Positions 1-33,079 of a stretch of DNA of 33,079 nucleotides are shown piece after piece. Source of the DNA: a virus; IMG/VR virus record IMGVR_UViG_3300007541_008634, positions 1 to 33,079 of that record; one strand, given 5' to 3'. Position 1 is the stretch's first letter; the number at the start of each line of letters is the position of its first letter. The translations under genes were made by a program, and so were the position numbers. Under the pieces are notes generated by a model, which was not told the origin of the DNA, did no database searches, and saw nothing but the letters and a program-made list of their open reading frames with translations.

Positions 1-724
1 CTAAAGAATCCACATTTTCTATTGACGCTGCTTGGTCTGAACCGTACATCGTTCTATCCTTAGTTATATGGAATTCTATGCATTTTGCACCAAGTGCTGT
101 GGCAATAACACATGCATCATGACCATTATAATGGTTCGAGAATCCAACCTTTATTCCTGGGTACTTCAGTGTTAATGTAATAATATAGTTTAGATTTAAT
201 TCTTCTGCTTTGGTTGGATATGTACTAGTACATGCAAGAATATATGAAACATTTTTTAATAGTTTCATTGCTCTGTATATTTCTTCTTCTGTTGTCATAC
301 CTGTAGATACAATAACAGGTTTATTGGTTCTATTAATCTTTTCTAAGAACTCCTTATTGGTCAATAAAGCAGAGGCGATCTTATGAAAATCAACATTAAT
401 AGTTTGTTCTATCAGATCAACAGATTTTTCATCCCAACAAGATACACCAAAATCCAAACCAAGAGACTTGGTGTAATCATATAACTCCTTATATTGCTCT
501 GCCGAGAACTCTAATCCTTCTTTTTGTTGTCTATTTGTTGTGCCCCAAGGACTTTCTCTTGGTGTGTCTAATTCTTCTTTAGTGTAAACACTTTCAATAT
601 CTCTCTTTTGAAACTTGACTGCATGGCAGCCTGAAGTTTTTGCCTTCATAATTAATTCTTTTGCTAATTCCATGCTACCGTTATGGTTTATACCAATTTC
701 TGCTATGATGTATGTTTCTGTCAT
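1..724 (-). CDS. neuB: NeuB-family nonulosonic acid synthase (3' part cut by window edge)
   Basis: Sialic-acid-synthase family: condenses phosphoenolpyruvate with a six-carbon N-acetyl-sugar to make a nine-carbon nonulosonic acid (neuraminic, legionaminic or related) in the cytoplasm. My translation from ATG at 724 stays open for 241 codons to the edge. It shows the TIM-barrel landmarks in order: EIGINHNG near residue 9, KFQ near 37, VSTGMTT near the middle, GFSNH, then EFHIT and GSDQA. The family is usually about 340 residues, so roughly 100 residues including any SAF domain lie outside. AAAGGAAAA sits just upstream of the ATG, and the SDR gene ends 21 bases earlier, so it is the distal gene of the sugar operon. 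No NeuC-type epimerase is seen in the window. The exact acid made cannot be read from the sequence. Confidence 0.9.
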   Translation of the reverse strand, partial: MTETYIIAEIGINHNGSMELAKELIMKAKTSGCHAVKFQKRDIESVYTKEELDTPRESPWGTTNRQQKEGLEFSAEQYKELYDYTKSLGLDFGVSCWDEKSVDLIEQTINVDFHKIASALLTNKEFLEKINRTNKPVIVSTGMTTEEEIYRAMKLLKNVSYILACTSTYPTKAEELNLNYIITLTLKYPGIKVGFSNHYNGHDACVIATALGAKCIEFHITKDRTMYGSDQAASIENVDSL

Positions 725-745
725 TTTTTATTTTCCTTTTATAGA

Positions 746-1558
746 TCACCAAATAGTTTTTCCACCATCTATTACTAGATTGTGTCCTGTCATATAGCTA
801 CTAGCATTCGATGCTAGAAAAACTATAGCAGCTTTATATTCGTTTATATTTGCCATTCTTCCCATAGGTATTATGTTTGATAGTTTTTCAACAAATTCTT
901 CTGGATGATCGTTAAATACTCCAGTTGGACTCAAACAATTTACCCTAATACCTCTTGTTGCAAAATAAACAGCCAAATATTTGGTCATACCAACTACTGC
1001 ATATTTAGCAGCGGAATAAGTTATTGGTTTGACTGGCTGTTGTGTTTCTTCTAATCCGGGTTTACGATATATTCTTTGATCTGGGGCAATTACTGATAAA
1101 TCTGATGCTATGTTTATAACAGATCCACCACCAGTATTAAGCATTTTATTACAGACGACTTGAGAGCATATAAAAGTCCCATTTATTATTGCATCTAAAC
1201 CATCTTTCCAGTATTCAACAGACATATTTTCAAATCTTGTCTCATTACTTATTGAACCGTCTTTTTTTACTTTTGGGTCTTTTGCTGCGTTATTAATAAG
1301 AATATCAATTTTATCTATTTTGTTTACCATATTTTCTATAGAAACTTTATCACATACATCTACAACAAAATATGATGCACAATTTTTATTAAATTTTTGG
1401 TTTAATTCTTCGGTTTTTGCTTTAACAGTTTGTTCGTCTATGTCACATAAAATGACATTACCACCAAATTCCACTATTGCTTCAGCGTGTTTTGGTCCCA
1501 GTAAACCACCACCACCAGTAATTAATGCAGTTTTGTTCGACAAATCAAATGGATTCAT
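746..1558 (-). CDS. Short-chain dehydrogenase/reductase (PtmA-like)
   Basis: NAD(P)-dependent SDR of about 270 residues, the usual size. The N-terminal Rossmann nucleotide loop reads TGGGGLLG, followed by CDID (acidic residue for the cofactor ribose), NNAA, and the catalytic YSAAK (YxxxK) with an upstream Ser in the INIASD region. The C-terminus carries the typical VIDGG. An in-frame TTG lies four codons further up; I prefer ATG at 1558, which has GAGAA just upstream. The start overlaps the stop of the isomerase gene by 14 bases, indicating translational coupling. Its place between NeuB and an isomerase resembles flagellin-modification SDRs (PtmA type) in legionaminic acid loci, so a role in making the nonulosonate precursor is inferred. 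Substrate unknown. Confidence 0.88.
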   Translation of the reverse strand: MNPFDLSNKTALITGGGGLLGPKHAEAIVEFGGNVILCDIDEQTVKAKTEELNQKFNKNCASYFVVDVCDKVSIENMVNKIDKIDILINNAAKDPKVKKDGSISNETRFENMSVEYWKDGLDAIINGTFICSQVVCNKMLNTGGGSVINIASDLSVIAPDQRIYRKPGLEETQQPVKPITYSAAKYAVVGMTKYLAVYFATRGIRVNCLSPTGVFNDHPEEFVEKLSNIIPMGRMANINEYKAAIVFLASNASSYMTGHNLVIDGGKTIW

Positions 1559-2312
1559 AATAATTCTCAAATTTATCTTTTATGTTCTGAATGTATTTAT
1601 ACTCATTACCAGGTGATTCTCTAGCAACCTGTAAAGTAAAATCAGATTTATAATTACAGTATTTTAAGGTTCTAAAAATTAATTCAAAATTAGTATCACC
1701 TGTAAATGGTTCTACAGTCTTACCATTTTTTCTATCTTTTATATGAACATTTTTTATCTTATTAACCAAAGTATGAATAAATTCTTCATGTTGATTGTTA
1801 TAACTTGTTATATTACCAGTGTCATAAGTAACATAAAACATTTCATTTGAGTTAACTATATCCAAAGTTTTTATTGGATCTAATTCTGGTTCAAAAAGAA
1901 AAATTAATGATGGATATTCTTCTTTAAATTTATTAATATTTTGAATAAAAAGTTTTCTTCTATAATCATCTTCCATACTACTCTTTTCGAGAAGAGGAAT
2001 TGTTATTGAACTTATATTATTCTCTATAGCATTATCACATACTTCTGTAAGATTTTCCTTTAAGAAGGTTATGTCTTCTATTTCTTCATGAATAATATGA
2101 TCGCAGCATATGGTATTGATTTTATAATCTGCCAGATATTCTTTAAATAATGGATTATCACGATATGATGATTCTGTTACTAACCACTCAATATGAGACA
2201 ACCCCAGTTCATCTATGAACTTAAATTCATCTTTCCATGTATCGAATGGAAATTCTTGTATATGATTTTTAACGGGAGGAGATAATCTTCCCTGAATGAT
2301 ACCTAGTTTCAT
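1545..2312 (-). CDS. Sugar phosphate isomerase/epimerase-like TIM barrel
   Basis: 255 residues starting MKLGIIQGRLSPP, the first strand typical of the xylose-isomerase-like/AP-endonuclease-2 TIM-barrel superfamily. Metal-ligand-type residues occur late in the barrel: FEPE, TYDTGN, and NVHIKDR, where His-x-Lys-Asp is the usual motif. It probably isomerises or epimerises a sugar or sugar-phosphate with a divalent metal. It overlaps the aminotransferase gene by four bases (ATGA type) and the SDR by 14, so it belongs to the nonulosonate operon. The substrate cannot be told from the fold alone. A dehydratase or keto-sugar epimerase role is possible. Confidence 0.8.
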   Translation of the reverse strand: MKLGIIQGRLSPPVKNHIQEFPFDTWKDEFKFIDELGLSHIEWLVTESSYRDNPLFKEYLADYKINTICCDHIIHEEIEDITFLKENLTEVCDNAIENNISSITIPLLEKSSMEDDYRRKLFIQNINKFKEEYPSLIFLFEPELDPIKTLDIVNSNEMFYVTYDTGNITSYNNQHEEFIHTLVNKIKNVHIKDRKNGKTVEPFTGDTNFELIFRTLKYCNYKSDFTLQVARESPGNEYKYIQNIKDKFENYYESI

Positions 2313-3280
2313 TTGAAATTATAAGGAGTGGGTGCTTTTGTATCCAAAACAAATTCGTTATTGAAATTAACTATTTGTTGACGAATATCTACACCAACAT
2401 TCTTACTCCATTGGTTTAAAAGTTTTTGCGTTATATTACCCATAGGTTTATCACCCAATTTTACAGAATTTATAGATGAAACTGGTAATAAGCAAAATGG
2501 TGTTGCTGTCATAAACGATTCATCTGCTGTATATGCGTCATAAAGAGTTAAGTTCTTTTCTACACATTTTATACCTAATTGTGAACACAAATCAAAAATA
2601 TAATCTCTAGAAATGCCTCTTAATATATTTCTACCTTCTGGACTATAAACAATACCATCCTTCACAAAGAAAACATTATCTCCACTGCCCTCTGCTATAA
2701 ACCCGTCTTGATCTAAAAGTAATGCCCAGTTATTCTCACCTTTAAACTGTGATGCTTCTATATTAGCCATCTGATAATGGATTCTGCTTCTATTTTTTAT
2801 CTTAGCATCTAAAAATTGTTCGGGAATAGCGCGTTGAGAAGTAACAACAGCATTTATACCGACATCAAATAATTTACCCATACCACTAACCGTCCATTTT
2901 AATGGAAAGTCTGCTACTATTACAGTTGGTTGGACTTTATCAAACAAATGTGAATAGATGCCAAGCGGTCCTCTACTAACATTTATCATAAGTCGATGTT
3001 CATCTGTATCTTTAAATAGATGATCATTCACTTCTACAGTTTTATTACAAATATCGATCAATTCTTCTTGAGTATATTGAATTGGTATTCTTAATATCTT
3101 TAAACCATTAAAAAGTCTTGTTATATGTTCTTTTAATTTAAATTGCTTCTTGTTAAAAGATCTTGTCATTTCAAAAACCATATCACCAAACATCAAAGCA
3201 GAATCATATATTGAAATTTTAGCATCAATTTCATCTATAAATTCACCATTAAAAAATACTTTTCTGCCGGACTTATTCAT
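2309..3280 (-). CDS. Class IV (BCAT/D-amino-acid-type) PLP aminotransferase
   Basis: Fold-type IV PLP enzyme of about 323 residues, as for branched-chain or D-amino-acid aminotransferases and aminodeoxychorismate lyase. It begins VFFNGEFIDEIDAKIS then DSALMFGD, both standard for the family. The candidate Schiff-base lysine lies in AKIKNRSRIHYQ; EGSGDNVFFV and the ILRGISRD phosphate-binding segment follow. I chose the ATG at 3280 because GGAG lies seven bases upstream; an earlier in-frame ATG at 3292 lacks a clear site. The start overlaps the NeuA-like gene by eight bases. It is unusual to find this fold, rather than a DegT/AHBA-type (fold I) aminotransferase, inside a nonulosonate block. It may supply an amino group to the sugar or act on an amino-acid substituent. 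Confidence 0.85.
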   Translation of the reverse strand: MNKSGRKVFFNGEFIDEIDAKISIYDSALMFGDMVFEMTRSFNKKQFKLKEHITRLFNGLKILRIPIQYTQEELIDICNKTVEVNDHLFKDTDEHRLMINVSRGPLGIYSHLFDKVQPTVIVADFPLKWTVSGMGKLFDVGINAVVTSQRAIPEQFLDAKIKNRSRIHYQMANIEASQFKGENNWALLLDQDGFIAEGSGDNVFFVKDGIVYSPEGRNILRGISRDYIFDLCSQLGIKCVEKNLTLYDAYTADESFMTATPFCLLPVSSINSVKLGDKPMGNITQKLLNQWSKNVGVDIRQQIVNFNNEFVLDTKAPTPYNFK

Positions 3281-3959
3281 GGCATTCTCCATATAATTTA
3301 TTTTTATACAATAACTTACACAATTCTAAATCTTCGTAACTATCTATCTCAAACATTTTCCAACTTTCCATTAAAGATAAACCAATTCTACCACCTAAAC
3401 GATTATTATTATTGATTAATATGTTCTTTCTAAAAACATAAATTGAACCATTTTCCACGAACTGTGGATTACTATCTTGTCTGCGGACTCGTTTTTTATA
3501 ATCGTAATTTACACTATTCAGTATTCCATTTTTGTTTTCCCATATAAGGAAATCTTCCAGTTTACATGCCGAGAATACGGAATCATAATCGTTCGTCAAT
3601 AATGTTTCTATTGCATTATCAATATCTTGAGTTGTCCTTAATGGAGAAGTTACTTGCATAAAAATTACTGTTTCAAACAAGTCATCACTACCAACAACAC
3701 CAAGGGCATGTTTTAATGCATCTTCTGATAAAGAAGTATCGTCAGAAATCGAATCTGGTCGTTTAATAGACAAAGCACCATATGATTCTGATACTTTTAA
3801 TATCTCATCACTGTCAGAGGAAACATATACATTTGTTATGTATTTTGATTTTAAAGCTTGAAGTATTGAATATGAAATTAAAGGTTGACCATTAAAGTCA
3901 ATTATATTCTTTTTTGGTATGCCTTTACTTCCACCTCTTGCTAATAATATACATTTCAT
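3273..3959 (-). CDS. neuA: CMP-nonulosonic acid synthetase (acylneuraminate cytidylyltransferase)
   Basis: Activates a nonulosonic acid with CTP to the CMP-sugar donor used by glycosyltransferases. The 228 residues match the usual single-domain length. The N-terminal CTP loop is LLARGGSKGIPKKN, then SSDSDEIL, RPDSISDDTS, and QVTSPLR, all characteristic of the family. A further conserved stretch reads FVENGSIYVF. An ATG start at 3959 lies 12 bases after the stop of the upstream glycosyltransferase. Together with NeuB it commits this phage to a CMP-activated nine-carbon sugar. Whether the acid is neuraminic, legionaminic or another is not decidable by eye. Confidence 0.92.
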   Translation of the reverse strand: MKCILLARGGSKGIPKKNIIDFNGQPLISYSILQALKSKYITNVYVSSDSDEILKVSESYGALSIKRPDSISDDTSLSEDALKHALGVVGSDDLFETVIFMQVTSPLRTTQDIDNAIETLLTNDYDSVFSACKLEDFLIWENKNGILNSVNYDYKKRVRRQDSNPQFVENGSIYVFRKNILINNNNRLGGRIGLSLMESWKMFEIDSYEDLELCKLLYKNKLYGECHE

Positions 3960-3971
3960 TAATTCAATCTC

Positions 3972-4817
3972 TTATAAAAACCTATCAGTTGCTGTAATTA
4001 ATTGTTCTAAAGTGTTATCTTCTTTTTTGTATCTTTTGAATAAAATTTCTGTTATATTTTTATTCAACCAGTTTACTATTTCTGGTTTATTCTGTCCACT
4101 GACGACATTTGATAGAACCATATTCTTTCTTAATCCACCAGCCATTGGCCAGATGCCACTATCGGTTGATATGAAAACTTTACAAGAATCTAATAGATAT
4201 AGATCATCCAACATTGTTTTATCTTTTATTCTGGTGAAATCTATTATATGTTTATGACTTGGCATTTCTGTCTGTTTAGGATCACCTATTCTAACAACAG
4301 TAATACCTTTATTGGCATAATGCAATGCCAACTTAAAGAATGTGTCCTTATTGACATTTCTCTCTGGTTCACAATTATCACCATCCACTCTTTTCCAGTA
4401 TGTTTTACCTTCTCTAAACTGCATCAATATAAACGGTGAAGGTATTTCATATTTTTTATTATAATCTTCATGTGGAAATCTAAGATAATATTGAACATCC
4501 TTTAGATTAGCCCAAACTGAAGGGTAGTTTCTACATACAGAACCAAAATAAACATCTGGCATTATTATATCATGTAAATCTGTATACCCGTTAAATTTTA
4601 CATTTAGATGATCCAGATCATATTTTTCCTTATCGAAGAAAAATATATCATTCTCTTTTACATGGGGAATACACATGGCAAAATATTTTTGAAATAAAGA
4701 CTCAACATAAATTTTTGGTTGTGTGTCATTATTCTTCTGTATAAAATTAGAAAGATTCACACATTGCTCTGCAGAATTACCCAGAGCATCTTCATGTCTC
4801 CATATACCATATTTCAT
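3972..4817 (-). CDS. Probable glycosyltransferase, GT-B-like (TIGR04372-like)
   Basis: 281 residues. The C-terminal half carries VVRIGDPKQT, HIIDFTRIKD, then DDLYLLDSCKVFISTDSG. This layout resembles the nucleotide-sugar-binding half of GT-B enzymes annotated as TIGR04372-type or GT9-like glycosyltransferases, where a D-x-G near the end of a strand contacts the donor. No signal peptide or membrane segment is seen, so it is cytoplasmic. It overlaps the next gene by four bases. Its position directly before the CMP-sugar synthetase makes it a candidate transferase for the nonulosonate, but this is inference and no CMP-specific motif is visible. Confidence 0.6.
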   Translation of the reverse strand: MKYGIWRHEDALGNSAEQCVNLSNFIQKNNDTQPKIYVESLFQKYFAMCIPHVKENDIFFFDKEKYDLDHLNVKFNGYTDLHDIIMPDVYFGSVCRNYPSVWANLKDVQYYLRFPHEDYNKKYEIPSPFILMQFREGKTYWKRVDGDNCEPERNVNKDTFFKLALHYANKGITVVRIGDPKQTEMPSHKHIIDFTRIKDKTMLDDLYLLDSCKVFISTDSGIWPMAGGLRKNMVLSNVVSGQNKPEIVNWLNKNITEILFKRYKKEDNTLEQLITATDRFL

Positions 4818-5170
4818 TTCTTTTCATCTCCCCAATTCGAATATTTTTTAGTGTTTATTGGATTGTAATTTACTTTACCTTTAATTAAATTAATAAACAT
4901 TTTATCAATGCTCTCTACAAGCATTGGTCTTTTTTCTTTAAATAACGATTCTGATTTTTTCCGATACTTTACTAATTCTTCATCGGTTTTACAATTAGCC
5001 ATTGCGTCTTCAAGATACCAGTATCTTATATGAACGATTATAAGTTTATCAATTAATTCAGAAAAAGTATCAGAATATATTGAATCATATTCTGGAAATT
5101 TATTTTCTTGTAAAATTTTATTTACTCTGGTTTTGATATATTCGTCAAATGATTCACCTAAACTTTTCAT
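4814..5170 (-). CDS. Small helical protein of unknown function (DUF4254-like)
   Basis: 118 residues, largely helical and charged. The segment LIDKLIIVHIRYWYLEDAM recalls the LxDKL...H...W.LED pattern found in DUF4254 proteins encoded in bacterial sugar loci; this is a by-eye resemblance only. It overlaps both neighbours by four bases (ATG/stop), so it is translated with the glycosyltransferases around it. No catalytic motif seen. A regulatory or scaffolding role in the sugar pathway is conceivable but not supported directly. Confidence 0.6.
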   Translation of the reverse strand: MKSLGESFDEYIKTRVNKILQENKFPEYDSIYSDTFSELIDKLIIVHIRYWYLEDAMANCKTDEELVKYRKKSESLFKEKRPMLVESIDKMFINLIKGKVNYNPINTKKYSNWGDEKK

Positions 5171-5925
5171 GATAACTCCGGGAAAGTTTTCATAACATTT
5201 GTAAGAGGAGAAGTTTCTGATAAGTTTATAACTTCTACATTAATATTCTTAGCACTATCACTTAAAACTTTAAAATCCATCAATATTTCATCTTTCCAAT
5301 GAGAAAATGAATCTGGGTTTTTAGTTATATCATCAAAATACCCTGCTTTATAATTCAAATCCACTCCACTTATATAAATTTTCTTACAACCACTCAATAT
5401 AGCAAATCCAACCATATGAAGAGCGACTGTATGACCAGCACCATATGATTTACTATAATTTGTATATTTTTGTACATATGATTGTATCAGGGGAACTTCT
5501 TCTTCTGATACTAAAGATGATGCTCTATTATAACAAAAATATTTTATATTTAATAGTTTTTCCAAGTTGATGCTCTGATCAACTCCGATTGCAAATGCTA
5601 ATATACCATTACATTCACCGAGTCTATTGAATTTATCATAATAATTTTCAACTCTTTGAATACTATTTGCCATTATCCAAAAATCTGGTTGTATTTCCTT
5701 AATCATATCAATACCGATGTTTGCAAATAATTCATCTGCTGTGCCACAAACAAAAACACAATATTTATCCTTTTGAACTGCTAATTGCTTTATTTTGCTC
5801 AAAAATCTTTTTGTTGATGGACCATTTGCAATAACTATTGCTGTTTTACTTTTGTGACTGTCTATAATATCATCTATAGATAGAGGTACTTTTAATTCCG
5901 CATATTTTGTTTTTACTGTGTACAT
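5167..5925 (-). CDS. DUF115/MptE-like protein, putative sugar transferase
   Basis: 252 residues. The N-terminal IVIANGPSTKRF is the glycine-rich loop of the DUF115 (MptE-like, Maf-like) family, followed by FVCGTADELF, PDFWIMAN, then SYGAGHTVALHM and KIYISGVDLNY. Members include flagellin-modifying Maf proteins that attach nonulosonic acids, and 6-hydroxymethylpterin pyrophosphokinases. In this locus a glycan-transfer role is more likely. It overlaps genes on both sides by one to four bases. A second, more distant member lies at 12677-13630. It could be the enzyme that puts the nonulosonate on protein; this is inference. Confidence 0.7.
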   Translation of the reverse strand: MYTVKTKYAELKVPLSIDDIIDSHKSKTAIVIANGPSTKRFLSKIKQLAVQKDKYCVFVCGTADELFANIGIDMIKEIQPDFWIMANSIQRVENYYDKFNRLGECNGILAFAIGVDQSINLEKLLNIKYFCYNRASSLVSEEEVPLIQSYVQKYTNYSKSYGAGHTVALHMVGFAILSGCKKIYISGVDLNYKAGYFDDITKNPDSFSHWKDEILMDFKVLSDSAKNINVEVINLSETSPLTNVMKTFPELS

Positions 5926-6728
5926 TATTTTAATCCGTTTGTGATTGCTTTATCTAAAGAATTTGAAACACCATTATTCATTTCATTTGCTATATTAAAA
6001 TTTTTGATAACAGATTCTATTTTTGAATTGTATAGTGATTCGTTTAAATTATTTATATTAACATTTCCATTCAATATATCGTTTAACCAAATTATACCAT
6101 TAGAATCAAAAACATTTGATATTGATCTACTACCATAAAAAATTGGTATTGTTCCAGATAAAAAGCAATCTAAAAGTTTTTCTGTATAATATAAATTAGT
6201 AACATGATTTTCCATACAAAATGAAAATCTATAATCTGCAAGACCTTCTATTTTTTTAGTTATTTCTTTTCTACCCCTACCAAATACATCACAAAACTTC
6301 CCAAATTTATTGACCATTTCGTGTCTAAATGCATGTTCTTCACACATATTTTTATTTGATGCAATAAATGAAATATTTTTAGTTTTATTGTAAACTTGTC
6401 TTTCTTCACCATTTACCCAAGCACCGAATGGAGGTGAAATATGTATAAAATTTTTAGTATTTGAAAAAAAATCTCTATCATAAGATAGGATATATTTTAA
6501 TCTATTACTATTATTTAATGCATAGTGATAATGTTTTGAGTGTATGGATTTTGGTTCAACTAAAAACAAACTACAGTTATCTGGAACATTTGTACTATCA
6601 AAATATATTACATTATCGGATGGACTATTATCTAAAATATTTTCCCATGTATTATTTAAAGACTTAAAATATTTTAAATCTGTATTCTGATAAGCACTCC
6701 AATACAGTTTTAATTTTTGTAAACTCAT
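5925..6728 (-). CDS. GT10-like (alpha-1,3-fucosyltransferase type) glycosyltransferase
   Basis: 267 residues. The C-terminal half has the GT10 signature: DVFGRG, LADYRFSFCMENH, then YTEKLLDCFLSGTIPIFYG. This matches the family pattern of Tyr-x-Phe-x-x-x-x-Glu-Asn followed by TEK and GxxP(I/V)xxG, which binds GDP-fucose in known members. The N-terminal acceptor half is poorly conserved. No membrane segment. It overlaps its upstream neighbour by four bases. Donor specificity beyond GDP-sugar is not shown, and no GDP-fucose synthesis genes are in the window, so a host donor or genes elsewhere would be needed. Confidence 0.8.
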   Translation of the reverse strand: MSLQKLKLYWSAYQNTDLKYFKSLNNTWENILDNSPSDNVIYFDSTNVPDNCSLFLVEPKSIHSKHYHYALNNSNRLKYILSYDRDFFSNTKNFIHISPPFGAWVNGEERQVYNKTKNISFIASNKNMCEEHAFRHEMVNKFGKFCDVFGRGRKEITKKIEGLADYRFSFCMENHVTNLYYTEKLLDCFLSGTIPIFYGSRSISNVFDSNGIIWLNDILNGNVNINNLNESLYNSKIESVIKNFNIANEMNNGVSNSLDKAITNGLK

Positions 6729-7660
6729 GATTTAAGATCCTCTATAGTTTTTGTTAGGATATCATAATCATAATTACCATTGCACCATCTCTTACCACCA
6801 TGATCATTTGATTCTGAATATTTTGTTTGGAATGTGCAACCAGTATCCATGTTTAAAAATATTTTAGCATATAACGACCAACGACCTAAAGCCCATTCTG
6901 CATAAGATTTTGGTGGATTCGATTTGTTATAAAATATAGAACAACCAGAACCAACCCCACCAAAATGAACTATTCTAGAACCACAATCAAAATTTAAATT
7001 TGAAGCATAACCATTTTCTTTGCTGCCCAAATTATCCATACCACCATATTCTGTTGTTTTTAAGAATTTTATTTTTGCACCATTTGATAATGCAGAAAAA
7101 ACCACAGGATCAAAAAAATCTAATGTTCTATGCTTTAATGGATTTGCCCATCCACCACACATTCTTACAAAATATTCAAAATCATAACTTGGTATTTTTG
7201 TTCTGTTTATACCGAATGCATATGTTGAAATTGTATCGTGATAATTATCCAATCCCCTAACACCACTCAAATTGTGTTTATATGCTCTTGGACTACCAAC
7301 TATATCATAACCGTTATTGAGTTCATTACTTATAGTAGAAACACAATCTGATTTAAATATCACATCAGAATCAAAATGTATTACATGATCACTATTTGAC
7401 CATTTTAATAGTGCATTTGCAAAACATAAAGCAGTTCCTGCATGTCCATTTTTCCATGAATCAGAAAATTCTTTTTGATTTGATACATTTATTATTTTTA
7501 CATTTTTATGATTTACTATATCACCAGCGTATTTCAAATCATCATCGGTACAAACTATGTGTATAATTTTATCATGATATTTTAAATAACTTTCCAAAAA
7601 CGGTTTCAATAGCGAGCCACAATTAAAAAATTCACTAAAGATAAATGGTTCAATATTCAT
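6725..7660 (-). CDS. GT-A-fold glycosyltransferase
   Basis: 311 residues. The D-x-D-type motif HFDSDVIF lies at about residue 96, after a Rossmann-like N-terminus (IIHIVCTDDD). A conserved-looking downstream block includes YAFGINRT and MCGGWANPL, and late HFGGVGSGCS could supply the divalent-metal histidine. These features indicate a nucleotide-sugar-dependent GT-A enzyme using a metal ion, but no numbered family is clear. It overlaps the GT10 gene by four bases and starts four bases after the stop of the gene at 7665-8516. Cytoplasmic. Confidence 0.7.
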   Translation of the reverse strand: MNIEPFIFSEFFNCGSLLKPFLESYLKYHDKIIHIVCTDDDLKYAGDIVNHKNVKIINVSNQKEFSDSWKNGHAGTALCFANALLKWSNSDHVIHFDSDVIFKSDCVSTISNELNNGYDIVGSPRAYKHNLSGVRGLDNYHDTISTYAFGINRTKIPSYDFEYFVRMCGGWANPLKHRTLDFFDPVVFSALSNGAKIKFLKTTEYGGMDNLGSKENGYASNLNFDCGSRIVHFGGVGSGCSIFYNKSNPPKSYAEWALGRWSLYAKIFLNMDTGCTFQTKYSESNDHGGKRWCNGNYDYDILTKTIEDLKS

Positions 7661-7664
7661 TTTT

Positions 7665-8516
7665 TTATCCTAAAATAGTTTTAAGTATTTGTTTATTGCC
7701 TTCTGTTATATTGTTTTTATAATTTTTTATAAAAATAGTTTTATATGGTAAGTATTTTTGTCTAGCAGTTATCATGCTTTCACTATTATACCCCATATTA
7801 ATATCATCGACCCAACCACCGGGTCCAAGAATAATAACATTCGAATTGGTCATTAAATGTGTGGATATACTACCTGCATTTCCAATACTAATAACATAAT
7901 CACATAAAGAAAATAAAGAGCAATTTATATTATATGACTCTATTAATTCTCCTGGTTCCCAGTAATATTCTGGATCAAATAAAAAGTTTGGTTTATCAAA
8001 TGTACAATTTATGACAAAAATTTTATTTTGTATCAAAATTTTTATCAAGTCTTCTAAATTATTATTATATCCTGGTAATTTTTTTAAATTTCTACCATTG
8101 ATACAAACTATAGGTTTATTCCTATTTAATATTTTTTTTGTTTCATCAATATTTTTTTGCGGTGATTCAAATAGATGTTTTTTATTTTCAATCATATATT
8201 TTGTATAAGAAGAAAATAAAAATTTATATAAATGTCTATCAGGGTGTATTTCATCTATACATCTTCTATTGGTTATTATATCTTCTTCACTAACCAAATT
8301 TAATATTTTATTTTTAATAATAGCATCCCTACCTGTACATGATAGTTTGTGTATTTCTTTTGGTCTTTCTACTATAATTTTATTTTTAATTAGAGGGTAT
8401 AAACACTCATACCCCTCAAAAATAACGACATGAGGTTCTTCTTTAAAATGATTATAATAAAAATTAACACTAGGATATGAATTAAATTCGTCCCAGTTTG
8501 ATTCTAAAATTTTCAT
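7665..8516 (-). CDS. Putative GT-B-like glycosyltransferase
   Basis: 283 residues. The C-terminal half reads PIVCINGRNLKKL, then CSLFSLCDYVISIGNAGSI and VIILGPGGWV, which resembles the donor half of GT9/GT-B type enzymes where a strand-end glycine-serine contacts the nucleotide-sugar. The N-terminal half (HVVIFEGYECLY) is the matching Rossmann half. The match is to fold layout, not a specific family. It sits one base after the stop of the galactosyltransferase-like gene. High AT content, like the rest of the island. Confidence 0.55.
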   Translation of the reverse strand: MKILESNWDEFNSYPSVNFYYNHFKEEPHVVIFEGYECLYPLIKNKIIVERPKEIHKLSCTGRDAIIKNKILNLVSEEDIITNRRCIDEIHPDRHLYKFLFSSYTKYMIENKKHLFESPQKNIDETKKILNRNKPIVCINGRNLKKLPGYNNNLEDLIKILIQNKIFVINCTFDKPNFLFDPEYYWEPGELIESYNINCSLFSLCDYVISIGNAGSISTHLMTNSNVIILGPGGWVDDINMGYNSESMITARQKYLPYKTIFIKNYKNNITEGNKQILKTILG

Positions 8517-8517
8517 T

Positions 8518-9375
8518 TTATATATTAATCCCGTATTTTTGTTTGTAATTTTTATTTTTATAATATTGCATCAATGCTTGAGTATCCATGCCTTGTAATT
8601 TTAAATTCAATAATTTATTGTTAGGAGTTGTTATTCTTCTATTATCTGCTTCATATTCATGTTCGATATGATATAAATTGCCTTCAACTGTTCCTTGTTT
8701 ATAACCAAACAAATGTAATCTTTGTTTTCTTTCAGCATCTTCCGGTCCATAACCACAGAAATCTTCATTCTCCATACCACAATCTATGTAAACATTTCTT
8801 TTTATAAAAATACATCCACCAGGAGGACATCCCCTAATAATACCAGGTGGTCTTTTACGGAAATGTAATTTTTCATTTTTATCGTGTATTCCCTTTATAC
8901 CTTCAGTATATAAATGAAAATCAAAATTTGTTAAAAGTTTATTTCTTTCTTCTTGTAAAGATTTTGGAATTTCAATATAATTTTCATTAAATGGGAAACA
9001 ATAATCAAAACCATCCATCAACAATTGTCTTGCTTTTATCAATTGCTCTATTGGTATTAACACATCAACATCATAAGGTATTACAATATCTTCTGTTGTT
9101 TCCGTTAACCCCATATTATATAATTTTGTTTTATGAAAACCACCTTTATCATTATAAATTTTGTATTTTACATTTAAATTTGTAAAATTTAATTTTTCAA
9201 TAATAGATAAAGTTTTTGGTTCTCCAGCCTTCAAATCTATCTGTTCAACAATAATTACATTTGTTGTTAGAAAAGTATTTAAAAATCTTAAAATATGTAA
9301 TAGATTTATTTCTCTATCTTCATTTCCTGCTTTTCTATATGGTATTAAAAAGCAACAATTTTTAAAATCATGCAT
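8518..9375 (-). CDS. GT7-like (beta-galactosyltransferase C-terminal type) glycosyltransferase
   Basis: 285 residues. The N-terminal half is a GT-A domain starting FLIPYRKAGNED, with a D-x-D motif in YDVDVLI. The diagnostic block is GGCIFIKRNVYIDCGMEN then FCGYGPEDAER, close to the GG.. ..GF.E.FWGWGxED pattern of beta-1,4-galactosyltransferase and polypeptide GalNAc-transferase C-terminal domains. A late YHIEHEYE may supply the metal-binding His. Acceptor and donor are unknown. It starts 15 bases after the GT11 gene's stop. Confidence 0.75.
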   Translation of the reverse strand: MHDFKNCCFLIPYRKAGNEDREINLLHILRFLNTFLTTNVIIVEQIDLKAGEPKTLSIIEKLNFTNLNVKYKIYNDKGGFHKTKLYNMGLTETTEDIVIPYDVDVLIPIEQLIKARQLLMDGFDYCFPFNENYIEIPKSLQEERNKLLTNFDFHLYTEGIKGIHDKNEKLHFRKRPPGIIRGCPPGGCIFIKRNVYIDCGMENEDFCGYGPEDAERKQRLHLFGYKQGTVEGNLYHIEHEYEADNRRITTPNNKLLNLKLQGMDTQALMQYYKNKNYKQKYGINI

Positions 9376-9390
9376 AATATATTTCTTTCG

Positions 9391-10152
9391 TTATAACAAG
9401 AACCAGTCTTCACAGTATATATCTTGAGTCTCAGCAGGTCCTCTTTTACCAAACCATTCTTTAGGTGCTATTATTAACTTGTCTTTATTTTCTATAAACC
9501 ATGCACCCCACCAACTAAAAGAACTATTAGCAATAATTCCGGACATACATGTTTTCATTTTATATAGTGAAATAAAAGGAGAGTCTGATGAAAAGAAAAT
9601 ATTTTTTTGATCAAAACATTTATATTGTTTTGCTCCTTCAATATCATCAGAAAAAACCATAAATTTAGTATTAGAACCAAATTTATTTTTTATTTTTTCT
9701 ATAGAAGTTTCATAATATTCTTCAGAACAAAGTGGATGCACATCTGGGTACTTTAAATAATCTCCTCTACGAACATGTATAAAAACATAATCCGATAAAG
9801 GAGAATCTTCTTGTTTAAATTTTATTATGGATCTTAATTCATTTTCATATTGTTTAAAATATTTTTCAGATTGAAAATAACCAATTAAATCATCAACTTG
9901 TTTATTCCATATTTCTGGATTATATGAAAATTTCTTTTCAACATATGTTGATGTTGGTGTTATATTGCTGACAAATAATATGTCACATTTAACATCAAAA
10001 CACTTAAAAAACATACTATTTTTTTTATCTGAAGTGAATAGTATTTGTTTATTTTTTAATTTTGAGTATGAATATACAGCACAAAATTGGAATAACTGAT
10101 TTCCCAAGTGACCATAAGAACCAAATCTAGAAAATGTTATATGATTACTCAT
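9391..10152 (-). CDS. GT11 alpha-1,2-fucosyltransferase-like protein
   Basis: 253 residues, slightly shorter than typical bacterial GT11 (about 290). The family landmarks are clear: GHLGNQLFQF at the N-terminus, HVRRGDY (the HxRRxD GDP-fucose motif) near residue 125, FSDD, and IANSSFSWWGAW. GT11 enzymes move fucose from GDP-fucose to galactose in alpha-1,2 linkage. It has no membrane anchor. With the GT10-like gene this makes two fucosyltransferase-type enzymes in one phage locus. Its ATG directly abuts the stop of the GT25 gene at 10153. Confidence 0.88.
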   Translation of the reverse strand: MSNHITFSRFGSYGHLGNQLFQFCAVYSYSKLKNKQILFTSDKKNSMFFKCFDVKCDILFVSNITPTSTYVEKKFSYNPEIWNKQVDDLIGYFQSEKYFKQYENELRSIIKFKQEDSPLSDYVFIHVRRGDYLKYPDVHPLCSEEYYETSIEKIKNKFGSNTKFMVFSDDIEGAKQYKCFDQKNIFFSSDSPFISLYKMKTCMSGIIANSSFSWWGAWFIENKDKLIIAPKEWFGKRGPAETQDIYCEDWFLL

Positions 10153-10767
10153 TTATTGTCTCAAAAAATTATAATCTACAATTTTATTTTCAATATCAGA
10201 GAAATCTTTTCTCTGCCATGCTAATGCTGGTACAAATCCATAACAAGGAACTAGTTTTTGTATATTAGAGAGATGAACATCTACTTCACCATCATAAATT
10301 TTATTATCGGAAAATTCTTGCAGTAGTAAGGGTATGACATTTTTTTTTACAGCGTAACAATGTGTTGTATAGGTTTTAACTAGTCTATGAACATGTGCTG
10401 ATACTAATTTCGGAGTAATTGAATTGTGATTTCCTCCAAAATACAACAACTGCCAATCTAATGGTACTTCATTATAATATTGTTCAAACAAAAGATGTAA
10501 ATTGTCATCAAATTCAACATCATCTTCCAATATTAAAACATTTTCCCAATCATTTGATAAAATATATTCAAATATTTTTTTATGAGACATACAGCAGCCT
10601 CTGTGCCCTGGTGTAATTTTTCCTCTTTGTGGTAGTGTTGCCCCATCAACTGCATTAAAATACTCCACATTTAGATTAAATTTTTTAAAAATAAAATCAC
10701 ATATGTCTTTTCTATCTTTTCTTTTTTCCAAATTTAAACATATAATTTTAAAATCATTTAGTTTCAT
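10153..10767 (-). CDS. GT25-family glycosyltransferase
   Basis: 204 residues. It begins IICLNLEKRKDRKD, continues YFNAVDG, then GCCMSHKKIFEYI and NVLILEDDVEFDD: the GT25 (LPS core/procollagen galactosyltransferase) pattern NLxxRxDR ... GxxxSH ... EDD. The EDD is the metal/donor site. A downstream block THCYAVKKN is also typical. The 14-base overlap with the gene at 10754-11440 and the shared family suggest a tandem duplication. Transfers galactose or a similar hexose in characterised members. Confidence 0.85.
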   Translation of the reverse strand: MKLNDFKIICLNLEKRKDRKDICDFIFKKFNLNVEYFNAVDGATLPQRGKITPGHRGCCMSHKKIFEYILSNDWENVLILEDDVEFDDNLHLLFEQYYNEVPLDWQLLYFGGNHNSITPKLVSAHVHRLVKTYTTHCYAVKKNVIPLLLQEFSDNKIYDGEVDVHLSNIQKLVPCYGFVPALAWQRKDFSDIENKIVDYNFLRQ

Positions 10768-11440
10768 GTGTATAATGCCTTACAAAATTTATAGTATTAT
10801 TTAAATTATATGATGTCCAAGTTTTATTTGTAGGATCACAATTAACATTAGTAGTTGGCCAACATTTATCCCATTGAAAAAATAAAGATTTTATTGGTGC
10901 GTATACATTTAATTTTGGCAATACATCTTTAGCGTAACCAACATCTAATGGAATTTGTTTACTTATAGTATCTTTTGAATTTTTTATAAATTTTTGTATA
11001 GAATTATTTAAAAAAATCATAGCATGTGTGCCCAAACAATGTTGTAGTCTCATCCATTTTTCATTTACTGGAAGTGGTAAAAAATTAACACCAATTGTAT
11101 TCCAATCACCACCAGTAGAATATCCAAGATATAGAACATCAGCATCATCAGGAACTTCTATTTTACCATCAATGACATATTCACCATACCAAATTGTGTT
11201 TTTTGCATCATCTTCTAATATGAATAATGGAAGATTTTCTTTATATTGCTCCATCAAATCATGGTGGCTTTGACTACAACCATGATTAAATGCTCTTATT
11301 TTTCTCAATTCTCTTGCGGAAAACCTATTACAATTATTGTATCCCAATTCTTTTAGGGTGTTTTCAAATCTATTTTTTCTTTCAACATCTCTATCCAGAT
11401 TGATATATACTTTTTTAATATTTTGTAAATCAATTATCAT
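10754..11440 (-). CDS. GT25-like glycosyltransferase
   Basis: 228 residues with the same plan as its neighbour: VYINLDRDVERKNRFE, FSARELRKI, GCSQSHHDLMEQ, then LFILEDDAKN. The Ser-His and Glu-Asp-Asp elements of GT25 are intact. A mid-block TGGDWNTIG separates these from a less conserved C-terminus (GTHAMIFLN). It overlaps the genes on both sides by 4 and 14 bases. It may use a different acceptor from the neighbouring GT25. Confidence 0.78.
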   Translation of the reverse strand: MIIDLQNIKKVYINLDRDVERKNRFENTLKELGYNNCNRFSARELRKIRAFNHGCSQSHHDLMEQYKENLPLFILEDDAKNTIWYGEYVIDGKIEVPDDADVLYLGYSTGGDWNTIGVNFLPLPVNEKWMRLQHCLGTHAMIFLNNSIQKFIKNSKDTISKQIPLDVGYAKDVLPKLNVYAPIKSLFFQWDKCWPTTNVNCDPTNKTWTSYNLNNTINFVRHYTHETK

Positions 11441-12063
11441 TTTATAGTTCTTTTTAATCTTCTACTTGCTTGTGTATGTTCTATAACTATTTCTTTTGGT
11501 TCTTCAAACCATTTACAATCAAAAACTTTACAATAAGACTGATCAAAGAAATATGTCTTCAATCCTTCTCTATCATATTTATCCCAAACTTTTTGGAGAC
11601 TTTGTTGTTCCCATCTATTTGGATTTTCTTGACTTTCTTTTTTCCAATCATCAATTAAATTAAAACATTTATCTGTATAATTGAAAAACATAGTACCACC
11701 TGCTAATGCTTCATTACCCCTATCGAATCCCCAAGGTCTTAGATGTACATTTTTTGGCTGATTCCAGACATTTGGAATAAAATAAGCACCAAAATCACAT
11801 TCATATAATTCTTTTGAATCAAACACATTTGGATGGGACTTATATCGACCATCCGCATCTATCCACAATATTGATCTTTTATGTTCGTATAAAGCAGTTA
11901 GTATTACTTCTGCTTTCATTGTGCAGTTATGAATCCAAGAACCTTTACTTAATTTGGGATATGCAGCAAAATCTAAATTGAATTGCTTACAGGTTTCTTC
12001 TAATTGTCTTGCTTCTTCTTTATATTCTGGAGTATAAAAAGTAATAGTTACTGGGTAAATCAT
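11437..12063 (-). CDS. GT-A-like nucleotide-sugar transferase (paralogue 1)
   Basis: 208 residues. VTITFYTPEY, then KGSWIHNCTMKAEVIL, then SILWIDADGR, with the D-A-D as the likely metal motif; later GGTMFFNYTD and WEQQSLQKVW. The same elements in the same order occur in the next gene, GSWVDNCNIKPEFIL and VVWVDSDAKI, so the two are tandem paralogues. Similar small GT-A proteins occur in phage sugar loci, but no numbered family is assigned. It overlaps both neighbours by four bases. Confidence 0.65.
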   Translation of the reverse strand: MIYPVTITFYTPEYKEEARQLEETCKQFNLDFAAYPKLSKGSWIHNCTMKAEVILTALYEHKRSILWIDADGRYKSHPNVFDSKELYECDFGAYFIPNVWNQPKNVHLRPWGFDRGNEALAGGTMFFNYTDKCFNLIDDWKKESQENPNRWEQQSLQKVWDKYDREGLKTYFFDQSYCKVFDCKWFEEPKEIVIEHTQASRRLKRTIK

Positions 12064-12680
12064 TTTCTATCCACTCTCTGCATCACTGATGCTAAATCAT
12101 GTAAAACCACTGCTTTGTCTCTTCCATGTAATCTATCTATTTGACAATAATTTCTCGGAAACCATTCTGTTGTTGGTTGAACATCTGCCCATGCTTGTTG
12201 TAGACTCCATTGATCCCATGATCTTGTCATTGATTTGGATAGTTCCAACCATCTCTCTACCATTCTTATAACACTATTACACTTTCTAAACAACATAGTA
12301 CCAGAATTAAACCACATTAATTCAGTTTGAAGTGGCCAATTCTTTGGTAATTCTATTTCTTCTCTTCCTACTGGAGTTTTCTTTCTTGCTCCAGGTTCTC
12401 CACGAACACCAAAATCCATTGGTGTATCAATAAACAAATATGGGTAACTCATTATTTTTGCGTCAGAGTCCACCCATACCACACAATCAACATCTTCATT
12501 TAATTTTTTAAGTATAAATTCAGGTTTGATATTACAATTATCAACCCAAGAACCTCTGTCTTTATATTTTTCTATATCACATTCTATACTGAATTTTTTA
12601 CAAGAATCTTTTAGTTTTTTTGCCATATCGGCATATATTCCATTATCAGTATAAAAACTTATAATTTTAAATTCATTCAT
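12060..12680 (-). CDS. GT-A-like nucleotide-sugar transferase (paralogue 2)
   Basis: 206 residues, a paralogue of the preceding-coordinate gene: KIISFYTDNG, RGSWVDNCNIKPEFIL, VVWVDSDAKIM (D-S-D metal motif), FNSGTMLFRK and WDQWSLQQAW. The conserved WSLQ and the GTM block suggest both share an acceptor-binding loop. It overlaps the DUF115-like gene by four bases. Function is inferred from fold signs only. Confidence 0.65.
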   Translation of the reverse strand: MNEFKIISFYTDNGIYADMAKKLKDSCKKFSIECDIEKYKDRGSWVDNCNIKPEFILKKLNEDVDCVVWVDSDAKIMSYPYLFIDTPMDFGVRGEPGARKKTPVGREEIELPKNWPLQTELMWFNSGTMLFRKCNSVIRMVERWLELSKSMTRSWDQWSLQQAWADVQPTTEWFPRNYCQIDRLHGRDKAVVLHDLASVMQRVDRK

Positions 12681-13630
12681 TTATTGTTTCTCAATTGTTT
12701 TTTTACATCTAAAGATCTTCTTCTAGAATCTCTTCTTTCTGAAATTGGAGAAGATGGTTTTAGGGAATCTTGTTTAATTACCTTTTGTATGGGTATTGTT
12801 TCTACTTTTTTCTCTATAGTATTTGGATTTTTAAAAGTATCTACCTTTTTATTTTCTCTTATTTGTACTATTGGTTTTTTTGGTTTTACTTCTTGCTTTG
12901 GTTCTTGTTTTGGTTGTGGTGGAATAAATTCTATTAAGGGAAAGGTAATTGGAGCATATTGTTTTAATTGCTCCTTGCCCTCACTTTCCCACCATTGCAA
13001 ATCAAATTTAGGAACAAAAGATTCAAATATTTCACCACATTCCCAAGAAAACCATTTATATCCTCTTTTAATTGCGATTGGATACCATTGTTTTAAAGCA
13101 TTGGAAGTTTGATCTAAAGTTTTATCATAATTGTATGCTTTCTTCATATCAAAATCTTTTACTTCATAGCAGTATTTTTCTTTCATACTATTTGCTTTTA
13201 AATCATTTCCTACCCAAATTACATTTTTGACACCAATATAATGTAACCACTGTATTGCAAATGTAACAGATTTGTGTGGTCCTCTAATAAATGGTTGATG
13301 ACCAGTAAATAAATGTGCATCTAAATCTGAGTATCTAGTTGAAGTATCATATTTACAAGAAACCACAGACTCTGGTTTTGCTCCAACTGATATTTTACCT
13401 TCAGGTAAAACTTTTATTATATTCGGATTCGAATATGCTAAAGACCCTTCCGGTCCATGCATTTCATTCAAATAATCTGCTATAATCCAAAAATCAGGAT
13501 TTGTTATTTTTCTTATAACTGTGCTTACTGCAACTACTGGAAGACCCAAACTAAAAGGATCTATTTTATTTAATGATGGACCAGAGCATGCTAATACACA
13601 TGTATTGGTTGGAAAATATTTTTCTGACAT
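12677..13630 (-). CDS. DUF115-like protein with lysine/proline-rich C-terminal tail
   Basis: 317 residues. The N-terminal CVLACSGPSLNKIDP is the DUF115-type glycine-serine loop, followed by VVAVSTVI, NPDFWIIADY, GPHKSVTFAIQWLHYIG and VIWVGNDLK. The last 80 or so residues are a low-complexity, mostly basic tail rich in Lys, Pro and Gln, ending in RRDSRRRS and KKQLRNNK. That tail is absent from the other DUF115-like gene here (5167-5925) and could bind a protein or nucleic acid. It is the first gene of the sugar island in transcription order; its ATG is one base beyond the nuclease stop. Confidence 0.65.
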   Translation of the reverse strand: MSEKYFPTNTCVLACSGPSLNKIDPFSLGLPVVAVSTVIRKITNPDFWIIADYLNEMHGPEGSLAYSNPNIIKVLPEGKISVGAKPESVVSCKYDTSTRYSDLDAHLFTGHQPFIRGPHKSVTFAIQWLHYIGVKNVIWVGNDLKANSMKEKYCYEVKDFDMKKAYNYDKTLDQTSNALKQWYPIAIKRGYKWFSWECGEIFESFVPKFDLQWWESEGKEQLKQYAPITFPLIEFIPPQPKQEPKQEVKPKKPIVQIRENKKVDTFKNPNTIEKKVETIPIQKVIKQDSLKPSSPISERRDSRRRSLDVKKQLRNNK

Positions 13631-13631
13631 A

Positions 13632-14282
13632 TCATGAGTTATTTATCATAAATGATTCAATGGTTTCTTTAAGTTGTTTTGTATAATTTAAAGGATTTTC
13701 TTCAAATACAGTTACAGAGCCATCTTCACAACTCATAAGAATTACAATATTTTTTACAGGTATGCCAGTTTGTTCTTGGAACATAATCGCATATGCAGTT
13801 GCTTGCATAAAATATTCCTTGATGCTATCTTTATCCTTTTCAGCAGAGCAGGTCTTAAAATCGATTATAGACAAGTTGCCAGCGAACTCAGCAATACAGT
13901 CAACTCTACCTGCCAAACCCAACAGAGAGGATTGTAGTGCGGTTTCGAGTGCTCTAATGTTGTCTATCTTGTTTAACTCTGATTTTAATTGTAAAAATAA
14001 ATAATATTCACCGGGAGAATAATCATCTGCATTAATTGTTTCATTATTTAAATATGCTTCTATGATTGAGTGGAACTTATTTCCACGACGAAGAACTCTT
14101 TTTGATTCTTCTGGATTCTTTCTTCGCCATTCAGCAAAGAACTCTCTCTTCTCCCAACCTGTGACTGTGGTTACAGAAGGATAAGAATTACCATCCTCTG
14201 TAACATAGTATCTTTTTCCGTCTATTTCTTTAGTTGTTAGTTTATTTTTTAATTCAACAGGTACATGATTAAATTTTTTCAC
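13632..14282 (-). CDS. PD-(D/E)XK exonuclease (RecB/MGME1-like)
   Basis: 216 residues. RRGNKFHSIIEAYL supplies the GxxxH...E element, GLAGRVDCIAEF the active-site Asp, LSIIDFKTCS the D-x-K, and QATAYAIMF the QxxxY motif. This is a complete metal-dependent PD-(D/E)XK nuclease of the RecB-nuclease/Cas4/MGME1 type. Marine T4-like phages often carry such a single-domain exonuclease, presumably for recombination or host DNA degradation. The start is GTG at 14282, with AAAGGATG seven bases upstream; no ATG fits better. It lies between virion-like genes and the sugar island. Confidence 0.85.
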   Translation of the reverse strand: MKKFNHVPVELKNKLTTKEIDGKRYYVTEDGNSYPSVTTVTGWEKREFFAEWRRKNPEESKRVLRRGNKFHSIIEAYLNNETINADDYSPGEYYLFLQLKSELNKIDNIRALETALQSSLLGLAGRVDCIAEFAGNLSIIDFKTCSAEKDKDSIKEYFMQATAYAIMFQEQTGIPVKNIVILMSCEDGSVTVFEENPLNYTKQLKETIESFMINNS

Positions 14283-14294
14283 TTAGTTCATCCT

Positions 14295-15272
14295 TTATTT
14301 TCTACCTCTAATCACTTCAGCCGCTAAGAGTCTTCCAAAAGCACCAGGATCTTCTTCTCCTGTATATTCTGGAACACGGTAACGCTTCATAATATCTGCA
14401 ATTCTACTTCCTGTTGGTGCTGCTGGAGCAGGTGCTGCTGGTGTAGGAGGTGTTGTTAACTTCTTTGCCTTTCCTTGAACTGCTGCTGCTTTTGCTCTAA
14501 CTTCATTTGAAAGTTTTCTCTTCTTTGCAACCTTTTTAGCAACTCGTTTTCTTCTCTCTGCTTGCTTTTGTGTAGTTTGCTCCACTGAACGACCAGAGCG
14601 AATTGCTTTTCTTGTTGCAACACCACCAAAATGTGGTGAACTCAACATTCCTGTGTGTGCTACTATTCTATCATTTTTTTCGCCGGGTGCAACAATATGT
14701 ACGCCATTTCCTGTTGCTCTTAATTGAACTTTTTCGCCTTTGTGAAATACATGTGGCTCTCCCATATGCATTCTTACTTCTAATTTATGTTCAATTTCTC
14801 TATGCTTTTGTGGTTGAAGTTGCGGTCCTTTTTTACCAATAAAGGATACTTCATGTGATTTACCTGTTTCTTTAACTCTATTTTTTAAAGTTTGTAATTT
14901 TTCTAAATCTGCATTTGCATCCATTTTTGCAGTGAATGTTTTTGCTGATTTTTCTTCACCTGTCTTTGGATCTACCGTAACACGAGAAGCCATAGTCTCT
15001 TTTGGTGTTCTAAAAGAATACTTTGAAAGATATGCTTCTGCTAATCCTGGGTAATTTTTGGCTTCTGATTCTGGAACTCTCTTTACCTTTCCTTCTTTAT
15101 CATAAACCAAAACTGTTTTTGGATTTAGTTTCTTTAAAGATCTGATTGATGGATAAAATTTTCTTCCATCTTGTTTGATTGGTAAATTCATTCTAGAACC
15201 GCCCTCCTCCAAGGAAAGACGGTTCTCAAGAATGACTAGTGCTAATTGCTCTACTAAGAGTTCGTAAATCAT
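14295..15272 (-). CDS. Basic protein, probable internal head/virion protein
   Basis: 325 residues from ATG at 15272, strongly lysine/arginine-rich in the second half (RRKRVAKKVAKKRKLSNE) with an Ala/Pro linker near the C-terminus. The first 25 residues are hydrophobic and acidic and end LSLEEGGS. LEE|G would fit the (L/I)-x-E cleavage rule of T4-type prohead protease, so this may be a capsid-targeting propeptide. Alternatively translation could begin at the ATG at 15191 (MNLPIKQDGRK), which has GGAGGAGGG about ten bases upstream. No enzyme motif seen. Base composition is visibly less AT-rich than the sugar island. Function is inferred from composition and neighbours. Confidence 0.7.
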   Translation of the reverse strand: MIYELLVEQLALVILENRLSLEEGGSRMNLPIKQDGRKFYPSIRSLKKLNPKTVLVYDKEGKVKRVPESEAKNYPGLAEAYLSKYSFRTPKETMASRVTVDPKTGEEKSAKTFTAKMDANADLEKLQTLKNRVKETGKSHEVSFIGKKGPQLQPQKHREIEHKLEVRMHMGEPHVFHKGEKVQLRATGNGVHIVAPGEKNDRIVAHTGMLSSPHFGGVATRKAIRSGRSVEQTTQKQAERRKRVAKKVAKKRKLSNEVRAKAAAVQGKAKKLTTPPTPAAPAPAAPTGSRIADIMKRYRVPEYTGEEDPGAFGRLLAAEVIRGRK

Positions 15273-15275
15273 GAA

Positions 15276-15596
15276 TCAGTTCTTGTTCTTCATTTTCTTG
15301 ACCATACCCTCAACAACTAGAGATACGGTTTCGAGAATTGCTTCAATTTCTTCTTCTGATAGTTCTTCACCAACTGCTGCTTGTACATCTTCTAGAAGTG
15401 ATACCATGAAGTCTTCATTTGAGGTTTCTTCCTCCAATTCTTCAACTTCTTCTGTTTGTTCTGCTTGAGGTTCTGCTGATTCATTGCACTCTGTGCATTC
15501 TTCATTAAGAACTTCTTCTTGTGTTTCTTTTGTTTCTTCGCTTTTGTTGTTGAGGTAAGTATTTGTTAATTCTTTTAACCATTCAGTATTTTCCAT
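15276..15596 (-). CDS. Small acidic protein, possible head-assembly component
   Basis: 106 residues, with Glu making up about a quarter or more, a CTEC pair, and a hydrophobic-acidic helix FMVSLLEDVQAAVGEELS followed by a basic tail KKMKNKN. The LLE|D step would fit the T4-type prohead protease rule. AGGAG lies eight bases before the ATG. It starts just after the terminator at 15641-15671 and ends four bases before the next gene. Acidic coiled proteins of this sort serve as core or chaperone proteins in phage heads, but nothing specific is recognised. Confidence 0.65.
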   Translation of the reverse strand: MENTEWLKELTNTYLNNKSEETKETQEEVLNEECTECNESAEPQAEQTEEVEELEEETSNEDFMVSLLEDVQAAVGEELSEEEIEAILETVSLVVEGMVKKMKNKN

Positions 15597-15621
15597 TTTT
15601 TGCTCCTATTAGAGATTACAT

Positions 15622-15627
15622 AGTATA
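15622..15627 (-). promoter_or_regulatory. Possible -10 element before the acidic gene
   Basis: Minus strand TATACT within ATTATATATACTATG, between the terminator and the gene starting at 15596. No clear -35 is seen. It is offered because the terminator just upstream means a new promoter is needed here. Confidence 0.25.
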
Positions 15628-15640
15628 TATAATGTACCTA

Positions 15641-15671
15641 AAAAAAGAAAAGGGCTTCTCACGAAACCCCT
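15641..15671 (-). terminator. Rho-independent terminator of the candidate small RNA
   Basis: Minus-strand stem AGGGGTTTC / GAAGCCCTT with loop GTGA, followed by TTCTTTTTTT. Nine pairs with two G-T. It would end transcription begun at the late promoter at 15770-15777. Confidence 0.8.
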
Positions 15672-15764
15672 TTCCCTATGAAGATCGAAAGGTAGCGAAG
15701 TTCCTTTTTAGCATGAATGGCGTAGTTCGCATTGCACTGCCTATACGACCAACTCAGCCCGATC
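15641..15764 (-). ncRNA. Candidate late small RNA of unknown function
   Basis: The 15597-15805 gap has no convincing reading frame but a full transcription unit: a T4-type late promoter (15770-15777), a predicted first base G at 15764, and an intrinsic terminator. The RNA would be about 124 bases. Its very first bases GATCG can pair with CGATC at 15683-15687, closing a domain that contains further short stems, with the terminator hairpin as a separate 3' domain. The first third (GAGTTGGTCG) has a D-loop look, but no tRNA can be folded. The sequence is less AT-rich than the surroundings. No known RNA family recognised. Confidence 0.5.
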
Positions 15765-15769
15765 ACTAT

Positions 15770-15777
15770 TATTTATA
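15770..15777 (-). promoter_or_regulatory. T4-type late promoter TATAAATA
   Basis: Exact TATAAATA on the minus strand, followed after a five-base spacer by the GATCGGG start of the candidate small RNA. In T4 the octamer sits about 6 to 13 bases before the start site. Confidence 0.65.
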
Positions 15778-15805
15778 TAAAATAATATTTGTGAATCGTG
15801 TTTTT

Positions 15806-16756
15806 TTACTTATTTAAGAACTTCATTACAGAATTTAGAAATTCTGTTGACTCATAAGCACCAACTAAAGAGCGAGCAGCACCCGGAGCAGATTTACCTG
15901 CTCTTCTTGCTGCCATTCTTGCTCTTGCTGCTGCTGCTCTTTTTGCAACTTCAGGATTACTTGCAATACTACCACTCTTGATAATGTTACCTTTAGTTAT
16001 TTCTTGACCTACATTGAAGGACTTAACATCCTTTTGTCCTACACCTTTTCTCAATTTACCTTTTGTGGTCTGTATTGCTGCTCTCTTTGTTTCTAGTTCA
16101 ACACCCTTTGCAGCGAGTTTTTCTTTTGCTGGATCGGTTCTTGCTCCACGGAAACTTTGGACACCGGCAGCATCAGTGTGTAATTCAATCTTTCCAGTTC
16201 TATCCGATCCTCTTTTAGCTTTCTTTTCTGCTTTTGATAAAATTGGTGATGGAGTAGGACTCGGAGTTGGAGTTGGTCTAGGTGTTGGAGTTGGACTCGG
16301 AGTTGGTGATGGACTTGGACTTGGAGTTGGACTTGGAGTTGGTCTAGGTGTTGGAATTGGTGATGGACTTGGACTTGGAGTTGGACTTGGAGTTGGTCTA
16401 GGTGTTGGAGTTGGTGATGGACTTGGACTTGGAGTTGGTCTAGGTGTTGGAGTTTTTCCGCCAGATTTTGCTTTTCTCAATTCAACCTTTAATTTTTCTA
16501 TTTTTCTTCTATATGAATCATTATTTCCTTTACTACCTCCGTAACTATATCCATAACCACCGCCACCACCTCCGGCACCCATACCTGCTTTGAATCCACC
16601 AATTAGACCACCAGGAATTGCACCGAGTGCTTGTGCTCCATACTTAGCAGCACCAACCACTCCTTTGCCAATACCCCTACCGATAGATTTTACTATATTT
16701 TTAACAGTATCTAAAATGCCTTCGTCTAATTGATTGAATTCTTTAAATGTCTTCAT
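15806..16756 (-). CDS. Late internal head protein candidate with T4-like capsid-targeting N-terminus and Pro-Thr/Ser repeats
   Basis: 316 residues. It starts [13 protein letters not shown], strikingly like the capsid-targeting sequence of T4 internal protein III (MKTYQEFIAEA), which is cut by the gp21 prohead protease after (L/I)-x-E; here LDE|G at residue 12 would fit. Next come an amphipathic Gly/Ala-rich segment ([13 protein letters not shown]), a Gly/Tyr patch, a long run of Pro-Thr/Pro-Ser repeats (about residues 100-172), and a basic Ala/Arg-rich C-terminal half. It is driven by an exact late promoter at 16781-16788 and has AAGGA before the ATG. I infer a protein packaged in the head and possibly injected. 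No enzymatic domain seen. Confidence 0.75.
16241..16459. repeat. Imperfect tandem repeat encoding Pro-Thr/Ser linker
   Basis: On the plus strand, blocks such as GGACTTGGACTTGGAGTTGG, GGTCTAGGTGTTGGAG and GGTGATGGACTTGG recur several times. On the coding strand they give alternating Pro-Thr and Pro-Ser with TPRPTP punctuations. Copies are near-identical, so length variation by slippage is likely. It is a coding repeat, not a CRISPR: units are contiguous, with no spacers. Confidence 0.9.
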
Positions 16757-16780
16757 GGGATTCCTTTTTATTTACTACAG

Positions 16781-16788
16781 TATTTATA
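16781..16788 (-). promoter_or_regulatory. T4-type late promoter TATAAATA
   Basis: Exact octamer on the minus strand, overlapping the end of the upstream small gene. The start site would be near 16775, giving a leader of about 20 bases with AAGGA before the ATG at 16756. Confidence 0.8.
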
Positions 16789-16947
16789 TCATCGCTTTTT
16801 TGTAGTTTTCTTCTTTTTTGTATTTGATGCTGCATTATATCCAGTTCTATACCCTTTATCATAAAAAGTGAAACAAAGTTGTGCTATAGAAAAAAACAAA
16901 GCAGCAGTTATACAAACAATAAATGCGTAATCTAAAATATCAAGCAT
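16789..16947 (-). CDS. Small membrane protein (52 aa)
   Basis: Read from ATG at 16947 to TGA at 16789: one N-terminal hydrophobic helix (FIVCITAALFFSIAQLC), then FYDKGYRTGYNAAS and a basic tail KKKKTTKKR. The start overlaps the stop of the next upstream gene (ATGCTTGA). It shares its layout with that gene: a membrane helix followed by a (S/D)(R/K)GY...G motif, so the two look like diverged copies. The topology could fit a holin or membrane-associated regulator, but there is no direct evidence. Confidence 0.6.
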   Translation of the reverse strand: MLDILDYAFIVCITAALFFSIAQLCFTFYDKGYRTGYNAASNTKKKKTTKKR

Positions 16948-17128
16948 ATTGAACCTTTCTTTTATTTTTCATTTCTTGGGCTTTATATAACCCCTGAGTA
17001 AACCCACAATGTTGACCATGTGCATATCCACGAGAATAAGCAAAATTGTAAAATTTAATCATACCAATTACAAAAAATGTCACGAGACTTATGGCGAGAC
17101 TAATTTCTGATATTAGTAGTAGATTCAT
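16940..17128 (-). CDS. Small membrane protein (62 aa)
   Basis: An N-terminal helix LAISLVTFFVIGMIKFYNF, then SRGYAHGQHCGFTQGLYKA and a basic end. AAGGAA precedes the ATG at 17128, which directly follows the stop of the HNH gene. It pairs with the downstream 52-residue protein of similar layout. No signal cleavage site. Function unknown; a lysis or envelope role is only a guess. Confidence 0.65.
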   Translation of the reverse strand: MNLLLISEISLAISLVTFFVIGMIKFYNFAYSRGYAHGQHCGFTQGLYKAQEMKNKRKVQYA

Positions 17129-17461
17129 TTAAATTCCTTCTTGTGTTCGTAATTCGTGATGTATTCTTCTGTGACAATTTGCACACAAACAAATACATTT
17201 ATCCATTTCTTCCAAAATAGTTTTTTTCCCTCTTCTAGTAATCATATCACCAATTTCCATCACCTTTTTTGATGGATCTTTATGATGCCATTCTAATACC
17301 ACCGGATCAGATTCTTTGCATCTTTCACAGTATTTATCTTTCATTATAATGTTATACCACTCTCGCTTTTTTTGTCTAGCGAGTTTACTACTTTCAACAT
17401 AAGACTTTTTATTTTCTTTGTAATGTTGTTTTGCGTATTGTTTTGGATTTTTTGCTGGCAT
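17129..17461 (-). CDS. HNH endonuclease-like protein
   Basis: 110 residues from ATG at 17461. Two zinc-type pairs, CERC and CANC, flank the HNH core: VVLEWHHKDP supplies the His-His, and CLCANCHRRIHHE the Asn and His. The first 40 residues are basic (KQYAKQHYKENKK) and probably bind DNA. The reading frame continues upstream without a stop through tRNA-Pro, but codon and protein sense begin at MPAKNPKQ, so the longer start is rejected. It may be a free-standing homing endonuclease sitting beside the tRNA array, or part of DNA packaging. No strong ribosome site. Confidence 0.8.
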   Translation of the reverse strand: MPAKNPKQYAKQHYKENKKSYVESSKLARQKKREWYNIIMKDKYCERCKESDPVVLEWHHKDPSKKVMEIGDMITRRGKKTILEEMDKCICLCANCHRRIHHELRTQEGI

Positions 17462-17501
17462 AATAGGTTCAAATCTATATATAAGATTTAAACTTTTGAA
17501 A

Positions 17502-17575
17502 TCGGAGAAACAAGATTTGAACTTGCAACCTTTCGCACCCAAAGCGAACGCACTACCAAGTTGTGCTATTCTCCG
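17502..17575 (-). tRNA. tRNA-Pro(UGG)
   Basis: Cloverleaf of 74 bases: acceptor CGGAGAA/TTCTCCG, D stem GCAC/GTGC, anticodon loop TTTGGGT, T loop TTCAAAT, discriminator A, CCA not encoded. Last gene of the eight-tRNA array in transcription order. Confidence 0.93.
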
Positions 17576-17593
17576 GTATAAGTATCTAGTGAA

Positions 17594-17681
17594 AGGGTAG
17601 AGAGGGATTCGAACCCCCGGTAGGCTATTCACCTACTGTTGTTTTCAAGACAACCGCGTTAGACCACTCTGCCACCTACCC
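17594..17681 (-). tRNA. tRNA-Ser(UGA)
   Basis: Class II tRNA of about 88 bases: acceptor GGGTAGG/TCTACCC with one G-T, anticodon loop CTTGAAA, long variable arm with GTAGG/CCTAC, T loop TTCGAAT. The discriminator is T where Ser tRNAs usually have G. Confidence 0.92.
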
Positions 17682-17686
17682 AAAAG

Positions 17687-17759
17687 TGACGAAGATTGGA
17701 ATCGAACCAATGACTTATTCCGTATGAAAGAATCGTTCTACCATCTGAACTACTTCGTC
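17687..17759 (-). tRNA. tRNA-Met(CAU), elongator type
   Basis: Acceptor GACGAAG/CTTCGTC, anticodon loop TTCATAC, T loop TTCGATT, discriminator A. The first pair is G-C and the anticodon stem lacks the three G-C pairs, so it is not an initiator. With a separate tRNA-Ile(UAU) present, a lysidine-modified Ile identity is less likely. Confidence 0.9.
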
Positions 17760-17763
17760 AAAG

Positions 17764-17851
17764 CGGACAGAGAAGGATTCGAACCCTCGGAAGACCGTGA
17801 GCCTTCTTTCGTTTAGTAAACGAATGCATTAGACCACTCTGCCATCTGTCC
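17764..17851 (-). tRNA. tRNA-Ser with unusual anticodon ACU
   Basis: Class II fold: acceptor GGACAGA/TCTGTCC, long variable arm GAAGG...TCTTCC, T loop TTCGAAT, discriminator G as in Ser tRNAs. The anticodon stem TTCGT/ACGAA encloses TTACTAA, giving anticodon ACU rather than the usual GCU for AGU/AGC. Confidence 0.85.
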
Positions 17852-17854
17852 AAG

Positions 17855-17936
17855 TGCGTCGAGTAGGACTCGAACCTACGGAGTCTAAAGACAACAGATT
17901 TACAGTCTGTCCCAGTTGCCGCTTTGGTATCGACGC
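17855..17936 (-). tRNA. tRNA-Tyr(GUA)
   Basis: Acceptor GCGTCGA/TCGACGC, anticodon loop CTGTAAA within ACAGA/TCTGT, long variable region as in bacterial Tyr tRNA, T loop TTCGAGT, discriminator A. Confidence 0.93.
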
Positions 17937-17940
17937 AAAG

Positions 17941-18013
17941 TAATCCCTGTAGGATTCGAACCTACAACTTTTACCGTGTAAAGGTAACACTCTAGCCGTT
18001 GAGTTAAGGGATC
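17941..18013 (-). tRNA. tRNA-Val(UAC)
   Basis: Acceptor GATCCCT/AGGGATT, D stem ACTC/GAGT, anticodon loop TTTACAC in TTACC/GGTAA, T arm GTAGG/CCTAC, discriminator A. Confidence 0.93.
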
Positions 18014-18018
18014 AAGAG

Positions 18019-18091
18019 TGGACAAAGTGGGACTTGAACCCACATCCTTCGCCTTGCAAAGGCGACGCTCCCCCAATTGAGCTATTTGCCC
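18019..18091 (-). tRNA. tRNA-Ala(UGC)
   Basis: Acceptor GGGCAAA/TTTGTCC with the G3-U70 alanine identity pair, D stem GCTC/GAGC, anticodon loop TTTGCAA, T arm GTGGG/CCCAC, discriminator A. Confidence 0.94.
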
Positions 18092-18116
18092 AGTAACAGT
18101 AATCTATTTAGTTAAG

Positions 18117-18199
18117 TAGGAGCGACAGGACTCGAACCTGCATGATCTTTCGACCAGAACGTTTTAAGCGTTCCGTGTATTCCGTTCCACCACGCTCCC
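18117..18199 (-). tRNA. tRNA-Leu(UAA)
   Basis: Class II tRNA, 83 bases: acceptor GGGAGCG/CGCTCCT, anticodon loop CTTAAAA in GAACG/CGTTC, long variable arm, T loop TTCGAGT, discriminator A. First gene of the eight-tRNA array, just after the sigma70-like promoter at 18209. Confidence 0.93.
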
Positions 18200-18208
18200 A
18201 ATAAAGAT

Positions 18209-18236
18209 ATAATACACCAATTTAAAGTAAAGTCAA
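18209..18236 (-). promoter_or_regulatory. Sigma70-type promoter of the eight-tRNA array
   Basis: Minus strand TTGACT (18231-18236), 16-base spacer, TATTAT (18209-18214). Transcription would begin a few bases before tRNA-Leu. It sits immediately after the lipoprotein stop codon, suggesting early expression by host polymerase. Confidence 0.65.
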
Positions 18237-18237
18237 G

Positions 18238-18501
18238 TCACTTACAGTTACAATCCTGATTTTGTTTTTGTTGTTCAACAACTGTTTCTTGAACAACTAC
18301 AGGTTGTTGAATAATATACGGTTGTGCATTTTTTGCACTATTAGGATCATCCAAATTAACATAATAATAATCATAATAATAAATTGGATTTCCATACATG
18401 TCATAACCAACGACATAAGCAGGATAGTAAACTCTTTTCAAAGTACAACCAGAAAGTAAACAAAACATTAAAATGCAAAATTTAATTTTTAGATTCTTCA
18501 T
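18238..18501 (-). CDS. Small Tyr-rich lipoprotein
   Basis: 87 residues. A short basic start (MKNLKIK), hydrophobic core and lipobox LLSGC give a classic type II signal peptide, so mature protein would be a lipid-anchored 69-residue chain beginning at Cys19. The mature part is rich in Tyr and Gln (YYYDYYYVN, QQPVVVQETVVEQQ) and ends CNCK. Phage lipoproteins are used as outer-membrane spanins or for superinfection exclusion; no membrane-spanning partner overlaps it. It overlaps the helical gene upstream by 20 bases. Confidence 0.75.
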   Translation of the reverse strand: MKNLKIKFCILMFCLLSGCTLKRVYYPAYVVGYDMYGNPIYYYDYYYVNLDDPNSAKNAQPYIIQQPVVVQETVVEQQKQNQDCNCK

Positions 18502-18637
18502 TTTTTATTTCTTCTTTTGGTGAAAGTAATTCTGTTACAACTTTTTCAATTGCAGAAATTCTTGAAAGTTGATGAGCAATGTTTCCTCTAATATTTTTTA
18601 ATTCATCACACATTGCAAGCAATTGTTCATTATTCAT
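18482..18637 (-). CDS. Small helical protein (51 aa)
   Basis: Read from ATG at 18637 to TAA at 18482: an amphipathic helix (LAMCDELKNIRGNIAHQLSR) and a charged tail SPKEEIKNEESKN, likely coiled-coil. GGAGGA lies seven bases before the ATG, one of the strongest ribosome sites here. It begins just after the coding piece of the tmRNA and overlaps the lipoprotein gene by 20 bases, so both are likely made from the same message. Unknown function. Confidence 0.65.
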   Translation of the reverse strand: MNNEQLLAMCDELKNIRGNIAHQLSRISAIEKVVTELLSPKEEIKNEESKN

Positions 18638-18653
18638 AAAGTCCTCCAAAATG

Positions 18654-18911
18654 ATGTGTAGTTATTTCTAACTACACACCCATGATTCGTTCAGATGCGG
18701 GTGAATCAATCCCCACTGCTTCAAGCAGCCATTGCTAATTCGTTAGCAATTATTGTTTACAACTATTTTTTAACGAGACTTGTTGCCTGTCCCGAATATC
18801 TCCCTTTTCCTTACTCAACACCATTCGAATACCTATACAGCCCCGTCGAGTGGAGCTGAGGAGAGTCGAACTCCTGTCATGATTGTCTTTCATTGAAGAT
18901 CAACGATATCA
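18654..18911 (-). ncRNA. ssrA: Circularly permuted (two-piece) tmRNA
   Basis: In transcription order: acceptor piece (about 18911-18851) with T arm AGGAG-TTCGACT-CTCCT, acceptor strand CAGCTCC and discriminator A (18851); a six-base spacer (18850-18845); then the coding piece from G18844, whose GGGGCTG pairs fully with CAGCTCC, including the G3-U70 alanine identity pair. GGTATTCGAATGG follows as the tmRNA D domain. Pseudoknot 1: GGGAC/GTCTC with GCAAC/GTTGT, ending 11 bases before the resume codon. The tag frame ends in a hairpin CTGCT-TGA-AGCAG with the stop in the loop. Pseudoknot 2: TGATTC/GAATCA interleaved with ACCC/GGGT. A ten-pair GAAA-capped hairpin (18655-18678) closes the 3' end. 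The P2 pairing is only partly clear (TGTTG with TGACA). CCA is not encoded. The order of pieces is the reverse of standard ssrA, as in alphaproteobacterial and cyanobacterial two-piece tmRNA. Confidence 0.9.
18721..18747 (-). other. tmRNA tag reading frame, ANELAMAA-stop
   Basis: Resume codon GCT at 18745-18747, then AAC GAA TTA GCA ATG GCT GCT TGA. With the alanine brought by the tmRNA the added peptide would be A-ANELAMAA. The AN start and small-hydrophobic AMAA end match the known pattern of proteolysis tags (E. coli ends ALAA). The T at -5 and A at -4 before the resume codon agree with the E. coli UAGUC element. Confidence 0.85.
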
Positions 18912-18916
18912 AAGAT

Positions 18917-18924
18917 TATTTATA
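18917..18924 (-). promoter_or_regulatory. T4-type late promoter TATAAATA before the tmRNA
   Basis: Exact octamer between tRNA-Gly and the acceptor piece. Start site would be near 18911. Some bases lie next to the end of tRNA-Gly, so read-through from that tRNA is a second possible source. Confidence 0.6.
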
Positions 18925-18925
18925 A

Positions 18926-18996
18926 AGCGTGTAGTGGGATTTGCACCCACGAGATCAGAATGGAAATCTGATATGTTACTACTACATCATACACGC
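18926..18996 (-). tRNA. tRNA-Gly(UCC)
   Basis: 71 bases: acceptor GCGTGTA/TACACGC, D stem ATGT/ACAT with loop AGTAGTA lacking the usual GG, anticodon loop TTTCCAT in TCAGA/TCTGA, T arm GTGGG/CCCAC with unusual loop TGCAAAT. The weak D and T loops suggest some divergence. Confidence 0.82.
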
Positions 18997-18999
18997 TTA

Positions 19000-19073
19000 A
19001 GGTCGAGGTGGGATTTGAACCCACGAATCACGGATTTGCAATCCGTTCTCTTAAGCCACTTGAGTACCCGACC
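19000..19073 (-). tRNA. tRNA-Cys(GCA)
   Basis: Acceptor GGTCGGG/CTCGACC, D stem CTC/GAG region, anticodon loop TTGCAAA in ACGGA/TCCGT, T loop TTCAAAT. Discriminator T, the Cys norm being U. Confidence 0.93.
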
Positions 19074-19079
19074 AGTAAA

Positions 19080-19245
19080 TCAAATACCCCTTTCAGCCTT
19101 GATCCATGCAGGACAACGACCAAGAGCATCCAACTTACGAAGAGTATCTTTCTTTGCATTTAGAAGTTGCTCTTGCTTTCTACGACGACGAGATTCATAA
19201 CTACGCTTACGACGACGACGAAGTTCACGAAATTTATCTACCATT
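19080..19245 (-). pseudogene. Small Arg-rich reading frame with apparent +1 frameshift
   Basis: From ATG at 19245 the frame reads MVDKFRELRRRRKRS and then meets TTATGA. If one T of the TTT at about 19199-19201 is dropped, it continues YESRRRRKQEQLLNAKKD... through to TGA at 19080, giving a coherent 54-residue basic protein (ending WIKAERGI). The join of two Arg-rich halves in different frames suggests a recent insertion or a sequencing/assembly error; programmed frameshifting is less likely. The start overlaps the end of the 109-residue gene. Confidence 0.45.
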
Positions 19246-19563
19246 TTTCTTTCCTTTCTTCATTCTATTCATATGCTGACTAGTAGCACGCAGAATTTCA
19301 TCTGTTGGAACTAGATCAAGTTCTTCATATCGTGCTTTTCTATCTTTAAAATCTTGCTCGGTTGCAATCGGTGCATTCCAATACTGTCTAACAACATAAT
19401 CAACACTTTCAATTACTTCTGAAATAACACCAAGCATGTATTGTGAATTTGGTGTTGCAAGTTCAACACCTTTCAAAAAATACAATGTTTTTTGCAAACT
19501 TTCAATTTCGTATTGATCTAAAATAATTTTACGAACTAACGCATCTGGTTCAAATTTAGTCAT
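19234..19563 (-). CDS. Hypothetical phage protein (109 aa)
   Basis: Helical, charged protein with a basic end (NRMKKGKKNGR). No recognised domain or motif; YEELDLVPTDEIL and the ALVRKIILDQYEIESL helix are the main features. ATG at 19563 overlaps the stop of the gene at 19556-19855 by eight bases. Likely one small early operon with its two neighbours and the methyltransferase. Confidence 0.65.
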   Translation of the reverse strand: MTKFEPDALVRKIILDQYEIESLQKTLYFLKGVELATPNSQYMLGVISEVIESVDYVVRQYWNAPIATEQDFKDRKARYEELDLVPTDEILRATSQHMNRMKKGKKNGR

Positions 19564-19855
19564 TGTAAGTTTCTCCTATTTCTCTCGCTTTTATCCATTG
19601 TTCACGACGATAGTTATCCATTGGTGGGAAATCAGACTTCTTTAAAATTGGATGATTAAATGCTTCTCGCATTTTCATCAACGATCTGTTCAATTCTTCA
19701 ATACTGTCACCAAAAACACTTGATTGACTTACAGTATGATCAATTGGTTCACCATCAAGATAATAAACTTCATAAATTGCATACCAAGCATCATGTGGAT
19801 CTTCTGTAGTATTATCCATAATAATTCTATAATTCCAAGTTACTTTACCACTCAT
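19556..19855 (-). CDS. Hypothetical phage protein (99 aa)
   Basis: Begins VTWNYRIIMDN, then YAIYEVYYLDGEPI and SIEELNRSLMKM. Marine phages often carry small proteins of this beta-then-helix type (KVTWNYR...YAIHEVYY), of unknown function; I recognise the pattern but know no role. It overlaps the methyltransferase start by four bases (ATGA). Confidence 0.7.
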   Translation of the reverse strand: MSGKVTWNYRIIMDNTTEDPHDAWYAIYEVYYLDGEPIDHTVSQSSVFGDSIEELNRSLMKMREAFNHPILKKSDFPPMDNYRREQWIKAREIGETYND

Positions 19856-20946
19856 AATGTTCCTTTCAAATTATTTGCTAACCATTCAATTACATTTACT
19901 GTAACTGCATTTCCTAGTTGTTTATATCTTGTAGTATCTGCTTGTCCATCGGACCAATTATCTGGAAATCCCTGAAGTCTTTCACATTCCAAAGGTGTTA
20001 GTCTTCGAATAGTTAAATTATAAGCAACTGCTTGTCCATTTGCAAGATCTAATGTGTGCGAAACTTCTTCTGCTACACCATGACCATTTGCTCCTGTTTG
20101 TGCTGTGCGAACTGCCATCACCATAGCAGCATGAACTGCATTAGAAGCAGCAAGAGTGTGGCACGGATCGCCCGGTACTCTTGTTTGCTTATTGATAGGT
20201 GCTGTAATCTGGAATAGATCATAAGGAATAGGCTCCAATACTGCAGACATTCTGCGCTTGTCTGGTTCTGCTTGTTGACGAAATAAACTTGAAGATGTTA
20301 GGGTGTCTGAGAGTTGTCCACCATCCCACCACTTTGTTTCTTCAGGGTTTCCTCCAATACTGGAGGTAAGTTCTTTCCTCTTGTCTTTGCTCTTCGTAAA
20401 ATCCCCTGACATGCTTTCGGAGAGAGCCAATACTTGCTCGGCACCCCCGATTCGAGAACTTGCGACAATAAAGATGCGCTTGCGTCTTTGGGGCACTCCG
20501 AAGAATTGGCTGTCAAGAATTCTCCATGCGATTTCCTGACAATCCCACCCTTTGTCCATTTCAGCAAGGAGGACTGCGAAATCCCTTCCTTTATTGCTCG
20601 ACAACAATCCGGGCACATTTTCGAGTATGACGAACTGGGGATTGATTCCCCGTATAAGTCGCATTGCTTCATAAAATAATCCTGACCTTTCTCCTGCAAG
20701 ACCTTTACGCTTACCTGCTACGGATAGATCCTGACAAGGAAATCCACCACAGATAATATCAACTTTTTCAAGTTCTTCAACTTTTACATCACGAATGTCT
20801 GAATAAATTTTAGCACTAGGAAAATGCTTTTGAAGAATTTTTCTGCAATGTGGATCAACCTCTACTGACCAAGCAAGTTGAAATCCTGCTCGTTCAAAGC
20901 CGAGATCAAAACCACCAATACCAGCAAACAGTGATCCTACTTTCAT
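19852..20946 (-). CDS. dcm: C5 DNA cytosine methyltransferase (orphan)
   Basis: 364 residues with the full C5-methyltransferase motif order: I FAGIGGFDLGFE (AdoMet), IV GGFPCQDLS with catalytic Cys71, VI ILENVPGLL, VIII QRRKRIFIVAS, a target-recognition region at about 180-310, IX RRLTPLECERLQGFPDNW, and X QLGNAVTVNVI. It methylates cytosine in DNA. No restriction nuclease gene adjoins it, so it may protect phage DNA from host restriction. The middle of the gene (about 20280-20700) looks clearly less AT-rich than neighbours, hinting at recent acquisition. Specificity cannot be read by eye. Confidence 0.95.
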   Translation of the reverse strand: MKVGSLFAGIGGFDLGFERAGFQLAWSVEVDPHCRKILQKHFPSAKIYSDIRDVKVEELEKVDIICGGFPCQDLSVAGKRKGLAGERSGLFYEAMRLIRGINPQFVILENVPGLLSSNKGRDFAVLLAEMDKGWDCQEIAWRILDSQFFGVPQRRKRIFIVASSRIGGAEQVLALSESMSGDFTKSKDKRKELTSSIGGNPEETKWWDGGQLSDTLTSSSLFRQQAEPDKRRMSAVLEPIPYDLFQITAPINKQTRVPGDPCHTLAASNAVHAAMVMAVRTAQTGANGHGVAEEVSHTLDLANGQAVAYNLTIRRLTPLECERLQGFPDNWSDGQADTTRYKQLGNAVTVNVIEWLANNLKGTL

Positions 20947-20950
20947 AAAG

Positions 20951-21023
20951 TGACCCCACCGGGACTCGAACCCGGATGACCGCCTTGAAAGGGCGGGAAT
21001 TTAGCCAGTTAATCTATGGGGCC
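20951..21023 (-). tRNA. tRNA-Glu(UUC)
   Basis: Acceptor GGCCCCA/TGGGGTC, anticodon loop CTTTCAA in CCGCC/GGCGG, T arm CCGGG/CCCGG, discriminator A. The last ten bases of the RNA methyltransferase gene lie inside its 5' end. Confidence 0.93.
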
Positions 21024-21574
21024 AGAATACCTGCTTCAACCTTGCGACAATAATCATACATTGCAATTGATGAAGCACAACCAACATTCAAACTTCTAAC
21101 CGATCCATACTGAGTAATATACAGAATATCATCACATCTATCAATAAGTTCTTTGGGAATTCCAACTTGTTCTTGACCAAAAATCATTAGAACATGTTCA
21201 TTGCTTGGCCAACTATAATCTTCAATTGGTCTTGCATTTTTAATATTATCAATTCCTACAACACGAAGTGTTCCGTATTGTCGAATCATGTTTTGAATTT
21301 TTAATTCGAGTTGTTGTCCATCCTTGCAATGAACAAAACGATTATAATTATGAGTACCAACGGTGCCACGCCTATCATATTGTTTACTTCCATATAGAAT
21401 GATTTCCTTTGCAAGAAAAGCATTTGAATTTCTAATAACTGTTGCAATATTAAAATCATTATATAAATTACTACAAAGAACAGTAAAATTATGTCTATGC
21501 TTATCTAGGTCTGCAAGAATTGCTTCTTGCTTCCAATAATGATAATGATCAATAATATTACGAGTTTCTGACAT
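21014..21574 (-). CDS. TrmH/SpoU-family tRNA/rRNA 2'-O-methyltransferase
   Basis: 186 residues. The three SPOUT motifs are intact: 1 NIATVIRN (42-49), 2 IFGQEQVGIP (131-140), 3 SVRSLNVGCASSIA (158-171). The trefoil-knot enzyme methylates a 2'-hydroxyl of tRNA or rRNA using AdoMet. The start is ATG at 21574, three bases after the end of tRNA-Ile; the frame is open further but only through that tRNA. No ribosome site is visible, so tRNA processing may leave a near-leaderless message. The stop lies within tRNA-Glu. Placed between tRNAs, it probably modifies phage or host tRNA (perhaps position 34 or 18). Confidence 0.88.
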   Translation of the reverse strand: MSETRNIIDHYHYWKQEAILADLDKHRHNFTVLCSNLYNDFNIATVIRNSNAFLAKEIILYGSKQYDRRGTVGTHNYNRFVHCKDGQQLELKIQNMIRQYGTLRVVGIDNIKNARPIEDYSWPSNEHVLMIFGQEQVGIPKELIDRCDDILYITQYGSVRSLNVGCASSIAMYDYCRKVEAGILAP

Positions 21575-21577
21575 AAG

Positions 21578-21649
21578 TAGGATACCAGAGACTCGAACTC
21601 TGCAATAAGTCGTTATAAGCGACTCTGTGCCACCCGACACATGTATCCC
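21578..21649 (-). tRNA. tRNA-Ile(UAU)
   Basis: Acceptor GGGATAC/GTATCCT, anticodon loop CTTATAA in AGTCG/CGACT, T arm CAGAG/CTCTG, discriminator A. Reads AUA directly; most bacteria use a lysidine-modified CAU instead. The D arm (GTGT/GCAC, six-base loop) is followed by two unpaired bases instead of one. Confidence 0.87.
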
Positions 21650-21658
21650 ATATGAAGT

Positions 21659-21686
21659 AATATAACTTATTCTGAGTCAATGTCAA
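21659..21686 (-). promoter_or_regulatory. Sigma70-type promoter before tRNA-Ile
   Basis: Minus strand TTGACA (21681-21686), 16-base spacer, TATATT (21659-21664), about ten bases before the tRNA. The -35 lies in the last codons of the upstream gene. Confidence 0.65.
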
Positions 21687-21942
21687 TTGGGGTTTCAGAA
21701 GTTTTGATAGGAATTTTACTCTTTTTATTATTTACATGTCCATTTTCATTTTTAATAAAATAATTTGATTTTTGTCTATCATGATCATGACCCAATCTAA
21801 AATTGATATTTTCAACATTCAATTCTTGAAGTCTTTTTACAGAAATTTGATTATCAAAACAAAAAGTTATAATATTTCTAGCAATATCGAGTGCTTCTTT
21901 TTCATCACCTGAAATAGGAATGTCAATATGTAATCTAAACAT
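21667..21942 (-). CDS. Hypothetical phage protein (91 aa)
   Basis: Begins MFRLHIDIPISGDEKEAL, then ARNIITFCFDNQ, a beta-alpha start reminiscent of small proteins in T4-like phages. The C-terminal third is polar (NNKKSKIPIKTSE). ATG at 21942 directly follows the deaminase-like gene. The last codons double as the -35 of the tRNA-Ile promoter. Unknown function. Confidence 0.65.
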   Translation of the reverse strand: MFRLHIDIPISGDEKEALDIARNIITFCFDNQISVKRLQELNVENINFRLGHDHDRQKSNYFIKNENGHVNNKKSKIPIKTSETPIDIDSE

Positions 21943-22314
21943 TTAATACTCCAATTTTACAACACCTTCATCGGTTGTATAATAGATTTCTTGAAAAACT
22001 TCTTTGCACCACGGAGTGCAATGTTCGCATGGCTTTGACATACGAAGTTCACCAAACTTATTATATCTAACATTTACAAGAGTCAACTTCTTATTTCTAA
22101 GATTATATGGAATTTTTCTAAAAGCATCAAGTTCTGAATGCATTTCATTAAATTGATATCCATATTCTTTTGCAAGAGGATGTGTCTTAAAAACATTTCT
22201 ACCAACAGAAATTACACGATTTTTATAAAGAACAAAAGAAACATGCTTTTTCTGACGATTCATTTCCAAACAAATTGGATATGCATCAGAAACAATAGAC
22301 TCAAGAATGCTCAT
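21943..22314 (-). CDS. Cytidine/dCMP deaminase-fold protein
   Basis: 123 residues from ATG at 22314, which has AAGGAG six bases upstream; a longer in-frame start would run into tRNA-Arg. Zinc-deaminase motifs: MHSELDAF (His59 ligand and catalytic Glu61) and SKPCEHCTPW (Cys96, Cys99). The spacing and the PCxxC element are typical of cytidine, dCMP and related deaminases. In T4-like phages dCMP deaminase feeds dTTP synthesis; this protein is shorter than T4 Cd (about 190 residues), so substrate (free nucleotide, base or tRNA) is open. Confidence 0.78.
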   Translation of the reverse strand: MSILESIVSDAYPICLEMNRQKKHVSFVLYKNRVISVGRNVFKTHPLAKEYGYQFNEMHSELDAFRKIPYNLRNKKLTLVNVRYNKFGELRMSKPCEHCTPWCKEVFQEIYYTTDEGVVKLEY

Positions 22315-22329
22315 TATAAACTCCTTAAA

Positions 22330-22403
22330 CGCGCTTGGCAAGATTCGAACCTGCGACCTGATGCTTAGAAGGCATCTGCTCTATCCAACTGAGCTACAAG
22401 CGC
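22330..22403 (-). tRNA. tRNA-Arg(UCU)
   Basis: Acceptor GCGCTTG/CAAGCGC, D stem GCTC/GAGC, anticodon loop CTTCTAA in GATGC/GCATC, T loop TTCGAAT, discriminator G. Reads AGA/AGG. Confidence 0.94.
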
Positions 22404-22409
22404 AACGCC

Positions 22410-22721
22410 TTACTCAACCAAAGTTAACTTTGGTGCTGCCACAGATTTATCTGGAATAATCAATCCACTACCAAAGTTTTCATTATAATTATTTGCCAAT
22501 TCTGGTTGTGGTGTCAAGACAAAAACCACACGCTCCTTACTGATTGTAACTCCTGTTTGATCTACAGTAGTATAAGGCATCCAAGGTGCTAATGCAAGTT
22601 CTCCTTTACCAACTGGAACAATAATTGCTGGATTTTTAATTGAATATACATTTTCAATTAATTCTACCTTTGCGACTATTTGTTCTCCGCTTACCAGTCC
22701 TATTAGTTGTACATTGCTCAT
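22410..22721 (-). CDS. Small beta-rich phage protein (LSm/SH3-barrel-like?)
   Basis: 103 residues from ATG at 22721 (AAGGAAA nine bases upstream). It begins VQLIGLVSGEQIVAKVEL, continues NPAIIVPVGKGELALAP and ERVVFVLTPQPELANNY. Alternating strands with G-E pairs resemble Sm/SH3-type small barrels reported for T4-like marine phage proteins of this opening; I cannot confirm the fold. Its first 68 bases overlap the preceding small gene in another frame. Confidence 0.65.
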   Translation of the reverse strand: MSNVQLIGLVSGEQIVAKVELIENVYSIKNPAIIVPVGKGELALAPWMPYTTVDQTGVTISKERVVFVLTPQPELANNYNENFGSGLIIPDKSVAAPKLTLVE

Positions 22722-22833
22722 TTTTTGTATTTCCTTTCTTTTTACCAAAAATAGCATCCCAATTCTTTGAATATTGTTCCCAATCTACGGGTCTATATGT
22801 ATCACCTTTTCCTGCAGAATGTTTACCGCCCAT
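22654..22833 (-). CDS. Conserved small phage protein (MGGKHSAGKGDTYRPVD type, 59 aa)
   Basis: Read from ATG at 22833 to TGA at 22654. It opens MGGKHSAGKGDTYRPVD then YSKNWDAIFGKKKG, a pattern I recognise from small unstudied proteins in many large phages, which usually end soon after FGKK. Here the frame goes on for about 28 basic, low-complexity residues that overlap the next gene by 68 bases in another frame. AGGATAAAG before the ATG is a weak ribosome site, and the start overlaps the previous gene's stop. Confidence 0.75.
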   Translation of the reverse strand: MGGKHSAGKGDTYRPVDWEQYSKNWDAIFGKKKGNTKNEQCTTNRTGKRRTNSRKGRIN

Positions 22834-23449
22834 CTTTATCCTCTTTTAAATCATAATAATAATTATCATCTTCTCCTTCAATAATCCATCTATCGCTTGT
22901 TCCTTCGCATCTAAAACTTTTATCATCAACTTTATAATCTGGATTTTGTGGAAATGGTTTTGTAACAAAAGACATATGTTTCCAATATATTCTATTATTT
23001 GGCTGTAAAGCGTAACAACCATTATCCAATTCAATCATATGTAAACATTTGTATTGTGTTGGTTCATCACTATATGAATTATCATACCAATCAAATGTCA
23101 TCATATAATTACCCCAAAGTTCTTTTTTATCTTTTAAAATTATTTTTGTTCTTGCACCTTTTAAATAATCATAAACAATATTTGTACAATTTATAGAAAA
23201 ACAATCCCATAATTGTAAATAATCTAATTGAATATTTGGAGCATTTTCTTTATGACATAGCATATGAATTGGAACTCTACTTCTAACCAACCCATCATCA
23301 GTCATTATATGAAAAAGTAACGCCCTATCTGGATTAGATTGTGCTCCAAATACAGTAACTTTTACAAGTTCACCAACATGGGTTTTGTGTTGATACATTT
23401 GTTCTTTTCTCATGTAACAATAAAAATGTGGAACATTAATATTTAACAT
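22823..23449 (-). CDS. Hypothetical phage protein (208 aa)
   Basis: Begins LNINVPHFYCYMRKEQM, then GELVKVTVFGAQS, and later TKIILKDKKELWGNYMMTFDW, RWIIEGEDDNYYYDLKED. Rich in aromatic residues and acidic at the end. Similar openings occur in unstudied T4-like marine phage proteins, but I know no function. Its stop overlaps the next gene's start by about 11 bases; tRNA-Thr begins four bases upstream of ATG, so the message leader holds only a processed tRNA 3' end. Confidence 0.7.
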   Translation of the reverse strand: MLNINVPHFYCYMRKEQMYQHKTHVGELVKVTVFGAQSNPDRALLFHIMTDDGLVRSRVPIHMLCHKENAPNIQLDYLQLWDCFSINCTNIVYDYLKGARTKIILKDKKELWGNYMMTFDWYDNSYSDEPTQYKCLHMIELDNGCYALQPNNRIYWKHMSFVTKPFPQNPDYKVDDKSFRCEGTSDRWIIEGEDDNYYYDLKEDKDGR

Positions 23450-23453
23450 ACAA

Positions 23454-23525
23454 AGCCATCTATCGGATTCGAACCGATGACCTGTACTTTACAAAAGTAC
23501 TGCACTACCACTGTGCTAAGATGGC
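23454..23525 (-). tRNA. tRNA-Thr(UGU)
   Basis: Acceptor GCCATCT/AGATGGC, D stem GCAC/GTGC, anticodon loop TTTGTAA in GTACT/AGTAC, T loop TTCGAAT. Discriminator T. Confidence 0.93.
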
Positions 23526-23527
23526 AA

Positions 23528-23600
23528 CTCCCGAAACTGGGATCGAACCAGTGACATCAAAGTTAACAGCTTTGCGCTCTACCTGCTGAGCTATTCGGGA
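23528..23600 (-). tRNA. tRNA-Asn(GUU)
   Basis: Acceptor TCCCGAA/TTCGGGA, D stem GCTC/GAGC, anticodon loop CTGTTAA in CAAAG/CTTTG, T loop TTCGATC, discriminator G. Confidence 0.94.
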
Positions 23601-23604
23601 ATAA

Positions 23605-23675
23605 TTCCTTTGCTTGGACTCGAACCAAGAAAAGAAGAACCAAAATCTTCTGTGATACCATTTCACCACAAAGGA
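23605..23675 (-). tRNA. tRNA-Gln(UUG)
   Basis: Acceptor TCCTTTG/CAAAGGA, D stem GTGA/TCAC, anticodon loop TTTTGGT in GAAGA/TCTTC, T loop TTCGAGT, discriminator A. Starts two bases after the PurA stop. Confidence 0.92.
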
Positions 23676-23676
23676 A

Positions 23677-24669
23677 TCAAATACTTTCCTTATCACCAGA
23701 GAAAGTAATTTCATGTAAATCACTACCATCGCTAAACATCAAAGTATCTTGAACATAAGCAGACATCATAACAAAACTTGTAAAATTTTGCAATTCATTT
23801 TTATGAATTACTTTAAATTCTCCAACCTTCTTAAGAACATCACACTTATTTATGATGAGTTCAGTGCATCCAGAAAGTTGAATGGACTTCTTCAACTTAT
23901 CAAGATTCAACCAATTCACTAATCGTTTACGACCCGTAGTAGAACCAAATTCTTGACCCTCCTCAATAATTCGATTCAGTACGGGATCATTCCACAATGT
24001 TTCAGGAAAAAGTGGATCTTTACCACTCTTTGTATCATATGCTTTTGCAACACCGATCAATCTACGAATTTTTTTTGGTGAAAATCCAAGAGAGCACGAA
24101 GCATACGGCATCGTTGTACTACTAGTAACGAATGGATAATCACCATGATCAATATCAAGCCATACACTTTGTGCTCCTTCGCAAAGAATTTTTCCTTCTA
24201 ACTTACCATCCCACAACCATTCTGAGATAAAGTATTCCTTTGCTCTCCTGCCTCTACGCAACATCTTATCTGAATAGCAAGGAGCAATTCCTTGAGAAGT
24301 TGTTCCCAAGTGACCAAGATTCTTCTTATCCCATTCTATATGTTCTTCGGTAATAATATGTGCGTTTGGATGAATCTTGATAAGAGAAGTATCAAATCCT
24401 GCTGCACGAAGTCCACGAATCTCTTCAAAGAATTTATCCGTGTTGATTACACATCCCGGTCCAATTACACACTTCTTTCCAGCAAAGATACCGGATGGAA
24501 TAATATGAGTTTTGAATTTTTGTCCATTTACATAAACGGTGTGACCAGCATTTGGTCCACCGTTCCAACGACAAACATAATCATATTTTGGAGCAAGAGC
24601 ATTAGAAATCTTTCCCTTGCCTTCATCGCCCCATGCTAAACCATAGATTACATCTACATAATCAATCAT
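23677..24669 (-). CDS. purA: Adenylosuccinate synthetase, short (archaeal/phage-type)
   Basis: Joins IMP (or a related purine monophosphate) to aspartate with GTP, the first step from IMP to AMP. 330 residues versus about 430 in bacteria, close to the short archaeal and phage forms. Motifs: WGDEGKGK with catalytic Asp15, GGPNAGHT (37-44), TTSQGIAP and RRGRR, CEGAQSVWLDIDHG (163-176) then VTSS, AYDTKSG, FGSTTGRKR, and NKCD (guanine contact). PurZ enzymes of diaminopurine phages are reported to lack the first Asp; here it is kept, favouring PurA-like activity, though PurZ0-type dGMP use cannot be excluded. GMP reductase is encoded one gene upstream on the same strand. Confidence 0.92.
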   Translation of the reverse strand: MIDYVDVIYGLAWGDEGKGKISNALAPKYDYVCRWNGGPNAGHTVYVNGQKFKTHIIPSGIFAGKKCVIGPGCVINTDKFFEEIRGLRAAGFDTSLIKIHPNAHIITEEHIEWDKKNLGHLGTTSQGIAPCYSDKMLRRGRRAKEYFISEWLWDGKLEGKILCEGAQSVWLDIDHGDYPFVTSSTTMPYASCSLGFSPKKIRRLIGVAKAYDTKSGKDPLFPETLWNDPVLNRIIEEGQEFGSTTGRKRLVNWLNLDKLKKSIQLSGCTELIINKCDVLKKVGEFKVIHKNELQNFTSFVMMSAYVQDTLMFSDGSDLHEITFSGDKESI

Positions 24670-24871
24670 TTAAACCCAACTCCTCATCAAGTTGTGCGAG
24701 TCTATCCATTGCTGCTCGGGATTCTTCCATCTGCTTAAGTTTTATCTTATTAGCGATTTGCATCAGTCGTTCGCCTTCTGGAAGAAAGTGACCATCAATC
24801 ATATAATCATTCTGTGCAAGATATATCAGAAAGGTATGATCATTCAGTTCATTATAAGGGTTATCAACCAT
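24662..24871 (-). CDS. Small acidic helical protein (69 aa)
   Basis: ATG at 24871 with GGAGG eight bases upstream. Begins MVDNPYNELNDHTFLIYLA, then a helix KIKLKQMEESRAAMDRLAQL. Overlaps the PurA start by eight bases, so PurA translation is probably coupled to it. No motif recognised. Confidence 0.7.
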   Translation of the reverse strand: MVDNPYNELNDHTFLIYLAQNDYMIDGHFLPEGERLMQIANKIKLKQMEESRAAMDRLAQLDEELGLND

Positions 24872-24889
24872 TTGTATCCTCCAATAAAG

Positions 24890-24962
24890 TGCCCCCTGTA
24901 GGGATCGAACCTACGACCTATTGATTAAAAGTCAACTGCTCTACCAACTGAGCTAAGAGGGC
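24890..24962 (-). tRNA. tRNA-Lys(UUU)
   Basis: Acceptor GCCCTCT/AGGGGGC, D stem GCTC/GAGC, anticodon loop CTTTTAA in GTTGA/TCAAT, T loop TTCGATC, discriminator A. Follows the structured RNA at 24978-25137 by 15 bases. Confidence 0.94.
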
Positions 24963-24977
24963 ATAAAAGACGGTTTT

Positions 24978-25137
24978 GGTTGTATCCGGTAACTACTGCC
25001 TTACGGGCATTCGTCACCTTCGTATCAGGAACCGTAAACCAACCAGTGAAACGGTTTTGTAGTCGAGAGACTGCAGCGGTTTTCCGTAAACCATTTCTGT
25101 CTCGCTCGGATCTGCTTTCGGTGCATACCGACAAACC
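24978..25137 (-). ncRNA. Structured RNA of unknown family upstream of tRNA-Lys
   Basis: A 160-base stretch without a believable protein, markedly less AT-rich than its surroundings. On the minus strand it folds as a closed multibranch: outer GGTTTGT/ACAACC and ATCCG (25107-25111)/CGGAT (24984-24988), a hairpin TCGGT-ATGC-ACCGA, a long arm CGAGCGAGAC/GTCTCTCG capped by GGTTT/AAACC, and a second arm ACTAC/GTAGT holding AACCGT/ACGGTT and TGCC-CGTAA-GGCA. The pairs span from one end to the other. The strand is chosen because all neighbours and the promoter at 25248-25288 point this way. It contains GACAGAA but does not match RNase P RNA order. Function unknown. Confidence 0.6.
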
Positions 25138-25173
25138 TTATTTAATAATATACTATAAACAATAAAAGTAATT

Positions 25174-25212
25174 TTAATGTAACCACATAATATTATTATT
25201 AAGGTGCTTCAT
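25174..25212 (-). CDS. Possible 12-residue leader peptide MKHLNNNIMWLH
   Basis: ATG at 25212 has AAAGGAAA eight bases upstream and follows a promoter region, ending at TAA 25174 just before the structured RNA. Too short to judge from sequence alone. It could be a leader whose translation affects the RNA downstream. The rest of 25138-25333 is AT-rich and otherwise empty apart from the promoter. Confidence 0.35.
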   Translation of the reverse strand: MKHLNNNIMWLH

Positions 25213-25247
25213 AGTGTGTTTCCTTTATTATTTTCTCCAACTCGTAT

Positions 25248-25288
25248 AGTATACGACTTTTATCGGACTCCACAAGAAAAAATGTCAA
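25248..25288 (-). promoter_or_regulatory. Sigma70-type promoter region for structured RNA/tRNA-Lys unit
   Basis: Two overlapping candidates on the minus strand: TTGACA (25283-25288), 18 bases, GATAAA (25259-25264); and TTGTGG (25270-25275), 16 bases, TATACT (25248-25253). The second -10 lies in an inverted repeat CGTATA-G-TATACG (25243-25255), which could be an operator. Confidence 0.55.
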
Positions 25289-25333
25289 GTTTTGTAAGAT
25301 TTTTTTGAGGAGTCAAATGCAAATATTCAAATT

Positions 25334-26395
25334 TCATTTTTCTTGAAATATGTTATTTAACTGACGATTAACACGAATAAAAGTTGTACATTTCGGCAAA
25401 TCCTTAAGTCTTGCCGCGCCGACATATGTGCAAGCAGAACGAACACCACCAAGAATTTGTTGTATAATATTTGAAACTGGTCCAGTCTTTTTAACAAATA
25501 CCTTCTTACCTTCTGCTGCACGATAGGTAGCAACACCACCAGAATGCTTTTCCATTGCAGTAGCAGAAGACATACCATAAAACTCTTTACCGTTCTCCGT
25601 TTCTTCTCCTGCTGCTTCATCTGTTCCTGCAAACATACCACCAATCATAACGAAGTCTGCACCTGCCCCAAATGCCTTGGCTACATCTCCTGGACATGTA
25701 CAACCACCATCAGACAAAACATAACCACCAAGACCATGTGCTGCATCTGCACACTCCATGATGCAAGAGAGTTGTGGATAACCAACACCCGCCACTTTAC
25801 GAGTTGTGCAAACTGAACCCGGACCAATTCCTGCCTTAATAATGTTTGCACCAGCAAGAATTAATGCTTCTGTCATTTCACGAGTAACAACATTACCTGC
25901 AATGATAACATGATTTGGAAATAAACCACGAATTGTTTTAACATAATTTACAAATTTTTCTGTATATCCATTTGCAACATCAAGACAAATAAAACGAATA
26001 TGTTTATGTGTATTTAATATCTTTTCTGCTTTTTGAATTTCTGTTAATGTGGAAGAATCACTACCCATGCCCATAGTGTAAATAATACCACAATAAGGAT
26101 TTGAATATTGACGAAGCCAACCACTTACATTTTTATCCCAATCTTCATCTGAGTAGTATTTGTGTATTGCACACATTGCATCATATTCCGAAAGAGATGA
26201 TGCCATTTCAAATGTTCCAACCGTATCCATATTTGCTGCAACGATTGGTACACCAGACCAAACAAAATCACCAGCCGGTAATTTAAATTTAAATGTGCGT
26301 CGAACTTCTACTTTGCTTCGACTGGCCAGATTGCTACGCTTTGGGCGAATTAGAACATCAGCAAAATCAAGTTTTACATCATCTTCAATCTTCAC
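25334..26395 (-). CDS. guaC: GMP reductase
   Basis: Reduces GMP to IMP with NADPH, releasing ammonia. 353 residues, the normal length (E. coli 347), and close to E. coli GuaC along its whole length: [64 protein letters not shown] with catalytic Cys196, [26 protein letters not shown], and [12 protein letters not shown]. It lacks the CBS domains of IMP dehydrogenase. The start is GTG at 26395 with AAAGGAAA nine bases upstream. With PurA (23677-24669) it would send GMP to AMP through IMP and adenylosuccinate. The gene looks less AT-rich than the sugar island. Confidence 0.96.
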
Positions 26396-26407
26396 TTTAG
26401 TTTCCTT

Positions 26408-26581
26408 TCACTTTTCTTCTATTCGTTCATCCAAATTCATTGGAAGAATATTTCGAAGTTGTTTCATTAATTTAGCCAGATCTTTTGAACTCATTTTATC
26501 TTTTAGGTACTTTTCGTATCCTATCACACATGATTCTGCTACATCGATTAAATCTTGAACCCATGTGTCTCTGTGTTCCAT
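26408..26581 (-). CDS. Small helical protein (57 aa)
   Basis: Read from ATG at 26581 (GGAG six bases upstream) to TGA at 26408. MEHRDTWVQDLIDVAESC, then MSSKDLAKLMKQLRNILP and a charged end DERIEEK. Amphipathic helices throughout. It starts one base beyond the stop of the next gene and ends 12 bases before guaC, so it belongs to the same operon. No known family. Confidence 0.7.
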   Translation of the reverse strand: MEHRDTWVQDLIDVAESCVIGYEKYLKDKMSSKDLAKLMKQLRNILPMNLDERIEEK

Positions 26582-26854
26582 CTATGCTCCATCTTCTTGT
26601 TGGTGCGATTCATAATTATCACCATAATTTATGGAGTCGATCACTTCTCTTGTATCTATTTCATTTAATATTTCAGTGAGAAGATTTCTGATCGAAAGTA
26701 TTTCATGATAATTATAACCATCAACAATTTCATCCACATCAAAATTAAAAAAGGAAGCAAGATATTTTTTACTATCAGGATCTTTAAAAAGTTGAATAGT
26801 TGGACTCGAACCATCACTAAAACGAATGTTTTGAATTACAAAAATATTATTCAT
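26582..26854 (-). CDS. Hypothetical protein (90 aa)
   Basis: I place the start at ATG 26854 (MNNIFVIQNIRF), nine bases after GAGG; an ATG two codons earlier would be too close to it. Beta-rich start then NFDVDEIVDGYNYHEIL and an acidic C-terminus ESHQQEDGA. Overlaps the upstream gene by eight bases. Function unknown. Confidence 0.65.
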   Translation of the reverse strand: MNNIFVIQNIRFSDGSSPTIQLFKDPDSKKYLASFFNFDVDEIVDGYNYHEILSIRNLLTEILNEIDTREVIDSINYGDNYESHQQEDGA

Positions 26855-27161
26855 AATCATTTTCCTCTTCAAATTTTTTATTCAAAAGTCCTTCAATTAA
26901 TTTTTCTATAACATTCATAAATTCATCATGCATACTTAATCCACCAACCGATTCAACTGTTTCTAATTGCATTATTGCAGTAACAACACCCGACATATCT
27001 ATTGATTGTGTGATATTTAAATCAAGATAACCATACTCCAACAATTTACTAGGAGAATTTGCTTTTGCAAGAACAATGTTGGATTTAGTTATTGGATTGT
27101 GTCCCAATAAAACATAATTTCCATCTTTTAAATAATCTATTGTGTATTGACTTTGTATCAT
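26847..27161 (-). CDS. Hypothetical protein (104 aa)
   Basis: Begins IQSQYTIDYLKDGNYVLLG, then LAKANSPSKLLEYGYLDLN and a helical, acidic end VIEKLIEGLLNKKFEEE. The opening resembles small T4-like phage proteins with a short beta-hairpin, but no family is assigned. Overlaps the SET gene stop by four bases. Confidence 0.65.
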   Translation of the reverse strand: MIQSQYTIDYLKDGNYVLLGHNPITKSNIVLAKANSPSKLLEYGYLDLNITQSIDMSGVVTAIMQLETVESVGGLSMHDEFMNVIEKLIEGLLNKKFEEENDYE

Positions 27162-27670
27162 TTGATTTTATTATAATTTAAAAACAATTCCTCTCCAACA
27201 AGAATTGTTTTTGATGCTCTAAATAAAGCAGTTTGTTCTTCCCAATTTATTTCAACAGAAACATTTTCATCGTCAGAGTGATTATATAAAGAACCATAAC
27301 CAAGTGGAATATAAGCAACAAATCCATGCTCTTTACAATCTTTACAATTACAAGAAATATTTAACCAAATATATTGTTTAATAACAGGATCACTTTGATA
27401 TTTTACACGCCAGCCTAATTGTAAAAGTGGACAGATTTCTATAATTTCATCAACTAAAATATCTTTACTTGCAAAAACTCCCTGATTGTGTAATTTAGAC
27501 TCTTTAATTTCTATTTTAGTTGGAGTTACTACTTCTCCTCTGTTATTCCGTTTTGTTTTTACAATTTTTTGTTGAATTGGTTTTTCAGTGTCAGCAGGTT
27601 TGACATCAGGAACAACTGGATTATTTTTTAAATAAGTTTCAAAGTCTATATCACTAACAGATTCAGACAT
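27158..27670 (-). CDS. SET-domain protein lysine methyltransferase
   Basis: 170 residues: a polar 50-residue N-terminal extension and a compact SET domain. Motifs: HNQGVFASKDILVDEII (61-77) for SET motif I, a Cys patch CNCKDC, GYGSLYNHSDDENV (124-137) with the NHS AdoMet-binding signature, and GEELFLNY (159-166) with the active-site Tyr. It would transfer methyl groups to lysine of a protein substrate. A pre-SET or post-SET zinc domain is absent, as in the small viral SET enzymes. Substrate unknown; candidates are host nucleoid or polymerase proteins, or the phage's own lysine-rich internal proteins. ATG at 27670 with GGAG nearby; 11 bases from the lysozyme-domain gene. Confidence 0.88.
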   Translation of the reverse strand: MSESVSDIDFETYLKNNPVVPDVKPADTEKPIQQKIVKTKRNNRGEVVTPTKIEIKESKLHNQGVFASKDILVDEIIEICPLLQLGWRVKYQSDPVIKQYIWLNISCNCKDCKEHGFVAYIPLGYGSLYNHSDDENVSVEINWEEQTALFRASKTILVGEELFLNYNKIK

Positions 27671-27681
27671 AATAATCTCCT

Positions 27682-28767
27682 TTATTTCGTTTCAGGTATT
27701 TTAACACCCTTTCCATGTTTTGCAAGTGCATCTGATAACATTTTCATTCTTTTTCCAATGCTGTTATTTGGATTTTCTCTATAATCATCTGCATTCAAAT
27801 ATTCTTTACTTGCTCCTGCAAAATCCCCTTTGCGAATTAATGCTAATGCTTTTGGAGATTTTCTTATCATACCACGAAAATGTTCCGATGCAAGGTGTGT
27901 TCTTAATTCTGGGTGCATACTATCAAACATTTCGTGTCCTAACATGTCTCTAACTTCATCGTGTTTTTGTGTTGCATGATGTGTTAGTAGATCATGACCT
28001 TGAGCACGAGTTAGTTCCATATTACCTGATGCTACTTTTTGTCTCCATTCTTTTGATTGATATGGAAACACTTTTTCTAGTGTTCCTATAAAAGAGCCAT
28101 CAATTAAAGCACCATGTCCAACTGTTGGAAGACCTTTACTATCTTTATATCTTCTTGGAACCCACCTTTCCATTTCTTTTAGATGGGGAATTAACATGTC
28201 ATTAACAACACTTACTGGTTTTTTTTCTGTTGTTTCAGTTTCGGTTTGTTTTGTTTCTGGTTCTTTTTCTTTTTCTACTGAAACTGTTTTTTGTGTTTGT
28301 GTAGACTTTGGTTTTAATTTATTTACAATTGCACTTCCACCTGCACCCAAACCAGTTGCAACAGATAATGCTGCAAGAGTATTCATTGTTTTTGGTCCGA
28401 ACATATTAAAACTTTTTTTTTCACTTAAAAATAAAAGAACATTTGTTAAAAATTGTTCATTTGCTTGAACTTGTTCTTCAGAAGGCTCTTCAGGTTGTTC
28501 TTCTGATTCTTGTTCCATTTGTTGCTGTGCTTGCATATTTTGAATAAGTTGCAATCTCATCATAAAATCTTCCATACTTGTTGTAGGAATTCTTTTTAAG
28601 ATTACTTTCTTAGAATCTCTGGAATATGATGTTGGGAAAAGAGTAGAACCTGCAACACTACTTCCTGGTGTCATAGCAACTGTTGAACCAGAACCGTCTT
28701 GAATATCCTCTAAAAGAGCATTTTTATACTCTTTTTGTTCTTCTTTTAATATTTTTATTATATCCAT
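27682..28767 (-). CDS. T4-type lysozyme (GH24) domain fused to a virion-like N-terminus
   Basis: 361 residues. The C-terminal third holds a phage lysozyme: Glu200, Asp209 and Thr215 within EMERWVPRRYKDSKG and LPTVGHGAL, the same spacing as the T4 lysozyme triad Glu11-Asp20-Thr26. It would cut peptidoglycan. Before it come an acidic Gln/Glu-rich helix (80-105), a short hydrophobic stretch LAALSVATGLGAGGSAIV (131-148) that could span or insert in a membrane, and a Lys/Glu/Thr linker. The N-terminus has LLE|D at about residue 20, a possible prohead-protease site. This layout suggests a packaged or membrane-delivered lysozyme instead of a free endolysin. It is the first gene of the long minus-strand block. 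Confidence 0.82.
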   Translation of the reverse strand: MDIIKILKEEQKEYKNALLEDIQDGSGSTVAMTPGSSVAGSTLFPTSYSRDSKKVILKRIPTTSMEDFMMRLQLIQNMQAQQQMEQESEEQPEEPSEEQVQANEQFLTNVLLFLSEKKSFNMFGPKTMNTLAALSVATGLGAGGSAIVNKLKPKSTQTQKTVSVEKEKEPETKQTETETTEKKPVSVVNDMLIPHLKEMERWVPRRYKDSKGLPTVGHGALIDGSFIGTLEKVFPYQSKEWRQKVASGNMELTRAQGHDLLTHHATQKHDEVRDMLGHEMFDSMHPELRTHLASEHFRGMIRKSPKALALIRKGDFAGASKEYLNADDYRENPNNSIGKRMKMLSDALAKHGKGVKIPETK

Positions 28768-28816
28768 AATAGAATTTTATTATCCTTGGCACAGTATGTA
28801 TACAAGTCAAAGGTTT

Positions 28817-28824
28817 TATAAATA
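28817..28824 (+). promoter_or_regulatory. T4-type late promoter TATAAATA
   Basis: Exact plus-strand octamer; start site near 28830, just before AAGGAAGG and the ATG at 28846. The divergent spacer also carries minus-strand TTGACT and GATAAT, but they are 20 bases apart, too far for a confident sigma70 promoter. Confidence 0.8.
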
Positions 28825-28845
28825 ACCTAAAAGGAAGGTATACCC

Positions 28846-29826
28846 ATGTCAAATACAAATAATATTGATCAATTGATTGAATCTTTAAAAACAGAAAATG
28901 AAGCACTAATTTTAGTAATTGAAGAATTAGTTGCTCGTTTGGATGAGAAATTAGATCCAGTAGGTGAGGAAGATTCAGATGTAAATAATGACGGTAAAGT
29001 TGATGGTACTGATAAGTATCTTTTAAACCGTAGAAAAGCAATCGGTAAGGCAATTTCGAAAAAAAAAGTAAATGAAGATGTTGAAACTTTAGTTGGTATC
29101 AAAGTACCAAAGAGATCAACCAGAAAGCACATGGTTCAAGTTGCTAAGGCAATTGCAAACCTTCGTCCAGAGGAAAGAAGAGCAGAACACGATAAGGCTG
29201 CTGCTTATTTTAGAAAATCAAATGCAAACTTCAATCCAGAAAGATTTAGAAAAGCATCAGAAGTAAGTACAGGTATGCACTCTGATGATTATCAAAAAGA
29301 ATCAGTAGAGCAAATTGACGAGTTGAGCAAGGCGACGCTTGGTTCGTACATAAGAAAAGCTTCTTCGGATCTTGCAAGAATAACCTCTGATGCCGCTCTG
29401 CACAATGAATATATGGGTGATGTAGGAACAAGTAAGGCTAGACTTGCAAAGGAACTAGAAAAAATCAGTCAGCGAAAGCGTGGTATTGGGCGGGCGGTTC
29501 GCCGTCTTACAGCAGAAGCACACATAGGAAAAAGTGGATTCCCTACTCAAGATGAACGCACATTTAGAGATAGAATAAAACTAGGTGCAAAACTTGATGC
29601 AAAAGGTGAAACTAAAGGTGCAGAAAAACGAGCATGGCACGCACTTGACAGATGGGCACAGCGAAAAGCAGCAAAAAATAATTCGGTAAAAGAAGAAACA
29701 TTATTAGAAAAATACAAGAAGGTTTCTTCAGAAATCCGCCATCTCATGAGGGATAAGGGATATCCTCAGAAGAGAGCAGTTGCTGCTGCTTTAAGTATGG
29801 AACGAGCGGGTAAACTTAAAAAATAA
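28846..29826 (+). CDS. Late virion-like protein with EF-hand/dockerin-type calcium loop
   Basis: 326 residues, strongly basic overall. An N-terminal coiled coil ([20 protein letters not shown]) is followed by a perfect calcium loop [12 protein letters not shown] (45-56; ligands at loop positions 1, 3, 5, 9 and 12). Then come [19 protein letters not shown], a module [18 protein letters not shown] (155-172) shared with the gene at 32346-33044, and a basic helical C-terminus. IDE|L would fit the T4-type prohead protease rule. Driven by an exact late promoter and ended by a strong terminator. I infer a structural or packaged internal protein. No enzyme motif. Confidence 0.78.
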
Positions 29827-29854
29827 TAAACAATAATAAATTGTAAAAGAAAAA

Positions 29855-29875
29855 CCCCGCGTAAGCGGGGTTTTT
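29855..29875. terminator. Bidirectional rho-independent terminator
   Basis: Stem CCCCGC/GCGGGG, loop GTAA, with A-rich left flank and T5 on the right, so it works on both strands. It ends the late plus gene and the minus-strand outer-membrane cassette. Confidence 0.93.
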
Positions 29876-29902
29876 GCTTCGGAGTATATTTTTAATTAAA
29901 AC

Positions 29903-30043
29903 TCAGTTAAACCAACCAGCAACACCCTTGGTGATCCAAACAACGCCCTTCATGGCGTATGGTAGAAGTGCAAGGAAAGCGACTAGTTGAAGTGGGTTCT
30001 TCCAACAGAAAGAACCAGTAACTGGACAAGTATTCTTGTTCAT
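29903..30043 (-). CDS. Small membrane protein (46 aa)
   Basis: Read from ATG at 30043 (AAAGGAG eight bases upstream) to TGA at 29903. MNKNTCPVTGSFCWKN with two Cys, then a hydrophobic helix LQLVAFLALLPYAMKGVVWI and VAGWFN. Likely an inner-membrane or envelope peptide. It follows the outer-membrane protein gene by 22 bases and ends before the bidirectional terminator, so the two form one unit. Less AT-rich codons than most of the window. Unknown function. Confidence 0.7.
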   Translation of the reverse strand: MNKNTCPVTGSFCWKNPLQLVAFLALLPYAMKGVVWITKGVAGWFN

Positions 30044-30065
30044 AGTAATCTCCTTTAAAATAAAA

Positions 30066-30803
30066 TTAGAAATTGATTCCAAGACCTAAAGTAACATTCC
30101 AACTGTTTTCGTTGCTTGCAGCAACATTTTGCCAAACAGGAATACCAAATCCTGCATTGACATTAACATTATTGGATACATTCCAAACTGCCTTGGGACC
30201 AAGGAATGCAACATCACTACCTTCGGTGTACCATTGATTTAGATCAACACCAATTAAAAGTGAGTCCCACTTGTAAGCAACAAATGATTCTGCGTTTATC
30301 AGGTAAGTAGCAGCATTTCCAAAAACTGGATTATATGCTACATCACCGTTGAAACGATAATCAAATGTTTGGGTGTAAACTACTGCACCCCAAGTCATGT
30401 CATAATTTACACCGACATGTGGATTGAAATTGTCAGTACCAAATCCAGCAGAGCCGGTTGGTAGCCAAACACCACCTTCAATTGTAACATTAGTGACAGA
30501 ACCAAGGAAATTAACCTCGCTTAGAACTGCGTAATCTAAACCAAGATCAATTGCACCGTAACCAGTGTAATCTTGTGAGTAAACTGGTACAGTGACATGC
30601 CAACCTGCGAGTTCGAACAACTTACCACTGATAGTTGAATTGAGTTCTACTACAGTGTCTGCGTTCTTCTTACCCCAGAAGGTCAAATCTTCAGTCACAA
30701 CGATATCAGATACGACCGGAGTTGGTGCAGATGCAGGAGCAGCGTTTTGTGCTGCTGCAACACCGCAAAGTGAAAGTGCTAAAGTAGCGATTAAGTTTCT
30801 CAT
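30066..30803 (-). CDS. Phage-encoded outer-membrane beta-barrel protein
   Basis: 245 residues. A signal peptide RNLIATLALSLCGVAAA with likely cleavage after AAA (Ala-x-Ala type), then an Ala/Pro linker and about a dozen amphipathic strands rich in Gly, Asn, Tyr and Trp. It ends WNVTLGLGINF, with the terminal Phe and alternating hydrophobics of a BAM-recognised beta-signal. It has its own sigma70 promoter, a 5' hairpin and AAGGAG, so it should be expressed early by host polymerase. It may change the host surface (superinfection exclusion, nutrient uptake or phage receptor masking); the sequence does not say which. Less AT-rich than most neighbours, suggesting transfer from a bacterium. Confidence 0.82.
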   Translation of the reverse strand: MRNLIATLALSLCGVAAAQNAAPASAPTPVVSDIVVTEDLTFWGKKNADTVVELNSTISGKLFELAGWHVTVPVYSQDYTGYGAIDLGLDYAVLSEVNFLGSVTNVTIEGGVWLPTGSAGFGTDNFNPHVGVNYDMTWGAVVYTQTFDYRFNGDVAYNPVFGNAATYLINAESFVAYKWDSLLIGVDLNQWYTEGSDVAFLGPKAVWNVSNNVNVNAGFGIPVWQNVAASNENSWNVTLGLGINF

Positions 30804-30824
30804 TCTATCTCCTTATTTGTAAAA

Positions 30825-30843
30825 ATCCCTACTCCGAAGGGAT
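30825..30843 (-). promoter_or_regulatory. 5'-terminal mRNA hairpin of the OMP transcript
   Basis: Minus strand ATCCCT/AGGGAT with loop TCGGAGT, followed by TTTT. The predicted start site (near 30842) coincides with the stem's first base. A 5'-terminal stem like this can stabilise mRNA, as in E. coli ompA; the T-run also allows weak attenuation. Confidence 0.55.
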
Positions 30844-30848
30844 GTAGT

Positions 30849-30877
30849 GTTATATAGCATGTCGATTTGCTTGTCAA
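30849..30877 (-). promoter_or_regulatory. Strong sigma70-type promoter for the OMP cassette
   Basis: Minus strand TTGACA (30872-30877), exact 17-base spacer, TATAAC (30849-30854), with TGC just before a TATATAAC run. Close to consensus in both boxes and spacing. Confidence 0.8.
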
Positions 30878-30925
30878 GTCTCTCTATTTTTTATAAAACG
30901 CGCTTTTTTACGCCTTTTTTCGCTT

Positions 30926-30933
30926 TATACATA
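30926..30933 (+). promoter_or_regulatory. Late-promoter-like element TATACATA
   Basis: One mismatch from TATAAATA, 20 bases before the ATG at 30953, with AAAAGGAG between. Position fits a late promoter for the four-gene plus operon. Confidence 0.45.
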
Positions 30934-30952
30934 ATAAAAAGGAGAAAATATC

Positions 30953-31150
30953 ATGAAAAACAGTGAAAATTTGCAATTAAAGGCACAAATTGAGTACACA
31001 CAACTACTCGAAGGCATTTTAGAGAAAGCATTTGGTGAAGAAGGCTTCAAAAAACTCATGGAAGAACTCGCAGAAGAGGCTGCAAAGTCAAATATTGAGT
31101 TTCCAAAAGCAAAAATGAAGAAAAAATACAAGGAACGAACCAAAAAATGA
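30953..31150 (+). CDS. Small acidic/basic helical protein (65 aa)
   Basis: AAAAGGAG nine bases before the ATG. An acidic helix EYTQLLEGILEKAFGEEGFK and KLMEELAEEAAKSN, then a basic end KMKKKYKERTKK. The EY..LLE.(I/V)L....GEE.F.KL pattern recurs in the gene at 31608-32234. LLE|G fits a prohead-protease site. Overlaps the next gene by four bases. Probably a head-associated peptide; unknown otherwise. Confidence 0.7.
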   Translation: MKNSENLQLKAQIEYTQLLEGILEKAFGEEGFKKLMEELAEEAAKSNIEFPKAKMKKKYKERTKK

Positions 31151-31374
31151 AAGATTTTAAAGGTTTTTTAACACCAGGAAGAGAAAGAGTGCTCCAAGCA
31201 GCAGATATTCATGGTGATAAACTAAAAAAATCAGCAGCAAAGAGCACAGAGTGGCTAAAGGGTGACACAAAACAACAAAGAGCACTTGCTATTTTCAATC
31301 GTGCAATGAAACCAACACCAGAAAACAAAGAAAAAGCAAAATACTGGAAAGATCAGTCAAGATTTTGGAAATAA
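31147..31374 (+). CDS. Small basic protein (75 aa)
   Basis: MKDFKGFLTPGRERVLQAAD, then KLKKSAAKSTEWLKGDTK and AKYWKDQSRFWK. Lysine-rich and helical, with no hydrophobic segment. It overlaps the preceding gene (ATGA). No family recognised. Composition fits a DNA-binding or internal head protein. Confidence 0.68.
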   Translation: MKDFKGFLTPGRERVLQAADIHGDKLKKSAAKSTEWLKGDTKQQRALAIFNRAMKPTPENKEKAKYWKDQSRFWK

Positions 31375-31401
31375 TAAATAAAATTGAAAGGAAAAAATCA
31401 A

Positions 31402-31605
31402 ATGAACAAAGACGAACACATTAAGATGTGGGAAAACGCTGCAATGTATGGTTCACTAGGAGCAAAGGCTGTGAAAGGATTTGAAAATAATGCTTCAAAC
31501 CAAAATAGACCACTAACACCACAAGAAAAAGCAGCAGCAATAAAACATGCTCAAAATAAAGCTGCAGCAGATAGAAAAATAGCAGAAAGAAATAAAGGAA
31601 ACTAA
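31402..31605 (+). CDS. Small polar helical protein (67 aa)
   Basis: ATG at 31402 (AAAGGAAAAAATCAA upstream); an in-frame TTG six codons earlier is less likely. MNKDEHIKMWENAAMYGSL, then LTPQEKAAAIKHAQNKAAAD and RKIAERNKGN. No motif recognised. Sits two bases before the next gene, so it belongs to the same operon. Confidence 0.66.
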   Translation: MNKDEHIKMWENAAMYGSLGAKAVKGFENNASNQNRPLTPQEKAAAIKHAQNKAAADRKIAERNKGN

Positions 31606-31607
31606 AA

Positions 31608-32234
31608 ATGAACAACCCACTAGCACAAAAAGCACAGTATTACTTAAACGAGTCACACAGACTCAACGAAGAACTCAAGACAGAACAAGAGTATTCAGAC
31701 CTTCTTGAGAATGTTCTTTTTGAACTTCTAGGTGAAGAAGATTTTACCAAGTTATTTGAAGTTGCCATACTTCAACCTAAATGGGGCGAGAACCCAATAA
31801 GTCCAGAAAGACAAGGAAGAAGAGAAAGGAGAATTAAACAAATAGAAACAATAGGAAGAGAAAGAGCAAAACAAGGTCTTTCGGTAGATCGTGCAGCACA
31901 TTCTCTTGTTGCAAAAGGAGCAGATGCTCCTAGTGCGCCACGACCACCACTTCGTCCGGGCTTGTCATATGCTCATCCACCATCAGCAGTGTCTAATGTA
32001 AGGAATGCTTTAAAAACTGATAAACCATTATACCGCTCAGAAAACCAACAACCAGAATCAACTGAGTTAGGTAATACTATGCATGGTGGTGGTGTCCATC
32101 CTTCTTATTTACACCCAGATAGAGTTAGAGCACATAGTGATGAACAGCAAAAGAAAATAGGTCGTCTTGATAATGCCTTTTCAAGACCCATTTATCGTTC
32201 AAGAAATCCTCCTAGAACTCCTAAAACTGATTAA
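31608..32234 (+). CDS. Basic protein with acidic helical N-terminus, probable head-associated
   Basis: 208 residues. The N-terminal EYSDLLENVLFELLGEED then FTKLFEVA matches the helix of the 65-residue protein at 30953-31150. After LFE|V (a possible prohead-protease site) the chain becomes basic and Pro/Arg-rich (RQGRRERRIKQ, SAPRPPLRPGLS). This acidic-propeptide, basic-body layout fits an internal head protein. Start ATG is preceded by AAAGGAAACTAAAA. Ends before the bidirectional terminator. Confidence 0.7.
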   Translation: MNNPLAQKAQYYLNESHRLNEELKTEQEYSDLLENVLFELLGEEDFTKLFEVAILQPKWGENPISPERQGRRERRIKQIETIGRERAKQGLSVDRAAHSLVAKGADAPSAPRPPLRPGLSYAHPPSAVSNVRNALKTDKPLYRSENQQPESTELGNTMHGGGVHPSYLHPDRVRAHSDEQQKKIGRLDNAFSRPIYRSRNPPRTPKTD

Positions 32235-32305
32235 CGCTCGTAAAAAACTTGCAATACTTGGTGGAGCAGGTAAAAGGAAATACTTTCTAAAAATCAATAA
32301 AAAAG

Positions 32306-32330
32306 AACCCCGCCGAAGCGGGGTTTTTTA
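32306..32330. terminator. Bidirectional rho-independent terminator
   Basis: Stem AACCCCGC/GCGGGGTT with CGAA loop, T6 on the right and A-rich left flank. It divides the plus operon from the minus gene at 32346. The 32235-32305 stretch before it shows nothing else. Confidence 0.92.
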
Positions 32331-32345
32331 TTTGTTTAAATGTCT

Positions 32346-33044
32346 TTATTTGCCCTTGGTTCTTTTTTGAATTGCTGCTGCAGCCCTCTTAATAACACCA
32401 AGTTTTACTTTTTTATCACCTCTACCAAACATAGCATCATAACCATCAAATCCCTTTCCTGTCATTGGAGTCAATGTTGGTTTTGGATCAGGAACAACAT
32501 TTGGATATTCCTTATCACCTTCTATTCTCCACCGTCTAGCCAATTCATCATCAGAGGTACCATAATAATAAGGACTTTTCTTTATAGCACCATGAAGTCT
32601 AGTTAATGCCTTTGTATGTGGTGAACTTGCTCCCAATACCTTTGTTGCTTTTTTGATATTTGCTCTACTTGCTGCTGCTGATGAAGGACTATCAAAAATA
32701 TCTTCTTTTACAACCTTTCCACCACGAGGAGTCTGTAGGTCTTCTAAAATTCTTTTTACGACATTATTTACATATTCTTCAAGAGTTGATTCGTTTGTAA
32801 TTTTTTTTCCTGCCATTGCAAGTCCTTTTGCTCTGCGCTCTGCGTTACCGGAATAAGTCTCTGCGTTTTTTCTTGCTTGGAATGCTAGTTCTGGATTACT
32901 GCCATGTTTGTAACCTCCACTTGAGTAAAACTCTGCATCACCTCTTGCGCGGGATTCTTTATTTTTATTGCGAAGCAGGTCTTCACCAGCTTTTGATATA
33001 TAACTTCCTAGTACTTTTTTAGAAATTTCATTTATATTTTTCAT
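32346..33044 (-). CDS. Basic virion-like protein with LSK/LGSYI module
   Basis: 232 residues. The first 20 residues, MKNINEISKKVLGSYISKAG, match the module [18 protein letters not shown] inside the protein at 28846-29826. STLEE|Y and RILE|D provide (L/I)-x-E steps. The rest is polar and Lys/Arg-rich (GVIKRAAAAIQKRTKGK at the end), with Pro-rich VPDPKPTLTPMTGKG. AAAGGAG lies 11 bases before the ATG. No enzyme signature. Likely late and head-associated. Confidence 0.72.
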   Translation of the reverse strand: MKNINEISKKVLGSYISKAGEDLLRNKNKESRARGDAEFYSSGGYKHGSNPELAFQARKNAETYSGNAERRAKGLAMAGKKITNESTLEEYVNNVVKRILEDLQTPRGGKVVKEDIFDSPSSAAASRANIKKATKVLGASSPHTKALTRLHGAIKKSPYYYGTSDDELARRWRIEGDKEYPNVVPDPKPTLTPMTGKGFDGYDAMFGRGDKKVKLGVIKRAAAAIQKRTKGK

Positions 33045-33064
33045 GAATGATGACTCCTTTATGT

Positions 33065-33072
33065 GTATTTAG
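33065..33072 (-). promoter_or_regulatory. Late-promoter-like CTAAATAC
   Basis: Minus strand CTAAATAC, a weak match to TATAAATA, about 20 bases before the ATG at 33044. Position is right but the match is poor. Confidence 0.3.
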
Positions 33073-33079
33073 TAAATTA

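Follow-up and report, generated by a model that had tools for sequence, protein, structure and literature searches.

In this study, we identified a circularly permuted tmRNA gene (ssrA) on the minus strand of the window, by which we mean the whole stretch of viral DNA analysed, an IMG/VR virus record of 33,079 bases with 17 tRNA genes. We have high confidence that it is a functional, phage-borne permuted ssrA, and its sequence makes it very likely that the product would be a working two-piece tmRNA that uses the RNase P, CCA-adding enzyme, alanyl-tRNA synthetase (AlaRS) and SmpB of the host. An earlier note on this DNA had proposed a phage-encoded permuted tmRNA with all functional parts, and this proposal was corroborated by Rfam, by ARAGORN, by pairing in 24 phage genes and by a syntenic copy on a T4-like contig. 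The kind of gene is already known, as permuted tmRNAs occur in aquatic phages and in bacteria.

A covariance-model search, which the earlier note had suggested as a check, gave a match to RF04321 (tmRNA_permuted) on the minus strand at 18910-18721 that covers the whole model and scores 76.4 bits (E 3.6e-13), above the gathering cut-off of 47 bits. Relative to that model, the window gene has a spacer of 6 nt in place of a longer consensus, and its tag has eight residues. ARAGORN, as an independent method, likewise reported a permuted tmRNA and read its tag as ANELAMAA. The model RF01850 (beta_tmRNA), which also spans the 3' hairpin of the gene, matched at 18963-18652 with 63.4 bits, under its cut-off of 84, so that we class the gene as permuted and do not assign it to the beta subtype. 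When the window was shuffled 300 times (Markov), a T arm with a permuted acceptor of 7/7 pairs within 40 nt arose 0.007 times per shuffled window, versus two such patterns in the real window, one of which is the tmRNA gene. In addition, the 260-nt tmRNA region folds 4.0 standard deviations below its dinucleotide shuffles (z-score -4.0).

The layout of the gene in transcription order is the 3' piece of the tRNA-like domain, a six-base spacer, and a coding piece with the pseudoknot PK1, the tag, the stop-codon hairpin and the 3' pseudoknot. The features and the evidence for each are as follows.

18911-18652, minus strand: circularly permuted tmRNA gene (Rfam, ARAGORN and direct reading).
18925-18997, minus strand: tRNA-Gly(TCC), directly upstream of the tmRNA in transcription order (ARAGORN; one of the 17 tRNA genes).
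18851-18924, minus strand: acceptor piece (3' tRNA-like), transcribed first; its 5' end would lie after the end of tRNA-Gly (18925) and before the P2 helix (18910).
18906-18910, minus strand: P2 strand GATAT, with its partner ATATT at 18799-18795 in the coding piece; all five positions pair in 24/24 genes, with compensatory types.
18859-18875, minus strand: T arm AGGAG-TTCGACT-CTCCT (sequence and alignment; the loop fits TTCGANT).
18851-18858, minus strand: 3' acceptor strand CAGCTCC (18858-18852) and discriminator A at 18851 (sequence and alignment).
18845-18850, minus strand: six-base spacer CTCGAC between the discriminator A and the mature 5' G (sequence); close relatives have structured inserts of ~120 nt at this site.
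18838-18844, minus strand: 5' acceptor strand GGGGCTG, the start of the coding piece (sequence and alignment); the predicted RNase P site is 18845/18844.
18760-18794, minus strand: pseudoknot PK1, with stem 1 CGGGAC (18794-18789) / GTCTCG (18779-18774) and stem 2 CAAC (18785-18782) / GTTG (18763-18760); stem 2 is paired in 24/24, whereas for stem 1 the count varies among pairs (16-24 of 24) and compensatory types occur.
18721-18747, minus strand: tag frame ANELAMAA with stop TGA (ARAGORN; the tag is identical in L329, L335, L338 and L333).
18716-18728, minus strand: stop-codon hairpin CTGC/GCAG, paired in 24/24, with one pair covarying.
18683-18714, minus strand: 3' pseudoknot; stem 1 is paired in 24/24, and stem 2 covaries with a weaker outermost pair.
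18655-18678, minus strand: 3' terminal hairpin TGTGTAGTTA GAAA TAACTACACA (sequence, relatives and fold).

Direct reading showed that the arrangement given in the earlier note was exact to the base, with the discriminator A at 18851, the spacer CTCGAC at 18850-18845 and the mature 5' G at 18844. The acceptor has seven pairs, G3-U70 is present, and no CCA is encoded after the discriminator. The tag codons are GCT AAC GAA TTA GCA ATG GCT GCT TGA (18747-18721); the tag begins with alanine and has an ending of the hydrophobic-Ala-Ala type, and its stop codon sits in a hairpin loop. The alignment resolves the 3' pseudoknot into GGG/CCC (18714-18712 / 18701-18699) as stem 1 and TGATTC/GAATCA (18708-18703 / 18688-18683) as stem 2; a CACCC/GGGTG pairing that can be drawn from the window alone was rejected, being absent in close relatives. 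In close relatives the 3' terminal hairpin gives way to another stem that keeps the GAAA loop, and in further relatives to terminator-like hairpins with T runs.

Bacterial permuted tmRNAs that we sampled scored 124-166 bits, and the lower score of the window gene indicates that its RNA has diverged. A low score would also fit a non-functional host ssrA fragment, recently captured or decaying, a reading that we regard as very improbable in view of the comparison with related phages. Those relatives were located via the SpoU-type methyltransferase (21014-21640) and the adenylosuccinate synthetase (23677-24669), and a syntenic tmRNA copy was found in L329, on a 118-kb T4-like contig, as well as in L335 and L338. 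When 24 related phage tmRNAs were aligned after removal of their spacers, pairing held in 24/24 for the acceptor, T arm, P2, PK1 stem 2, stop-codon hairpin and 3' pseudoknot stem 1. Changes on both sides of a pair occurred in the acceptor, T arm, P2 and stop hairpin, with P2, for example, appearing as GAUAU/AUAUU, GACAU/AUGUC or AAUGC/GCAUU. Stem 1 of PK1 and stem 2 of the 3' pseudoknot also covary, with mismatched cells at certain positions. Conservation of a hairpin over the tag codons was not found across the 24 sequences. The compensatory changes, together with a tag unchanged across related phages, count against a captured fragment, and since relatives have retained both gene and tag, selection is a better explanation than decay.

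The origin of the gene was addressed by a tree of 122 candidate permuted tmRNAs (including a few false hits of a simple finder, and without Methylophilales phage Melnitz), in which the window gene falls within a phage-only clade of 24 with modest support (0.65-0.87), outside the sampled alphaproteobacterial, betaproteobacterial and cyanobacterial genes. DNA searches of 784 genomes, 385 from the class of a Caulobacter and 399 from the order of a Rhodocyclaceae genome, revealed no close bacterial donor, only short matches that mostly lie in the T arm. Both results speak further against a host fragment. The contig itself might be questioned, since a single metagenomic contig of 33 kb could carry an assembly artefact in its sequence or gene order, but the order and the spacer recur in the separately named contigs L329, L335, L338 and L410 and permuted tmRNAs occur in many further viral contigs, leaving an artefact with a negligible probability.

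Several relatives had features worth recording in their own right. L334 (near 5390-5620) and L533 have permuted tmRNAs with a T loop of GGCAGTA or GGCAGTT, not TTCGANT, and L334 is nearly identical to the window gene from PK1 onward, which suggests, from the sequence, that its tRNA-like domain may have been swapped. Matches to group I introns (RF00028) were also present in related phages (L426:5440-5620 and L362:10267-10440).

Two-piece tmRNAs made up 53 of 133 phage tmRNA structures in a published survey, 50 of the 53 being from marine or aquatic phages, with carriers that include Methylophilales phage Melnitz, pelagimyophages and cyanophages (PMC9004378). The earlier note had left open whether a permuted phage copy with so short a spacer had been described; permuted phage tmRNAs are thus already published (PMC9004378), and spacers of 5-8 nt proved to be common. 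Like the window gene, those of Melnitz, pelagimyophages and cyanophages are permuted ssrA genes on aquatic T4-like myoviruses (PMC9004378). However, the Melnitz tmRNA is of the alphaproteobacterial type and comes with a glutamine riboswitch, whereas the window gene belongs to a separate phage-only clade (in a tree without Melnitz), and no Rfam riboswitch family reached its gathering score in the window. The closest long relative, G004, is a 118-kb contig whose genes for the major head protein, portal, sheath and terminase are of T4 type. The capsid protein it encodes shares only ~54% identity with its counterparts in cyanophages and Melnitz, and a host assignment from the nearest named capsid proteins was dropped for that reason.

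Elsewhere in the window, the PurA-like adenylosuccinate synthetase (23677-24669) and a GMP reductase (25334-26395, minus strand; 519 bits versus a cut-off of 397) form a small purine-nucleotide module. A reading of the former as PurZ, of Z-DNA, was rejected as the PurZ model scored 102 against a cut-off of 300. A sugar gene cluster at 746-12680 (minus strand) includes an SDR oxidoreductase, an aminotransferase, a PseF-like cytidylyltransferase (below cut-off) and, from reading of the open reading frames, several likely glycosyltransferases.

Short spacers were found well beyond the immediate relatives of the window gene. Spacers of 6 nt (CTTGAC or CTCGAC) occur in L329/L409, L335, L336/L410 and L338, and a pattern scan of viral contigs identified at least 18 permuted tmRNAs with spacers of 5-8 nt and at least 25 with spacers of 15-30 nt; a second scan aimed at short gaps added many more permuted tmRNAs. 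The spacer is 5 nt long in the named phages S-CAM3 and AG-345-P14, neither of which has its tmRNA annotated; in Synechococcus phage S-CAM3 (L475, KU686198.1 183035-183074 and around), the permuted tmRNA has the spacer TTCAT, and only a hypothetical protein is annotated there. Among bacteria, spacers are 5-7 nt in Prochlorococcus, mostly CTATTT (6 nt), and 7 nt in Accumulibacter and Rhodocyclaceae. Prochlorococcus (CTATTT, 6 nt) and Accumulibacter (CCACTAC, 7 nt) share with the window gene the gene order, spacer size, discriminator A and G3-U70. They differ in that the short-spacer bacterial genes L470-L472 have the tag ANDERFALAA rather than ANELAMAA, and in that bacterial comparison spacers such as CCACTAC of Accumulibacter start with CCA, unlike CTCGAC of the window; the CCA position does not always encode CCA (PMC11915505). 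Hence, the six-base spacer needs no special explanation.

These comparisons also bear on whether the phage RNA could be a decoy, in which the six-base spacer is never removed, the acceptor stem stays a closed hairpin, and the unchargeable RNA binds SmpB or stalled ribosomes and so blocks host rescue. The very short spacer and the missing CCA fit such a role, as does a phage tmRNA form lacking the tag coding sequence (DS6A), whose expression in E. coli is reported to inhibit the host tmRNA (PMC11915505). However, a decoy would not need the tag frame, stop hairpin and G3-U70, all of which are conserved, and in Prochlorococcus, where spacers are equally short, Northern blotting revealed that the tmRNA consists of two distinct molecules (PMC1242208). 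Cutting has therefore been demonstrated in a short-spacer group, in strains different from those whose spacers we measured, and by analogy the window gene would be cut as well. We consider a decoy very unlikely, if marginally less so than a captured host fragment, and prefer the reading of a working two-piece tmRNA.

Based on the general biology of tmRNA, the window gene would be co-transcribed with the adjacent tRNA-Gly. Host RNase P would cut at 18845/18844 to give the mature 5' end at 18844, and host 3' processing would trim CTCGAC back to the discriminator A at 18851. Because CCA is not encoded, the host CCA-adding enzyme would have to supply it. The acceptor and P2 helices would hold the two pieces together, AlaRS would charge the RNA via G3-U70, and host SmpB would carry the charged RNA to stalled ribosomes, which would add ANELAMAA and so direct the tagged protein to ATP-dependent proteases. 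No smpB gene came to light in the window during analyses directed at other features. For the phage, the likely gain is that ribosomes would be kept free during infection as host RNA is destroyed, in step with the 17 tRNA genes. The sequence is compatible with each of the three roles put forward in the earlier note, namely ribosome rescue, replacement of a damaged host tmRNA and marking of host proteins.

An additional result of the comparison with relatives was that spacers in the clade of the window gene are either ~6 nt or long. The tmRNAs of L333 and L338 differ at 1/64 bases in the acceptor piece and 5/200 in the coding piece, and the L333 spacer is 122 nt. Spacers of ~120 nt contain a structured, previously unclassified RNA of ~110 nt with the outline of a tRNA. 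Roughly two dozen tmRNA spacers carry it, and it recurs at about a dozen sites elsewhere. Examples of its locations are as follows.

L333:7164-7281, L334:5442-5559, L343:14809-14929 and L426:1273-1390: tRNA-shaped element within tmRNA spacers.
L466:295-413 (minus strand), L518:9437-9556 and L534:1597-1714, and also L519: free-standing copies near phage tRNA genes.

In L457 and L538, the element lies directly upstream of a one-piece phage tmRNA. Besides an acceptor-like closing helix (5 pairs in the model, 6-8 in individual sequences), its consensus has D-like, anticodon-like and T-like arms and an oversized variable arm. The anticodon-like loop hardly varies (TGACAAG or TGAGAAG), the variable arm includes a conserved internal loop (GTAAAAC/GACAAA), and in some free-standing copies the T-like arm still has the sequence TTCAAGT or TTCGAAT. 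Compensatory changes were observed in 20/30 pairs, and 97.8% of cells are paired versus 31.9-40.8% with partners slid and a mean of 78.6% in shuffles. ARAGORN made no tRNA call on the free-standing copies, and there was no Rfam match to the element in the L343 spacer or the free-standing copy of L534. BLAST searches against named phages gave no match, or only 19 bases in Enterococcus phages, mostly under tRNA-Asp. In the window, no copy was found by pattern or covariance model; a weak match to the element model at 18115-18202 is a tRNA-Leu gene. T4 species 1 RNA (rnaC) resembles the element: it is stable and unassigned, its T arm is tRNA-like, and it is encoded in the tRNA cluster of a T4-like phage. 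As candidate relatives, T4 rnaC and rnaD were nonetheless rejected, with no evident shared motif and no match of the T4 locus to the element covariance model.

Other material occupies the same site in some relatives. The L344 spacer, 205 nt overall, holds a complete tRNA-Pro(TGG) at 13260-13334 after the tRNA-shaped element. A different, apparently structured second insert of 96-99 nt (TTAGCCTAACCGAA...) lies at about 11957-12055 in L345, where it had no Rfam match, with homologues in L346, L462 and L468.

The L362 spacer, TTCGAC, is identical to the opening six bases of the filled spacer of L464. This identity, together with the near-identical tmRNAs that have either short or filled spacers, makes the short spacer look like an empty insertion site for tRNA-like genes. 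On balance we lean towards a reading in which the six-base spacer is an empty cassette site and the insert, absent from the window, represents a new family of stable RNAs, carried by T4-like aquatic phages and connected with ribosome rescue or with processing of the tmRNA 5' end. The insert lies outside the window and is the part that deserves more study, with L333 and L338 being a natural pair for testing both the cutting of the permuted precursor and the insert's own function. The window gene, for its part, adds to the permuted tmRNAs a phage-only branch with its own conserved tag.
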